Positions 1-52,324 of a stretch of 52,324 nucleotides of DNA are shown here, in pieces. Every line of letters begins with the position of its first letter. The first letter of the stretch is position 1. The DNA is from Alphaproteobacteria bacterium. GTDB lineage: Bacteria; Pseudomonadota; Alphaproteobacteria; GCA-2731375. The stretch covers positions 1-52,324 of the forward strand of contig VGEV01000007.1 in assembly GCA_016869175.1 (NCBI GenBank), read 5' to 3'. The notes beneath the pieces are model-generated. The model was not told where the DNA came from, ran no database searches, and saw only the letters and a list, made by a program, of their open reading frames with translations. A program made the translations under genes and the position numbers.

Positions 1-590
1 CTGCACAGCCTTGGCCACGAACTCCGGCCCATTATCGGATCGGATGTGACCAGGGACGCTGCGCAGGATGAACAGATCGGACAGCACGTCGATGACATCG
101 ATGGCCTTGAGCTTGCGGGCGACCCGGATCGCCAGGCATTCATGGGTGAACTCGTCAATCGCATTGAGCATTCGATACTTCCGTCCATCATGGGTGCGGT
201 CCTCGACAAAGTCGTGGGACCAGACGTGATTGCGGTGCTCCGGCCGCAGCCGGATACATGATCGGTCCGCCAGCCAGAGCCGGCTGCGCTTGGGTTGTTT
301 GTGTGGGACTTTCAGTCCCTCACGTCGCCAGATCCGCTCCACCCGCTTGTCGTTGACCAGCCAGCCCGCCTGCTCCAGCAGGCCTGCGATCTTGCGATAG
401 CCGTAGCGGCCATACAGCCTGGCCAGAGCGATGGTGTCGGCGGTGAGCCGCTCTTCGTCATCACGGCCCCGTGGGATCTTGCGCTGTGTCGAGCGGTGCT
501 GCCCGAGCGCCGCACAGGCGCGACGCTCGGAGACATGCATGACTTCTCGGACCTGCTCGATACAGGCGCGGCGACGCGGGGGGCTTAGAA
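1..590 (-). CDS. IS3-family transposase orfB (partial, DDE integrase)
   Basis: The frame is open from about 590 to the left edge and begins KLLSPPRRR, the usual orfB junction after the -1 shift. It contains the HTH_21 region (GQHRSTQRK, YGRYGYRKIAGLL), then the rve integrase core with the first Asp in VWSHDFVEDRTHDG and the second in SDNGPEFV. The catalytic Glu lies beyond the window. It has no start codon of its own and would be made as an OrfAB fusion. It is missing from the ORF track because it is truncated at the edge. Confidence 0.85.
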
Positions 591-863
591 GTTTCCCCGG
601 GCAGCCTCCTGCAAAATCAGCTTATCCAGCGCCAGGTCGGAGCCCGCTTTGCGCAGACGGCTATTCTCCGTTTCGAGCTCCTTCAGGCGCTTGACCTGCT
701 CGGTCTTCAGCCCGCCTTACTCCTGGCGCCACCGGTAATACGTGACCTCGCTCACACCGATCTGGCGGATCACATCAGCGATGTCTTGCCCCTGCGATAT
801 CAGGACGTCGGCTTGACGCAGCTTCGTGACGATCTCTTCAGGCTTGTGCCTCTTCTTCGGCAT
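585..863 (-). pseudogene. IS3-family transposase orfA with in-frame stop
   Basis: The frame opens with MPKKRHKPEEIV, the usual start of IS407-group orfA, which binds the terminal repeats through a helix-turn-helix. It would encode 92 residues and end in the typical LILQEAARGNF. Codon 49 is TAA (717-719), directly after the conserved YYRWRQE segment, so only the N-terminal half can be made without readthrough. An AAGGAGG ribosome-binding site precedes the ATG. This copy is probably unable to transpose alone, unless the stop is a sequencing error. Confidence 0.8.
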
Positions 864-1012
864 TGCAGTCCTCCTTCATGTCAAAAGACAGAGTTCAGGG
901 CAGACCACTTCTCAGGGGGAGGACCACGCCGTCACGCAATCGTCACATCACAGTGCCCGGTTTTGCTTAAGCGTGAATTCGCTAAATCACTGATCCACAA
1001 ACCGATTGGCGA

Positions 1013-1089
1013 TGGTGGGCCCGGCAGGGCTCGAACCTGCAACCAGACCGTTATGAGCGGCCGGCTCTGACCAATTGAGCTACGGGCCC
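1013..1089 (-). tRNA. tRNA with CAU anticodon (Ile2 or Met)
   Basis: A full 77-nt cloverleaf reads on the minus strand. The 7-bp acceptor stem is GGGCCCG/CGGGCCC with an encoded CCA at 1013-1015. The D arm contains TAGCTCAATTGGTCAGAG, the anticodon loop is CTCATAA with CAT at 1053-1055, and the T arm contains GGTTCGAGCC. A CAU anticodon fits either elongator tRNA-Met or tRNA-Ile2 whose C34 is changed to lysidine. It is not initiator tRNA, because the first acceptor base pair is matched. The 94-aa ORF drawn over it on the plus strand is spurious. Confidence 0.93.
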
Positions 1090-1103
1090 CAGCCCCGCTG
1101 GGT

Positions 1104-2051
1104 CTACCCCGCGCCGAAGGCGGTGCGCAATGCCGCGACGGTCTGCGCCAGCGCCTGCCGGCCGCTGTCCAGCACGCCAGAGAGCGAGAAGAAGCCGTGC
1201 ACCATGCCGGCGTAATCGCTGAGGATGACGCGATTGCCGGCCGCCTTCAGCGCCTCGGCATAGGCCACGCCCTCGTCGTGCAGGGGGTCGAACTCGGCAA
1301 CGATGACCAGGCTGGGAGGCAACCCCGTCAGTTCGCGCGCCAGCAACGGCGCCAGGCGGGGATCGCGCCGGTCGGCGGGCGCCGGTGCATAGTGGTCATA
1401 GAACCACTGCATGGTGCGCCGGGTCAGGAGATAGCCCTCGGCACAGGCAAGGTGCGAGGGCGCATCGAGCATGCCGGCGGTGACCGGATAGATCAGCACC
1501 TGCAGGACGGGCTGCGGTCCGCCCTTGCGGGCCACCGCCTGGGCGGTGACGGCGGCCAGGTTGCCGCCCGCCGAATCGCCGGCGATGGCGATCCGCCCAG
1601 GGTCGCCGCCCAGGCTCCCGGCATTGGCCAGCAGCCACTCGTAGGCGGCCAGACAATCGGCTGGGGCGGCCGGAAACCGCGCCTCGGGCGCCAGGCGATA
1701 GTCGACCGAGACGACGATGCAGTCGGCTCGCTTGGCGAGCACCCGGCACATCGCGTCGTAGCAGTCGAGGCTGCCGATCACCCAGCCGCCGCCATGCAGG
1801 AACAGAAGCAAGGGCAGCGGTGCGGCGGGGTCGGGCAGGAAAGGGGTGAAGACCCGCACCGTCAACGAGCCGGCCGGCCTCGGAATCGGTCGGTCGGCGC
1901 GGCCGTGGATCGGCTCCGGCTTGACATCCAGCACCGGTGCCGTCCGGTCGAACAGCGCGCGCGCCTCGGCCGGGCTCAGCTCGTAGAACTGCGGATAGTT
2001 GGCCTTCTTGACCAGGTCGAGCACGACCTGCACCTGCGGATCGAGCGGCAT
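1104..2051 (-). CDS. Alpha/beta hydrolase of the HSL (hormone-sensitive lipase) family
   Basis: The 315-residue product is a normal length for HSL-type esterases, which cleave short-chain or acyl esters in the cytoplasm. The oxyanion motif HGGGW is at residues 86-90 and the nucleophile elbow GDSAGG has Ser160. Asp255 in EFDPLHDEG and His285 in GMVHGFF complete the triad. There is no signal peptide. The track ORF runs to 2975, but its extra N-terminus is a shadow of the TPR gene and the uxaA-like gene; ATG at 2051 matches the family start. The substrate is unknown. Confidence 0.9.
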   Translation of the reverse strand: MPLDPQVQVVLDLVKKANYPQFYELSPAEARALFDRTAPVLDVKPEPIHGRADRPIPRPAGSLTVRVFTPFLPDPAAPLPLLLFLHGGGWVIGSLDCYDAMCRVLAKRADCIVVSVDYRLAPEARFPAAPADCLAAYEWLLANAGSLGGDPGRIAIAGDSAGGNLAAVTAQAVARKGGPQPVLQVLIYPVTAGMLDAPSHLACAEGYLLTRRTMQWFYDHYAPAPADRRDPRLAPLLARELTGLPPSLVIVAEFDPLHDEGVAYAEALKAAGNRVILSDYAGMVHGFFSLSGVLDSGRQALAQTVAALRTAFGAG

Positions 2052-2095
2052 GCGGTTCCTCGTCTGGCCCGCCGCCGTCCGCCGCCAGGGGCGCG

Positions 2096-2572
2096 CTACT
2101 TGCGGCTGACGAACTTGCCGGTTGCCTTGTACTCGGCGATCGTGGCTTTCAGTATGTCGTATTCGGCGCAACCGAAAAAGCAGGCGCCGTCCAGCACCTT
2201 GAGCCGGTCCTCCGCCGCCGGCAGGTTGCCCATCTTCAGGTGCAATTCGCCCAGATAGGCGTTGGCGCCGCGGTGCTTCGGGCTGATGGCCAGCGCCTTG
2301 TTGTAGTAGTCGAGCGCCTCCTGCGCCTTGTCCGCCCGGGCATGGGTGTAGCCGAGATAGTTGAAGGCGTCGGCATTGCTGGCGTCCTTGGCCACGACTT
2401 TTTGCAGCTGCGGCACGGCCTGTTCGTATTGCCGGGCCTGGATCGCCGCCTTGGCCTGCAGCCAGTCGGGATCCTCGGCCGCCGGCTGGCTCGACAGGGT
2501 ATTCGAGCCGGCCGCCAGCGCCGATCCGGTCAGTCCGCAGATCAGCGCTGCCACCACGATCGCGCGTTTCAT
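2096..2572 (-). CDS. Exported TPR-repeat protein
   Basis: The 158-residue protein starts with a clear signal peptide (MKRAIVVAALICGLTGSALA), so it is periplasmic or secreted. About three TPR units follow at residues 36-140, including DAFNYLGYTHARADKAQEAL and a NAYLGELHLKMGNL unit. Two cysteines close together (CFFGC) lie near the C-terminus. TPR units bind partner proteins, and no partner is evident here. It sits 44 bp upstream of the esterase on the same strand and may be cotranscribed with it. Confidence 0.85.
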   Translation of the reverse strand: MKRAIVVAALICGLTGSALAAGSNTLSSQPAAEDPDWLQAKAAIQARQYEQAVPQLQKVVAKDASNADAFNYLGYTHARADKAQEALDYYNKALAISPKHRGANAYLGELHLKMGNLPAAEDRLKVLDGACFFGCAEYDILKATIAEYKATGKFVSRK

Positions 2573-2730
2573 GCCCCGGGCCTTTCCGCAAGGTTCGGCG
2601 ATTGCCAGGGAACATAGGGCACCGCGCGGCCGCTGGCCAACGTTGGGCCAGGCCGCCCTTACAACAGTTCGTGAGCCGGCGGTCCCGGCTTGCTAAGCTG
2701 TCGCCGGGTTCGAGCCGAAAGGGGGCGCGC

Positions 2731-4260
2731 ATGAGCCAGCCGCAGCCGTTGACCATTCGCCTTGCCGCCCGCGACAACGTGGTCGTGGCGCGGACCGACA
2801 TCCTGCCGGGCACGCCCATCGCCGGCGAACAGGTCAGCGCCGCCCAGCACATCGCGCCAGGCCACAAGCTGGCGACCCGCCCGATCGCGCAAGGCGAGCC
2901 GGTGCGCAAGTACGACCAGATCATCGGCTTCGCCAGCACCGACATCGGGCCCGGACAGCATGTGCACACGCACAATGTCGAGATGCATGATTTCGCGCGC
3001 GACTACCAGTATGGCGAAGGCGCCAGGCCGACCGACTACATGCCGGAGCAGCACGGTGCCAGTTTCCAGGGCATCGTGCGCGCCGATGGCCGGATCGCCA
3101 CTCGCAATTACCTTGGCGTGCTGACTTCCGTGAACTGCTCGGCCACGGTGGCGCGCTACATTGCCCAGCATTTCATGCCCGAGCGGCTGGCCGAGTTCCC
3201 CAATGTCGATGGCGTGGTGGCGCTGACCCACGGCAGCGGCTGCGGCATGGCCAGTTCCGGCGAAGGCTACGAGACGCTGCAACGAACCATCGCCGGCTAT
3301 GCCCGGCATCCGAACTTCGCCGGCGTACTGGTGGTGGGCCTGGGCTGCGAGGCGAACCAGGTGGGCGCGCTGTTGAAGAACGAGAAGATCGCGCTGTCCG
3401 AGCGCCTCGGCGCCCTGACCATCCAGGAGACAGGTGGCACCACGGCGACCGTCAAGGCGGGCATCGCGCGGCTCAAGGAAATGCTGCCGGCCGCCAATCG
3501 GGCAGAGCGTCGGCCGGTTCCGGCGAGCGCGCTGTGCCTGGCGCTCGAATGCGGCGGCTCGGACGCCTATTCGGGCATCAGCGCCAATCCCGCGCTGGGC
3601 GCCGCGGCCGACCTGCTGGTGCGTCACGGCGGCACTGCGGTCTTGGCGGAAACGCCCGAGGTCTATGGCGCCGAGCACCTGCTGACCCGGCGCGCCGTCA
3701 CTCGCCAGGTGGGCGAGGCCCTGATCGAGCGTATCCGCTGGTGGGAGGACTACACCAAGCGCAATGCCGGCGAGATGAACAACAATCCCTCACCCGGCAA
3801 CAAGGCCGGCGGCTTGACCACCATCCTGGAGAAATCACTGGGCGCCGCGGCCAAGGGCGGCACCACCAACCTGACCGCGGTCTACCGCTATGCCGAGGCC
3901 ATCACGGCCAAGGGCTTCGTGTTCATGGACACGCCCGGCTACGATCCGGCAAGCGTCACCGGCCTGGTCGCCGGCGGTTGCAACATCTGCTGCTTCACCA
4001 CCGGGCGCGGCTCGGTGTTCGGCTGCAAGCCGGTGCCCTCGCTCAAGCTCGCCACCAACACGGCCCTCTACCGGCACATGGCTGAGGACATGGACATCAA
4101 TTGCGGCCTGGTGGTGGACGGCGAGCGAAGCGTCGCCGAAATGGGCGAGGCGATTTTCCAGCAGATCCTGCGCACCGCATCGGGCGAGAAGACCAAGAGC
4201 GAACTGCTGGGCTTCGGTGACGACGAGTTCGTGCCGTGGGTGGTCGGCGCTACGATGTAG
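2731..4260 (+). CDS. UxaA-family dehydratase (altronate/galactarate type)
   Basis: The 509-residue product has an N-terminal SAF domain (residues about 10-85) joined to the large altronate/galactarate dehydratase domain. Conserved segments include RNYLGVLTSVNCSA, HGSGCGM, LECGGSDAYSGI and NNNPSPGNKAGG. The family dehydrates sugar acids using Fe2+ or Mn2+. ATG at 2731 follows a purine-rich GAAAGGGGG; the longer track ORF starts upstream without support. No sugar-acid partner genes adjoin, so the substrate is uncertain. The 3' end overlaps the convergent MATE gene by 11 bp. Confidence 0.88.
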   Translation: MSQPQPLTIRLAARDNVVVARTDILPGTPIAGEQVSAAQHIAPGHKLATRPIAQGEPVRKYDQIIGFASTDIGPGQHVHTHNVEMHDFARDYQYGEGARPTDYMPEQHGASFQGIVRADGRIATRNYLGVLTSVNCSATVARYIAQHFMPERLAEFPNVDGVVALTHGSGCGMASSGEGYETLQRTIAGYARHPNFAGVLVVGLGCEANQVGALLKNEKIALSERLGALTIQETGGTTATVKAGIARLKEMLPAANRAERRPVPASALCLALECGGSDAYSGISANPALGAAADLLVRHGGTAVLAETPEVYGAEHLLTRRAVTRQVGEALIERIRWWEDYTKRNAGEMNNNPSPGNKAGGLTTILEKSLGAAAKGGTTNLTAVYRYAEAITAKGFVFMDTPGYDPASVTGLVAGGCNICCFTTGRGSVFGCKPVPSLKLATNTALYRHMAEDMDINCGLVVDGERSVAEMGEAIFQQILRTASGEKTKSELLGFGDDEFVPWVVGATM

Positions 4261-5593
4261 CCGGCGGGATGGCACGCAGGAGGGCTGGAAACCGTACCGC
4301 CAGGCCCAGCCCGCGCACCCCCAGGAAGAGCGCTAGCGCCAGCCACAGGCCGTGGTTGCCCAGCCAATCCGGCAAGCCGTAGAGCGCGGCCAGGAAGATT
4401 GCCAGCGCCAACGCCATCGTGTTGCGCATGTCGGCACTGCGCGACGCGCCGGCGAACACCCCGTCAAACAGGTAGGCCCAGACGCCAAGCGGCGGAAGCA
4501 CGACAACCCACGGCAGGTACACCGCCGCCGGCTCACGCACCTCCGCAACGCTGGTGAACAATTGCACCGCCAGCATGCCGCCCAGCCCCAGCAGCAGGGA
4601 AAAGCCGCAGGCGGTCCCCAGACCCCATAGCGCCGCCAGCCGTACCGCCCGGCCCGCCGCCGCGCGGTCGCGCTGGCCGATGGCCGCGCCGACCAAGGCT
4701 TCCGCCGCCGAGGCGAAACCGTCGAGCGCGTAGGTCGCGATATGCAGAAGCTGCATCAGTATGGCGTTGGCCGCCAGGGTGGCATCGCCGGCCCGCGCTC
4801 CCTCCGCGGTGAACAGGGAAAAAGCGACCACAAGGCAAAGCGTGCGCAGGAAGATATCGAAGTTGACCCGGGAGGTGCGCAACAGCCGATCCGCCCTGAG
4901 CACTGCCCCCCAGCTCAGCCTGCCTGGCAGTGCCGCCACGGCCGGACGACAAAGATGCAGCCCATAGGCAAGGCCGAGATACTCCGCCAGCACGGTGCCG
5001 AGCGCCGCCCCCGGCACCTGCCAGCCGAAGCCCAGCACGAACAGCAGCGTCAGCCCGGCGTTGCTGCCGTTGGTGGCAAGCTGCATCAGCAGCACCGCGC
5101 GCGTGCGATGCATGCCGATCAGCCAGCCGTTCAACGCGAAATGCCCCAACGCGGCCGGCGCGGAGAGCGCGCGGATCTGGAAGTAGAGCGCCGCTTGCGT
5201 CTCGACCTCGGCGCTAGCATCGATCGCCCACAGGCCCAGCCAAAGGATTGGCTGGGACAACAGCAGAATTGCCAGGCCAATGCCGAGGGCCAGCAGCAGC
5301 GCCCGGGCCAGGCTCGCCCGCGTTTCCTCGCCATCCTGCGCGCCGAACGCCTGGGCAGCGAAGCCGCTGGTGCCGAAGCGCAGGAAGTTGCTGCTCCAAT
5401 AGAGGAAATTGAAGATCGTGGCACCAACCGCGACGCCGCCCAGATAGTGCGCCCCCGGCAGATGCCCGATCACGGCGGTGTCCACCGCGCCCAGCAGCGG
5501 CACGGTGGCATTCGAGACGATGATCGGCAGGGCCAACTGCCACACCCGGGCGTGGCTGATACGCGGACTAGCGCCGGCTGGGTCGTGTGACAT
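4250..5593 (-). CDS. MATE-family efflux transporter (DinF-like)
   Basis: The 447-residue membrane protein has about 12 hydrophobic segments and the duplicated MATE architecture. The start reads RVWQLALPIIVSNATVPLLG, followed by GAVDTAVIGHLPGAHYLGGV, which is typical of the DinF branch. MATE proteins export drugs or metabolites by H+ or Na+ antiport across the inner membrane. ATG at 5593 is chosen because the motif begins about 15 residues later. The gene is convergent with the uxaA-like gene and divergent from the next hydrolase. The substrate cannot be told from sequence. Confidence 0.9.
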   Translation of the reverse strand: MSHDPAGASPRISHARVWQLALPIIVSNATVPLLGAVDTAVIGHLPGAHYLGGVAVGATIFNFLYWSSNFLRFGTSGFAAQAFGAQDGEETRASLARALLLALGIGLAILLLSQPILWLGLWAIDASAEVETQAALYFQIRALSAPAALGHFALNGWLIGMHRTRAVLLMQLATNGSNAGLTLLFVLGFGWQVPGAALGTVLAEYLGLAYGLHLCRPAVAALPGRLSWGAVLRADRLLRTSRVNFDIFLRTLCLVVAFSLFTAEGARAGDATLAANAILMQLLHIATYALDGFASAAEALVGAAIGQRDRAAAGRAVRLAALWGLGTACGFSLLLGLGGMLAVQLFTSVAEVREPAAVYLPWVVVLPPLGVWAYLFDGVFAGASRSADMRNTMALALAIFLAALYGLPDWLGNHGLWLALALFLGVRGLGLAVRFPALLRAIPPATS

Positions 5594-5688
5594 GGCCGGC
5601 GAACGACCTCCGACTGTTCCGGGCTTGCGTGGTGGCCGCGGGCCGCCCCCTTGCGGCACCCTGCCGCACTGTCCACATTAAGCGGACA

Positions 5689-7077
5689 ATGTCGCTGCGC
5701 AAGATCAGGCCTGGCTCGCAGACCGCCCGCCCCGTGGCGAGACAGCCGGTCGGGCGTCTGCTGGGTGCTTCGCTCTACCGGCCCTGGTTCGACGAAGTCG
5801 CCACGACGGCCTTGACGGAGTGGCTGTTTCCGATGTCGCGCGCCTGGGCTGCGGCCGTGGCGGCGGAGGGCGAGGTCGCGCGTTTTCGTCAGGCATTGCC
5901 GGAGCTGGGGCGGCTGTCCTCGCTCGACCAGATCGTGGCTCGCGTGCATGAGCGAAAACTTCAACACGACGTGGCGGCAGCGAACTGGCGGGCAGCCATG
6001 TTCGCTGCCAACGAGCCCGGCCAGCGCGAGCTCAAACGCCTGGAACGCCAGCGTCGACTGGCTGCCTTCCGCCTGGCGGCGGAACGCCGGCGTTTCCTGC
6101 CCGCGCTCTGGGCCGCGGCAATACCGCCGGTCAACTGGCGCATCGCCAGCCTGGCGGATCTGGAGGCGCGGCATGGCGCGCGATTGACGGCTGGCGCGGA
6201 CGCCTTCGCGCCGCCCCGGCCGATGCCGGCCGTCGCCCGCAGCCATGCGATCGAACGCAAGGACCTGCGGGTCTATTGGCTCAATCTTCCAGCGCCTGCC
6301 CTGAGCCCGCCCTGCTGGGCCAAGGTCTATGAGCCGCTGGCGGTGCCCAACCCGCCGACCGTGGTCTTCTTGCACGGCATCGGCGTCGAGATGGACATCT
6401 GGCCGCAGACCCGCGATGTGGCCAACATGCTGGCGCAGCAGGGCCTCCGGGTGATCCAGCATGAAGGCCTGTGGCATGGCCGGCGCTGCGAGGCGGGCTG
6501 GTTCGGCGGCGAGCAGGTGCTGGCGACGGCCCCGTTGGGCCTGCTCGACTACATGCAGGCGACCGTCATGGAGGCGGCGATCCTGACCGCGTGGGCGCGC
6601 GGGCAGGGCGGCGGCCCGGTCGGCATCGGCGGCATCAGCCTGGGAGCATTGAGCGCGCAAAAGGCACTCAGCGTCGCGGCAGCGCTGCCGGCAGCCGCAC
6701 GGCCGGATGCGGCATTGCTGATCGCGCCGGGCGGCGGCCTCCGGCGCATCGCGCTGGAGAGCGCGCTGACCGTGCGGATCGGCCTGCCGCAGGCCCTGGC
6801 GCGGCACGGCTGGCGGCCGAGCGATCTGGAGCGCTGGCTGCCGCTGGTCGATCCCGTCGCGGCACCAACGCTGGATCCCAGCCGGATCGTGGTTGCCATG
6901 GGCACCGTCGACCACATCGCGCATTACGACGACGCCCGGCGAGTGATCCAGGACTGGGGTGTGCCGCCTGGGAACGTGCGCCTGGCCCGCAAGGGACATT
7001 TCTCAGTCAGCCTGGATGCGGCTTGGCTGGAACCCTCGGCCCGGCGTCTGGCGGCGATATTGCGGCAGACTGGCTAG
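5689..7077 (+). CDS. Large alpha/beta hydrolase of unknown substrate
   Basis: The 462-residue protein has an unusual 200-residue N-terminal region, rich in Arg and Ala with amphipathic helices, before the hydrolase fold. The fold shows [14 protein letters not shown] near the oxyanion hole and GGISLGALS as the nucleophile elbow. ATG at 5689 lies just after GTCCACATTAAGCGGACA; an in-frame ATG at 5587 would overlap the divergent MATE start and is less likely. It is followed by an HDAC-like gene 7 bp away, so the two are probably cotranscribed. The family function is not recognised. Confidence 0.75.
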
Positions 7078-7084
7078 CGCAGCC

Positions 7085-7996
7085 ATGCGGCTGCCGATCG
7101 TGCACCATCCGGCCTATGCCACGCGGCTGCCGGCGGGGCACCGCTTTCCGATGGAGAAGTTCGGCCGACTGATGGCCGAACTCAGGGCGAGCGGCCTGGC
7201 CGAGGCGGCCAATACCCATGCACCGCAAGCCGCCAGCGAAGCTTGCCTTGAGCGCGTGCACGCCGCTGACTACGTCGGCGGCATCCTGAAGCTGAGCGTG
7301 CCACCCGAAACCATGCGGCGGATCGGCCTGCCGCTGACCCGCAGTCTGGTGGACCGCGCCAGGCTGGCGGTCGGCGGAACGATGCTGGCGGCCGAACTGG
7401 CGTTGGCGCACGGCATTGCCTGCAACACCGCTGGCGGCAGCCACCACGCCGATCGTCGCGGCGGCGCGGGCTATTGCGTGTTCAACGATGTCGCGGTGGC
7501 GACCCGCGCGCTGCAGGCCCTTGGATTGGCGCGGCGCGTGCTCGTGATCGACCTCGACGTGCACCAGGGCGACGGCACGGCGGCGATCTTTCAAACCGAT
7601 GACAGCGTCTTTACCTTCTCCATGCATTGCGAAAAGAACTACCCCGTACGCAAGCGCGCAAGCGATCGCGATGTGGGCCTGCCGGTGGGCGCGGACGACA
7701 GCAGTTACCTGGCCATCCTCGAGCATGAACTGGCCGGCCTTTTCCGCCGGTACCGGCCTGATCTGGTGTTCTACAACGCTGGCGTCGATCCGCACGCGGA
7801 CGACCGTTTGGGGCGACTGGCGCTCAGCGACGAAGGATTGGCACGCCGCGACCAGGTCGTCTTGGCGGCCTGTCGGCAACGGAGCCTGCCGGTCGCGGGC
7901 GTGATCGGCGGCGGCTACGCGGACGACATGTCGGCGCTGGCCAGACGGCATGCGATCCTGATTCGCACGGCGCAGCGCCTGCTCGATGCAGGCTGA
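7085..7996 (+). CDS. HDAC-family deacetylase (acetoin utilisation/polyamine deacetylase-like)
   Basis: The 303-residue product matches the class II HDAC-like fold found in bacteria. The catalytic His pair is His120-His121 in GGSHHADR. The zinc ligands are Asp158 and His160 in [10 protein letters not shown] and Asp240 in ADDRLG, and the transition-state Tyr lies in GGGYADD. Members remove acetyl groups from proteins or small amines. It lies 7 bp downstream of the alpha/beta hydrolase. The substrate is unknown, since bacteria lack histones. Confidence 0.9.
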
Positions 7997-8024
7997 ACAC
8001 AAGTGACACGACGCAGCACCCGAA

Positions 8025-8042
8025 GCGTCATAATTCTGTAGG
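8025..8042 (+). promoter_or_regulatory. Candidate Pho box upstream of phoX
   Basis: GCGTCATAATTCTGTAGG closely matches the PhoB direct-repeat consensus CTGTCATAWAWCTGTMA: positions 3-16 agree, with mismatches only at the ends. It ends 37 bp before the phoX ATG, a normal place for PhoB activation. Regulation by phosphate limitation is inferred. Confidence 0.55.
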
Positions 8043-8079
8043 ATGAAGTGCTGAGACCTCCGGCCACCGAGAGTTGCCC

Positions 8080-10035
8080 ATGGACGAGCGCCACACCACC
8101 GCTGAAGCGCACTTGCCGATCGACGCCAGTGAGGACGTGGGCGTCAATCCGTCATCCGCCCCCAGCATCGGACAGCTCATCGAGCGTCGCCTGGCGTTGA
8201 AGGGACTGGCCGCGGCTGGCGTGCTGGGGGCACTGGCGTCGATGCCCTTGGGCCGCCAAGCAATGGCGCAAGCGGCCGGTCCTTCCAGCCTCGCGTTCAA
8301 GGAAATCCCGCACTCGCTCGACACCACCGACCATGTGCCGGAAGGCTACGAACGGCAAGTGATGGTGCGCTGGGGCGACAGGCTGGCGGCCGACGCGCCA
8401 GCCTTCGACCCGGCCAAGCTGACCGCGGCCGGACAGGTGAAGCAGTTCGGCTATAATTGCGACTTCATCGGCTATCTGCCGCTGCCGCGCGGCTCGCAGA
8501 ACTCCGCGCACGGATTGCTGGTGGTCAACCACGAATACACCAACAGCAATCTGATGTTCGCCGGCCTGGGCTCGGGCCGCACCGCCAACCTGAAGACCAG
8601 CAAGGAGCAGGCGAAGGTGGAACTCGCGGCGCACGGCGTCAGCATCGTCGAGATCAAGAGGGTGAAGGGCCGCTGGCAGGTGGTGGCGAACAGCAAGTAC
8701 AACCGCCGCATCACCGGCCAGACGCCGATGCGCCTGAGCGGGCCGGCGGCTGGCCATGCCAAGCTCAAGACCAGCGCCGATCCGACCGGGACCCGCGTGC
8801 TCGGCACCCTCAACAACTGCGCGGGCGGAGTGACCCCCTGGGGCACGCTGTTGACGGCCGAGGAGAACTTCAACGGCTATTTCGGCGGCGATGCCGCGAA
8901 GCTGCCAGAGGCCGAGGCGTACAAGCGCTACGGCATCAGCCAGAACAGCTGGTATGGCTGGGCCAGCCACTTCGACCGCTTCAATGTCGAGAAGGAGCCG
9001 AACGAGCCCCACCGTTTCGGCTGGGTGGTGGAGATCGACCCCTACGAGCCCGCCAGCACGCCGGTCAAGCATACGGGCCTCGGCCGGTTCAAGCATGAGG
9101 GCGCGCATAGCATCGTCAACAAGGACGGGCGCCTGGTGGTTTACCAGGGCGACGACCAGCGCTTCGACTACGTCTACAAATATGTCAGCGCGGCCAAGTA
9201 CGACGCCGCCAACCCGGCCGCCAACAGCCGGCTGCTGGACGAAGGCACCCTGTTCGTCGCGCAGTTCGCCGACGATGGCAAGGTCATCTGGATGCCGCTG
9301 GTGCATGGCCAGGGTCCACTCATCTCGGAAAACGGCTTCGCCAGCCAGGCTGACATCCTGATCAACACGCGCAAGGCAGCCGACCTGCTGAAGGCGACGC
9401 CGATGGACCGGCCGGAGGACGTCGAGCCCAACCCGGTGAACGGCCGGGTCTATGTCACCCTGACCAACAACGCCGAGCGCAAGACCGACCAGGTGAACAA
9501 GGCCAATCCGCGCGCCGCCAACGCGCATGGCCATGTCGTGGAGATCATTCCACCCGGCAACGGCCCCGCCGACATGGACCATGCGGCGACCGAAGCCAGG
9601 TGGGACATCTTTCTGTTGGCCGGCAAACCGGGGGTGGATGCCGGCGCGCGCTATCACCGTGCCACCAGCGAGCATGGCTGGCTATCCTGCCCGGACAACT
9701 GCGCCTTCGACGCCAAGGGACGCATCTGGATTGCGACCGATGGCGCGCCGACGGCGGCCGACGTCGCCGATGGCCTGTATGCAGCGGACACGACCGGCAA
9801 GGGGCGCGCGCTGACCCGCCTGTTCTACCAAGCGCCGACGGGGGCCGAAGTTTGCGGTCCATGTTTCACGCCGGACGGCAAGACGGTATTCCTGGCTATC
9901 CAGCATCCGGGCGAGGATCCGGGCTCGACCTTCGAGACGCCGAGCACCCGCTGGCCCGACTTCAAGCCGGGCATGCCGCCGCGCCCCTCGGTCGTGGCGG
10001 TGGTGCGGAAGGGCGGCGGCGAAATCGGCGGTTAG
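8080..10035 (+). CDS. phoX: PhoX-family alkaline phosphatase, Tat-exported
   Basis: The 651-residue protein belongs to the PhoX/DUF839 family of Ca2+/Fe3+-dependent periplasmic phosphatases that release phosphate from organic esters. A Tat-type leader is visible: IERRLALKGLAAAGVLGAL (twin Arg near residues 36-37), with likely cleavage after AMAQA. The core carries NNCAGGVTPWGTLLTAEEN, family-typical residues at GRLVVYQGDDQRFDYVYK, and a C-terminal CPDNCAFDAKGRIWIATDG. ATG at 8080 is used; a TTG two codons upstream is possible. No pst or pho genes adjoin, but a Pho box precedes it. Confidence 0.92.
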   Translation: MDERHTTAEAHLPIDASEDVGVNPSSAPSIGQLIERRLALKGLAAAGVLGALASMPLGRQAMAQAAGPSSLAFKEIPHSLDTTDHVPEGYERQVMVRWGDRLAADAPAFDPAKLTAAGQVKQFGYNCDFIGYLPLPRGSQNSAHGLLVVNHEYTNSNLMFAGLGSGRTANLKTSKEQAKVELAAHGVSIVEIKRVKGRWQVVANSKYNRRITGQTPMRLSGPAAGHAKLKTSADPTGTRVLGTLNNCAGGVTPWGTLLTAEENFNGYFGGDAAKLPEAEAYKRYGISQNSWYGWASHFDRFNVEKEPNEPHRFGWVVEIDPYEPASTPVKHTGLGRFKHEGAHSIVNKDGRLVVYQGDDQRFDYVYKYVSAAKYDAANPAANSRLLDEGTLFVAQFADDGKVIWMPLVHGQGPLISENGFASQADILINTRKAADLLKATPMDRPEDVEPNPVNGRVYVTLTNNAERKTDQVNKANPRAANAHGHVVEIIPPGNGPADMDHAATEARWDIFLLAGKPGVDAGARYHRATSEHGWLSCPDNCAFDAKGRIWIATDGAPTAADVADGLYAADTTGKGRALTRLFYQAPTGAEVCGPCFTPDGKTVFLAIQHPGEDPGSTFETPSTRWPDFKPGMPPRPSVVAVVRKGGGEIGG

Positions 10036-10177
10036 CACCCCCTTCATCGCCGATCGGCCAAGCTGCGTCTCTGGGCATCGACCAGGGCTTGGGGGTTTAT
10101 CTCCCTATCGATTATGGGTAATCTTGATGGCTGGCCGCCCGGGGCGGCGGCTGTGGCCTGTGATGCAGGGGGTGGAA

Positions 10178-11041
10178 ATGCAGGGGCTGATGCGCTTGGT
10201 CGTGACGGGTTCGCTCGTCGCCAGCTTGGGCGCGTGCACGACGTGGGATCGCGCCGAATTGGGCAAGATGAGCACGACGGGTGGGCCGTTCGCCGAAGCC
10301 CTGCTCGCCAACTACCTGGAAGAGGGCGATTCGGAGCGCGCTCAATTCGACTGGCTTAACGCCGCGCACTTCTACAACAAGGCGCAAGCGGTGAGCGCGG
10401 GCAAGACCGTGTTGCCCGACGAAGTGGCGAGCCGCGACCTGTCTGCCGCCAAGGCCGATGAGCTGGGCAAAGCCCGCGCGCGTCTGTTGACCGCACTGGA
10501 CGGCAACGGCCGTACGGGCGAGCCGCGCGCCGGCGCCCTGGCGCAGGCCAAGTTCGATTGCTGGCTGGAGCAGGAAGCCGAAGGCTTCCAGAAGGCCGAC
10601 ATCGATGCCTGCAAGAACGATTTCGAAGCGGCGATGCGTGTGCTGCAGTTCAAGCCGGCCGCGGCCGCGGCCGCGGCCGCGCCCGCTCCGGCGGCCCCGG
10701 CCCCGGTGGCAGGCAAGTATTCGATCTACTTCGATTTCGCCAGCAGCGACCTGACCGCCGCCGCCAAGGCGGAAATCAAGAAGATCGCAGCGGACTTCAA
10801 GACCGCCAAGCCGAAGACAGTGCAACTGATCGGCCATGCCGACACCGTCGGCAGTGCCAAGAAGAACCAGGCCCTGGGATTGGATCGTGCGCAGACCGTG
10901 GCTTCGGCGCTGATCGCCGAAGGCGTGGGCTTCGGCGCGATCAAGTCGTCGACCAAGGGTGACACGGCACTTGCGGTGAAGACCAAGAAGGGCACCAAGG
11001 AAGCGCAGAATCGACGCGTCGAGGTGGTGTTCGAGAAGTAG
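10178..11041 (+). CDS. OmpA-family outer-membrane lipoprotein
   Basis: The 287-residue product has a lipoprotein signal ending in LVASLGAC, so it is probably anchored in the outer membrane. The middle region (about residues 30-165) is helical and soluble, followed by an Ala/Pro linker and a C-terminal OmpA domain (IYFDFASSDLT, GHADTVGS, NRRVEVVF) that binds peptidoglycan. ATG at 10178 is chosen because GGGGGTGGAA sits just upstream and the signal peptide then has normal length; the track start at 10124 is too long. The gene is monocistronic and followed by a hairpin terminator. Confidence 0.85.
   Translation: MQGLMRLVVTGSLVASLGACTTWDRAELGKMSTTGGPFAEALLANYLEEGDSERAQFDWLNAAHFYNKAQAVSAGKTVLPDEVASRDLSAAKADELGKARARLLTALDGNGRTGEPRAGALAQAKFDCWLEQEAEGFQKADIDACKNDFEAAMRVLQFKPAAAAAAAAPAPAAPAPVAGKYSIYFDFASSDLTAAAKAEIKKIAADFKTAKPKTVQLIGHADTVGSAKKNQALGLDRAQTVASALIAEGVGFGAIKSSTKGDTALAVKTKKGTKEAQNRRVEVVFEK
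10658..10685 (+). repeat. GCGGCC hexanucleotide tandem repeat in the OmpA-like gene
   Basis: About four exact copies of GCGGCC encode the Ala run of the Ala/Pro linker ahead of the OmpA domain. As a short tandem unit in multiples of six it could change linker length in frame by slippage. Confidence 0.75.
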
Positions 11042-11071
11042 GCGCGGGGGGCTAGCGCGCTGTTCGGCGGC

Positions 11072-11100
11072 GGGGCGCCCTGGCGGCGCCCCGCTTGTTT
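11072..11100 (+). terminator. Likely intrinsic terminator after the OmpA-like gene
   Basis: A perfect 8-bp stem GGGGCGCC/GGCGCCCC with a 5-nt loop lies 31 bp after the stop and is followed by GCTTGTTT. The T tract is short, so termination may be partial. Confidence 0.55.
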
Positions 11101-11124
11101 CCAGGCGACAAGGATCCCCAGGCG

Positions 11125-11724
11125 ATGGCTGACGCCGTGACCTACTACATGACGCCCGCCTCGCCCTATTGCTATCTGGGCGCCGAGCGCTTCACCGCGC
11201 TCCGTCGCCGGTCCGACTTGGCGGTGGCGATCAAGCCGGTCGAAGGCGGCCTGCTGCTGCCGGCGACCGGTGGGCTGCCGTTGGCGCAGCGGCACCCGGC
11301 GCGCAAGGCCTATCGACTGGTCGAATTGGCGCGCTGGCGCCGCCATCTGGGCATGCGCCGGATGAACATCGAGCCTGCGTTCTTTCCGGTGGACGACCGC
11401 CTGGCCGGCCGCTGCATTGTCGCGGCGGCACGGCTTGGCCATGACGCACTCGCGCTCGGCAACGCGCTCGGCGCTTGCGTGTGGGAGCGCCAGGAGAATG
11501 TCGCGGACCCGACGGTGCTGCGCGCCGCCATCGGGCGCGTGGGCCTGCCAGGGCCGCAGATCCTGGCGGAAGCCGAAACCCCGGCCTGCCAGGCCGCCTA
11601 TGCCGCCAACACCGACAAGGCGGTCGCGCGCGGCGTATTCGGCGTGCCGTGGTATGTCTACCGCGACGAGCCGTTCTGGGGCCAGGACCGGCTGGATTTC
11701 CTGGAGCGCGCGCTCATCGGCTGA
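11125..11724 (+). CDS. 2-hydroxychromene-2-carboxylate isomerase/DsbA-family protein
   Basis: The 199-residue protein has the DsbA/kappa-GST thioredoxin-like fold. The start TYYMTPASPYCYLGAERF matches the isomerase class that uses glutathione and a Ser or Cys near residue 12-15. The end GVFGVPWYVYRDEPFWGQDRL is highly typical. The family isomerises chromene carboxylates in naphthalene breakdown, but many members act elsewhere. ATG at 11125 follows AAGGA. No naphthalene genes are nearby, so the exact reaction is open. The 3' end overlaps the convergent Nudix gene. Confidence 0.85.
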   Translation: MADAVTYYMTPASPYCYLGAERFTALRRRSDLAVAIKPVEGGLLLPATGGLPLAQRHPARKAYRLVELARWRRHLGMRRMNIEPAFFPVDDRLAGRCIVAAARLGHDALALGNALGACVWERQENVADPTVLRAAIGRVGLPGPQILAEAETPACQAAYAANTDKAVARGVFGVPWYVYRDEPFWGQDRLDFLERALIG

Positions 11725-12172
11725 GCTTGCGTTGGGGCGAGCCGCGCATCGCTTCGCCCTGGCGCACGATGCGCACCGTCTCGGCCCACAGGCCCAATCC
11801 GCCGATCTCCGCAAGCGCGGTCCAGCGTGCCGCCATCGCATCGCTGCCGGCCGTCGCCTCGCCGGCCCGCCATTCCGCCGCCAGGTCGACCAGGGTGTAG
11901 TGGAACTGCACTCGCCCGGTGTTGTCGTGGCGGATCGAGTCCACCACGTCGATCAGGCCCAGGATGTCGATCTCGACGCCCGCTTCCTCACGCACCTCGC
12001 GCCGGGCTGCTTCGTGCACCGTCTCACCCACCTCCTGCACGCCGCCTGGCAAACTCCATTGGCCAAGTCGCGGTGGCTTGCCGCGTTGGATCAACAACAC
12101 CCGGTCGGCCTGAAACACCACCACGCCCACCCCGACGAAGGGCCGCGCCGGGTAGCTGCGTTCGTCAGTCAT
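11714..12172 (-). CDS. Nudix hydrolase
   Basis: The 152-residue protein contains an exact Nudix box GX5EX7REUXEEXGU at residues 44-66. The preceding WSLPGG and the early VGVVVFQADRVLLIQRG resemble ADP-ribose or nucleotide pyrophosphatases. Such enzymes cut nucleoside diphosphates linked to another group. Its start overlaps the hyuB stop by 8 bp, so it is translationally coupled to the hyu genes. Whether it works in that pathway is unknown; coupling may only reflect compact packing. Confidence 0.92.
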   Translation of the reverse strand: MTDERSYPARPFVGVGVVVFQADRVLLIQRGKPPRLGQWSLPGGVQEVGETVHEAARREVREEAGVEIDILGLIDVVDSIRHDNTGRVQFHYTLVDLAAEWRAGEATAGSDAMAARWTALAEIGGLGLWAETVRIVRQGEAMRGSPQRKLSR

Positions 12173-13883
12173 CGCCGTGGCCGGGCTCCGCCGGCGGGCG
12201 GTAGCCGTAATGCTTCATCAGGTAGTCGCGGCTGAACTTGCCCGTCTGCCAGTCCTGCTCCAGCAATCGCGCCTCGCGCTCGGCCGGCGGGCCATAGCCG
12301 CCGGCGCCCGGCGTCTCTACCACCACCGCCTGTTCCGGCGGCACGACGATGCTGGTCGGCTTGTCCGGCAGCGCCGTCTCGTCGCCGTTGGCGCCCAGCA
12401 GAACGAAGCGGCCGGTACCGCCCGCCTCGGCGCCGAAGATCCCCCACGGGCGATGCACGAAGCGCTCGCCCATGCCATTGAACACCGTGGCATGGCCGAC
12501 CGGCCGCACCACCCGGCGCAGGCCCAGGCCGCCGCGCTGCCGGCCGGCCCCGCCCGAGTCCTCGATCAGGCCGTAGCTTTCGACCAGCAGCGGGTACTCC
12601 ATCTCGATCGCCTCCACCGGCAGATTGGAGGTGTTGGTGATGTGCACCTGCACGCCGTCCTTGCCGTCCTTGCCCGCGCGTCCGCCGAAGCCGCCGCCCA
12701 GCGTCTCCAGATAGAGATAGGGACGGTTGCCGTGCCGGGGATCGTTGCCGAAGAACACCGCCGTGGTGTTGGCGCCGTTGGCGGCGCCCACCGCCTGTTC
12801 CGGCAGCGCCTGCGCCAGCGCGCCGATCAGCACGTCGACCGTGCGCTGGCAGGTATTGGCGCGGCCGGCCACCGGCGCGGGAAACGCGGCGTTGATGACG
12901 CTGGCCGGCGGCGCGCTCACCTCGACCACCCGCACCAGGCCGTGGTTGTTGGGAATGTCGGGGTCCAGCATGCCCTTCAGCACGTAGTATACCGCCGACA
13001 GCGTGGCATTGAGCGGCACGTTGATATTGCCCTTGACCTGCGGGCCGGAGCCGGCGAAGTCGAAGCGGATGCGCTCGCCCTTGACCGTCACCTCGACGAC
13101 GATCGGGATGTCGACGGCGCCCATGCCGTCGTTGTCCAGCACGTCGGCGAAGCGGTAGGTGCCGTCGGGGATGCCGGCAATGGCTTGACGCATGCGCCGC
13201 TCGGTGCGATCCAGAATCTGGGCGAACGCCTCTTCCAGCACGGCGCTGCCATGCCGGCCTACCATCTCCAGCAGCCGCCGCTGGCTCAGGCGGCAGGCGG
13301 CGACCTGCGCGAAATAGTCGCCGCGGCGTTCCTGTGGAACCCGCACATTCAGCAGCAGCAGGTCCAGGATGTCGCGATTGAGCTCGCCCTTGGCGAACAG
13401 CCGCACCACGGGGATGCGCAAGCCTTCCTGGTAGATCTCGGTCATGCCGCCGGCCATGGACCCGGGCGCCATGCCGCCGATATCGGCGTGATGCGCCAGG
13501 TTGCAGACGAAGCCCAACAGCTTCTTGCCGGCGAACACCGGCATGAACAGGTTGACATCCGGCAGATGCGTGCCGCCGGCGGCGTAGGGATCGTTGGCGA
13601 CGAAGATATCGCCTTCATGCATCTCGGACGGCGGGTATTTGGCCAGCACATAGCCCATGACGCTGACCAGCGAGGCCAGATGAATAGGCAGCGAGCGCTC
13701 GGCCTGCACGATCAATTGGCCGCCCGCGCTCATGATCGCGGTCGAGTGGTCGCGCCGTTCCTTGATGTTGGTCGAATACGCCGCCTTGGTGATGGCGATG
13801 TAGCTTTCGTCCGTGATGCTGCGCAGGCCGTTGGCAATGATCTCCAGCGTCACGGGATCGAGCGACGTGCCGGTCTCGTTCAT
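12165..13883 (-). CDS. hyuB: Hydantoinase B/oxoprolinase subunit (HyuB)
   Basis: The 572-residue subunit starts DPVTLEIIANGLRSITDE and carries RRDHSTAIMSAGGQ and GGMTEIYQEG, typical of HyuB. With HyuA it forms the ATP-dependent enzyme that opens N-methylhydantoin, 5-oxoproline or related cyclic imides; some family members are acetone or acetophenone carboxylases. The start overlaps the hyuA stop by 4 bp (ATGA). The longer track ORF extends into hyuA and is rejected. The substrate is inferred from context only. Confidence 0.93.
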   Translation of the reverse strand: MNETGTSLDPVTLEIIANGLRSITDESYIAITKAAYSTNIKERRDHSTAIMSAGGQLIVQAERSLPIHLASLVSVMGYVLAKYPPSEMHEGDIFVANDPYAAGGTHLPDVNLFMPVFAGKKLLGFVCNLAHHADIGGMAPGSMAGGMTEIYQEGLRIPVVRLFAKGELNRDILDLLLLNVRVPQERRGDYFAQVAACRLSQRRLLEMVGRHGSAVLEEAFAQILDRTERRMRQAIAGIPDGTYRFADVLDNDGMGAVDIPIVVEVTVKGERIRFDFAGSGPQVKGNINVPLNATLSAVYYVLKGMLDPDIPNNHGLVRVVEVSAPPASVINAAFPAPVAGRANTCQRTVDVLIGALAQALPEQAVGAANGANTTAVFFGNDPRHGNRPYLYLETLGGGFGGRAGKDGKDGVQVHITNTSNLPVEAIEMEYPLLVESYGLIEDSGGAGRQRGGLGLRRVVRPVGHATVFNGMGERFVHRPWGIFGAEAGGTGRFVLLGANGDETALPDKPTSIVVPPEQAVVVETPGAGGYGPPAEREARLLEQDWQTGKFSRDYLMKHYGYRPPAEPGHGDD

Positions 13884-15925
13884 GAGCGGACCTCCAGGAT
13901 CAGGTTGCCCGCGGCATCGACGCTGCCGCGTTCGCCAGGAAAGATCAGCGTCGTGGCATCGAGCTGCTCGACCACGGCGGGACCGGCCAGCCGATGGCCC
14001 GGCGCCAGGTGTTCGCGCCAATAGACCGGGGTGTCGACGAAGGCCAGGCCGTCGAACGATACCGGCCGGCTATCCGTGGCCGCGGCCTCGCTGGTGGCGG
14101 GTGCCAGCGGCGGCTCCTTCGGCGTTTCCAGGCGGCCGAGCGCGGTCAGACGGAAGTTCACGATCTCCACGGCGTCCTCCGGATTGAAGTAACCATAGCT
14201 GCGCTCATGCGCGGCGAAGAAACGCCGGGTCAGTTCCGCAACGTTGGGCCGCGCCGCCGCCCCTTCGTCGAGCGGCACAGACAGTTCGTAATTCTGCCCG
14301 ACATAGCGCATGTCCAAGCTGAACTGCAGGCTCTGCTGCTCTGGCGCCACCCCTTCGCCCCTGAGCCATGCCACGGCCCGGCGCGCGAGATCCTCCAGTT
14401 CGCCCGCGATATGCACCAGCCGGGCCGCGTCGACCGGCGTCACGCCGCTGGCGACGAAACTCTCACGCAGGTCCGAAACGATCAGGCCCTTGGCGCAAAG
14501 GATGCCCGGCGCCGGAGGCACCAGCACCTGGCGGATGCCGACCGCGCGCGCCACGTCGCTGGCATGCAGCGGGCCGGCCCCACCGAAGGCCAGCAAGGCG
14601 AAGCCGCGCGGATCGTGCCCGCGCTCGACCGAGATCGCCCGCAGCGCGCGCACCATGTTGGCGACCACGATGCCGATGATGCCGTGCGCGGTACGTTCGA
14701 TGCCGAAGCCGAGCCGCGCCGCCGGGCCGGCCAGCGCCGCCCGCGCCGCGGTCACATCCAGCTTCATGCCGCCGCCCAGCAGGCCCCGCGGCGACAGCCG
14801 GCCGAGCGCCAGATTGGCATCGGTCACCGTGGCATCCTGCCCGCCCTGGCCGTAACAGGCGGGACCCGGCAGCGCCCCGGCGCTGGCCGGCCCCACCTTC
14901 ATCAACCCGTCGCGTTCGAACCAGGCGATGGAGCCGCCGCCCGCGCCGACCGCATTGACATCGACGCTGGCCAGTCGCGCCGGATAGCCTTCGATCCAGC
15001 GCTCGTAGGTCAGTTCCGCCGCCGCCTCGCGCACCAGGCAGACATCGGCGCTGGTGCCACCCATGTCCAGCGTAATGACGTTGGGCATGCCAGCCTGGCG
15101 GGCCGCGTCGATGGAGCCGACCACGCCGGCGGCCGGACCCGAGAGGGCAGTGCGGATCGGCAACTGGCGCGCCCGGGCGGGCGACATCAAGCCGCCTTGC
15201 GATTGATTGATGCCCAGCACCGCCGCCGGGGCCACCGCCTTCACCTCGTCCTCGAAGCTGCGCATGTACCGGGCCATCAATGGCTGGAGATATGCGTTCA
15301 GCACCGTTGTCGAAAGCCGCTCGTATTCGCGAAACTCCGGCTGCACCTCGGTCGAAACGGAAACCGGCACGTCGGGCATCGCCGCCTGCAACGCCACCTT
15401 CAGTTCTTGTTCGTGCCGCGGATTGCGGAAAGCGAACAGGAAGCACACGGCGATCGCGCCGGGCCGCGTCGCCCTGACCGCGGCAACGGTGCGTCGCACC
15501 TCGCCCTCGCCCAGCGGCCGCAGCACCCGGCCGTCGGCCATCACCCTCTCTTCCGCTTCCAAGCGTCGCTGGCGCGGTACCAGGGGCGGCGGGAAGTCCT
15601 TTTGCAGGTCGAACATGTGCGGCCGGATCTGGCGGCCGATCTCCAACAGGTCGCGAAAGCCCTTCGTCGTGACCAACGCCACGTCCGCGCCCTTGCCCTG
15701 CAGCAACGCATTGGTCGCCACCGTCGTGCCGTGCGACAGCCGGCCGATGGCGTCAAGCGGGATGCCCTCGCGGACCGCCAGCGCCTTCAGTCCTTCAATC
15801 ACCGCGCGCGCGGGGTTATCCGGTGTCGACGCGGTCTTGTGCAGCACGCTGCGGCCGCTCGCCGCGTCGACGGCGTGAAAGTCCGTGAAGGTGCCCCCGA
15901 CATCGCAACCGATGAACCACGCCAT
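13880..15925 (-). CDS. hyuA: Hydantoinase A/oxoprolinase subunit (HyuA)
   Basis: The 681-residue ATPase subunit opens with WFIGCDVGGTFTDF, the phosphate-binding loop of the ASKHA fold, and carries SHGTTVATNALLQ, TLDMGGTSADV and LLAFGGAGPLHA. It activates the substrate with ATP for ring opening with HyuB. It is the first gene of hyuA-hyuB-Nudix and lies 71 bp downstream of an amidohydrolase on the same strand, so a four-gene operon is likely. Confidence 0.94.
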   Translation of the reverse strand: MAWFIGCDVGGTFTDFHAVDAASGRSVLHKTASTPDNPARAVIEGLKALAVREGIPLDAIGRLSHGTTVATNALLQGKGADVALVTTKGFRDLLEIGRQIRPHMFDLQKDFPPPLVPRQRRLEAEERVMADGRVLRPLGEGEVRRTVAAVRATRPGAIAVCFLFAFRNPRHEQELKVALQAAMPDVPVSVSTEVQPEFREYERLSTTVLNAYLQPLMARYMRSFEDEVKAVAPAAVLGINQSQGGLMSPARARQLPIRTALSGPAAGVVGSIDAARQAGMPNVITLDMGGTSADVCLVREAAAELTYERWIEGYPARLASVDVNAVGAGGGSIAWFERDGLMKVGPASAGALPGPACYGQGGQDATVTDANLALGRLSPRGLLGGGMKLDVTAARAALAGPAARLGFGIERTAHGIIGIVVANMVRALRAISVERGHDPRGFALLAFGGAGPLHASDVARAVGIRQVLVPPAPGILCAKGLIVSDLRESFVASGVTPVDAARLVHIAGELEDLARRAVAWLRGEGVAPEQQSLQFSLDMRYVGQNYELSVPLDEGAAARPNVAELTRRFFAAHERSYGYFNPEDAVEIVNFRLTALGRLETPKEPPLAPATSEAAATDSRPVSFDGLAFVDTPVYWREHLAPGHRLAGPAVVEQLDATTLIFPGERGSVDAAGNLILEVRS

Positions 15926-15996
15926 CCGACCTGTCCCCGCCTCCGTGCGCCGGCGACGATGGCCCGGCGCGACAGCGCTGGCAAGGCAAGACTGGC

Positions 15997-17235
15997 TCAG
16001 GCGCCCAGCGTGTTCTTGTAGAGGCGGCCCGCCTTGGCGATCAGCGACAGGTGCCGGCCCTGCTCCTGCAGCAGGCCGAGATCGGCGCTCGGGTCGCCCT
16101 CGACCACCAGCAGGTCAGCCAGCGCGCCCGGCTGGACCGTGCCGAATTCGCCCACCCGGTTCAACAACTGAGCGGCGACCCCGGTGGCGCTGCGGATCAC
16201 CTCCATCGCCGGCAGCACCTGGGCGCGGATCAGGAACTCCTCCGACTGGTGCACCTGCAGTTCGCCCAGCAGGTCGGTGCCGAACACCGTCGCCACGCCG
16301 GCGCGCTTGGCGATCGCCAGGCTCTCCAGGCCCGGCCCGCGCACGTCGGCGATCTTGGCGATACTGACCTCGGGAAAGCCCAAGCGCTTGCCGTCGCGCG
16401 CCAGCGCGTCGTAGGTGACCAGGGTCGGCACCAGGAAGGCCTTCGCCTGCGCCATGACGGTGGCGATCGGCGCGTCCAGCAGGTTGCCGTGCTCGATCGA
16501 GCGCACGCCAAGCCGCACCGCCCGGCCGATCGCCTCGGGCGTGTAGGCATGCGCCGCCACATAGGTCCGCCAACTCCGCGCCTCGGCGACAATCGCGCTA
16601 ATCTCCTCCTCGGAATACTGCGTGACCCAGATCGGGTCGGCGGGCGAAGCGACGCCGCCCGACGCCATGATCTTGATCTGCGTCGCGCCCTTGCGCAGTT
16701 CCTCGCGCGCCGCGCGCCTGACCGCGTCGACACCGTCGGCGATCACGCCGAACTGCGCCGCCCGACTGCACATCAAGCACATGTCGCCGTCGACATTGCG
16801 GCCGCGAAAGTCGGCATGGCCTCCGGTCTGCGACAATGCGCGGCCGGAATAGAAGATGCGCGGACCCTTGATCAGGTCGTGCTCCACGGCAGTGGCAAGC
16901 CCCCAGTCGGCGCCGCCAGCGTCGCGCACGCTGGTGAAGCCGCGCGCCAGCATGGCTTCCAGCAGCAGGCGCGAGCGAGCGGCGGTCAGCGTGGCTGGCT
17001 CGTGCGCGATCGCCCCCAGGTCGAGCGAGGTGGCGATCGCGTGCACATGCGCATCGATCAGTCCCGGCATCAGGGTGCGGCCATCGAGTGCGAACCGTCG
17101 CGCGCCGGCCGCCTTGATCGGCCGCTCCGAGACTTCGGCGACGCGCGGGCCGTCGACCAGCACGTGCATCCCCTCGCGGCGCGTATCGCTGAGGCCATCG
17201 ATCAGGCCGGCGTTTTCGAACAAGAGCTGGCTCAT
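15997..17235 (-). CDS. Metal-dependent amidohydrolase (imidazolonepropionase/prolidase-like)
   Basis: The 412-residue protein belongs to the amidohydrolase superfamily. Metal ligands are visible as His63-x-His65 in DAHVHA, a Lys in IKIMASGGVASP, His in VAAHAYT and IEHGNLL, and Asp in VFGTDLL. This subgroup hydrolyses N-acyl amino acids, Xaa-Pro dipeptides, carbamates or cyclic amides in the cytoplasm. Being first in the hyuA-hyuB strand and divergent from the TAXI transporter, it fits release or ring opening of an imported amide compound. Confidence 0.88.
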   Translation of the reverse strand: MSQLLFENAGLIDGLSDTRREGMHVLVDGPRVAEVSERPIKAAGARRFALDGRTLMPGLIDAHVHAIATSLDLGAIAHEPATLTAARSRLLLEAMLARGFTSVRDAGGADWGLATAVEHDLIKGPRIFYSGRALSQTGGHADFRGRNVDGDMCLMCSRAAQFGVIADGVDAVRRAAREELRKGATQIKIMASGGVASPADPIWVTQYSEEEISAIVAEARSWRTYVAAHAYTPEAIGRAVRLGVRSIEHGNLLDAPIATVMAQAKAFLVPTLVTYDALARDGKRLGFPEVSIAKIADVRGPGLESLAIAKRAGVATVFGTDLLGELQVHQSEEFLIRAQVLPAMEVIRSATGVAAQLLNRVGEFGTVQPGALADLLVVEGDPSADLGLLQEQGRHLSLIAKAGRLYKNTLGA

Positions 17236-17258
17236 CAGGCATCCCCCCGGCCCAGACT

Positions 17259-17276
17259 AATGGATTGCGAGCCATT
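17259..17276. promoter_or_regulatory. Small dyad between amidohydrolase and TAXI gene
   Basis: AATGG-N8-CCATT is a short inverted repeat in the 131-bp gap between the two divergent starts, where a regulator of both transcription units would be expected. The arms are only 5 bp, so this is tentative. Confidence 0.25.
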
Positions 17277-17366
17277 GGCCAGACCCGGCCGCGGCCTGAT
17301 AAGCTGACGATCGCAGGCAGCGGCGCAAGACCGCGCGAAGCGACAACGTTGGACGGGGAGAAACGC

Positions 17367-18512
17367 ATGTGGAAGACGGTCATTGGCACCGGGCTGGCGC
17401 TGTTCGTGGCCAGCCCGGTCTTGGCTCAGGACGTCAACCTGCCGGCGCAACTATCCTGGACTGCCTACGACACCGGCACCTCCGGCTTCAACCAGGTGGT
17501 GGCGTTCGGACAGGCGCTGAAGACCAAGCTGAACGTCGATTTGCGGGTGATACCCGGCTCCAATGACATCGCCCGCATGACGCCGGTCAAGACCGGGCGG
17601 GTGCAGATCTCGGCCAACGGCATCGGCACCTACTGGTCGCAGGAAGGGCTCGATGTGTTCGCCGCCAAGGACTGGGGGCCGCAGAAGGTGCGCCTGTTGT
17701 TCACCGTCAACGCCGCCAACGCCATCGCGGCCGCGGTGGCGGGCGATGTCGGCGTCAAGGACTACAAGGACTTGAAAGGCAAGAGGGTCGGCTGGGTGGT
17801 GGGCTCGGCCGCGCTCAACGGCAACATGGAGGCCATGCTGGCGTTTGGCGGGCTGACCTGGAAGGACGTGCAGAAGGTCGAGTTCCCGGGCTATGGCGCG
17901 ATGTGGAAGGGCATGGTCAACAACCATGTCGACGCCGCCATCGCCTCCACCATCTCCGGCGTCACCAAGGAACTGGAAGTCTCGCCACGGGGCATCGTGT
18001 GGCCGCGCACGCCGCATAACGACGAGGCCGGCTGGCAGCGCGTCTGGAAGGTCGCGCCCTATTACCAGAAGCACATGGCGACCGAAGGCACCGGCGGCAT
18101 CTCCAAGGAGAAGCCCTACGAAGGGCCGAACTATCCCTATCCCATCGTCATGGCCTACGACACGCTGGAAGCCGAACTCGTCTACAACACCGTCAAGGCC
18201 GCGCATCTCTATTACGCCAACTACAAGGACGGCGCGCCCGGCGCCGACGGTTGGGATGTGAAACGCCAGGAGATCAAGTGGGTGCTGCCCTATCACGAAG
18301 GCGCCGTTCGCTATTACAAGGAAATCGGCGTGTGGAAGGCCGAGCACGAGGCGCACAACACCGCCATCCTGCAGCGGCAGGGCGTGCTGCTGGCGGCGTG
18401 GGAGGCTTTCAAGGCCAGCAACCCGGCCGACGAGGCCTTTGCCAAGGACTGGCCCAAGGCGCGCGCGGCGGCGCTGATCAAGGCCGGCATGGACCCGGTC
18501 TGGAGCGAATAG
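17367..18512 (+). CDS. TAXI-family TRAP transporter solute-binding protein
   Basis: The 381-residue protein has a signal peptide ending VASPVLAQD and then the TAXI pattern: LSWTAYDTGTSGFNQVVAFG, SNDIARMTPVKTGRVQIS and a lobe-crossing GKRVGWVVGSAALNGN. It captures an organic acid, probably a carboxylate or amide, in the periplasm and hands it to the fused permease next door. ATG at 17367 has GGGGAG upstream; the track start is too early. Divergent placement from the amidohydrolase suggests shared control. Confidence 0.92.
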   Translation: MWKTVIGTGLALFVASPVLAQDVNLPAQLSWTAYDTGTSGFNQVVAFGQALKTKLNVDLRVIPGSNDIARMTPVKTGRVQISANGIGTYWSQEGLDVFAAKDWGPQKVRLLFTVNAANAIAAAVAGDVGVKDYKDLKGKRVGWVVGSAALNGNMEAMLAFGGLTWKDVQKVEFPGYGAMWKGMVNNHVDAAIASTISGVTKELEVSPRGIVWPRTPHNDEAGWQRVWKVAPYYQKHMATEGTGGISKEKPYEGPNYPYPIVMAYDTLEAELVYNTVKAAHLYYANYKDGAPGADGWDVKRQEIKWVLPYHEGAVRYYKEIGVWKAEHEAHNTAILQRQGVLLAAWEAFKASNPADEAFAKDWPKARAAALIKAGMDPVWSE

Positions 18513-18560
18513 GCGGCTGACGACACGGCACGGGGCCGTCCGGTGCCCGGCGCCGAAGCC

Positions 18561-20552
18561 ATGCGCACCAACGGGGAACCCGCGCAGCCGTTCGAGCACT
18601 CGGGCACCATCGAGGCCGAGAGCCTGCGGCTGCGCGAGCTTGGTGCCGGCTGGCAGGCCCTGCTGCAGGCGCTTGCGGTCTTGGCGTTGCTGTTCTGCAT
18701 CAATCAGTTGTTCAACCTACGCCTGTTCCTGGGCCAGGTGATCCTGGACAACGAGTATTTCTATCTGTTGCTGGCCCTGCTGCTGCCGCCGGTGTTCCTG
18801 CTGTTTCCGGCCGGCAAGCGGGCACCCTTGCGGCGGGTTCCGTGGTACGACGTGGTGCTGGCGCTGCTCGCGCTGGCCGTGCTCGGCTATCTCTTCTCGC
18901 AAGGCCGCAAGGCGGTCGAACAGGGCTGGGAGTTCGGCGCGCCGGCGCACGTCGTCTTTGCCTGTTACGCCATCTGGCTGCTGGTGCTGGAGGCGCTGCG
19001 GCGCACCGGCGGCCGCAGCCTGACAATCTGTGTCGGGCTGATCTCGCTCTATCCAATCGTCGCCGACCGCATGCCGAGCCCGCTGTCGGGCCTTGCCACC
19101 AGTCTGCCCGACACGGCCGCCTACCACATGCTCTCGACCGAGAGCCTGCTCGGCATCGCCATCCGCGCTTTCGCCGAACTGGTGATCGGCTTCCTGGTGT
19201 TCGGTGTCGCCCTGCAATATACCGGCGCCGGCGCGTTCTTCATCAACTTCGCCTTCGCCCTGTTCGGCCATGTACGCGGCGGCGCGGCCAAGGTCGCGAT
19301 CTTCGCCAGCGGCCTCTTGGGCTCGATGAGCGGTTCGGTCGTCACCAACGTGCTGACCGCCGGCACCATGACCATCCCGACCATGATCCGCACCGGCTTC
19401 CGGCCATCCTATGCCGCTTCGATCGAGGCCTGCGCCTCGACCGGGGCGGTCTTGATGCCGCCGGTGATGGGGGCGACCGCCTTCGTCATGGCGCAGTTCT
19501 TGGCCGTGCCCTATACCCAGGTCGCTTTCGCCGCCGCCATCCCCTCTCTGCTCTATTATTTCGGCCTGTTCATGCAGGTCGACGCCTATGCCGCGCGCCA
19601 TGGCTTGGCCGGCATCCCGCGCGCCGAACTGCCGCGGCTGTGGCCAACCATCCGCGACGGCTGGTACTACCTGGCCGTGGTCGCCTTGCTGGTCTGGATG
19701 CTGCTGGTGCTGAAACGCGAGGCGACCGCGCCCTTCTATGCCACCGCCCTGCTGCTGCTCATCAACCAGATCCTGCCGCAGCGCCGTTGGGATTGGCTCG
19801 AACTCAAGCGCTTCCTCACGGCCTGCGCCAAGCTGTTCGTCGAGTTGGTGGCGATCCTGGCGGGCGTCGGCCTGCTGATCGGCGCCTTCTCGGTCACCGG
19901 CATGACCGGGACGCTGACCAACGACCTGATCTACCTGGCCGGCGACAACCCGCTGGTGCTGCTGCTGACCGGGGCCATCGCCAGTTTCGTGCTGGGACTG
20001 GGTCTCACCACCACCGCCTGCTACATCTTTCTCGCGGTGCTCCTGGCGCCGGGACTGATCAAGCAGGGCCTCGATCCGATGGCCGTGCACATGTTCATCC
20101 TCTATTGGGGCATGCTGTCGTTCATCACCCCGCCGGTGGCGCTGGCCTCTTTCGCCGCCGCCAGCATCGCCCGCTCGGAGCCGATGCAGACCAGTTTCGA
20201 GAGCATGTGGGTCGGCTCGATCATCTACTTCGTGCCGTTTTTCTTCGTGCTGAACCCGGCCCTGATCGGCAACGGGCCGTGGCTGGATGTGCTGCAGCTG
20301 GTCGGCTCGGCGGTGCTGGGGGTGATGTTGATCTGCGCCGGCCTGCAAGGCTATCTGCTGCTGGCGGGCGACTTGACCGGAATCGGGCCGCTGCAATGGC
20401 CGCTGCGTCTGGCGCTGATCGTCGGTGGTGCGCTGTTCGCGGCGCCGGGCGGCGGCCTGATGCCGCTGCAACCGCTGCAGATGGAACTGCTGGCCCTGGC
20501 GGTCACCGCGCCGGCGGCGCTGATCGCATGGTGGCTGGCCCGCAAGCGCTAG
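18561..20552 (+). CDS. TRAP transporter fused permease (4TM/12TM)
   Basis: The 663-residue inner-membrane protein carries the DctQ-like small and DctM-like large parts in one chain, the normal form for TAXI systems. Many hydrophobic segments are visible, with ASGLLGSMSGSVVTNVLTAG, GAVLMPPVMGATAFVMAQFL and LGLTTTACYIFLAVLLAP typical of the transport core. It imports the TAXI ligand using an ion gradient. The start is either GTG at 18543 or ATG at 18561; neither has a strong ribosome-binding site. It lies 48 bp after the binding protein, in the same operon. Confidence 0.92.
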   Translation: MRTNGEPAQPFEHSGTIEAESLRLRELGAGWQALLQALAVLALLFCINQLFNLRLFLGQVILDNEYFYLLLALLLPPVFLLFPAGKRAPLRRVPWYDVVLALLALAVLGYLFSQGRKAVEQGWEFGAPAHVVFACYAIWLLVLEALRRTGGRSLTICVGLISLYPIVADRMPSPLSGLATSLPDTAAYHMLSTESLLGIAIRAFAELVIGFLVFGVALQYTGAGAFFINFAFALFGHVRGGAAKVAIFASGLLGSMSGSVVTNVLTAGTMTIPTMIRTGFRPSYAASIEACASTGAVLMPPVMGATAFVMAQFLAVPYTQVAFAAAIPSLLYYFGLFMQVDAYAARHGLAGIPRAELPRLWPTIRDGWYYLAVVALLVWMLLVLKREATAPFYATALLLLINQILPQRRWDWLELKRFLTACAKLFVELVAILAGVGLLIGAFSVTGMTGTLTNDLIYLAGDNPLVLLLTGAIASFVLGLGLTTTACYIFLAVLLAPGLIKQGLDPMAVHMFILYWGMLSFITPPVALASFAAASIARSEPMQTSFESMWVGSIIYFVPFFFVLNPALIGNGPWLDVLQLVGSAVLGVMLICAGLQGYLLLAGDLTGIGPLQWPLRLALIVGGALFAAPGGGLMPLQPLQMELLALAVTAPAALIAWWLARKR

Positions 20553-20555
20553 GGC

Positions 20556-20612
20556 CGGTTCCGTTCAGACCGAACCGGCAGGTTCGGTTTCACCGGCAGC
20601 CATTGCCCTGCA
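20556..20612. repeat. Intergenic hairpin repeat, copy A
   Basis: The gap after the TRAP permease holds a 16-bp imperfect stem (20561-20576 with 20581-20596, loop GGCA) built around ACCGAACC/GGTTCGGT, followed by CAGCCATTGCCCTGCAACC. A second copy with the same stem layout and tail lies at 27713-27769. The copies share most bases and some differences keep pairing, so the structure seems conserved. It could act as an attenuator or an RNA-stabilising REP-like element. Confidence 0.65.
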
Positions 20613-20669
20613 ACCATGCGTGCGGCGCGGTTGCGCAGGGACAGCGGCTGGTCCACTCTTGCCGCCCGC

Positions 20670-22316
20670 ATGGTCACCGCAGCCCGACAACTCGTCGCCA
20701 CCCTGGCGCTCCACGGCGTCGACCGGGTGTTCTGCGTGCCGGGCGAAAGCTACATCCCGGTGTTGGATGCGCTGATCGACGAGCCATCGATCCACCTGGT
20801 GACCTGCCGACACGAAGGCGGTGCCGGGCTGATGGCGGTGGCCGATGCCAAGCTGACCGGCCGTCCCGGCACCTGCTTTGTCAGCCGCGGTCCGGGCGCC
20901 ACCAACGCCTCGATCGCGGTGCACGTGGCCGAACAGGACGCCGCGCCGCTGGTGCTGTTCATCGGCCATGTCGAGCGCAAGGACATCGGGCGCGGCGCCT
21001 TCCAGGAAATGGACTACCGCAGGACTTTCGCCGACATGGCGAAATCGGTCGAGGAAGTGCAGGATCCCGACCACCTGCCGGAAGCGGCGGCGCGCGCCTA
21101 TCATCTGGCGGCACTCGGCACACCGGGGCCGGTCGTGGTGGTGCTGCCGGAGGACATGCTGTACGCCACCAGCCAGGCGGCACCGATCGGCCCCAGGGCG
21201 CTGCCGCGCGCCCGGCCGGCCGAAGCCGATCTGGCGGCGGTCGGGCGGGCACTGAGCGGCGCCGAGCGGCCGGTCTTGATCGCCGGCGGCCAGCTCGACG
21301 GCGTCGAAGCGAGGGCAGCGCTGCTGCGCTTGAGCCAGGCCTGGCACTTGCCGGTCGCCACCAGCTTCAAGCGCCAGGACCTGTTCCCCAACCGGCATGC
21401 CAATTTCGCCGGTCACCTTGGCTACGGCATCCCGCCGCAACTGGCCGAAGCGATCGCCGAGGCCGACTTGGTGCTGGCGATCGGCACCCGCCTGGGCGAT
21501 ATCACCACGCAAGGCTATGCCATTCCCGCCGCCGGCCAGACGCTGGTGCATGTCTATCCCGACGCCCGCCAGATCGGCCGGGTCTTGCCGGCAAGCCACG
21601 GCATCGTGTGCGACGCCGGGGCCTTCGTGGCAGCATTGGCGATACGCAACGCCCCGCCGGCCCCGCCCGGCCGCGCTGCCTGGGGCCAGCGCTTGCATGC
21701 GATCTATGCCAAGCTTTCCGAGTACAGCCCGCAGACGGCGCCCGACGGGGTCGATTTCGGCCATGTCGCGGCGGCACTGCAACAGCATCTGCCGGCCGAC
21801 GCCATTCTGACCAACGACGCCGGCAATTTCTCGAGCTGGATGCACCGCTACTTTCCCTTCGGCGAGGGCCATCGCCTGCTGGGCGCGGTGGGCGGCGCCA
21901 TGGGCCTGGGCGTGCCGGCGGCGATCGCCTCGGCCTTGCGCCACCCGGAGCGCCAGGTGGTGGCGCTGTGCGGCGACGGCGGCTTTCTCATGACCGGCAA
22001 CGAACTGGCCACGGCGGTCAAGGAACGGGCGCGCATCCGCGTCATCGTCTCCAACAACGGCGGTTACGGCACGATCCGCCTGCATCAGGAGAAGCGATTT
22101 CCGGGCCGCGTGGTGGGCACGCAACTGGCCAACCCGGACTTCGCGGCCCTGGCACGCGCCTTCGGGGCGACGGGCATCAATGTTAAGCGGCCGGAAGAGG
22201 CGGATTTCGCCTTGCGCCAGGCCTTGGAGACACCTGGTCCGGTGGTGATCGATGTGCATTCCAGCCTCGACCACCTGTCGGCCTATACCAGCATTGGCAA
22301 GCTTCGGCAGAATTAA
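20670..22316 (+). CDS. TPP-dependent 2-oxoacid enzyme (acetolactate synthase-like), copy 1
   Basis: The 548-residue protein has the three-domain TPP enzyme layout. The N-terminal PYR domain carries the activating Glu in CRHEGGAG. The middle domain lacks the RFDDR segment of true acetolactate synthase. The C-terminal PP domain has CGDGGFLMTG...SNNGGYG, the GDG-NN motif. It probably decarboxylates or ligates a 2-oxoacid. ATG at 20670 fits the family start; ATG at 20616 is also in frame. It is downstream of the TRAP genes and 23 bp before its paralogue. Confidence 0.87.
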   Translation: MVTAARQLVATLALHGVDRVFCVPGESYIPVLDALIDEPSIHLVTCRHEGGAGLMAVADAKLTGRPGTCFVSRGPGATNASIAVHVAEQDAAPLVLFIGHVERKDIGRGAFQEMDYRRTFADMAKSVEEVQDPDHLPEAAARAYHLAALGTPGPVVVVLPEDMLYATSQAAPIGPRALPRARPAEADLAAVGRALSGAERPVLIAGGQLDGVEARAALLRLSQAWHLPVATSFKRQDLFPNRHANFAGHLGYGIPPQLAEAIAEADLVLAIGTRLGDITTQGYAIPAAGQTLVHVYPDARQIGRVLPASHGIVCDAGAFVAALAIRNAPPAPPGRAAWGQRLHAIYAKLSEYSPQTAPDGVDFGHVAAALQQHLPADAILTNDAGNFSSWMHRYFPFGEGHRLLGAVGGAMGLGVPAAIASALRHPERQVVALCGDGGFLMTGNELATAVKERARIRVIVSNNGGYGTIRLHQEKRFPGRVVGTQLANPDFAALARAFGATGINVKRPEEADFALRQALETPGPVVIDVHSSLDHLSAYTSIGKLRQN

Positions 22317-22339
22317 CGACCGAGCAAACGGAGGGCAAC

Positions 22340-23992
22340 ATGCGTCGCACGGCGGCGGATGTGTTGGTGGAAACGCTGCGCCAGCATGGCGTCGACCGGC
22401 TGTTCTGTGTGCCGGGCGAAAGCTACCTGGAGGTGCTGAACGCGATCCGCGACCAGGGCGGCATCCGCGTCGTCACTTGCCGGCACGAGGCCGGTGCGGC
22501 GTTCATGGCGGCGGCCGATGCCAAGGCAACCGGACGGACCGGGGTCTGCTTCGCCAGCCGCGGACCGGGCGGCAGCAACGCCATGATCGCGTTGCACGCG
22601 GCCGAGCAAGACGCCTTGCCGGTGGTGTTGTTCCTGGGCCATCTGCCGCGTGCCCGCATGGGCACGCGCGGCTTCCAGGAAATCGACGCCAAGCGCACCT
22701 TTGGCGACATCGCCAAGTGGGTGGAGGAGGTGCAGCAGCCCGAACGCCTGCCGCAGGCCGTGGCACGTGCCTTCCACAAGGCCAATACCGGCACGCCGGG
22801 ACCGGTCGTGGTGGTGCTGCCGACCGACCTGCTGCCGCTGGAGACCGCGGCCGAAGCGGCCCAGCCCCGCTCGCGCCCGCGCCAACTGCCGGCCGAGAGC
22901 GAGGTCGCGGCGGTGGCCGACCGGCTGGCCTCGGCCCAGCGACCGCTGCTGATCGCCGGCGGGTTGTGCCGCAGCGAGGCCGCGCGCGCTTCGCTGCTGG
23001 CGGTGGCGGAACGCTGGGGCCTGCCGGTCATGCCGACCTTCGAGAATCCGGACATCTTCCCCAACGGTCATGCCAATTACGCGGGCGAACTGGGCCTGCG
23101 CCCGCCGGCCGGCATCAAGGCGCGTGCGCTGGAAGCCGACCTGGTGCTGGCGGTCGGCAGCCGGTTGCCGGAACTGCCCACGCAAGGCTTCACCATACCC
23201 AGCCCCAGGCAGAGCCTGATCCAGGTGCACCCTGATCCCGATCAGTTGGGTCATCAGAGCGCGCCCGAGATCGGCCTGGCGGTGGAACCGGCGGCCTTCC
23301 TGGCAGCGCTCGCCCGGCACAACGCACCGCCCGCTTCGCCCGAGCGCAAGGCCTGGATCGCGCATGCCCGCGGACCTTACGTCGAAGCACAGCGCTATAC
23401 CGCGCGCGAGGCCGCCGACGGCGTCGATTTCGGCTGCGTGATCGCGGCCATGAACAAACTGCTGCCGGAGGACGCCATCGTCACTTCCGACGCCGGCAGT
23501 TTCGCGAGCTGGATGCATCGCCACTACCAGTTCCACGGCCGGCAGATCCTGCTGGGCGCCAGTTCCGGCGCGATGGGCTTTGGCGTGCCGGCGGCTGTGG
23601 CGGCGGCCCTGCGCTTCCCCGAACGCGCTGTGCTGGCGCTGATCGGCGATGGCGGCATGCTGATGACGGGCTATGAGCTGGCCACGGCTGTCAAGGAACG
23701 CGCCCGGCTCATCCTGGTGGTGGCCAACAACCGCGACTACGCCACCATCCGTTTCCATCAGGAAGTCCGCTATCCGGGCCGACCCTACGCGACCGAACTG
23801 ACCAACCCGGATTTCGCCGCACTGGCGCGTGCCTTCGGCGCCAAGGGCCTCAGTGTTGACAGTCCCAGCGAGGCCGAGCCGGTCTTGCGCGAAGCGTTGG
23901 CGCATGATGGGCCGGTGGTGATCGACGTCGCGACCTCGCTGGAGCTGATCACCGCGAACACCAGCATCAGCAGTCTGCGCGCGCCGCGATGA
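22340..23992 (+). CDS. TPP-dependent 2-oxoacid enzyme, copy 2 (tandem paralogue)
   Basis: The 550-residue product is clearly related to the preceding gene: HGVDRLFCVPGESY, CRHEAGAAFMAAADAKATGR and IGDGGMLMTGYELATAVKERAR each have a near-identical partner there. The catalytic Glu and GDG-NN motifs are intact. GGAGGG precedes the ATG. The stop overlaps the acyl-CoA ligase start by 4 bp, implying coupled translation. Two homologues side by side could form a mixed complex, as in two-subunit TPP decarboxylases, or have different substrates. Confidence 0.9.
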   Translation: MRRTAADVLVETLRQHGVDRLFCVPGESYLEVLNAIRDQGGIRVVTCRHEAGAAFMAAADAKATGRTGVCFASRGPGGSNAMIALHAAEQDALPVVLFLGHLPRARMGTRGFQEIDAKRTFGDIAKWVEEVQQPERLPQAVARAFHKANTGTPGPVVVVLPTDLLPLETAAEAAQPRSRPRQLPAESEVAAVADRLASAQRPLLIAGGLCRSEAARASLLAVAERWGLPVMPTFENPDIFPNGHANYAGELGLRPPAGIKARALEADLVLAVGSRLPELPTQGFTIPSPRQSLIQVHPDPDQLGHQSAPEIGLAVEPAAFLAALARHNAPPASPERKAWIAHARGPYVEAQRYTAREAADGVDFGCVIAAMNKLLPEDAIVTSDAGSFASWMHRHYQFHGRQILLGASSGAMGFGVPAAVAAALRFPERAVLALIGDGGMLMTGYELATAVKERARLILVVANNRDYATIRFHQEVRYPGRPYATELTNPDFAALARAFGAKGLSVDSPSEAEPVLREALAHDGPVVIDVATSLELITANTSISSLRAPR

Positions 23993-26136
23993 AGGCGCCG
24001 CCGGCGTGCTATGTGGCGGCGGCGGCGCGCTCGCTGAAGCCGCTGTTCGATCCCGCCAGCATCGCCATCATCGGCGCCTCGAACGACAGCAACAAGTTTG
24101 GCGGGCGGCCGATCCGCTTCATGAAGGAAGGCGGCTATCGGGGCCGCATCTATCCGATCAATCCGAAAGAGAAGGTGATCCAGGGGCTCGCCGCCTATCC
24201 CGACATCCGTCAGGCGCCGGAGCCGGTCGATCTCGTCATCGTCTCGCTGCCGGCGCCGCTGGTTCTGGAGCAGATCAAAGCTTGCGCCGATGCGCGCGCG
24301 CGCGCCGTGTGCATTTTCAGTTCGGGCTTCGCCGAAGTCGGTGGCGCAGGCGCTGCGTGGCAAGCGGAACTGACGCGCATCGCCAAGGCCAGCGGCACCC
24401 GCCTGGTGGGTCCCAATTGCATGGGCATGCTGAATACCGCGAGCCGCGCGGTCGGCACCTTCTCCTCCGCCTTCGAGCATGGCTGGCCGAAACCCGGCAA
24501 CGTGATCGTCGTCAGCCAGTCGGGCGCGGTCGGCTCGCACAGCCTGGTGTTGCTGCGCGAGCGCGGCCTGGGGTTGCGCGGCTGGGTGACCACCGGCAAC
24601 GAATGCGATGTCGATGTCGCGGACTGCATCGCCTTCGCGGCCGAGGACCCGGAGACGCGGGTGGTGGTGGCCTACATGGAAGGCTGCCAGGATGCGGGCC
24701 GGTTCCTGGCGGCCGTCTCGGCCGCACGGAAGAACCGCAAGCCCGTCCTGATCATGAAGGTGGGCGCCTCGGAGGTTGGCGCGTCGGCCGCCAGCACGCA
24801 CACCGCCTCGCTGGCCGGCGCCGATGAGGTGTTCGATGCCGCCTTCCGGCAGTTCGGCGTGCACCGCGTGCGCACGTTGGAGGAAATGACGGACATCGCC
24901 AGCGCCTGTTCGGCCGGCGTCTATCCGACCGGCAACCGGCTGGGCATCGTCACCATTTCCGGCGGGGTCGGCGTCTTGAGCTGCGACACGGCGGCCGCCC
25001 ATGGGCTCGACGTGCCGCCCCTGCCGGCCGCGACGCAGGCGGAATTGAAGGCGCTGATGCCCTTCGCCACGGTGCGCAACCCGGTCGACACGACAGCCCA
25101 GTTGCTGACCGACCACTCGCTGCTGCAGCCGATGGTGAAGGCCATCCTGGACAACGGCGGCTGCGATGCCGTCATGGTGTTCATGTCCTCGCTCGGCTTC
25201 GCGCCGCGCATCATGGGGCCGTTCAAGGACACCATGGCGCGCCTCCGCGAGGCCTATCCCGACCGCCTGATCGCCTTGTCGATCATGTCCGGCAAGGCCG
25301 ACCGCGAGCAGCTGGAGAGCCTCAAGTTCCTTGTTTTCGACGATCCCAGCCGGGCCGTCGCCGCGATCGCCGCCTTGGTGCGCTTCGGCCGGGCCTTCGC
25401 GCGGCCAGCCGACCGGCCGCCACCGACGCTGCCGGCGGCGGCGCGCGCGCCGGCCAGTGGGACGGCGCTCTCCGAGCACGCGGCAGCGCGGCTCTTGGCC
25501 GATGCCGGCATCCCGACCGTGGCAACCGAAGTGGTGGCAAGCGCCGACGCAGCCGTCGCCGCGGCCGAACGGCTGGGCTACCCCGTCGCGCTGAAGGTTG
25601 CGTCGGCCGACATTGCGCACAAGTCGGATGTGGGCGGCGTCAAGCTCGGCCTCGGCGACGCCGAAGCCGTCCGCCACGCCCATGCGGCGATCCTGGCCAG
25701 CGTCGCCGGCAAGGCGCCCGGCGCCCGCGTCGATGGCGTGCTGGTGGCACCGATGGTGCAAGATGGTGTCGAGTGCATCCTGGGCGTGCACCGCGATCCG
25801 GTGTTCGGGCCGGTGGTGCTGTGCGGCCTGGGCGGGATCTTCGTGGAGATCCTGAAGGACGTAAGCCTGCGCATTGCCCCCTTCGGCACCGACGAGGCGC
25901 GGCGCATGCTGGACGAGTTGCGTGGCCGCAGGCTGCTGGACGGCGCGCGGGGCCGGCCGCCGGCCGACGTGGAGGCGTTGGTGGAGGCGCTGGCTCGGCT
26001 CTCGGTCTACGCCGATCGCCACCGCGACCGGATCGAGAGCATCGACATCAACCCGTTCGCGGTGCTGCCCAGGGGCCACGGCGCCATGGCGCTCGATGCC
26101 GTGGTGGTGCCGATGCCGCGCCAGCCGCCTGGATAG
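23989..26136 (+). CDS. ADP-forming acyl-CoA/acetate-CoA ligase, fused alpha-beta
   Basis: The 715-residue protein joins all parts of an NDP-forming acyl-CoA synthetase. These are a CoA-binding Rossmann domain (FDPASIAIIGASNDSNKFGG, about residues 20-120), two ligase-CoA domains with the phosphorylated His in STHTASLAGADEVFDAAF (about residue 270), and a C-terminal ATP-grasp domain (about 490-715, LKVASADIAHKSDVGGVKL). It interconverts an acyl-CoA and ADP with the free acid, CoA and ATP. Coupling to the TPP enzymes suggests it handles the acid they make. Confidence 0.92.
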   Translation: MKAPPACYVAAAARSLKPLFDPASIAIIGASNDSNKFGGRPIRFMKEGGYRGRIYPINPKEKVIQGLAAYPDIRQAPEPVDLVIVSLPAPLVLEQIKACADARARAVCIFSSGFAEVGGAGAAWQAELTRIAKASGTRLVGPNCMGMLNTASRAVGTFSSAFEHGWPKPGNVIVVSQSGAVGSHSLVLLRERGLGLRGWVTTGNECDVDVADCIAFAAEDPETRVVVAYMEGCQDAGRFLAAVSAARKNRKPVLIMKVGASEVGASAASTHTASLAGADEVFDAAFRQFGVHRVRTLEEMTDIASACSAGVYPTGNRLGIVTISGGVGVLSCDTAAAHGLDVPPLPAATQAELKALMPFATVRNPVDTTAQLLTDHSLLQPMVKAILDNGGCDAVMVFMSSLGFAPRIMGPFKDTMARLREAYPDRLIALSIMSGKADREQLESLKFLVFDDPSRAVAAIAALVRFGRAFARPADRPPPTLPAAARAPASGTALSEHAAARLLADAGIPTVATEVVASADAAVAAAERLGYPVALKVASADIAHKSDVGGVKLGLGDAEAVRHAHAAILASVAGKAPGARVDGVLVAPMVQDGVECILGVHRDPVFGPVVLCGLGGIFVEILKDVSLRIAPFGTDEARRMLDELRGRRLLDGARGRPPADVEALVEALARLSVYADRHRDRIESIDINPFAVLPRGHGAMALDAVVVPMPRQPPG

Positions 26137-26466
26137 GCGGTCGGCCAAGCCGGAGGCGAATGCGGGCCGCTGGCCCGCATCGCAGCACCGCCCGCGGATT
26201 TCGGTGGAGATATCGGCGACAGAGATACCGGTGACAGTTTAGGATTTCGTGACAGTAGATACCTGTGACAGTTTAGGATTTCGTACCGACAGCATGCGCG
26301 CAATCCGACGGAAATCGCATACTGTCACCGGATGAAACCCACCGCGTGACAGCATGCGAACCAGCGGCTCAATCAACCTCGAAATCATAAGCTGTCACCG
26401 GTATGACCGAAATAGTAAGCTGTCACCAGCTTTATCACCGGTCTTGTCTTGCGCCGGTCGCGTGGC
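26137..26466. repeat. Array of IS21-like terminal repeats in a gene-free gap
   Basis: This 330-bp gap has no convincing ORF. Two direct copies built on GTGACAGTTTAGGATTTCG (26224-26249 and 26258-26283, 25 of 26 bases alike) lie at the left. Weaker direct copies with GACAGCATGCG are at about 26288 and 26346. Inverted copies ending CTGTCACC lie at about 26310-26335, 26380-26406 and 26409-26434. Multiple inward-facing terminal repeats of this kind are characteristic of IS21-family ends, so this looks like an internally deleted or MITE-like derivative without istA/istB. Operator or iteron roles are not excluded. Confidence 0.65.
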
Positions 26467-27696
26467 TCAGCGGCCGCCATGGCTGACCCGCCACAGCGCG
26501 CCGCCGGCGTCGTCAGCGATCAGCAGGCTGCCATCCTTGGCCACCGCCAAGCCCGCGGGCCGGCCGAAGATCACCGCGCGATCCCTGCCCTCGAACCAGA
26601 AGCCGGTGACGAAATTCTCGTAAGTCCCGGTCGGCCGGCCGTCCTTGAATGGCACCCTGACCACCTTGTAGCCGGTCGGCCGCGCGGCATTCCAGGATCC
26701 TTGCAAGGCGATGAAGCCATCGCCGCGAAACTCGGGCGGAAACTGCTGACCGGCATAGAACACCATGCCGATGGGCGCCGAATGGGCCTGGAACAGGGTG
26801 TCCGGCACGATGGTCCCGGCCACCAGGTCGGGCCGCTTGGCGCCGAAGTCGGGATCGGGGTTGGCCCCCAGATAGGCATAGGGCCAGCCATAGAACCCCC
26901 CGTCACGCAGCCGCGCGAGATAGTCCGGCACCAGGCCGTCGCCCAACCGGTCGCGTTCGTTGACCGAGGCGTAGAGTTCGCCGGTCGGCGGGTGGAAGGC
27001 GATGCCAACGGCGTTGCGCAGGCCGCTGGCGAAGGTGCGTTGGCCGCTGCCATCGGCGTTGAAGCGCTGCACCGTCGCACGCGGCGGCGGCTCCTCGGCC
27101 GTGTTGCCGCGGCTGCCGACCGAGACGTAAAAGGCCTGACCGTCCGGTTGAAAGACAATGTCGCGCGTCCAGTGACCGCTGCCGTCGCCGAGTGCGCCGG
27201 GTGGCGTTACCGGTTCGACCGGCGGGCGCAGCCTGAGATCGCCAGCGCGATAGGGAATGCGAACGATGCGGTCGGGCTCGCCGATGTAAAGATAGCCGCC
27301 CCGGATCGCCAGCCCGTGCGGGCGCTCCAGGCCGTCCAGCAGCATGTGGTTGTGCTCCGCCCGGCCATCGCCGTCGCGATCCGCCAGCACGCGCAGCCGC
27401 CCGGCCGCGGATTCCGCCAAGATCACATCGCCATTCTCCGCCACCGTCAGCCAGCGCGGGCCGGACAGGCCTTCGGCGAACAAGGCAACGCTGAAGCCTG
27501 GCGGCGCGTTGAGCCGCGCCCCCGCCGGCCGTGGCACCACCCGCGCCCCATTGGCGACCGAGGCAGTGGCGAAGGGCGCCGGAAGGTCGCTCGGCCGCAG
27601 ATGAAATTGCCGGCCGACCGGCTCGTTCGGTTCGGCCAGCGCCGTACCGATCCATCCCACCAACAGCGCCAGCGTCTGCAACAGGAGACATCGCAT
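26467..27696 (-). CDS. PQQ-type sugar (sorbosone/glucose) dehydrogenase, exported
   Basis: The 409-residue protein has a signal peptide (MRCLLLQTLALLVGWIGTALA) and then a six-bladed propeller of the soluble PQQ glucose/L-sorbosone dehydrogenase family. Segments such as PPGFSVALFAEGLSGPRWL, NHMLLDGLERPHGLAI, SVGSRGNTAEEP and GGFYGWPYAYLG are typical. It would oxidise sugars or aldehydes in the periplasm. No pqq biosynthesis genes or partner cytochrome are in the window. The gene is isolated between a repeat array and a structured gap. Confidence 0.88.
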   Translation of the reverse strand: MRCLLLQTLALLVGWIGTALAEPNEPVGRQFHLRPSDLPAPFATASVANGARVVPRPAGARLNAPPGFSVALFAEGLSGPRWLTVAENGDVILAESAAGRLRVLADRDGDGRAEHNHMLLDGLERPHGLAIRGGYLYIGEPDRIVRIPYRAGDLRLRPPVEPVTPPGALGDGSGHWTRDIVFQPDGQAFYVSVGSRGNTAEEPPPRATVQRFNADGSGQRTFASGLRNAVGIAFHPPTGELYASVNERDRLGDGLVPDYLARLRDGGFYGWPYAYLGANPDPDFGAKRPDLVAGTIVPDTLFQAHSAPIGMVFYAGQQFPPEFRGDGFIALQGSWNAARPTGYKVVRVPFKDGRPTGTYENFVTGFWFEGRDRAVIFGRPAGLAVAKDGSLLIADDAGGALWRVSHGGR

Positions 27697-27712
27697 GCCG
27701 GCACCCTAGGGC

Positions 27713-27769
27713 AGTTTCCGTGCAAATCGAACCGGCATGTTCGGTTTGAACGGAAGCTCTTGCCCTACA
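27713..27769. repeat. Intergenic hairpin repeat, copy B
   Basis: A 15-bp stem with one mismatch (27718-27732 with 27739-27753, loop CGGCAT) has the same core, GAAC/GTTCGGTTTG, and the same tail TTGCCCTACACCC as copy A at 20556-20612. It lies just upstream of the PQQ dehydrogenase start, on its 5' side, so it could sit in that gene's promoter or leader. Confidence 0.65.
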
Positions 27770-27866
27770 CCCATGACCGCAGCGCGGTGGGCTGCGATCC
27801 GATGGACCCCTGAGCGCCATTCCCTCTGATCGGACACCGCACTAGCCGGAAGGAGCCGCAACGCCC

Positions 27867-27983
27867 ATGGAAAAAAGCGTCCCGTCACCGTGGTCGGAGG
27901 GAGGCAATATCGACCACGGTGACGGTGGCCGGTGTGTCGACTGCTCGACCGGCCGATCTGGCCGCCGCTACCCCGTCCACTGA
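27867..27983 (+). CDS. Possible small ORF spanning the inverted repeat (38 aa)
   Basis: An ATG at 27867 preceded by AAGGAG with an 11-nt spacer opens 38 codons ending in TGA. The peptide would contain a CVDC pair and a basic tail. It is not recognised, its base composition is dictated partly by the inverted repeat it spans, and it may be chance. Confidence 0.2.
   Translation: MEKSVPSPWSEGGNIDHGDGGRCVDCSTGRSGRRYPVH
27882..27925. repeat. Perfect 15-bp inverted repeat
   Basis: CCGTCACCGTGGTCG (27882-27896) and CGACCACGGTGACGG (27911-27925) are exact reverse complements separated by 14 bp. No T tract follows on the plus side, so it is not an obvious terminator. It could be a regulator site or an RNA structure. 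Confidence 0.8.
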
Positions 27984-28126
27984 CGGGCGTCGCGTACACT
28001 CGAAGAGTTATGTTGGGGTGCTCAGGGGCGCCGAAAAGGGTCTGCCTCTCACGAAACATTTACCTTTCTATCTAAATACTTGCCGAGATGATTGACGGCC
28101 GTCGCGGGGCTTTCCACACTGCAGGC

Positions 28127-28711
28127 ATGGAGTTGACGACCCCACGCCTGCGCTTGCGGCCGCCGCGCTTCGCCGATCGGGAGGCTTTCGCCCTGCTGTT
28201 CGCCGAACCGGCGGTCAGGCGCTATCTCGCGATCGGCGAGCTTGACGCGGCGGCAGCGGAGCGTTTCGCCGAGCAGTTCATCGGCACCAGCCGCTATGAG
28301 CTGCGTCGCCATGGCAGCGGCGCCCTGTCGGTGACACTGGCCGGCGGCGGCGCGGCAATCGGCTATTGCGGCATCCGCCCGCTGCCCGACCGCTCCGATG
28401 CACGTGAACTGGTCTACGCCTTGTTGCCCGACTGCTGGGGCAGCGGCCTGGCGACAGAGGCGGCCGCCGCTTGTCTCGACTGGTGTTTCCGCAGCCTGCC
28501 GATGGCCCACGCCATCGGCTTTGCCCGCGCGGAGAACGTCGCGTCCTGCCGGGTCATGCGAAAACTGGGCATGGAACACCGCGGCTTGAGCGCGCGCTAC
28601 TATGACTGGCCACTGGCGGAGTATGCCGCCGCCGCGAGCTCCTGGCTCGCCGCTCGCGTTCAGCCGATCGAGGCACGCCGCTCCGGCGCCACAGTGTCGC
28701 TCGCCGGCTGA
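28127..28711 (+). CDS. GNAT-family N-acetyltransferase (RimJ/RimL type)
   Basis: The 194-residue protein begins MELTTPRLRLRPPRFADREAF, the usual start of RimJ/RimL-type acetyltransferases. It has an acetyl-CoA-binding segment at LPDCWGSGLATEAAAACLDW and the C-terminal NVASCRVMRKLGMEHRG. It transfers acetyl groups to an amine such as a protein N-terminus, antibiotic or metabolite. ATG at 28127 is preferred over 28088 because the family motif starts there. It overlaps the convergent amidotransferase at the 3' end. Confidence 0.9.
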   Translation: MELTTPRLRLRPPRFADREAFALLFAEPAVRRYLAIGELDAAAAERFAEQFIGTSRYELRRHGSGALSVTLAGGGAAIGYCGIRPLPDRSDARELVYALLPDCWGSGLATEAAAACLDWCFRSLPMAHAIGFARAENVASCRVMRKLGMEHRGLSARYYDWPLAEYAAAASSWLAARVQPIEARRSGATVSLAG

Positions 28712-29391
28712 AGCCAGCTATCGAGGAAATTGCCCAGCCAGCGCTCGACCTCGGCGTCGTGCCGGCCATGGCCGTTGAGATGGGCCTCACGCGCCTGGGC
28801 GCCCGGCAGGGTCATGCGATGCGCCGCCCGCCGGGTCCAGCGCAGCATCATCGGCTTGGTCACCTCGGGGTGGAACTGGATGCCATAGGCGTTGCCGTAG
28901 CGGAATGCTTGGTTCGGGAAGTACTCGCCCGTGGCCAGCAGCTCGGCCGAACGCGGCACCTCAAAACCTTCGCCGTGCCATTGATAGAAATACTGTTCCT
29001 TTTGGAACAGCCCGGCGCCATTGCCGACCGCGCTGACCCGGTAGTAGCCGATCTCGTTATAGCCGCCGAGATGCGGTCCAACCTTGGCGCCAAGATAGCG
29101 AGCCAGTAATTGCGCGCCCAGGCAGATGCCCAGGAACGGCTTGCCCTCCCCGAGCGGCACCGAGAGCCATTCCAGCTCCATGCGGATAAAAGGCAACACG
29201 CTGTCGTCGTTGGCGCTCATCGGCCCGCCGAAGATCACCACGCCGGCATGCTCGTGCATGGTCGCCGGCAGGCTGTCGCCGCAGGCCGTGCGCCGGAGGT
29301 CGCACTCGCAGCCCCGGCGGCTCAGCTCGGCGGCGACGCGGCCGGGATCGGAATGCTCCTGGTGAACGATCAGCAAAACCTTCTGCGACAT
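28660..29391 (-). CDS. Class I glutamine amidotransferase (GMP synthase-like)
   Basis: The 243-residue protein is a stand-alone class I amidotransferase. The nucleophile is Cys90 in GICLGAQLLA and the dyad is completed by His174 and Glu176 in IQFHPEV; VIFGGPMSAND provides the oxyanion region. It would release ammonia from glutamine or cut a gamma-glutamyl bond. There is no synthetase domain or partner next to it, so a hydrolase role (gamma-glutamyl amine or peptide) is as likely as an amidotransferase role. Its last 52 bp overlap the GNAT gene. Confidence 0.88.
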   Translation of the reverse strand: MSQKVLLIVHQEHSDPGRVAAELSRRGCECDLRRTACGDSLPATMHEHAGVVIFGGPMSANDDSVLPFIRMELEWLSVPLGEGKPFLGICLGAQLLARYLGAKVGPHLGGYNEIGYYRVSAVGNGAGLFQKEQYFYQWHGEGFEVPRSAELLATGEYFPNQAFRYGNAYGIQFHPEVTKPMMLRWTRRAAHRMTLPGAQAREAHLNGHGRHDAEVERWLGNFLDSWLQPASDTVAPERRASIG

Positions 29392-29477
29392 GCCTCGCTA
29401 CCCGCCTTGCCGCCAAGTTACCACTGTCCGCCTAACAACATGCAAAGCGCACGCCAAGGCTACAACCCCTCTGTCCA

Positions 29478-30236
29478 TCACATGGCGCTGATGCCACCGT
29501 CTAGCACCAGTTCCGCGCCGGTCATGAATTTCGACTCGTCCGAGGCCAGGTAGAGCACGGCATAAGCCACATCGTCGGGTTCGCCCACCCGGCCGAGCGG
29601 CACCTGCCGGGCAAGCTTGGCCAGACCTTCCGCGCGCCCGCTGCGTTTGAGCAAATCATCCAAGATGGGGGTGTCGATGAATGTCGGGTGCAGGGAGTTG
29701 CAGCGGATGTTGTAGCCCTTGCGCGCGCAATGCAGCGCGACCGACTTGCTGAGCAGGCGCACGCCTGCCTTGGCCGAGTTGTAAGCCGCCATATTGTGGC
29801 CGGCAATGATGCCGGAGATCGACGAGATGTTGACGATCGAACCGCCACCGGAGCGGGCCATCGCCTGAATGACATGCTTGCAGCCCAGGAAAACGCCGTC
29901 GAGGTCGATGGCATGCACCCGCCGCCATTCCTCCAGCGTGGTCTCTTCCACGGTCTTGGTGATACCGATGCCGGCGCTGTTCAGCAGGATGTGGAGGCCG
30001 CCGAACGCCTGGACGGTCGCCGCTATCGCGGCTTGCCAGTCGGTTTCGGAGGTGACGTCGTGTTTCAGCGCGATAGCCCCCTGGCCGATCGACCTGGCAG
30101 CGGCCCGGGCCCCCGCCTCGTTGATGTCGCTGACCGCGACCCGCGCGCCCTCCCTTGCCAGCAGCAGTGCCGCGGCTCGCCCCAAGCCGGACGCGCCGCC
30201 GGTGACCAAGGCGACCTTGCCCGCTACCCGACCCAT
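29478..30236 (-). CDS. Short-chain dehydrogenase/reductase (SDR)
   Basis: The 252-residue classical SDR shows the NAD-binding TGGASGLG (residues 12-19), Asn86 in LLNSAGI, Ser138/139 in NISSI, and Tyr152-x3-Lys156. Asp37 in VSDINE suggests NAD rather than NADP. It oxidises or reduces a secondary alcohol or ketone. ATG at 30236 follows GGAGGGCAGG; the longer track start is rejected. The C-terminus (FMTGAELVLDGGISAM) is complete. The substrate is not known. Confidence 0.92.
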   Translation of the reverse strand: MGRVAGKVALVTGGASGLGRAAALLLAREGARVAVSDINEAGARAAARSIGQGAIALKHDVTSETDWQAAIAATVQAFGGLHILLNSAGIGITKTVEETTLEEWRRVHAIDLDGVFLGCKHVIQAMARSGGGSIVNISSISGIIAGHNMAAYNSAKAGVRLLSKSVALHCARKGYNIRCNSLHPTFIDTPILDDLLKRSGRAEGLAKLARQVPLGRVGEPDDVAYAVLYLASDESKFMTGAELVLDGGISAM

Positions 30237-30389
30237 CCTGCCCTCCGACGCCTTCGATCCGACAATGCCCGATGTCCCGGCCAACACAAAGGCGTCACTC
30301 ACCCTCGGATTGCCCCCGGCCGGGTTTTGCACGCCGGGCCCGCTCTGCTAGGTTCCCGCCTTCGCATCGAAACCGATTCAGGAGTTGCT

Positions 30390-31127
30390 GTGCTGTCAGC
30401 CCCGTCTATGCGTCTTGCCCTGGCGGCCCTCGGTCTTGCGATCGTGCTGCCCGTGGCGGCGCAGCAAACGAAGTCGCCGCCGGTCGCGCCGGCACCGCAA
30501 CCGGCCGCCCCCAGCCAGCCCGCCTCGCCCGCCCAGCCCCGCGCCGCCGTCCAGCCGGCGCCCGCGCCGGTCGCCGGCGCGCCGGTGGTGGCGATTGTCG
30601 ATGTGCAAGCCGTGATGCGCGACACCCGTGCGGCGCAGAACCTCAAGAGCCAGGTCGATCAGACCCGCGCCGCCTTCGAGAAGGACGTCGAACGCAAGAA
30701 GGCGGAACTGAAGAGCGCCGAGGATGAGTTGCGCCGCCAGCAGGGCAGCCTGGCGGCCGATGCGCTGGAACAGAAGCGCCGGCAGCTCGAACGTCGGTTC
30801 GCCGATGCCCGGCGCCAGGCCGAGGATCGCCAGGCGGTGTTGAACCGCGGCTTCAACGAGGCGATGGGCAAGCTGCGCGAGGAGATGGCCCTGTCGGTCG
30901 CCGACGTGATGAAGAACCACGGCGTGACCATGGTGCTGCCGCGTGCCGCTGTCCTGGTGTTCGACGAGAACCTCAACCTGACGGCCGAGGTGATCGAGGT
31001 GCTCAACCGGCGCCTGCCGAGCCTGCGCGCCAATCTGGGCGAGGGTGGCACGCCGGCCCCGGCGGCTGGGCCCGTGCCGTCCGCCGCTGGCAAGGCGCCG
31101 GCCAGCAAGGCGCCGGCCACCAAGTAG
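30390..31127 (+). CDS. skp: Skp/OmpH-family periplasmic chaperone with Pro/Ala arms
   Basis: The 245-residue protein has a signal peptide, a Pro/Ala-rich stretch (about residues 30-65), the OmpH core (PVVAIVDVQAVMRDTRAAQNL, then a long charged coiled coil and TMVLPRAAVLVFDENLNLT) and a Pro/Ala/Lys tail. Skp holds unfolded outer-membrane proteins. GTG at 30390 is chosen as start because CAGGAG lies five bases before it; ATG at 30408 is the alternative. The usual bamA and lpxD neighbours are absent, so it is an extra or relocated copy. Confidence 0.85.
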   Translation: MLSAPSMRLALAALGLAIVLPVAAQQTKSPPVAPAPQPAAPSQPASPAQPRAAVQPAPAPVAGAPVVAIVDVQAVMRDTRAAQNLKSQVDQTRAAFEKDVERKKAELKSAEDELRRQQGSLAADALEQKRRQLERRFADARRQAEDRQAVLNRGFNEAMGKLREEMALSVADVMKNHGVTMVLPRAAVLVFDENLNLTAEVIEVLNRRLPSLRANLGEGGTPAPAAGPVPSAAGKAPASKAPATK

Positions 31128-31131
31128 CGCC

Positions 31132-32775
31132 TCAGACCTTGTCGTCGATGCCGGCGCCGAACGGCACGATGTCGCGGTCGTCGGTCTTCAGGTGCAGCAG
31201 GGCCGGCCCCGGATGCGCCAGCGCCTGGGCCAGCGCGGCAGGGTAGTCGTCCGTGCGCTCGACCGTGAAGCCGGCGCAACCATAGGCGCGGGCCAAGGCC
31301 GCGAAATCCGGCCCGGTGATGCGGGTCGCGTAGATTCCGGCCTCGCCATAGGCAGTTCGCTGGCCTTGCAGGATCGAGCCGTGCACCTGGTTGTCGCAGA
31401 CCACGACACGGATCGGCAGACGCTGTTCCACCGCGGTCGACAATTCCTGCCCGGTCATGAGGAAACTGCCATCGCCGGAGAAGGCGATGACCGGCACGTC
31501 CGGCCGCGCCAGGATGGCACCGACCGCGCCGGGCACGGCATAGCCCATCGCGCCAACCGCGGGGCCGGCCTGGGTGTAGGGCCGGCGGAACCGATAGTAA
31601 CGGTGGATCCAGCGGGCAAAGCTGCCGCCGTCGGTCAGCAACACCGCCTCCTCGCCCACTTGCCGCATGGTCTCGGCCGTGACCCTGGCGAGATCCACCT
31701 CGCCGTGCACCGGCACGCTACCGGGCGTCGAGAGGTCGAGATAGGCTTGGTGCAACCGGTCGCGCCAGGCGAGCCGCTCGGCAGGTGGGCGGCCGGTGGC
31801 AGCGGTCAGTGCGCCCAGGGCTGGCGCCAGATCGCTGACCAGGCCCGGCTCGGCCTGGAAGCGCGAGACGACCTCTGCCTCCGGATGCAGCATGATCAGG
31901 CGCTGGTGCGCGCGCGGCAGCGTGTATTCCTCGGAGGTGATGGCATCGAGCCGGCTGCCCACCGCGACCAGCAGATCGGCTTCGTCCAGCAGCCGTTTCT
32001 GCCAGCCGACCCGGTTGATCTCCAGGTGTCCGGCATAGGCCGGGTGCAGGTTGGGGAAGGCATCTTGCCGCCGGTAGGCGGCGATCACCGGCGCACCGCT
32101 CGCCTCGGCGAAGGCGACAAGGGCGGCCTGCGCACCTTCGTAGCTGACGCATTCGCCAACCAAGACGAGCGGCCGCTTGGCCGCGGCGACAGCCTGCGCG
32201 GCCGCGCTGACCGCCTCGGCGCTGGGACCGGCGGCGGGGCGCGGCACCGGCCGGGGCAACGGCCCCTCGCCGGCATCGGCCTCGGTCAAGTCGCGCGGCA
32301 GCACCACCACGACCGGGCCAGGCCGCCCGGCCGTCGCCTGGCGCCAGGCGCGCGCCGTGCACTCGGCGATGTCCTTGGCGCTGGCCGGCTCGATCACCGC
32401 CTTGGCGAGCGAACCGAACAGGCGATGATGATCGGCCTCCTGGAACGCCTCGCGGCCCTTGGATCGTACCCGGACATGGCCGACGAACAGCAGCAGCGGC
32501 GTGGAATCCTGCATCGCGGTGTGCACGCCGATGGATGCGTTGGTGGCGCCGGGCCCCCGGCTGACGAACACGGCGGCCGGCTTGCGGGCGAGCTTGGCAT
32601 AGGCGTCGGCGGCGAACGTGCCGCCCGACTCGTGCCGGGTCAGCACCAGACGCACGCGGTTCTGCCGTTGTCGCAGCGCTTCCAGCACCGTCAGGAAACT
32701 CTCGCCGGGCACGGTGAAGGCGTGCTCCACGCCATGCGCCACCAGGGTCTCAACCAGTGCCTCGCCGCCGTTCAT
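31132..32775 (-). CDS. TPP-dependent 2-oxoacid enzyme, copy 3
   Basis: The 547-residue protein is the third TPP enzyme in the window. It has the catalytic Glu in TRHESGGTFAADAYAKLARKP, SRGPGATNASIGVH, and GDGSFLMTGQELSTAVEQ followed by CDNQVHG. The NN of the metal site is thus DN, keeping the second Asn that binds Mg2+. No RFDDR motif is seen. It is more distant from copies 1 and 2 than they are from each other. ATG at 32775 matches the family start. It ends just past Skp and is divergent from the enol-lactonase-like gene. Confidence 0.87.
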   Translation of the reverse strand: MNGGEALVETLVAHGVEHAFTVPGESFLTVLEALRQRQNRVRLVLTRHESGGTFAADAYAKLARKPAAVFVSRGPGATNASIGVHTAMQDSTPLLLFVGHVRVRSKGREAFQEADHHRLFGSLAKAVIEPASAKDIAECTARAWRQATAGRPGPVVVVLPRDLTEADAGEGPLPRPVPRPAAGPSAEAVSAAAQAVAAAKRPLVLVGECVSYEGAQAALVAFAEASGAPVIAAYRRQDAFPNLHPAYAGHLEINRVGWQKRLLDEADLLVAVGSRLDAITSEEYTLPRAHQRLIMLHPEAEVVSRFQAEPGLVSDLAPALGALTAATGRPPAERLAWRDRLHQAYLDLSTPGSVPVHGEVDLARVTAETMRQVGEEAVLLTDGGSFARWIHRYYRFRRPYTQAGPAVGAMGYAVPGAVGAILARPDVPVIAFSGDGSFLMTGQELSTAVEQRLPIRVVVCDNQVHGSILQGQRTAYGEAGIYATRITGPDFAALARAYGCAGFTVERTDDYPAALAQALAHPGPALLHLKTDDRDIVPFGAGIDDKV

Positions 32776-32888
32776 GCCGTCCTCCGCCCGCCGGCCGCAC
32801 CATGGCCGAGCCGCCGTGAAGCGGCAAGCCATCAACAACGCATGGCTTTCGTGCTTAACTCAACGGCGGCATTCCGAGGGGGACGACC

Positions 32889-33683
32889 ATGCGCATCGCG
32901 GTCAACGGCACGCAGATCAACTACGACGTGAGCGGGCCGCCGGGCGGCCCGGCGATCGTGATGGGCCATTCGCTGGCCTCCAGCCGAGTGATGTGGGACC
33001 CGCAACTGAGCGCGCTCAGCGGCAAGTACCGCGTCATGCGCTTCGACACGCGGGGCCACGGCCTGTCCGCGGTGCCGAGCGGCGCCTATACGGTCGACCA
33101 GTTGGCCGACGACGCGCTGGCGCTGATGGACGCGCTCGGTATTGCCAAGGCGCACTGGATCGGCCTGTCGATGGGCGGCGTGCTGGGCCAGAACATCGCC
33201 CTGCGCCGCCCGGAGCGGCTGCTGAGCCTAGCGCTCTGCAATACGCTGGCGCGGGTGGCGCCGGAGGCGCGCGCGGTCTGGACCGGCCGCATCGCCACCG
33301 CCGAGGCGGAAGGCGTGGGGCCGATGGCCGATACCACGATGCAGCGCTGGTTCACCCAGCCCTATCTGCAGAAGAACCCGCCGGAACTGCAGACCATCCG
33401 CGCCGAGTATCTGAACACGCCGCGCGGCGGCTATGTCGGCTGCTGCCATGCGCTTTCGACGCTCGATTATCTCGACCGCCTGACAGCGGTGAAGGCACCG
33501 ACCCTGGTCATCGTCGGCCGGCAGGACATGGGCACGCCCGTCGCCATGTCGGAGGCGATCGCCGGCAAGATTCCCGGCGCCAAACTCGTCGTGGTCGAGA
33601 ACGCGGCGCATCTCGGCAATATCGAACAACCGGAGATCTACACCCGCGAACTCCTGGCCCTCATCCAGCGCGCCGGCGGCTGA
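32889..33683 (+). CDS. Alpha/beta hydrolase, 3-oxoadipate enol-lactonase-like
   Basis: The 264-residue protein resembles PcaD-type lactonases. It has MGHSLASSRVMWDPQLSAL, FDTRGHGLS, the nucleophile elbow GLSMGGVLG, Asp in IVGRQDMGTP and His in NAAHLGNIEQPE. PcaD opens the lactone in the beta-ketoadipate path, but no other pca genes are here, so another lactone or ester is likely. GAGGGGGACGACC precedes the ATG. Its 3' end directly abuts the convergent racemase gene. Confidence 0.88.
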   Translation: MRIAVNGTQINYDVSGPPGGPAIVMGHSLASSRVMWDPQLSALSGKYRVMRFDTRGHGLSAVPSGAYTVDQLADDALALMDALGIAKAHWIGLSMGGVLGQNIALRRPERLLSLALCNTLARVAPEARAVWTGRIATAEAEGVGPMADTTMQRWFTQPYLQKNPPELQTIRAEYLNTPRGGYVGCCHALSTLDYLDRLTAVKAPTLVIVGRQDMGTPVAMSEAIAGKIPGAKLVVVENAAHLGNIEQPEIYTRELLALIQRAGG

Positions 33684-34361
33684 CTAACGGCGAGGCGCGT
33701 TCTTCCAGCCTAGGCGGACGGCGGCGATGGCGAGCGCCGCGGCCGCCTGGCAGAGGTCGACCACCGGCACACCCAAGCGATCCTCCAACGCCGGGCGATA
33801 GCGCGCCATGCCGGCGCAGCCCAGGATGACGACGTCGGCGCCGTGCTCGGCCACCAGCCGCCGGCCGATGTCCGCCAGCCGGTCCTCGACCACCTGGCCT
33901 TCGCCCAGCGCGGTCACGCCAAGGCCGACCGGCAGGTCGGCCGCGAAGCGCGGTTCCAGGCCCGCCTGGCGGATGTAACGCCGATGCCGGGCGACCGAGG
34001 CCGGCAGGATGGCGATGATGCCGAACCGCTCGCCCAAGGTCAGCGCGCTCGCCAGCGCGGCTTCGGAAATGCCGAACACCAGCCGCGCCGTGGTCTCGCG
34101 GGCGGAAAGCAGGCCGGGGTCGGAGAAACAGGCGATGACGAAGGCGTCGGCCCGGTTGTCCTCGCGCCGGATGGTTTCGCATAACGGGCCGATCACGCCG
34201 TCGACGTGGCGCTGGCATTCGATGCCGGGCGGCCCCTCGGCCAGCGTCAGGCAGTCGAGAGCCGGCCCGTCGGCAAAGCGCAGAGGGGCCAGCGCCGCCT
34301 CGATGCCTTGGGTTACCGCCGCGGTCGAATTGGGATTGATGACGACGATGCGCTGGGCCAT
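33684..34361 (-). CDS. Asp/Glu/hydantoin racemase-family protein
   Basis: The 225-residue protein opens RIVVINPNSTAAVT and has two catalytic Cys in FVIACFSDPG and VILGCAGMARY, the hallmarks of the hydantoin/aspartate racemase family. It would invert the alpha carbon of a hydantoin, carbamoyl or amino acid. Its stop side abuts the lactonase gene and its start is 8 bp from the stop of the N-carbamoylase-like gene on the same strand, so the pair forms an operon that fits hydantoin or N-carbamoyl amino acid use. Confidence 0.9.
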   Translation of the reverse strand: MAQRIVVINPNSTAAVTQGIEAALAPLRFADGPALDCLTLAEGPPGIECQRHVDGVIGPLCETIRREDNRADAFVIACFSDPGLLSARETTARLVFGISEAALASALTLGERFGIIAILPASVARHRRYIRQAGLEPRFAADLPVGLGVTALGEGQVVEDRLADIGRRLVAEHGADVVILGCAGMARYRPALEDRLGVPVVDLCQAAAALAIAAVRLGWKNAPRR

Positions 34362-34369
34362 GGCGTCGG

Positions 34370-35314
34370 TCAGTCGGGCGGCGGCGTGGCCGCGGTCTGG
34401 CCGGTGATGATGCCGTAATGCTCGATCCGCCGGTGCTTGGCGAAATTGAACACCGTCTCCTTGATGTAGCGGCCGCGCTCCAGATCGACATCGGCGGCGA
34501 TCACCTCGTCGCCGACCGTCGTGGCCAGCGCCACGATCTCGCCGGTCGGCGCCACGATGCAGCTGCCGGCCATCATGTCGACGCCCTCCTCCAGCCCGCC
34601 CTTCGCCGTGCCGATGGCCCAGGTGGCGTTCTGGTAGGCGCCGGCCTGCATCGACAGGTGGTTGTGCAACATGCGCACATGCGCGCCCTCATGCGCCGCC
34701 ACCGAATTGGCCGTGGGCGTGTTGTAGCCCAGCATGACCAGTTCGACACCCTTCATGCCCATGACCCGCCAGGTTTCCGGCCAACGGCGGTCGTTGCACA
34801 GGCACATGCCCATGACGCCCCCCATCGTGCGCCAGACCGGGAAACCGAGATCGCCAACCTCGAAATAGCGCTTCTCCAGATGCTGCCAGGGCCGTTCCGG
34901 CTCGTATTCGGCATGCCCGGGCAGGTGCACCTTGCGGTACTTGCCGACGATGCGGCCGGCGCGATCGACCAGAACGGAGGTGTTGAACCGCCGCTTGCGC
35001 CCCGCCGCGTCGCGGAACAGCTCGGCGTAGCCGAGATAGAAGCCGAGGCCCAGCCGGCGCGCCTCCTCGAACAGCGGGGCGGTCTCGTTCGACGGCATCT
35101 CCTTTTCGTAGAAGCTGTCCAGTTCCTCCTCGTCGGCGATCAGCCAGCGGGGAAAGAAGGTGGTCAACGCCATCTCCGGAAACACCGCGAGGCTGGCGCC
35201 GCGCTCCTTGGCCTGGCGCAGCAGCGCGATCATCCGGGCAACCACGCTTGCGCGCGATTCGGACCTCGAAATGGACCCCAGTTGGCAGGCGGCGGCGATG
35301 AAACGGCGCGACAT
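34370..35314 (-). CDS. Nitrilase-superfamily N-carbamoyl-D-amino-acid hydrolase-like enzyme
   Basis: The 314-residue protein closely follows D-carbamoylases (about 304 residues). It starts RRFIAAACQLGSI, with Glu47 in VFPEMALTTFFPRW, Lys128 in YRKVHLPGHAEYEP and Cys173 in CLCNDRRWPE, the Glu-Lys-Cys triad. It would release CO2 and ammonia from an N-carbamoyl amino acid. ATG at 35314 is right for the family; the track ORF start at 36391 is a shadow of the divergent gene. It is paired with the racemase. Confidence 0.9.
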   Translation of the reverse strand: MSRRFIAAACQLGSISRSESRASVVARMIALLRQAKERGASLAVFPEMALTTFFPRWLIADEEELDSFYEKEMPSNETAPLFEEARRLGLGFYLGYAELFRDAAGRKRRFNTSVLVDRAGRIVGKYRKVHLPGHAEYEPERPWQHLEKRYFEVGDLGFPVWRTMGGVMGMCLCNDRRWPETWRVMGMKGVELVMLGYNTPTANSVAAHEGAHVRMLHNHLSMQAGAYQNATWAIGTAKGGLEEGVDMMAGSCIVAPTGEIVALATTVGDEVIAADVDLERGRYIKETVFNFAKHRRIEHYGIITGQTAATPPPD

Positions 35315-35374
35315 GGTCCCCTCGGAATTCGCGTGCGGAAAGTTGCGGGGGGCGATGATAGCATTCCCGCCGTC

Positions 35375-36304
35375 ATGGCCATCCTGTTTCACACCCCTTG
35401 GGCGAATGCCGCGGACTGGCTGGCCGGTTTCCGCGCGGCCTTGCCCGAACACGAAATCCGGGTCTGGCCCGAGACCGGCAAGCCGGAGGAGGTCGCGTTC
35501 GCGCTGCTCTGGCAGTTCCCGCCGGGCGAACTCGGCCGCTTCCCGCGCTTGCGCGGCATTGCGTCGCTGGGCGCAGGCGTCGACCGGCTGCTCAACGACC
35601 CCTCGCGACCGGCCGACGTGCCGGTAACCCGGCTCGCCGATCCGCTCTTGGCGGACCGCATGGCGGAGTATGTGGTGGCCGCCGTGCTGCATGGTCATCT
35701 CGACCTCGACGGCTACGCCACCCAGCAGCGCGACGCGCTTTGGCAGCGCCGGCCGTATCGCGATGCCAGTCGCCGTCCCATCGGCATGTTGGGCCTGGGC
35801 TTGATGGGTCGCCGCTCGGCCGAGCGCCTGGCGGCCTTTCGCTTTCCCATCCTGGGGTGGAGCCGACGCCAGCAGCGGATCCCCGGCATCGATTGCCGGT
35901 CGGGCGAGGACGGCTTGCGCGCGGTGCTGGCCGCGGCCGAGATCCTGGTACTGCAATTGCCGGCGACGCGCGAGACAAACGGCCTGCTCAGCGCCGCCCG
36001 GCTGGCCTTGCTGCCGCGCGGCGCGGTGCTGATCAACCCGGCCCGGGGCGAACTGCTGGACGAAGCGGCCTTGCTGGACGCGCTCGACAGCGGGCGGCTG
36101 GCCGGCGCCACGCTCGACTGCTTCGCCACAGAGCCCTTGCCCAAGGACAGCCGACTGTGGCGTCATCCGAAAGTCAGCATCACGCCGCACATTGCCAGCC
36201 TTTCGGAGCCGGCGACGGGGGTGGCGCTGCTGGCCGCGGAATGTCGGCGGTGCCTTGCGGGCGAGCCGATGCTGCATCGCGTCGATGCGGCCGCGGGCTA
36301 TTGA
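35375..36304 (+). CDS. ghrA: D-2-hydroxyacid dehydrogenase (GhrA-type glyoxylate/hydroxypyruvate reductase)
   Basis: The 309-residue protein lies in the GhrA branch. It has substrate-domain GIASLGAGVDRLL, Rossmann GMLGLGLMGRR, catalytic Arg in NPARGELLDEAALLDAL, Glu in FATEPLPKDSRLW and His in ITPHIASLSEP. It reduces glyoxylate or hydroxypyruvate with NADPH. It lies 60 bp from the divergent N-carbamoylase-like start and leads a plus-strand group with the AtzG-like gene 10 bp on. Reading the product as part of nitrogen or 2-oxoacid recycling is inference. Confidence 0.9.
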   Translation: MAILFHTPWANAADWLAGFRAALPEHEIRVWPETGKPEEVAFALLWQFPPGELGRFPRLRGIASLGAGVDRLLNDPSRPADVPVTRLADPLLADRMAEYVVAAVLHGHLDLDGYATQQRDALWQRRPYRDASRRPIGMLGLGLMGRRSAERLAAFRFPILGWSRRQQRIPGIDCRSGEDGLRAVLAAAEILVLQLPATRETNGLLSAARLALLPRGAVLINPARGELLDEAALLDALDSGRLAGATLDCFATEPLPKDSRLWRHPKVSITPHIASLSEPATGVALLAAECRRCLAGEPMLHRVDAAAGY

Positions 36305-36314
36305 GGGGGAAGTC

Positions 36315-36509
36315 ATGGACCGAGAAATGTTGCGCCGGCTGGCACGCACCTGGCACGGCATCGAATTGAGCGAGGCCGAAGCCGACGGCATCCGGCGCTT
36401 CCTCGACAGCGTCGAACCGGTGGCGGAACGCGAAAGCCGGCGGCACGAGTTCCAGGACGAGCCGGCACGCTATTGGGCGACACTGGAAGCGTTGGCCGAG
36501 CAGCACTGA
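36315..36509 (+). CDS. AtzG-like small subunit (DUF4089, GatC-like)
   Basis: The 64-residue protein matches the AtzG-like family (LARTWHGIELSEAEADGIRRFLD), a GatC-like helical subunit that pairs with an AtzE/GatA-type amidase. The amidase is the next gene, 10 bp away. AtzG/AtzE hydrolyse 1-carboxybiuret in cyanuric acid breakdown, but the family is wider. GGGGGAAGTC precedes ATG 36315. The track lists it only inside a longer ORF that begins in ghrA. Confidence 0.85.
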   Translation: MDREMLRRLARTWHGIELSEAEADGIRRFLDSVEPVAERESRRHEFQDEPARYWATLEALAEQH

Positions 36510-36519
36510 GGGTAAGCCG

Positions 36520-37932
36520 ATGCCAAGCGAACCGACCCATGTCGATCTCGTCGAACTGGCGGACCAGGTGCGGGCACGCAAGCTGTCGGCGGTGGAAGTC
36601 GCCGAAGCCAGCCTTGCGCGCATCGCCGACAAGCAACCGGAACTGAACTGCTTCATCTCGCTTGACGCCGACGGCGCCATGCGGGCGGCGCGCGCGGTCG
36701 ATGCGCGCATTGCCCGGGGCGAGGATCCGGGGCCGCTTGCCGGCGTGCCGCTGGCGCACAAGGACATGTTCTACCGCCAGGGGCGGATTTCGACCTGCGG
36801 CTCGAAGATCCGTCGGCAATGGGTGGCCGACAATACGGCCACCGCGCTGACGCGGCTCGACGCCGCCGGCGCGCTCGATCTGGGCGGCCTCAACATGACC
36901 GAATTCGCCGTCGGGCCGACCGGGCACAACCTGCAGTTCGGCGCCTGCCGCAATCCCTGGAACACCAGCCATTCGCCGGGTGGTTCGTCCGCCGGCTCCG
37001 GCGCGGCGGTGGCGGCGCGGCTGGTGCACGGCTCGCTTGGCAGCGACACCGGCGGCTCGATCCGCCTGCCCTCGGCCTTCAATGGCGTCACCGGCATGAA
37101 GCCGACGCAAACCCGCGTGAGCCGCCATGCGGTCATGCCGCTGTCGGGCTCGTTCGATTGCGTCGGGCCACTGGCCCGCAGCGCGCGCGACGTGGCCCGG
37201 CTCATGTCCGTGCTGGCCGGGCATGATCCGCTTGACAGCACTTCGAGCCGCAGGCCGAGCGAGAACTTCGAGGCCGCCTGCGAGCTGCCCGTCAAGGGCC
37301 CGAAGGTCGGCCTGCCGACCAGCTATTACACCGACGGTCTCGATCCGGCGCTGGAGCGGGCCCTGACGGTGACGGGCAAGGTGCTGGCGGCGATGGGCTG
37401 CGCACTCGTCGAGGTGCCCGTGCCGGCGCACGAGCCGCTCAACATGCTGTGGCAGATCATTCTGTCGGCGGAGGCCGCCACCATCCATCGGCGTTGGCTG
37501 ATCGAGCGGCCGGGCGACTACAACCCGCAGGTCAAGCGGCGCATCGAGCTCGGTCTCTACCTTCCAGCGACGCGCTACCTCGAAGCGATGGACGCGCGCG
37601 ACCGGTTGACGCGGGAGTTCGCCGGGATGGTTTTCTCGCGCTGCGATGTGCTGCTGACGCCAGGGACACCGGTGCCGGCGCCCACGCTCGACGAACTCGA
37701 CGTCGGGGCCAGCGACAAGATGCCGGAACTGATCTTGAAACTGTCGGCCTTTACCCGGCCGATCAGCTTCCTGGGCTTGCCCGCCCTGTCCCTCCCCTGC
37801 GGCTTCGCCGAGAACGGCCTGCCGCTTGGCATGCAGCTCGTCGGCCGGCCATTCGCCGAGGCGACGCTGCTGCGGCTCGGCCACCACTACCAGCAGGCGA
37901 CAGACTGGCACCGCCGCGTGCCGCCGATCTGA
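36520..37932 (+). CDS. Amidase signature enzyme (AtzE/GatA-like)
   Basis: The 470-residue amidase has the Ser-cisSer-Lys triad: Lys81 in PLAHKDMF, cis-Ser at 156/157 in SPGGSSAGSG and nucleophile Ser180 in GSDTGGSIRLPS. It cleaves an amide bond and releases ammonia or an amine. With the AtzG-like subunit before it, it resembles two-subunit amidases such as AtzEG. The next gene is a CoA-transferase 29 bp away. The substrate is unknown; a carboxylated urea or biuret-like compound is one option. Confidence 0.93.
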   Translation: MPSEPTHVDLVELADQVRARKLSAVEVAEASLARIADKQPELNCFISLDADGAMRAARAVDARIARGEDPGPLAGVPLAHKDMFYRQGRISTCGSKIRRQWVADNTATALTRLDAAGALDLGGLNMTEFAVGPTGHNLQFGACRNPWNTSHSPGGSSAGSGAAVAARLVHGSLGSDTGGSIRLPSAFNGVTGMKPTQTRVSRHAVMPLSGSFDCVGPLARSARDVARLMSVLAGHDPLDSTSSRRPSENFEAACELPVKGPKVGLPTSYYTDGLDPALERALTVTGKVLAAMGCALVEVPVPAHEPLNMLWQIILSAEAATIHRRWLIERPGDYNPQVKRRIELGLYLPATRYLEAMDARDRLTREFAGMVFSRCDVLLTPGTPVPAPTLDELDVGASDKMPELILKLSAFTRPISFLGLPALSLPCGFAENGLPLGMQLVGRPFAEATLLRLGHHYQQATDWHRRVPPI

Positions 37933-37961
37933 TCGCCGCCGACGCAACGAAGGAACTCGTC

Positions 37962-39179
37962 ATGACCCAGGCGCTTGCTGGCATCCGTCCGCTCGATGGC
38001 ATTCGCGTCCTGGATGCCGCGACCTTCATCGCCGCGCCGTTCTGCGGCACGCTGCTGGCCGAGTTCGGGGCCGAGGTGATCAAGGTCGAACTGCCGAACG
38101 TTGGCGACCCGCTGCGCAAGTTCGGCACGGCCAGCGAGATCGGCCTGACCTTTCCCTGGCTGTCGGAAGCGCGCAACAAGAAGTCGGTGACGTTGGACCT
38201 GCGCAAGCCGGAAGGTGCCGAACTCTTCAAGCGTCTGGTCGAGAAGGCCGACGCCGTGTGCGAGAACTTCCAGACCGGCACGCTGGAAGGCTGGGGCCTT
38301 GGCTACGAGGCGCTGAAGGCGGTCAATCCTGGCTTGGTCATGTTGCGCGTCACCGGCTATGGCCAGACCGGGCCGTTCGCCGGCCGGCCCGGTTTCGCGC
38401 GCATCGGCCAGGCCTTTGGCGGGTTGTCGGTCTTGGCCGGCTATCCCGACCGCGCGCCGGTAACGCCCGGCTCGTCCACCATCGCCGATTATATGAGCGG
38501 CCTGTTCGGCGCCTATGGCGTGCTGCTGGCCTTGCGTGCGCGCGAACGCACCGGCGAAGGGCAGGTGATCGACATCGGCCTCTACGAGTCGGTGTTCCGC
38601 ATCCTGGACGAACTGGTGCCGAATTATCAGCGCACCGGCTATGTGCGCCAGCGCATGGGGCCCGGCACCATCAACGTCGTGCCGCACAGCCACTATCCCA
38701 CCAAGGACGGTCACTGGGTGGCGATCGCCTGCACCACCGACAAGATCTTCGAGCGGCTGGCGAATTTGATGGGCCGGCCCGACCTGGCGGGAGCCGGTCC
38801 CTGGGGCAACTACCGCGAGCGCGACCGCGAGCGCGACAAGGTGGACGCGTTCGTGGGCGAATGGTCGACCCGGTTCGACTTGCGCGAGTTGCTGGAGATG
38901 TGCGATCGGGCGCAAGTACCCTGCGGGCCGCTGCATACCGTCGATACGCTGTTCCAGGACCCGCAATTCGCCGCGCGCGAGAATATCGCCCTGGTCCCCG
39001 ATGCGCGGCTGACCGGCCCGCTCGCGGTGCCGAACGTGGTGCCCAAGCTGACCGACACGCCGGGCCGGATCGATCATCTGGGACCGCAATTGGGCGAGCA
39101 TAACCGCGAGATCTACGGCGGCCTGCTCGGCTTGACCGACCCCCAGCTCGCCCGCCTGGCCGAACTTGGCGTCATCTAG
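37962..39179 (+). CDS. Class III (CaiB/BaiF) CoA-transferase
   Basis: The 405-residue protein is a family III CoA-transferase: GIRVLDAATFIAAPFCGTLLAEFGAEVIKVE, SVTLDLRKPEG, and a catalytic Asp in the TIADYMSG region. It moves CoA between acyl groups, like formyl-CoA or succinyl-CoA transferases. AAGGA lies ahead of ATG 37962. It closes the ghrA, atzG-like, amidase group, suggesting that an acid made there becomes a CoA ester. The donor and acceptor are unknown. Confidence 0.93.
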   Translation: MTQALAGIRPLDGIRVLDAATFIAAPFCGTLLAEFGAEVIKVELPNVGDPLRKFGTASEIGLTFPWLSEARNKKSVTLDLRKPEGAELFKRLVEKADAVCENFQTGTLEGWGLGYEALKAVNPGLVMLRVTGYGQTGPFAGRPGFARIGQAFGGLSVLAGYPDRAPVTPGSSTIADYMSGLFGAYGVLLALRARERTGEGQVIDIGLYESVFRILDELVPNYQRTGYVRQRMGPGTINVVPHSHYPTKDGHWVAIACTTDKIFERLANLMGRPDLAGAGPWGNYRERDRERDKVDAFVGEWSTRFDLRELLEMCDRAQVPCGPLHTVDTLFQDPQFAARENIALVPDARLTGPLAVPNVVPKLTDTPGRIDHLGPQLGEHNREIYGGLLGLTDPQLARLAELGVI

Positions 39180-39253
39180 CCGGATCGCGCGGTGAGGGCG
39201 CGCAACCGGGCGAGCACCGTTGCGCCCAACTCGCCGCCGCCGCCCTTCAGATC

Positions 39254-39580
39254 TTACTTCAGCACGATGTCGACCGCGTCGAGATGCGCCCGGGCGATGC
39301 GGCGCACGTCGGCGACAAGCCGTTCCCGCCGCCGCAAGTCGGCGCAGAGATTGTCGACGATGTCGGTGGCCAGGGAATAGCCAAAACTGCCGGCCAGTCC
39401 CTTGATGTTGTGTGCCACCGAGAACAGCGCCTTGTGCCCGGCCCCCTCGTCCTCGGCCTGACCGAGAACCGCGCGGGCCTGTGCCAGGTAGTCGCCCATC
39501 CAACCGCCGAAGCTCTTCGCCAGCTTCGCCACCTCGGCATCGGCACGCTCGAGGGACAGTCCCTGTTCCGCCAACGTCAT
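39254..39580 (-). CDS. Orphan Hpt-domain phosphotransfer protein
   Basis: The 108-residue protein is a single Hpt four-helix domain. The phosphoacceptor His57 lies in SVAHNIKGLAGSFGY, a strong match to the HxxKG consensus. It would relay phosphate between a hybrid histidine kinase and a response regulator in the cytoplasm. No kinase or receiver gene is near, so its partners are elsewhere. ATG at 39580 is favoured over the track start nine codons upstream. Confidence 0.87.
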   Translation of the reverse strand: MTLAEQGLSLERADAEVAKLAKSFGGWMGDYLAQARAVLGQAEDEGAGHKALFSVAHNIKGLAGSFGYSLATDIVDNLCADLRRRERLVADVRRIARAHLDAVDIVLK

Positions 39581-39731
39581 TGCAAGGCCCTCACCACGGC
39601 ATGACAACCGACGGTAGCAAGGCGAAGATTAAGGCGGCTTCAGCCAAGGCGGTTAACGCGGCCTTTCGCCGCCCGGCCGCGCCCACCATAATCGCCGTTC
39701 GGCAAGGCGATTGGCGGAAGGAAACGCAGGC

Positions 39732-41684
39732 ATGAATCAAGGCATCGTCTGGCGGCCGGATGCGGAAACGGTCGGGCGCAGCAACTTGCGGCGCTTCATG
39801 GACCGACACGGCATCGCCGACTACGAGGCCTTGGTGAAGCGCGCCGACGCCGATCCGGAATGGTTCTGGGACGCCACCATCCGCTTCCTGGATATCCGCT
39901 TCGTCACGCCCTATGAGAAGGTGCGCGACCTGTCCAAGGGGGCACCCTGGGCCGAATGGTGCGTCGGCGGCACGACCAACCTCACGCTCAGCACGCTCGA
40001 CAAGCATCGCGGCACGCCGACCGAAGCCAAGGTCGCCATCCGCTGGGAGGGCGAGACCGGCACGGTCCGGCAGTGGACCTACGCCGAGCTCGATCGCGAG
40101 ACCTGCCGGCTGGCCGCCGGCCTGAAGGGCCTGGGCATCAGGCCGGGCGATGCGATCGGCATCTTCATGCCGATGCTGCCGGAAACGGTGGCGGCGTTCT
40201 ATGCGGCGGCGCGGGTCGGCGCCATCACCGTGCCGTTGTTCAGCGGCTTCGGGCCGGAGGCGATCATCGCCCGCCTGACCGACGCCGAGGCCAAACTGGC
40301 GATCACTGTCGATGCCTCCCGCCGGCGCGGGCAGGTGGTCCCGATGAAGGCCACGATGGACCAAGTGGCCGAGCGGGTGCCGACGCTGAAGCACGTCCTC
40401 GTGCTGAACACCATGGGCGAGCCAGTCGCCTTGCGCCCAGGCCGCGATCTCGATTGGCACGAACTCGCGGCCCGCCAGCCGGACCGGATCGAAGCGGAAG
40501 CGGTGCCTTCCGAGCACCCGCTGCTGCTGGTCTACACCTCCGGCACCACCGGCCGGCCCAAGGGCACGGTGCTGACCCATTGCGGCCTGCCCACCAAGAT
40601 CTCGGCCGATTTCCAACTCAATCTCGACGTCAGACCGGACGACCGCTTCCTGTGGATCACCGATTTCGGCTGGGTGGTGGGACCGGCCCTGTTCGTCTCG
40701 GCGACCGTGGCGGGCGCCAGCATGGTGCTGGTGGAAGGCGGCCCAGACTTCCCCGACACCGGGCGCATGTGGCGGCTGGTGCAGGAGCACAAGGCGACCT
40801 ATCTGGGCGTGGCGCCAACCTCGGTGCGCACGCTGATGCGCTACGGCGCCGAAACGGTCGCCAAGTATGACCTGTCGTCGCTGCGCGGCACCGCCTCGAC
40901 CGGCGAGCCGTGGACCGAGGAAGCCTGGCTCTGGTTCTTCGAGCATGTCTGTCGGCGCCGGGTGCCCATCATCAACTGGTCGGGTGGCACCGAGATCGGC
41001 GGCGGCATCATCTGCGGCACCATGATCCATCCCTTGAAGCCTTGTTCCTTCGCCGGGCCGATGCCGGCCATGGGTGCCGATATCGTCGACGAACAGGGCG
41101 CGAGCGTCGGCCCCAACCAGGTGGGCGAACTGGTGCTGCGCACGCCCTCGATCGGGCTTGCGCGCGGCCTCTGGAAGGACCCGGAGCGATATATCGAGAC
41201 CTACTGGAGCATGTTCCCCGGCCTGTGGCGGCATGGCGACTGGGCCAGCCGTGATGGCGACGGCATGTGGTACATCCACGGCCGGTCCGACGACACGCTC
41301 AAGATTTCCGGCAAGCGTACCGGCCCGGCCGAAATCGAGGGCATTGTCATGGCCACCGGCAAGGTCTCGGAGGCAGCCGCCATCGGCATTCCCGATGCCA
41401 TCAAGGGCGAGGCGGTGGCCTGCGTCTGCGTGCCGGCGCCCGGCATCGCCGCCGACGAGACGCTGCGTCAGGAACTGGCGGAGGCCGTCACCCGGGGCTT
41501 CGGCCGTTCGTTCCGGCCGCAACGCATCCTGTTCGTCGCCGACCTGCCGAAGACGCGCAGCCTGAAGATCATGCGCCGGGTGGTGAAGGCGCTGGTGCTG
41601 GGCAAGCCGCCGGGCGATCTGTCGGCACTCTCAAACCCGGAAGCGCTCGACGAAGTGAAGCGCGCCGCCGGGCAGACCGACTGA
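39732..41684 (+). CDS. Acyl-CoA synthetase, AMP-forming (acetyl-CoA synthetase-like)
   Basis: The 650-residue enzyme has an ACAS N-terminal region (WFWDATIRFLDIRF), the P-loop YTSGTTGRPKGTVLTH (about residue 270), WSGGTEIGGG, GDWASRDGDGMWYIHGRSDD (about 500) and a C-terminal PKTRSLKIMRR with the catalytic Lys near 613. It makes an acyl-CoA using ATP and AMP. The usual Gly before that Lys is Leu here. GGAAGGAAA precedes ATG 39732. It lies just upstream of a convergent catabolic cluster and could supply its CoA ester, which is inference. Confidence 0.92.
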   Translation: MNQGIVWRPDAETVGRSNLRRFMDRHGIADYEALVKRADADPEWFWDATIRFLDIRFVTPYEKVRDLSKGAPWAEWCVGGTTNLTLSTLDKHRGTPTEAKVAIRWEGETGTVRQWTYAELDRETCRLAAGLKGLGIRPGDAIGIFMPMLPETVAAFYAAARVGAITVPLFSGFGPEAIIARLTDAEAKLAITVDASRRRGQVVPMKATMDQVAERVPTLKHVLVLNTMGEPVALRPGRDLDWHELAARQPDRIEAEAVPSEHPLLLVYTSGTTGRPKGTVLTHCGLPTKISADFQLNLDVRPDDRFLWITDFGWVVGPALFVSATVAGASMVLVEGGPDFPDTGRMWRLVQEHKATYLGVAPTSVRTLMRYGAETVAKYDLSSLRGTASTGEPWTEEAWLWFFEHVCRRRVPIINWSGGTEIGGGIICGTMIHPLKPCSFAGPMPAMGADIVDEQGASVGPNQVGELVLRTPSIGLARGLWKDPERYIETYWSMFPGLWRHGDWASRDGDGMWYIHGRSDDTLKISGKRTGPAEIEGIVMATGKVSEAAAIGIPDAIKGEAVACVCVPAPGIAADETLRQELAEAVTRGFGRSFRPQRILFVADLPKTRSLKIMRRVVKALVLGKPPGDLSALSNPEALDEVKRAAGQTD

Positions 41685-41687
41685 CGG

Positions 41688-42485
41688 TCACTCCACCACG
41701 ACACCGGCGCGGCCGAGACCGTCGATCTCGGTCGCCATGCGGTCGCCGGGCTTCAGCCACTTGGTGGCAACGATCGAGCCCATCAGCACGATGTCGCCGG
41801 CGTGCAGCCGGCGGCCGCGATGGTTGAGGCTGTTGGCGAGCCAGGCCAGCGCCTCGAACGGGTGGCCCATCACGTCGGCACCCCGCCCCTCGCCCACGAC
41901 CTGGCCGTTGATCAGCATGCGGCCCTTGAGGTTGGCGAGATCGATGGCATGCCAATCGCGCACCGGCTGGCCGACGACGCAGCCGAAATTGAACGAGTTG
42001 TCAGCGATCAGGACGGGCGCCGCCAGCGAGCCATAGACGCAATTACGATCATCGACGATCTCGATGGCCGGCAGCAGAGCCGCCACGTGATCGGCGATGC
42101 TGGCCCGGCTGTGCGGCTTGGCCCCGGCCGGCACATCGCGCGCAATCTCGACCGCGATCTCGCTCTCGACGCCCAGATGCACGTAGTCGGCGGCGCGAAG
42201 CCGCGCCTCGCCCCGATGCACCCGGTCAGAGAAGATGCCACCCTCGCAAGGGTGATCGACACCCACCATCTTCTGCATCACCGACGTGGTCAGCGCGACC
42301 TTCCAGCCGGCCAGTTTTCGGCCGCCCTCGGCCTGGTAGAGCGCCTGCAAGCGATCCTGCACCGCGTAAGCTTGGGCCAGATCCGCCACCGCCAGATCGG
42401 GCGGCAAGGCGCCGATGGCGCGCTTGGCCTTGTGGTCGGCATAGAGCTGCTTGGCCGTGCGTTCGGCGCGGGCGGCGTCGTACAT
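41688..42485 (-). CDS. 2-keto-4-pentenoate hydratase-like (FAH superfamily)
   Basis: The 265-residue protein resembles MhpD-type hydratases and related decarboxylases of meta-cleavage paths: LAGWKVALTTSVMQKMVGVD, GVESEIAVEIARDVPAG with the metal-binding Glu residues, and FNFGCVVGQPV. It hydrates a 2-hydroxypenta-2,4-dienoate-type acid using Mg2+. It starts 4 bp after the NTF2-like gene and is probably cotranscribed with it. It ends 3 bp from the acyl-CoA synthetase stop on the other strand. Confidence 0.88.
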   Translation of the reverse strand: MYDAARAERTAKQLYADHKAKRAIGALPPDLAVADLAQAYAVQDRLQALYQAEGGRKLAGWKVALTTSVMQKMVGVDHPCEGGIFSDRVHRGEARLRAADYVHLGVESEIAVEIARDVPAGAKPHSRASIADHVAALLPAIEIVDDRNCVYGSLAAPVLIADNSFNFGCVVGQPVRDWHAIDLANLKGRMLINGQVVGEGRGADVMGHPFEALAWLANSLNHRGRRLHAGDIVLMGSIVATKWLKPGDRMATEIDGLGRAGVVVE

Positions 42486-42489
42486 CGCT

Positions 42490-42957
42490 TCATTCCTCCA
42501 ACAAGCGGCGGATGTCGGCATCGGCCTGGGTCGCCGCGGCCCAGCGCAGGAACAGCTTGCCCATGACTTCGGACGGGCTGCCGAGCTGCGTCAGCATCAC
42601 GCCGCTTTCGAAGGCGTCGTCATAATCCGCGATCAGGCCGGCGCGCAGGCGGAAGCGGCCGATGCCGCGCAAGGCGACACGCCGGCCGGCCGCGTGCTTG
42701 GTTCTGGCGGTGTATGCGTAAAGGAAGCTGGCATAGCCGGTATCGCCCGCCAGGGCCGGATCGTGAAAGCGCCAGTGGAAACGCTCGCCGTCGGCATGGA
42801 AGCGGCGGAGCAGCGCCTCGATGGCCGGCCGGCCGTCATTCCGGCCATAGAAGCGGTCGTGATAGACGCCATCTTCCGTGAACAGCCGCGCGAAACCGGC
42901 CGCGTCGCCCGCTTCGGCACAGTCCGAGAACGCCTCAAGGACTTGCTGAAATTCCAT
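42490..42957 (-). CDS. NTF2/SnoaL-like protein
   Basis: The 155-residue protein has the SnoaL-like cone fold pattern: an N-terminal helix, FTEDGVYHDRFYGRNDGRPAIEAL, FHWRFHDPAL and a final strand with VALRGIGRFRLRAGLIADYDDAFESG. Members include small hydratases, isomerases and dehydratases of aromatic or polyketide compounds. ATG at 42957 is used since the track start lacks homology upstream. It precedes the 2-keto-4-pentenoate hydratase-like gene by 4 bp. Function beyond the fold is not known. Confidence 0.8.
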   Translation of the reverse strand: MEFQQVLEAFSDCAEAGDAAGFARLFTEDGVYHDRFYGRNDGRPAIEALLRRFHADGERFHWRFHDPALAGDTGYASFLYAYTARTKHAAGRRVALRGIGRFRLRAGLIADYDDAFESGVMLTQLGSPSEVMGKLFLRWAAATQADADIRRLLEE

Positions 42958-43011
42958 GCGGCCCTTCCCCGTTCCTACAGTGCCAAGGGCGACGGCCGCC
43001 GGCAAATCCGG

Positions 43012-43614
43012 CTACTGCCGGGGTTGGCTGAGGAAACCGTGCAGGAACAGATCGGCGGCCAGTTCCGCCAGGCGTTCCGGTGCCACCGCGCCCTTGGGAT
43101 CGTACCAGACATAGGTCCAGTTGATCAGGCCGTAGAGCATCATGGCATAGGGCTTGCGCAAGTTGGCATGCGGCGCCAGGCCCGGATTGAGGTCGAGCAG
43201 CAGGCCGACGACCAGATCGACCAGTTCGCGTTCGAGTTCGCGGATTTCCTCGGCCTGTTCGGGCGCCAGGTGATCGAGCTCGTTCATCAGCACCAGGTGC
43301 TTGTGCGGAGCCCGGGCATAGACCTCCAGGTTGGCCGCGATGAAGGCGCGGAAGCGGTGCATCGGCTGCTCGTTTACCTTGAGCGCGGCCTTGCTGACCC
43401 GGCGCAATTCGGCGATATGCGCCTTCAGCAGAGCGTAGAGGATGGCCTCTTTCGACGCGTAGTAGTGATAGATCCAAGCCTTCGAGAAGGCGCAGGCGCG
43501 GGCGACCTCGGCGATCGAGGTACGGGCGAAGCCCTGGCGGGCGAACAATTCCGCCGCCCGTTCCAGGATAAGCTGCTGGTTCTCCGCATAGTGGTCGGAA
43601 CGCGTGCGGGCCAT
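43012..43614 (-). CDS. TetR-family transcription regulator
   Basis: The 200-residue repressor has the N-terminal HTH in FARQGFARTSIAEVARACAFSKAWIYHYYASKEAI (residues about 24-55), with a variable ligand domain behind it. Its ATG overlaps the crotonase stop by one base (TGATG), so it is made with the catabolic genes it probably controls. A perfect TetR-type palindrome lies ahead of the operon, suggesting autoregulation and induction by a CoA ester, as in PaaR/FadR-type systems. The ligand is unknown. Confidence 0.92.
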   Translation of the reverse strand: MARTRSDHYAENQQLILERAAELFARQGFARTSIAEVARACAFSKAWIYHYYASKEAILYALLKAHIAELRRVSKAALKVNEQPMHRFRAFIAANLEVYARAPHKHLVLMNELDHLAPEQAEEIRELERELVDLVVGLLLDLNPGLAPHANLRKPYAMMLYGLINWTYVWYDPKGAVAPERLAELAADLFLHGFLSQPRQ

Positions 43615-44384
43615 CAGCGACCCAGGAATTTCGGCCGGCGCTTTTCCTGGAAGGCCTTGAAGCCTTCGACACCGTCGGCCGTGCGCAGGGCTTCCGCCTG
43701 GCCCTCGGCTTCGAGTTCCAACGCGCGCGCATAGTTCGCGTTGGCCAGCAGGATGCGTTTGGAGATCTTGAAGGCCATTGTCGGGCCGTCGGCGATCTGC
43801 CGGGCCATGCGGCGGGCCTCGGCCATCAGGTCGGCGGCGCCCACCGCGCGGTTGACCAGGCCCAGGGCGGCAGCCTCGCGGCCGGAGATCAGGCGGCCGG
43901 TATAGATCAGTTCGGCGGCGCGGTGCGGCCCGATGCGCTCGGCCATCGCGTAATGCCCGCCGCAATCGAGGATGCAGCCGATGTTGCGGAACGGGCTGCC
44001 GAGCAGCGCGTCGTCGGCGACCAGCGCGATGTCGCAGGCCATGGCCAGGCCGAAGCCGATGCCAAGCGCCGGGCCCTCGACCGCCGCCACGGTCGGCAAC
44101 GGCAGGATCCGCAGGCGCTGCACCACGGGGTTGATCACCCGCTTCAAGATGCCCTCATTGTTGTCGGTCGCCGGATCGGCGCCGGCGATGTCCCGGCCAG
44201 CGCTGAACGATCCACCCTGGCCATGCAGCAGCAGACAACGCGCCGCGGACCGCTCGATCTCTGCCAGATGGCGGTCGAGCAGCGCCATCTCTTCCGGTCT
44301 CAGACTGTTCTTCTTGTCCGGACGGTTGAGGCGGATTTCGGCGACCGCGCCATCGAATGCGAGATCGACCGTGGCCTCGCTCAT
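43614..44384 (-). CDS. Crotonase-fold protein, PaaG-like isomerase candidate
   Basis: The 256-residue protein has crotonase motifs GGSFSAGRDI and EGPALGIGFGLAMACD. Both Glu residues of classical enoyl-CoA hydratase are missing (Gly112 and Phe132 at those sites). Asp140 in CILDCGG lines up with the active-site Asp of PaaG-type isomerases. It is thus more likely an isomerase acting on an acyl-CoA than a hydratase. It overlaps the MaoC gene by 4 bp and the TetR gene by 1 bp. Confidence 0.88.
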   Translation of the reverse strand: MSEATVDLAFDGAVAEIRLNRPDKKNSLRPEEMALLDRHLAEIERSAARCLLLHGQGGSFSAGRDIAGADPATDNNEGILKRVINPVVQRLRILPLPTVAAVEGPALGIGFGLAMACDIALVADDALLGSPFRNIGCILDCGGHYAMAERIGPHRAAELIYTGRLISGREAAALGLVNRAVGAADLMAEARRMARQIADGPTMAFKISKRILLANANYARALELEAEGQAEALRTADGVEGFKAFQEKRRPKFLGR

Positions 44385-44836
44385 GCCACGGCCGCCTTGC
44401 GCCGACGCGCCTGCAGACATTTCAGTTCGCTCGACATGACCAAGCGGCCGTTCTGGTTGAGCGCGTTCCATTGCAGCACCACCAGGCCGGAATGGGCGTC
44501 GCGATCCTCCTTTGCCGCGACCGTCGCCTGCAGGCGGATCGTGTCGCCGATGAAGACGGGCGCGACGAAGCGGAGCTTGTCGGTGCCGTAATTGGCGACG
44601 ATCGCCTCGCCATCCGCCGGCACGCCCAGTCCGGTGGCGAAGGCATGCACCAGCAGGCCGGGCGCGATGCGTTGGCCGAAGCGGGTCTTGGCAGCGTAAT
44701 GCGCGTCGGTGTGCAGCATGAACATGTCGCCGGTCAGCGTGCACCAGTTGACGATGTCGCCTTCGGTGATGGTGCGGCCGCGGCTCGTCATCGTCTCGCC
44801 GACGACGATGTCGTCGTACCACTTGGCCAGGATCAT
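44381..44836 (-). CDS. MaoC-like hot-dog dehydratase/hydratase
   Basis: The 151-residue protein is a single hot-dog domain with ITEGDIVNWCTLTGDMFMLHTD, giving the catalytic Asp37 and His42. Such domains hydrate enoyl-CoA or, in PaaZ, open oxepin-CoA. It starts 11 bp after the diiron gene stop and overlaps the crotonase gene by 4 bp. The set diiron, MaoC and PaaG-like is reminiscent of epoxide chemistry on CoA esters, but simple hydration is equally allowed by its sequence. Confidence 0.88.
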   Translation of the reverse strand: MILAKWYDDIVVGETMTSRGRTITEGDIVNWCTLTGDMFMLHTDAHYAAKTRFGQRIAPGLLVHAFATGLGVPADGEAIVANYGTDKLRFVAPVFIGDTIRLQATVAAKEDRDAHSGLVVLQWNALNQNGRLVMSSELKCLQARRRKAAVA

Positions 44837-44847
44837 GGCGCGCCCTC

Positions 44848-45939
44848 CTAAAAGACCGGGATAATCTCCGAAGGATCGAAGGCCACGGTCTTGCCGTCAA
44901 CGCCGATCTCCGGCAGGGCCGGAAACTCGATGCCATGAGGTTCGATCAGCCCCTTCATGCGCAAGACCGCGTTGCGCCAATTCTCCTTGCGCTCCTCGGC
45001 CGTCAGGATGCCAAGGCCGGCCGAGCGGGCCACGTCTTCCAGCAACAGATGCGAGGCATGGAATGTCGGCCCCAATTCCCAGAACTCCTTGGGCGGCAAA
45101 TAGAGGATGCCGGAGAGGAAAATGAAGCCTGCGCGGATCTGCTTGGTGATGACCGCGCGCTGCTCGTCGGTCAGCTTGGGCAGGATGTTTTCCAGGACCG
45201 TCAGGCAGATCCCCATGTGGCGGGCCTCGTCCTGGCCGACCCGGCGGAAGCATTCCTTGAACACTGGAATGCTGGTGGCCTGGTACATGCCGTGGAACAG
45301 CGTCGAGGAGGCGATCTCGCCCATCAGGAACGAGGTGAACAGGATGGGCAGCGGCCACTTGCCGATCGAGCCCTTGAAGCCCGACCAATAGCGACAGCCG
45401 TTGTGATACATCCAGCGCACATTGTTCTGCGCCAGCTTGCCGAGCGGCGTTTCGGGCACATAGTCGAGTGGCCCCTTCGGCACCAGCGCCTGGATGGCGC
45501 GTTGGCAGATCTCCTCGTGGTTCACCTCGTCGCGCACGATGGAGAAGAAGCACTTGCGCACCGGGTCTTCCTCGTGCGTCTCCCAGGTGTGGATGAAGGC
45601 GCGCGCGAACACCGCCGGACCGGAGCCGTCAAACACCGAGAGCAGCGTGAACCAGTAGGCCAGCGCGTAACGCTGATCGACCGTGAAGGCGCTGGGCTCG
45701 AGCGTGTCCCAGGGCAGCAGGTTGGGCGCCCAGCCGGGGTCGCGCGACTTGTCGTAGAGCGCCTGCAGCTTCGGCGTCTCCACGCGCCATTCCAGCGGGA
45801 AGATGTTGAGTTCCGGGAAGGGCGGCGGTTCCGCCATGCCATAGAGCAGGCTGGCGGCGTCCGGCGCGACCGCGCTGGTGCCGGGCGGCGGCGACGTCGT
45901 CTTGCCGGCAAGGCGTTCGGCGGTGGTTGGGCGGTTCAT
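44848..45939 (-). CDS. Ferritin-like diiron oxygenase candidate
   Basis: The 363-residue protein has two EX2H motifs, Glu138-x2-His141 in RDEVNHEE and Glu238-x2-His241 in QDEARH, plus Glu208 in LMGEIAS at the expected spacing of 30. The first-helix ligand is probably Asp104 or Glu120. This fits a ferritin/R2/AurF/PaaA-like diiron-carboxylate site that activates O2. It leads the operon, with a strong AGGAGGTGA ribosome-binding site, under the TetR palindrome. The reaction is unknown; hydroxylation or epoxidation is plausible. Confidence 0.8.
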   Translation of the reverse strand: MNRPTTAERLAGKTTSPPPGTSAVAPDAASLLYGMAEPPPFPELNIFPLEWRVETPKLQALYDKSRDPGWAPNLLPWDTLEPSAFTVDQRYALAYWFTLLSVFDGSGPAVFARAFIHTWETHEEDPVRKCFFSIVRDEVNHEEICQRAIQALVPKGPLDYVPETPLGKLAQNNVRWMYHNGCRYWSGFKGSIGKWPLPILFTSFLMGEIASSTLFHGMYQATSIPVFKECFRRVGQDEARHMGICLTVLENILPKLTDEQRAVITKQIRAGFIFLSGILYLPPKEFWELGPTFHASHLLLEDVARSAGLGILTAEERKENWRNAVLRMKGLIEPHGIEFPALPEIGVDGKTVAFDPSEIIPVF

Positions 45940-45983
45940 GAAGTCACCTCCTCGGCGGCACGGTGCCGGTCTCTATCATTAAC

Positions 45984-45997
45984 TGACCGGACGGTCA
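45984..45997. promoter_or_regulatory. TetR-type operator palindrome
   Basis: TGACCG-GA-CGGTCA is a perfect 6-bp-armed dyad, close to the operator TTGACCGTCCGGTCA seen for many TetR regulators. It sits 45 bp ahead of the diiron gene and 70 bp ahead of the divergent FAH gene, so one site may control both operons. The likely binder is the TetR at 43012-43614. Confidence 0.7.
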
Positions 45998-46066
45998 ATG
46001 AATTCGGGCGAAGCGCGATTCCGTGCCGGAACGGCTGCTGCCATACTGTCGCCCGGGGGAACCAGC

Positions 46067-47260
46067 ATGCCTGACATCGCTTCGATCCTGGCGGGCGGCC
46101 TGCCCGGGGGCGGCTTCGCCGGCAGTTTCGTTGGCCGTGCTTTCGTGCCGGGCGAACCTGGTGGGCCGAGCCCGGTTCTGCTGCGGGACGACGGCGTGTT
46201 CGACTTGTCGCAGCGTTACGCGACGCTGGCCGACTTGCTGGCGGCCGATGATCCGGCCCGCGCCGCTCGGACATCGCCCGGCCGGCACCTCGATTCGGTC
46301 GCCGACCTGCTGGCCAACAGCGCGCATGACCGGCGCGACGAACGGCGGGCCTATCTATTGGCGCCGGCGGACCTGCAGGCGTTGAAGGCCTGCGGCGTCA
46401 CCTTCGTGCGCAGCATGCTGGAGCGGGTGATCGAGGACCGGGCCAAGGGCGACCCTGCCGCCGCCGAAGGCATCCGCAAGGCGATCGCGGGAGAACTCGG
46501 CGCTTCGTTGCGCGAGGTCGCGCCCGGGTCGCCCGCCGCATTGCGGGTCAAGCAGCTCTTGCAGCAGCGCGGCCTGTGGTCGCCCTATCTGGAAGTCGGC
46601 ATCGGCCCGGATGCCGAGATCTTCACCAAGGCGCAGCCGATGGCTGCCGTCGGCACCGGCGCGTTGATCGGCATCCACCCGCAGTCCACCTGGAACAATC
46701 CGGAGCCCGAAGTGGTGCTGGCCATCGCCCCTGACGGCCGCATCGTCGGCGCCACGCTCGGCAACGACGTCAACCTGCGCGACGTGGAAGGCCGCAGCGC
46801 GCTGCTGCTTGGTCGCGCCAAGGACAACAACGGCTCGTGCGCCCTCGGGCCGTGGCTGCGGCTGGTGGACGGCAGCTTCGGACTTGACGACATCCGCCGG
46901 CTGGTGGTGCGCCTCAGGGTCGAAGGCGAGGATGGCTTCGTGCTGGACGGGGCGAGCCCGCTGTCGGAGATCAGCCGCGACATCGCTGACCTGGCCGGCC
47001 AGGCGCTGGGCGCGCACAACCAGTATCCCGACGGCCTCATGCTGTTCACCGGGACGATGTTCGCGCCGACCGCCGATCGCGATGCCCCGGGCCTCGGCTT
47101 CACGCACCATACGGGCGACCTGGTGGCGATCTCGGCCCCCGCGATCGGCACGCTGGTCAACCAGGTTGGCCAGACCGACCGTATACCGCCCTGGCGCTTT
47201 GGCAGCCTCGCGCTGCTGCGCAACCTGGCGGCGCGCGGTCTGCTACGGAGCGGCGCATGA
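46067..47260 (+). CDS. Fumarylacetoacetate hydrolase-family protein (AraD1-like)
   Basis: The 397-residue protein has the FAH C-terminal fold with metal ligands in NNPEPEVVLAI and GNDVNLRDVEG, and KAQPMAAVGTGALIGI typical of sugar-acid dehydratase (AraD1) relatives. It could dehydrate a 2-keto-3-deoxy acid or cleave a C-C bond. Residues 1-120 form the usual FAH N-terminal domain. GGGGGAA precedes ATG 46067; the track start 69 bp earlier overlaps the operator. It overlaps the RraA-like gene by 4 bp. Confidence 0.85.
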   Translation: MPDIASILAGGLPGGGFAGSFVGRAFVPGEPGGPSPVLLRDDGVFDLSQRYATLADLLAADDPARAARTSPGRHLDSVADLLANSAHDRRDERRAYLLAPADLQALKACGVTFVRSMLERVIEDRAKGDPAAAEGIRKAIAGELGASLREVAPGSPAALRVKQLLQQRGLWSPYLEVGIGPDAEIFTKAQPMAAVGTGALIGIHPQSTWNNPEPEVVLAIAPDGRIVGATLGNDVNLRDVEGRSALLLGRAKDNNGSCALGPWLRLVDGSFGLDDIRRLVVRLRVEGEDGFVLDGASPLSEISRDIADLAGQALGAHNQYPDGLMLFTGTMFAPTADRDAPGLGFTHHTGDLVAISAPAIGTLVNQVGQTDRIPPWRFGSLALLRNLAARGLLRSGA

Positions 47261-47976
47261 CGCCGTTGCCCGAGGGCGCGCTGGCGACGCTGCGCGAGGT
47301 CAGCACCGCCACCATCACGCTGCAACTGCTGAAGCGCGGCATCCGCAACGTGTTCATCGCCGGCGCGCGTCCGCTTAACCCGGCCGGCTGCCGCTTCGTT
47401 GCCGAAGCCTATACCTTGCGCTTCATCCCGATGCGCGAGGACCTGAGCCGGCCGGAAATCCTGGCCAACCCCGACTATCCGCCGCGCAAGGCGATCGAGG
47501 CGATCGCACCCGGCCAGGTGTTGGTCATCGACTGCCGAGGCGACCTGCGCGCGGGCGTCGCCGGCGGCATTCTGGCCACCCGCCTGGCGCGCCGTGGCTG
47601 CGCGGCCGTCGTCGCCGACGGTCCGATGCGCGATGTCGGCGAATTGCGCCACTTAGCCCTGCCGATCTTCTGCGCCGGCGGCGCGGCGCCCGCCAGCATC
47701 GCGGTGCATTTCGGCGCCGACCTGCAATGCGCCATCGGCTGTGGCGGCGCGGCCGTGTTGCCGGGCGACGTACTCGCCGGCGACGAGGACGGCGTCGTGG
47801 TGATTCCGCGCGCGCTGGCGCCAGACATCGCCCGCGATGGCGCCGAACAAGAACGCCTGGAGCGCTTCGTTCAGGAGAAAGTGGCGGGCGGCAGCGGCAT
47901 TTTCGGCGTCTATCCGCCCAACGAGGCGACCCTGGCGGAATATCGCCGCTGGCTGCAACAGAAAGGCGAAACGTGA
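47257..47976 (+). CDS. RraA-family aldolase/decarboxylase-like protein
   Basis: The 239-residue protein belongs to the RraA/HMG aldolase family: STATITLQLLKRG, GVAGGILATRLARRGCAAVV followed by DGPMRDVGEL with the metal-site Arg and Asp, and GDVLAGDEDGVVVIP. Members split 4-hydroxy-4-methyl-2-oxoglutarate-like acids or decarboxylate oxaloacetate. Placed between FAH-like and amidase genes with an ATGA overlap, it fits breakdown of a 2-oxoacid rather than RNase E control. Confidence 0.88.
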   Translation: MTPLPEGALATLREVSTATITLQLLKRGIRNVFIAGARPLNPAGCRFVAEAYTLRFIPMREDLSRPEILANPDYPPRKAIEAIAPGQVLVIDCRGDLRAGVAGGILATRLARRGCAAVVADGPMRDVGELRHLALPIFCAGGAAPASIAVHFGADLQCAIGCGGAAVLPGDVLAGDEDGVVVIPRALAPDIARDGAEQERLERFVQEKVAGGSGIFGVYPPNEATLAEYRRWLQQKGET

Positions 47977-49155
47977 ATGAACGCTGCCGTCGATCCGCTG
48001 AACGCCTATGTCGCGCATACGGCCGTGCATCTGCCGGGCAAGCCTGGCCGCGCGCTGTCGGGGCTTACTTTCGCGGTCAAAGACATCTACGACCTGGAAG
48101 GCTGCCGTACCGGCTGCGGCAATCCGCGTTGGCTGGAAACGCACGGGCCGGCCACGACAACCGCGCCGGCGCTGCAGGCCGTCCTGGATGCCGGCGCCGA
48201 GCTGACGGGCAAAGTGCATACCGACGAACTCGCCTACAGCCTGAACGGCGAGAACGCGCACTACGGCACGCCGCGCAACAGCAAGGCGCCGACGCGCATA
48301 CCGGGCGGCTCGTCCAGCGGTTCGGCCGCCGTGGTGGCGGGCGGGGCGGTCGATTTCGCGCTCGGCTCCGATACCGGCGGCTCGGTGCGGGTGCCGGCCA
48401 GCTATTGCGGCATCTTGGGCATCCGCACGACGCATGGGCGAATCGCCACGACCGGATTGATGCCGCTCGCCCCCAGCTTCGACACCGTCGGCTGGTTCGC
48501 GCGCGAGCCCGCGATCATGCGTCGCGTCGGCGGGGTGTTGCTCGCAGGCGGCGATACCGGCCCGCGCCACCGCCTGGTCTTGGCAAGCGATGCCTTCGCC
48601 ATGCTTGACGACAGCGGTCGCGACGGGCTGCGACAGGCCGTGGATCGCGTCAAGCGCCACTTCGCGTCGGCCACGGATGCGGCCGTGAGCCCGGTTGGCC
48701 TTGCCGCATGGATGCAAGCCTTTCGCCCCTTGCAAGCGCGCGAGGTCTGGGCGTGCCATGGGGCTTGGATCGAAGCGCACAAGCCGACCTTCGGACCGGG
48801 CATCGCGGAACGTTTCGCCTGGGCCCGTACCGTCAGCGAAGCCGAGGTCGCGCCGCTGCGTGGCGTGCGGCAGCAAGCGGCGGTCCGCTTGCGCGATCTG
48901 CTGGGGGGCGATGCCCTCCTCTGCTTGCCGACCGCTCCCGGCGCGGCACCGATCAAGGGAACTTCCGGTCCCGCGCTCGAGGAGTTCCGTGGCCGCGCCC
49001 TCAGTCTGACGGCCATTGCCGGCCTTTCGGGCTGCCCGCAGATCAGCCTGCCGCTGGGCGAAACCGCGGGCGCCCCGCTCGGCCTGTCGCTCCTGGGCCC
49101 GCCCGGCACCGACGAGCTGCTGTTAGCCCTGGCCGAACGCATCCTGGGCGACTAG
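47977..49155 (+). CDS. Amidase signature enzyme (second, stand-alone)
   Basis: The 392-residue amidase has Lys35 in FAVKDIYDL, cis-Ser at 112/113 in IPGGSSSGSA and nucleophile Ser136 in GSDTGGSVRVPAS. It is shorter than the AtzE-like one and has no small subunit beside it. It begins right after the RraA stop, so the three genes form one operon opposite the diiron operon. It would release an acid and ammonia or an amine from an amide. The substrate is unknown. Confidence 0.92.
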   Translation: MNAAVDPLNAYVAHTAVHLPGKPGRALSGLTFAVKDIYDLEGCRTGCGNPRWLETHGPATTTAPALQAVLDAGAELTGKVHTDELAYSLNGENAHYGTPRNSKAPTRIPGGSSSGSAAVVAGGAVDFALGSDTGGSVRVPASYCGILGIRTTHGRIATTGLMPLAPSFDTVGWFAREPAIMRRVGGVLLAGGDTGPRHRLVLASDAFAMLDDSGRDGLRQAVDRVKRHFASATDAAVSPVGLAAWMQAFRPLQAREVWACHGAWIEAHKPTFGPGIAERFAWARTVSEAEVAPLRGVRQQAAVRLRDLLGGDALLCLPTAPGAAPIKGTSGPALEEFRGRALSLTAIAGLSGCPQISLPLGETAGAPLGLSLLGPPGTDELLLALAERILGD

Positions 49156-49213
49156 CGCGGTGTCCGATCAGATGGCATCGCGATCAACGATCCGATCCGC
49201 CCGGGGAGCCGCG

Positions 49214-50011
49214 CTAGGCGGCGGCGTCGATCGCCTGCACCTCGCGCGTCGCGCCTGCGAGCGCCGCCAAGGTCGCGTCGGCGCGTCGCAGGCCGTCAAG
49301 TGCTTCCGCCAACTCGGCCGGCAGTGGCCGGCTGGTCGCTCGACCGTCGGCGGCGGCCAGGAATGCCAGGTACTGCCGGCGGAACGGGCGGAAAGCCAGC
49401 AGCACGCCCAGTGCCAGCAAGACGCCCGACAACGCCATCGCCACAAGGCCGCCAGCGGCGACGGTCGCGAACCGCTCGTGTGCCCTTTGCTCGAAGGCCG
49501 ACCGCGAATAGCGCAAGGCGATGCCGCCGACCGGCTTGTCGAAGCTGTTGCGCAGCGCGACGCCCACCACTTCGGCCTCGAAGTCGGTCGTGCCCCACAG
49601 CCCGTCGCCGCCGGCGCGCGCCAGTTCCACCCAGCCCTGCTCGATCGGATCGCCAATCAGGCCGCGGTCGGTATTGAACAGCGAGCGGCCGCGTTCGTCG
49701 AACACCTCGATCGAGAGGATCTGGTCGTCCTTGGCGCGTTCGCGTTCCAGCGCGTCCTGGATTTCCCGCAGCACGCCAAGAGGCAGGCCCAGGCTCATCC
49801 GCATCTCGATGCTATGCGACAGATCGGCGAGCACGATTCCCGCGCGGGAGCGGGCCTGCTCGCGATAGGCCTCGTCGACCGCTCGCCCGGCTAGCGCCGT
49901 CGCCAGCGCGCCGCTCAATGCGAGCCACAGCAGCAGCACCAAGCCATAGCGGAAGGCCAGCCGGCCAGGTCGGCCCCGCTTCTCACCGTCGCGAATGTCG
50001 GCGGCCGTCAC
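49214..50011 (-). CDS. Two-TM periplasmic sensor-like protein without output domain
   Basis: The 265-residue protein has TM1 (about 21-42), a periplasmic domain (43-183; IEVFDERGRSLFNTDRG is PAS/Cache-like) and TM2 (184-207). A 58-residue cytosolic tail follows, with a helical HAMP-like character. No kinase, GGDEF, EAL or phosphatase domain follows. It overlaps the Sel1 gene by 4 bp. It may regulate another protein through its tail or be the sensor half of a split receptor. Convergent with the amidase, it is the last gene of its operon. Confidence 0.75.
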   Translation of the reverse strand: MTAADIRDGEKRGRPGRLAFRYGLVLLLWLALSGALATALAGRAVDEAYREQARSRAGIVLADLSHSIEMRMSLGLPLGVLREIQDALERERAKDDQILSIEVFDERGRSLFNTDRGLIGDPIEQGWVELARAGGDGLWGTTDFEAEVVGVALRNSFDKPVGGIALRYSRSAFEQRAHERFATVAAGGLVAMALSGVLLALGVLLAFRPFRRQYLAFLAAADGRATSRPLPAELAEALDGLRRADATLAALAGATREVQAIDAAA

Positions 50012-50937
50012 TCGTCGCCGCCCAGGCTGTCCACGACCTCGCGCTTGATCCGCACGGACTGCGCGCGCAGCAATTCCTCGGCGGTGATCTCCCGCTTCAA
50101 GCGTTCCAGCAGGGAAGCCGATCCCGCGCCCTGCGTCAGAGCCGCCAAGCTGAGCCAGTAATAGGCCTTGGCCTTGTCGACATAGCCCAGCATGCCCGAC
50201 AGATAGAACTCGCCCAGGTCGCCTTGCGCCGACGCCAGACCGCTGGCACTGGCCTGGATCAGCAACGCCTCCGCCCGCGCGAGATCGCGCGCCACGCCCG
50301 CGCCATCGCGGAAAGCCAAGCCCAGGCGGTGACGCGCCGCCGGCTGGCCGGCATCCGCTGCCCTGGCATAGAGTTCCGCCGCCCGACCGGCATCCTTCGG
50401 GACGCCTTGCCCACGGGCGTAGAGGTCGGCGAGCTTGCGCAAGGCAGCGGCATTGCCCAAGTCGGCCGACCGGCGAAACAGCTCGGCCGCACGGGCGAAA
50501 TCGCGCGGCACGCCCAAGCCGTCCTGATAGAGGATGCCCAGATTACGCAGGGCCCGATCGTTGCCTTGCTGGCCGGCGCGCTCGAACCAACTGGCCGCCT
50601 GACCATAGTCGCGCGCCACGCCCCGGGCCAACTGATAGCTGATGCCCAGCAGCCGCTGCGCCTCTGCCTGGCCGCTTTCCGCGGCCAGGCGGAACCAGCG
50701 CACCGCTTCGGCGGCGTCGACCGCCACTGCCAGGCCGCGGTCGTAGATCCGTCCGAGGTAAAGCTGCGCCTCGGCGTCGCCGGCCTCCGCCAGTGGCCGC
50801 AGGCCATCACGCGCGGCCTGCCCATCGCCTGCGCGGAAGGCGTCGATGGCGCGCGACAGGTTGCCGTCCGCGCGCGACGACCACGCCAGCAGCGCCACCA
50901 GCGCCAGCATGGCAAAGCTGGCCAGGCGCTCATTCAT
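50008..50937 (-). CDS. Sel1-repeat protein, exported
   Basis: The 309-residue protein has a signal peptide (MNERLASFAMLALVALLAWSSRA) and about six Sel1-like repeats of 36 residues with the pattern A-LG-Y--G-GV--D--AA--W---A---G (residues about 50-270). Such solenoids hold signalling or envelope partners. Its start overlaps the binding-protein stop by 8 bp, so it is translated with it. It may bridge the binding protein and the sensor in the periplasm. Confidence 0.92.
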   Translation of the reverse strand: MNERLASFAMLALVALLAWSSRADGNLSRAIDAFRAGDGQAARDGLRPLAEAGDAEAQLYLGRIYDRGLAVAVDAAEAVRWFRLAAESGQAEAQRLLGISYQLARGVARDYGQAASWFERAGQQGNDRALRNLGILYQDGLGVPRDFARAAELFRRSADLGNAAALRKLADLYARGQGVPKDAGRAAELYARAADAGQPAARHRLGLAFRDGAGVARDLARAEALLIQASASGLASAQGDLGEFYLSGMLGYVDKAKAYYWLSLAALTQGAGSASLLERLKREITAEELLRAQSVRIKREVVDSLGGDE

Positions 50938-51970
50938 TGATGATCTGCGCGTAGCGCAGGATGTTCATCGGCGGGTAGAAACCCAGTGCGCGCGCCGTGG
51001 CCATGTTCACCACGAAGGAGAAGCGCGACAGCGTTTCGATCGGTATCGCGCCCGCCGCTCGCCGTCCTCGCAAGATCTGCTCGGCCTTGAACCCGGCTAG
51101 TTGGCCGACATTGTAAAAGGGCGCGACCAGGCCGGTCAGGCCCTTCGCGCGGATCTGCACCTCGATGGCGCAAAACGTGGGCAGGCCCCTTTTCAGGGCT
51201 TCGCCCGTCAGCAGGTCGCTATGGTTGGCGAAGAAGCTGACCGGCGGGATGTACAGCATATCGGGCTGCTGGCCAGCCAGATCGGCGACCACCTGGGGAA
51301 TGCGCTCGGCCGATGCCCTGCCATCCGGTCCAAGCGGCGATCCGATAACCAGTTCGATGCCCGCCGCCTTCGCCAGCTGGGTCAGCCGCTCGACCCGCTC
51401 GCGCTGCGCCTTCTCGGTCAAGTCGGTGATCACCGCCAGCCGGCGGATGGGCGTGAACGCCTGCATCGCCTTGAGCTGCACCTCCAGCGACACGACATGG
51501 ACGGCGCCGGTCAGATTGCGTCCGGAAACAAGCGGTTCCTCGGCGGACTTGGGTTCCGCGACCAGGCCGGAGCCAACCGGCTCCGACACCATGGCGAAGA
51601 CAATCGGAACATCGCGGATATGCAGTTCGGGGCGTGCGCCGTCATGGGGACCGGCCAGGGCCGTGGTGACGATGGTGCTCTGCGCGTAGATCAGATCCGG
51701 CTTGACCTGGCGGACTTCCTCGACAATGCCCGGTAGCAGACGGAGATCGTTGTTGATGTTGCGGACCGTGTATTCGATGCGCAGACCCGTGGCGTCCAGA
51801 TAGTCCTTGAAGCCCACGTCGGCCAGGGCGCCCGCCCGGTGCAATACGATGAATACCTTGAAGGGGCCGGTCGGCTCGGCCCGCCGCTGCGCCTGGGCGG
51901 ACAGGCCGGCGCCGCAGAGCAACAGCAGCAGCGCCAAGAGCCCCCAGCAGCGTTGCCAACCGCCCACCAT
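50930..51970 (-). CDS. ABC-type substrate-binding protein (TrpX/YtcQ family, PF04392-like)
   Basis: The 346-residue protein has a signal peptide (WGLLALLLLLCGAGLSAQAQ) and the two-lobe binding-protein fold: VFIVLHRAGALADVGFKDYLDATG, IRRLAVITDLTEKAQ and LYIPPVSFFANHSDLLTGEA. ATG at 51970 is right; the track ORF reads on into the IS. No ABC permease or ATPase is near, but a Sel1 protein and a sensor are, so it may be a ligand sensor rather than a transporter part. Its 5' side is close to a broken gene and an IS. Confidence 0.88.
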   Translation of the reverse strand: MVGGWQRCWGLLALLLLLCGAGLSAQAQRRAEPTGPFKVFIVLHRAGALADVGFKDYLDATGLRIEYTVRNINNDLRLLPGIVEEVRQVKPDLIYAQSTIVTTALAGPHDGARPELHIRDVPIVFAMVSEPVGSGLVAEPKSAEEPLVSGRNLTGAVHVVSLEVQLKAMQAFTPIRRLAVITDLTEKAQRERVERLTQLAKAAGIELVIGSPLGPDGRASAERIPQVVADLAGQQPDMLYIPPVSFFANHSDLLTGEALKRGLPTFCAIEVQIRAKGLTGLVAPFYNVGQLAGFKAEQILRGRRAAGAIPIETLSRFSFVVNMATARALGFYPPMNILRYAQIINE

Positions 51971-52046
51971 CCCTAAGCCTGTCTTCGAAAGCGTCGTCAA
52001 CCGATGTCCGGGTTCGCACAGAAGTGAGACGGGTTGAGTAAGGGAA

Positions 52047-52125
52047 GGGGTTCTCCGAAGCTCGGGTTGCTGAGACTCGAAGCAAAGGAGAACCCCATGC
52101 AGGTGTTTGGCCTGCCCGGTCAGGT
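52047..52125 (+). pseudogene. Gene start cut off by IS insertion
   Basis: AAAGGAGAACCCC leads into ATG 52097 and nine codons (MQVFGLPGQ) before the IS end at about 52126. A 10-bp inverted repeat (GGGGTTCTCC/GGAGAACCCC, 52047-52056 and 52087-52096) covers the ribosome-binding site. The gene is not recognised; it may itself be part of an older mobile element. Confidence 0.45.
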
Positions 52126-52324
52126 TGAACCGCGCCGGGTTTCCCGGAGGCATTGTCGTTTGAGTCACGCGGCCATGGCAGGTTGGTCTGCCATGGCGTA
52201 GTAGCGTTCCTCGGCTTCGGCCGGCGGGATGTTGCCGATGGGCTCCAGGATACGCCGGTTGTTGAACCAGTCGACCCATTCGAGGGTAGCGTACTCGACG
52301 GCCTCGAAGGAGCGCCACGGCCCC
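52126..52324 (-). mobile_element. Partial IS3-family insertion sequence (right edge)
   Basis: The terminal sequence TGAACCGCGCCGGGTTTCCC begins at 52126 and matches the usual TGAACC-type end of an IS3-family group. The rest of the element runs off the window. Its transposase frame and end differ from those of the left-edge IS, so the two are not copies of one element. Confidence 0.8.
52165..52323 (-). CDS. IS3-family transposase C-terminus (partial)
   Basis: The minus-strand frame reads SFEAVEYATLEWVDWFNNRR and LEPIGNIPPAEAEERYY before stopping at 52165, the standard C-terminal end of an IS3-family OrfB. Catalytic residues are outside the window. It is absent from the ORF track because it has no start here. 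Confidence 0.85.
   Translation of the reverse strand, partial: GPWRSFEAVEYATLEWVDWFNNRRILEPIGNIPPAEAEERYYAMADQPAMAA

Follow-up and report, generated by a model that had tools for sequence, protein, structure and literature searches.

A compact operon with a candidate single-polypeptide diiron epoxidase for arylacetyl-CoA in an alphaproteobacterium

Aerobic phenylacetate breakdown is usually recognised by the presence of PaaABC. The DNA analysed here (the window; 52,324 nucleotides of the alphaproteobacterial contig VGEV01000007.1) raises the question whether a single diiron polypeptide could stand in its place. The preliminary description had proposed an operon for a diiron protein, a PaaG-type protein and a PaaZ-type MaoC protein without paaBCDE, next to an acyl-CoA synthetase and possibly acting on a new substrate. 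Comparative evidence supported the operon well; it supported neither a link to the synthetase nor a requirement for an entirely new substrate, as the neighbours that recur around the diiron gene indicate phenylacetyl-CoA or an arylacetyl-CoA close to it.

The operon and its proteins

The four-gene minus-strand operon was confirmed, its gene coordinates and all three reported junctions matching exactly: an 11-bp gap between the diiron and MaoC genes, a 4-bp overlap between the MaoC and crotonase genes and a 1-bp overlap between the crotonase and TetR genes (Table 1). SnoaL-like and MhpD-like genes probably extend it to six genes, and no conservation of the SnoaL-like gene was found in related loci.

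Table 1. Features of the window in and around the operon
Feature	Coordinates	Strand	Evidence
Diiron oxygenase candidate (R2/AurF-like ferritin fold), 363 aa; proposed arylacetyl-CoA epoxidase	44848..45939	-	Family residues, fold models, paa-cluster homologues
Stand-alone MaoC, PaaZ C-terminal-like, 151 aa; proposed oxepin-CoA-type hydrolase	44381..44836	-	Pfam, NCBIfam, motif alignment
Crotonase-fold protein, PaaG-type, 256 aa; proposed epoxide isomerase	43614..44384	-	Pfam, NCBIfam, residue alignment
TetR-family regulator (TetR_C_24), 200 aa	43012..43614	-	Pfam; homologues adjoin diiron homologues
Perfect palindrome TGACCGGACGGTCA, proposed TetR operator, divergent promoter region	45984..45997	.	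Sequence search
SnoaL/NTF2-like protein, probable fifth operon gene	42490..42957	-	Pfam; 54-bp gap after TetR gene
FAA-hydrolase family, 2-keto-4-pentenoate hydratase-like (MhpD-like), probable sixth gene	41688..42485	-	Pfam, NCBIfam; 4-bp gap after SnoaL-like gene
CaiB/BaiF-type CoA transferase	37992..39176	+	Comparison with Variovorax diiron cluster
Acetate/acetoacetate-CoA ligase-like AMP-forming synthetase	39711..41684	+	NCBIfam; convergent to operon

The MaoC protein matched Pfam MaoC_dehydratas (87.6 bits), and its best NCBIfam model was PaaZ (positions 523-664, 102 bits). It is 41% identical over the C-terminal domain of E. coli PaaZ, and in the alignment the Asp-x4-His hydratase motif is kept (TGDMFMLH, compared to SGDHFYAH in PaaZ). 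The two have this Asp and His in common, but the window protein is unfused and no aldehyde dehydrogenase gene is adjacent to it in the window. The crotonase-fold protein matched Pfam ECH_1 (159.9 bits); its best NCBIfam model was PaaG (TIGR02280), with a score of 175 bits that is half of the equivalog cut-off of 345. It shares the fold, 37% identity and the catalytic-type Asp with E. coli PaaG (ILDCGG and IPDCGG, respectively), and the crotonase Glu is absent (SPFRNIG where PaaF has PEITLG). Both features agree with the PaaG-type active site of the preliminary description.

The diiron protein matched no NCBIfam model, and its Pfam matches were below threshold (AurF, 24.2 bits against a cut-off of 29.6; Rubrerythrin, 19.9 against 22.8). 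All 24 family members matched AurF (PF11583) at E<0.01 (best 1.3e-7). Across 24 homologues, residues E138xxH141, E208 and E238xxH241 show no variation, and D104 or E120 are candidates for the first ligand. Two AlphaFold2 models are helical with moderate confidence (pLDDT 76 and 79), and the best fold matches of both were R2-like oxidases (R2lox or ribonucleotide reductase R2; TM about 0.5, 11-19% identity). Searches of PDB sequences (phmmer and profile) returned just one designed helix bundle and chance matches. With a predicted helical bundle, two ExxH motifs and further carboxylates, the protein appears to belong to the ferritin-like diiron oxygenase superfamily.

It had been described as no obvious PaaA, and this holds. 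It gave no PF05138 or TIGR02156 match, while E. coli PaaA and PaaC scored 318 and 323 bits with PF05138 as controls, and comparison of the diiron and PaaA profiles gave an hhalign probability of 0.5%, that is, no detectable relation. The protein also clustered with no protein of known unrelated function. AurF, a p-aminobenzoate N-oxygenase, is the closest Pfam family, and the ExxH motifs lie inside the aligned region; it differs in that its context is natural products and not CoA-ester catabolism, and the diiron score is under its gathering score. R2lox and R2, on the other hand, have no known link to paa genes.

Genomic context of the diiron homologues

Diiron homologues are patchily distributed over several phyla and are sited in phenylacetate clusters, with a paa gene within about 7 kb in 25 of 41 genomes. 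We observed the following. Clusters without paaABCD are found in L087 (diiron-reductase-PaaG-PaaK-PaaJ-PaaZ), L088 (diiron-reductase-PaaG-PaaI-PaaK-PaaZ) and L062 (PaaZ-PaaX-reductase-diiron-TetR-PaaK-PaaJ-PaaG). The order PaaI-PaaK-diiron occurs in L057 and L061, and PaaK adjoins the diiron gene in L060/G385; the diiron proteins of these loci all fall inside the window protein's own clade (type I). In nine Eremiobacterota genomes the diiron gene is followed, after 0.05-2 kb, by a PaaN gene that scores as an equivalog, and elsewhere in this phylum PaaZ, PaaK or PaaI flank it. A reductase gene adjoins the diiron gene in L062, L064, L065, L066, L087, L088, Variovorax and Vitreoscilla.

The three catalytic genes of the window recur jointly in Variovorax, where MaoC and crotonase orthologues (59-60% and 55-57% identical to those of the window) are joined by the same 4-bp overlap and lie together with the diiron and reductase genes; PaaN is also present in VAI-C. 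Diiron and crotonase genes recur in five Binatota/Myxococcota-type loci, and the window crotonase is about 50% identical to those adjoining the diiron gene in L014, L017, L022, L025 and L030. Homologues of paaB/paaC were absent from the window and from the diiron neighbourhoods searched, except that of Vitreoscilla. Genes neighbouring the Nonomuraea homologue gave no Pfam matches in the frames tried.

Since diiron homologues occur in paa clusters without PaaABC, the family appears to be a one-polypeptide counterpart of PaaABC that is not orthologous to it. Co-occurrence data are consistent with this. PaaA exceeded the curated cut-off in only one of the 41 diiron genomes (G088). Among 385 Alphaproteobacteria, full-length PaaZ occurs in 18 genomes; PaaA accompanies it in 17, and the remaining genome (G237) has the diiron gene. 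The latter is present in 6 of 13 genomes with PaaK but no PaaA, compared to 1 of 38 with both (Fisher p = 6e-4). Oceanibacterium hippocampi CECT 7691 combines the diiron gene with a ligase at PaaK level, and none of its proteins passed the PaaA cut-off. Counting against the reading, seven Alphaproteobacteria with PaaK lack both PaaA and the diiron gene.

Two other candidates for the missing oxygenase were rejected. PaaA-like proteins of G000, G017, G018, G019 and G037 (about 70-101 bits) are far below true PaaA; for this reason, and given the neighbours of the one in G018, they look like part of another pathway. Around the G018 protein are encoded a reductase, an SDR and a protein like gentisate dioxygenase (assigned to its family by eye). 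The pair of an FAD monooxygenase and DUF2783 adjoining paaK in L100-L103 resembles MhaAB, which hydroxylates free 3-hydroxyphenylacetate (PMC3053370).

Proposed route and competing explanations

Judging by the genes present and their arrangement, by homology, by the conserved residues and by the recurring context, we consider it probable that the operon encodes a compact CoA-dependent epoxide route, in which a diiron epoxidase made of one polypeptide acts on phenylacetyl-CoA or a closely similar arylacetyl-CoA and is followed by an isomerase and a hydrolase. A ferredoxin-FNR reductase (BenC/MmoC/PaaE-like), encoded elsewhere in the genome, would feed electrons to the diiron protein, which would activate O2 and epoxidise the ring. 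The crotonase-fold protein would convert the epoxide to an oxepin-type ring, and the MaoC protein would hydrolyse this to an open-chain aldehyde-CoA, to be oxidised by an aldehyde dehydrogenase (in relatives, PaaN or the PaaZ N-terminus).

Several observations weigh against this reading. Neither PaaK, PaaN, fused PaaZ nor PaaA was detected in the window genome, the window itself showed no reductase and no PaaK similarity, and the window crotonase scored under the PaaG cut-off. Canonical PaaABCDE is carried by Vitreoscilla filiformis pVF1, by G088 and by at least one Variovorax strain, PAMC26660 (PMC9115942), which differs from the plasmid-bearing strains with the diiron cluster. The diiron protein therefore does not replace PaaABC in every host, and in these hosts its substrate may be a different one.

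Such a system would resemble PaaABC(D)E in pathway position, in its neighbours (PaaG, PaaI, PaaJ, PaaK, PaaZ, PaaX and a ferredoxin-FNR reductase) and in the proposed ferritin-like diiron chemistry, but with one polypeptide where PaaA, PaaB and PaaC are found and no detectable sequence relation to them. Like BoxB with BoxA/BoxC, it would pair a diiron epoxidase and a reductase on an aromatic CoA ester; its phenylacetate, not benzoate, context and the absent NCBIfam match set it apart.

The strongest competing explanation, which we regard as a serious though lesser possibility, is that the same chemistry acts on another substrate: the window/Variovorax form would use a non-phenylacetyl arylacetyl-CoA, derived for example from arylpyruvates via indolepyruvate ferredoxin oxidoreductase. 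The Variovorax cluster indeed encodes that enzyme, a glycolate-oxidase-like FAD oxidase and a branched-chain-type ABC transporter, and its ligase is PaaK-like, at 283 bits under the cut-off of 646. The window genome lacks PaaK, and the window crotonase is no PaaG equivalog. The synthetase of the preliminary description is encoded convergently on the opposite strand and was not supported as the feeding ligase: NCBIfam places it in the acetate/acetoacetate-CoA ligase group, outside PaaK. Against another substrate, the close type-I relatives adjoin true PaaK/PaaI (L057, L060, L061). Somewhat more doubtful is a broader version, in which the family epoxidises the rings of arylacetyl-CoAs and the window/Variovorax branch uses an isomerase and a MaoC hydrolase of its own to open a non-phenylacetyl-CoA ring; this would be a new route of aromatic ring opening and more than a new enzyme for a known step.

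An accessory role in the pathway (such as epoxide deoxygenation/detoxification or oxygen sparing) appears unlikely. It would account for the coexistence of the diiron gene with canonical PaaABCDE in one cluster of Vitreoscilla filiformis pVF1, and with PaaA in G088. However, the complete paa operons of G237, G448 and G478 and the Eremiobacterota clusters are in genomes with no over-cut-off PaaA, and a dedicated ferredoxin-reductase accompanies the diiron gene in many loci. 

An AurF-like N-oxygenase or R2lox-like oxidase, unrelated to ring opening and lying by chance beside lipid-type MaoC and crotonase genes, is strongly disfavoured: AurF-type and R2lox proteins are the nearest family (sub-threshold) and fold, and MaoC domains are common in the window genome (15 matches), but of the 13 diiron genomes having PaaK, 6 have it no more than 3 kb from the diiron gene (by chance about 1e-12 if independent, 7e-4 counting two independent events), and linkage to PaaN, PaaZ, PaaI and PaaX is repeated.

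If true, the single-polypeptide reading would provide a second, sequence-unrelated diiron solution to phenylacetyl-CoA epoxidation and a much simpler catalyst for epoxidation of aromatic CoA esters. Carriers of the pathway in Eremiobacterota, Alphaproteobacteria and other groups would then escape surveys based on PaaA/PaaC. One such survey, published in 2026 and covering 6,536 genomes, put these two forward as markers, and the ligases that passed its last context filter were those co-located with PaaABCDE (PMC13186573). We found no description of an alternative phenylacetyl-CoA epoxidase or a related context in the open-access literature. Genomes whose complete operons lack PaaA offer a direct way to test this.

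Candidate operator and a CoA transferase

The TetR protein (Pfam TetR_N, 53 bits; TetR_C_24, 77 bits) has homologues adjoining diiron homologues in L010, L011, L066 and Variovorax RA8. Its proposed operator is the palindrome upstream of the operon, the sole match in 52 kb at ≤1 mismatch (0.15 expected), from which the protein would repress the operon. In L010, L011 and L029/L056 the same core is located 37-60 bp upstream. All four type-I loci that have a linked TetR gene contain the palindrome, compared to none of the eight without (p = 0.002). PaaR-type TetR repressors are marked by binding to a palindrome upstream of their genes and by a response to phenylacetyl-CoA; for the window TetR the palindrome is a candidate site of this kind.

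The CaiB/BaiF-type CoA transferase of the window is 35% identical to that of the Variovorax diiron cluster, a weak indication that the two are possibly related in function.

Operon layout and the diiron protein

The four genes encoding the ferritin-like diiron protein, a MaoC protein, a crotonase-fold protein (ECH) and a TetR regulator were found on the minus strand, with the junctions given in the preliminary description. As the SnoaL-like and FAA-hydrolase/MhpD-like genes follow on the same strand after short gaps, the operon may comprise six genes. The acyl-CoA synthetase described as its neighbour is present, but it is convergent and not a PaaK. Across the 52-kb window, nothing resembling PaaA-E, PaaK or the related clusters' reductases was found.

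Features of the diiron operon, its surroundings and related loci
Feature	Location	Coordinates	Strand	Remark
Diiron gene	window	45939-44848	-	operon first gene; 11 bp to MaoC
MaoC gene	window	44836-44381	-	4-bp overlap with crotonase gene
Crotonase gene	window	44384-43614	-	1-bp overlap with TetR gene
TetR gene	window	43614-43012	-	fourth gene
SnoaL-like gene	window	42957-42490	-	54 bp after TetR gene
FAA-hydrolase/MhpD-like gene	window	42485-41688	-	4 bp after SnoaL-like gene
Synthetase	window	39711-41684		acetate/acetoacetate-CoA-ligase type; convergent to operon
Palindrome	window	45984-45997		perfect, 14 bp
Divergent FAA-hydrolase-family, RraA-like, amidase-like genes	window	45998-49155	+	assigned by eye; promoter region common with diiron operon
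HPt-domain lookalike	window	39254-39607	-	117 aa, solitary, by eye; between CoA transferase and acyl-CoA synthetase
Type II paralogue	L034 (G000:C129)	5543-6148		window genome
Type II paralogue	L035 (G000:C69)	95-568		window genome
PaaA-like gene	L103 (G115:C93)	3265-4041		258 aa
Variovorax cluster end	L105	18966-21059		also in L106

AurF and Rubrerythrin were the sole Pfam matches of the window diiron protein, both sub-threshold; NCBIfam gave no match and a PDB sequence search no meaningful one. All 24 aligned homologues matched AurF at E<0.01, which places the protein in the ferritin-like diiron group at large. Across this alignment, E138xxH141, E208 and E238xxH241 do not vary; D104 and E120 are likewise invariant, and one of them would be the remaining ligand by R2 motif spacing. 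The preliminary view that it is no obvious PaaA was borne out, as profile comparison with PaaA gave a probability of 0.5%, indicating that the protein is not a PaaA. Structure prediction, proposed there as a check, yielded two AlphaFold models (pLDDT 75.9 and 78.8), which come nearest in fold to R2lox and R2 proteins (TM about 0.5). In the window crotonase the Asp of PaaG is retained and the hydratase Glu is missing; the MaoC protein keeps the Asp and His of PaaZ.

The palindrome is the sole match in the window (0.15 expected, one mismatch allowed). Its core recurs 37-60 bp upstream of diiron in the other TetR-linked loci of type I, the group of the window protein and close relatives (L010, L011, L029/L056), and in 0/8 type I loci without linked TetR. 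The first divergent ORF opens at 45998; 46068 is the likelier start, so that the palindrome falls between the two operons.

Phenylacetate genes around diiron homologues

When probed with E. coli Paa proteins, the diiron neighbours proved to be phenylacetate genes; by our own count, the nearest paa gene is about 7 kb or less from diiron in 25 of 41 diiron genomes. In Eremiobacterota, either PaaZ (50-53%), PaaK-like and PaaI genes are found on the flanks of diiron, or PaaN over the curated cut-off follows it 0.05-2 kb downstream, as in nine genomes. Gene orders are diiron-reductase-PaaG-PaaK-PaaJ-PaaZ in L087 and diiron-reductase-PaaG-PaaI-PaaK-PaaZ in L088 (genomes G478, G448), PaaZ, PaaX, reductase, diiron, TetR, PaaK, PaaJ, PaaG in L062 (G237), and PaaI-PaaK-diiron in L057 and L061 (G117, G400); about 100 bp separate the PaaK end from diiron in G385. 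ECH orthologues (about 50%) follow diiron at five loci (L014, L017, L022, L025, L030). A Fer2-FAD-NAD reductase adjoins diiron in L062, L064, L065, L066, L087 and L088, and also in Vitreoscilla and Variovorax, the latter enzyme being BenC/MmoC-like. In the window genome, reductases of this type were found only on contigs C69 and C242.

Co-conservation of the three genes was seen in Variovorax, where diiron (63-64% identity to the window protein), MaoC (59-60%) and ECH (55-57%) recur together, with the same 4-bp MaoC/ECH overlap. These plasmid clusters also hold an OB-fold protein, thiolase, PaaK-like ligase and reductase; TetR is seen in RA8 and PDNC026, and PaaN (equivalog) plus a CoA transferase in VAI-C. 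Their branched-chain-type ABC transporter, FAD-linked oxidase and indolepyruvate ferredoxin oxidoreductase suggest that the CoA ester may in part derive from arylpyruvates or aryl-lactates. An Lrp regulator and the latter two enzymes close the clusters.

In the tree, the window protein groups with PaaK-linked L057, L060 and L061 inside a 14-member clade (support 97/98); the type II (reductase-linked) and Eremiobacterota groups are separate. Since every tree group has paa-linked members, phenylacetyl-CoA or a close relative would be the most parsimonious substrate across the family. Phenylacetyl-CoA is obtainable via beta-oxidation or from phenylpyruvate, and either could supply the window genome. 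The metal site and oxygenase activity of the diiron protein are predictions. Searches of the open-access literature turned up no description of the family in the role of phenylacetyl-CoA epoxidase, and the newest survey rests on PaaA/PaaC (PMC13186573). In the proposed role, the pathway logic is known; the oxygenase would be new and unrelated to PaaA.

Diiron and PaaA across genomes

True PaaA (TIGR02156 over cut-off) was present in 47/385 Alphaproteobacteria, in one of the 10 with diiron (G088) and in 0/31 other diiron genomes. Full-length PaaZ occurs in 18 of the surveyed Alphaproteobacteria, 17 of them with PaaA; the exception is G237, whose paa cluster holds diiron. Among 51 genomes with equivalog-level PaaK, diiron was found in 6/13 lacking PaaA versus 1/38 having it (Fisher p = 6e-4, kinship among genomes ignored). 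The seven Alphaproteobacteria with PaaK and neither oxygenase (G158, G220, G231, G315, G323, G392, G403) make diiron one solution, not the sole one; they may have further solutions or other uses of PaaK. PaaABCDE coexists with diiron in Vitreoscilla pVF1, and Variovorax PAMC26660 carries PaaABCDE (PMC9115942). The window genome has no recognisable PaaA, PaaK, PaaN or fused PaaZ.

Clusters without paaABC also lie away from the diiron locus in diiron genomes: paaF-G-I-K in G012, a relative of the window genome (L101), paaG-I-K with PaaN and PaaY in G018 (L100), and paaG-H-I-J-K in G115 (L103). Directly upstream of the last, without paaBCDE, is a lone PaaA-like gene (24% to PaaA), possibly a further alternative epoxidase. 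Reductase-SDR-PaaA-like clusters (L097, G000:C242; L098, G018:C6) encode PaaA-like proteins 235-244 aa long that score about 86-101 bits against PF05138; in G018 the cluster adjoins a gentisate-dioxygenase-like gene. These proteins are possibly another uncharacterised aromatic CoA oxygenase. In several PaaA-less Alphaproteobacteria, a 530-560-aa FAD monooxygenase lies beside or near paaK (L099-L103), mostly paired with a 65-71-aa DUF2783-type protein (MhaAB-like).

The diiron gene is rare and patchy across the surveyed genomes (10/385 Alphaproteobacteria, 20/148 Eremiobacterota), with absences provisional because many relatives are MAGs. The scan, with one genome per species, gave 27 loci from Alphaproteobacteria, Entotheonella, Eremiobacterota and Binatota/Myxococcota-type MAGs. 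A second, type II paralogue in the window genome appears to be interrupted by an insertion sequence. A transposase-like ORF inside the gene terminates one contig; the other opens with the rest of the gene, followed by a seemingly frameshifted ferredoxin-FNR reductase.
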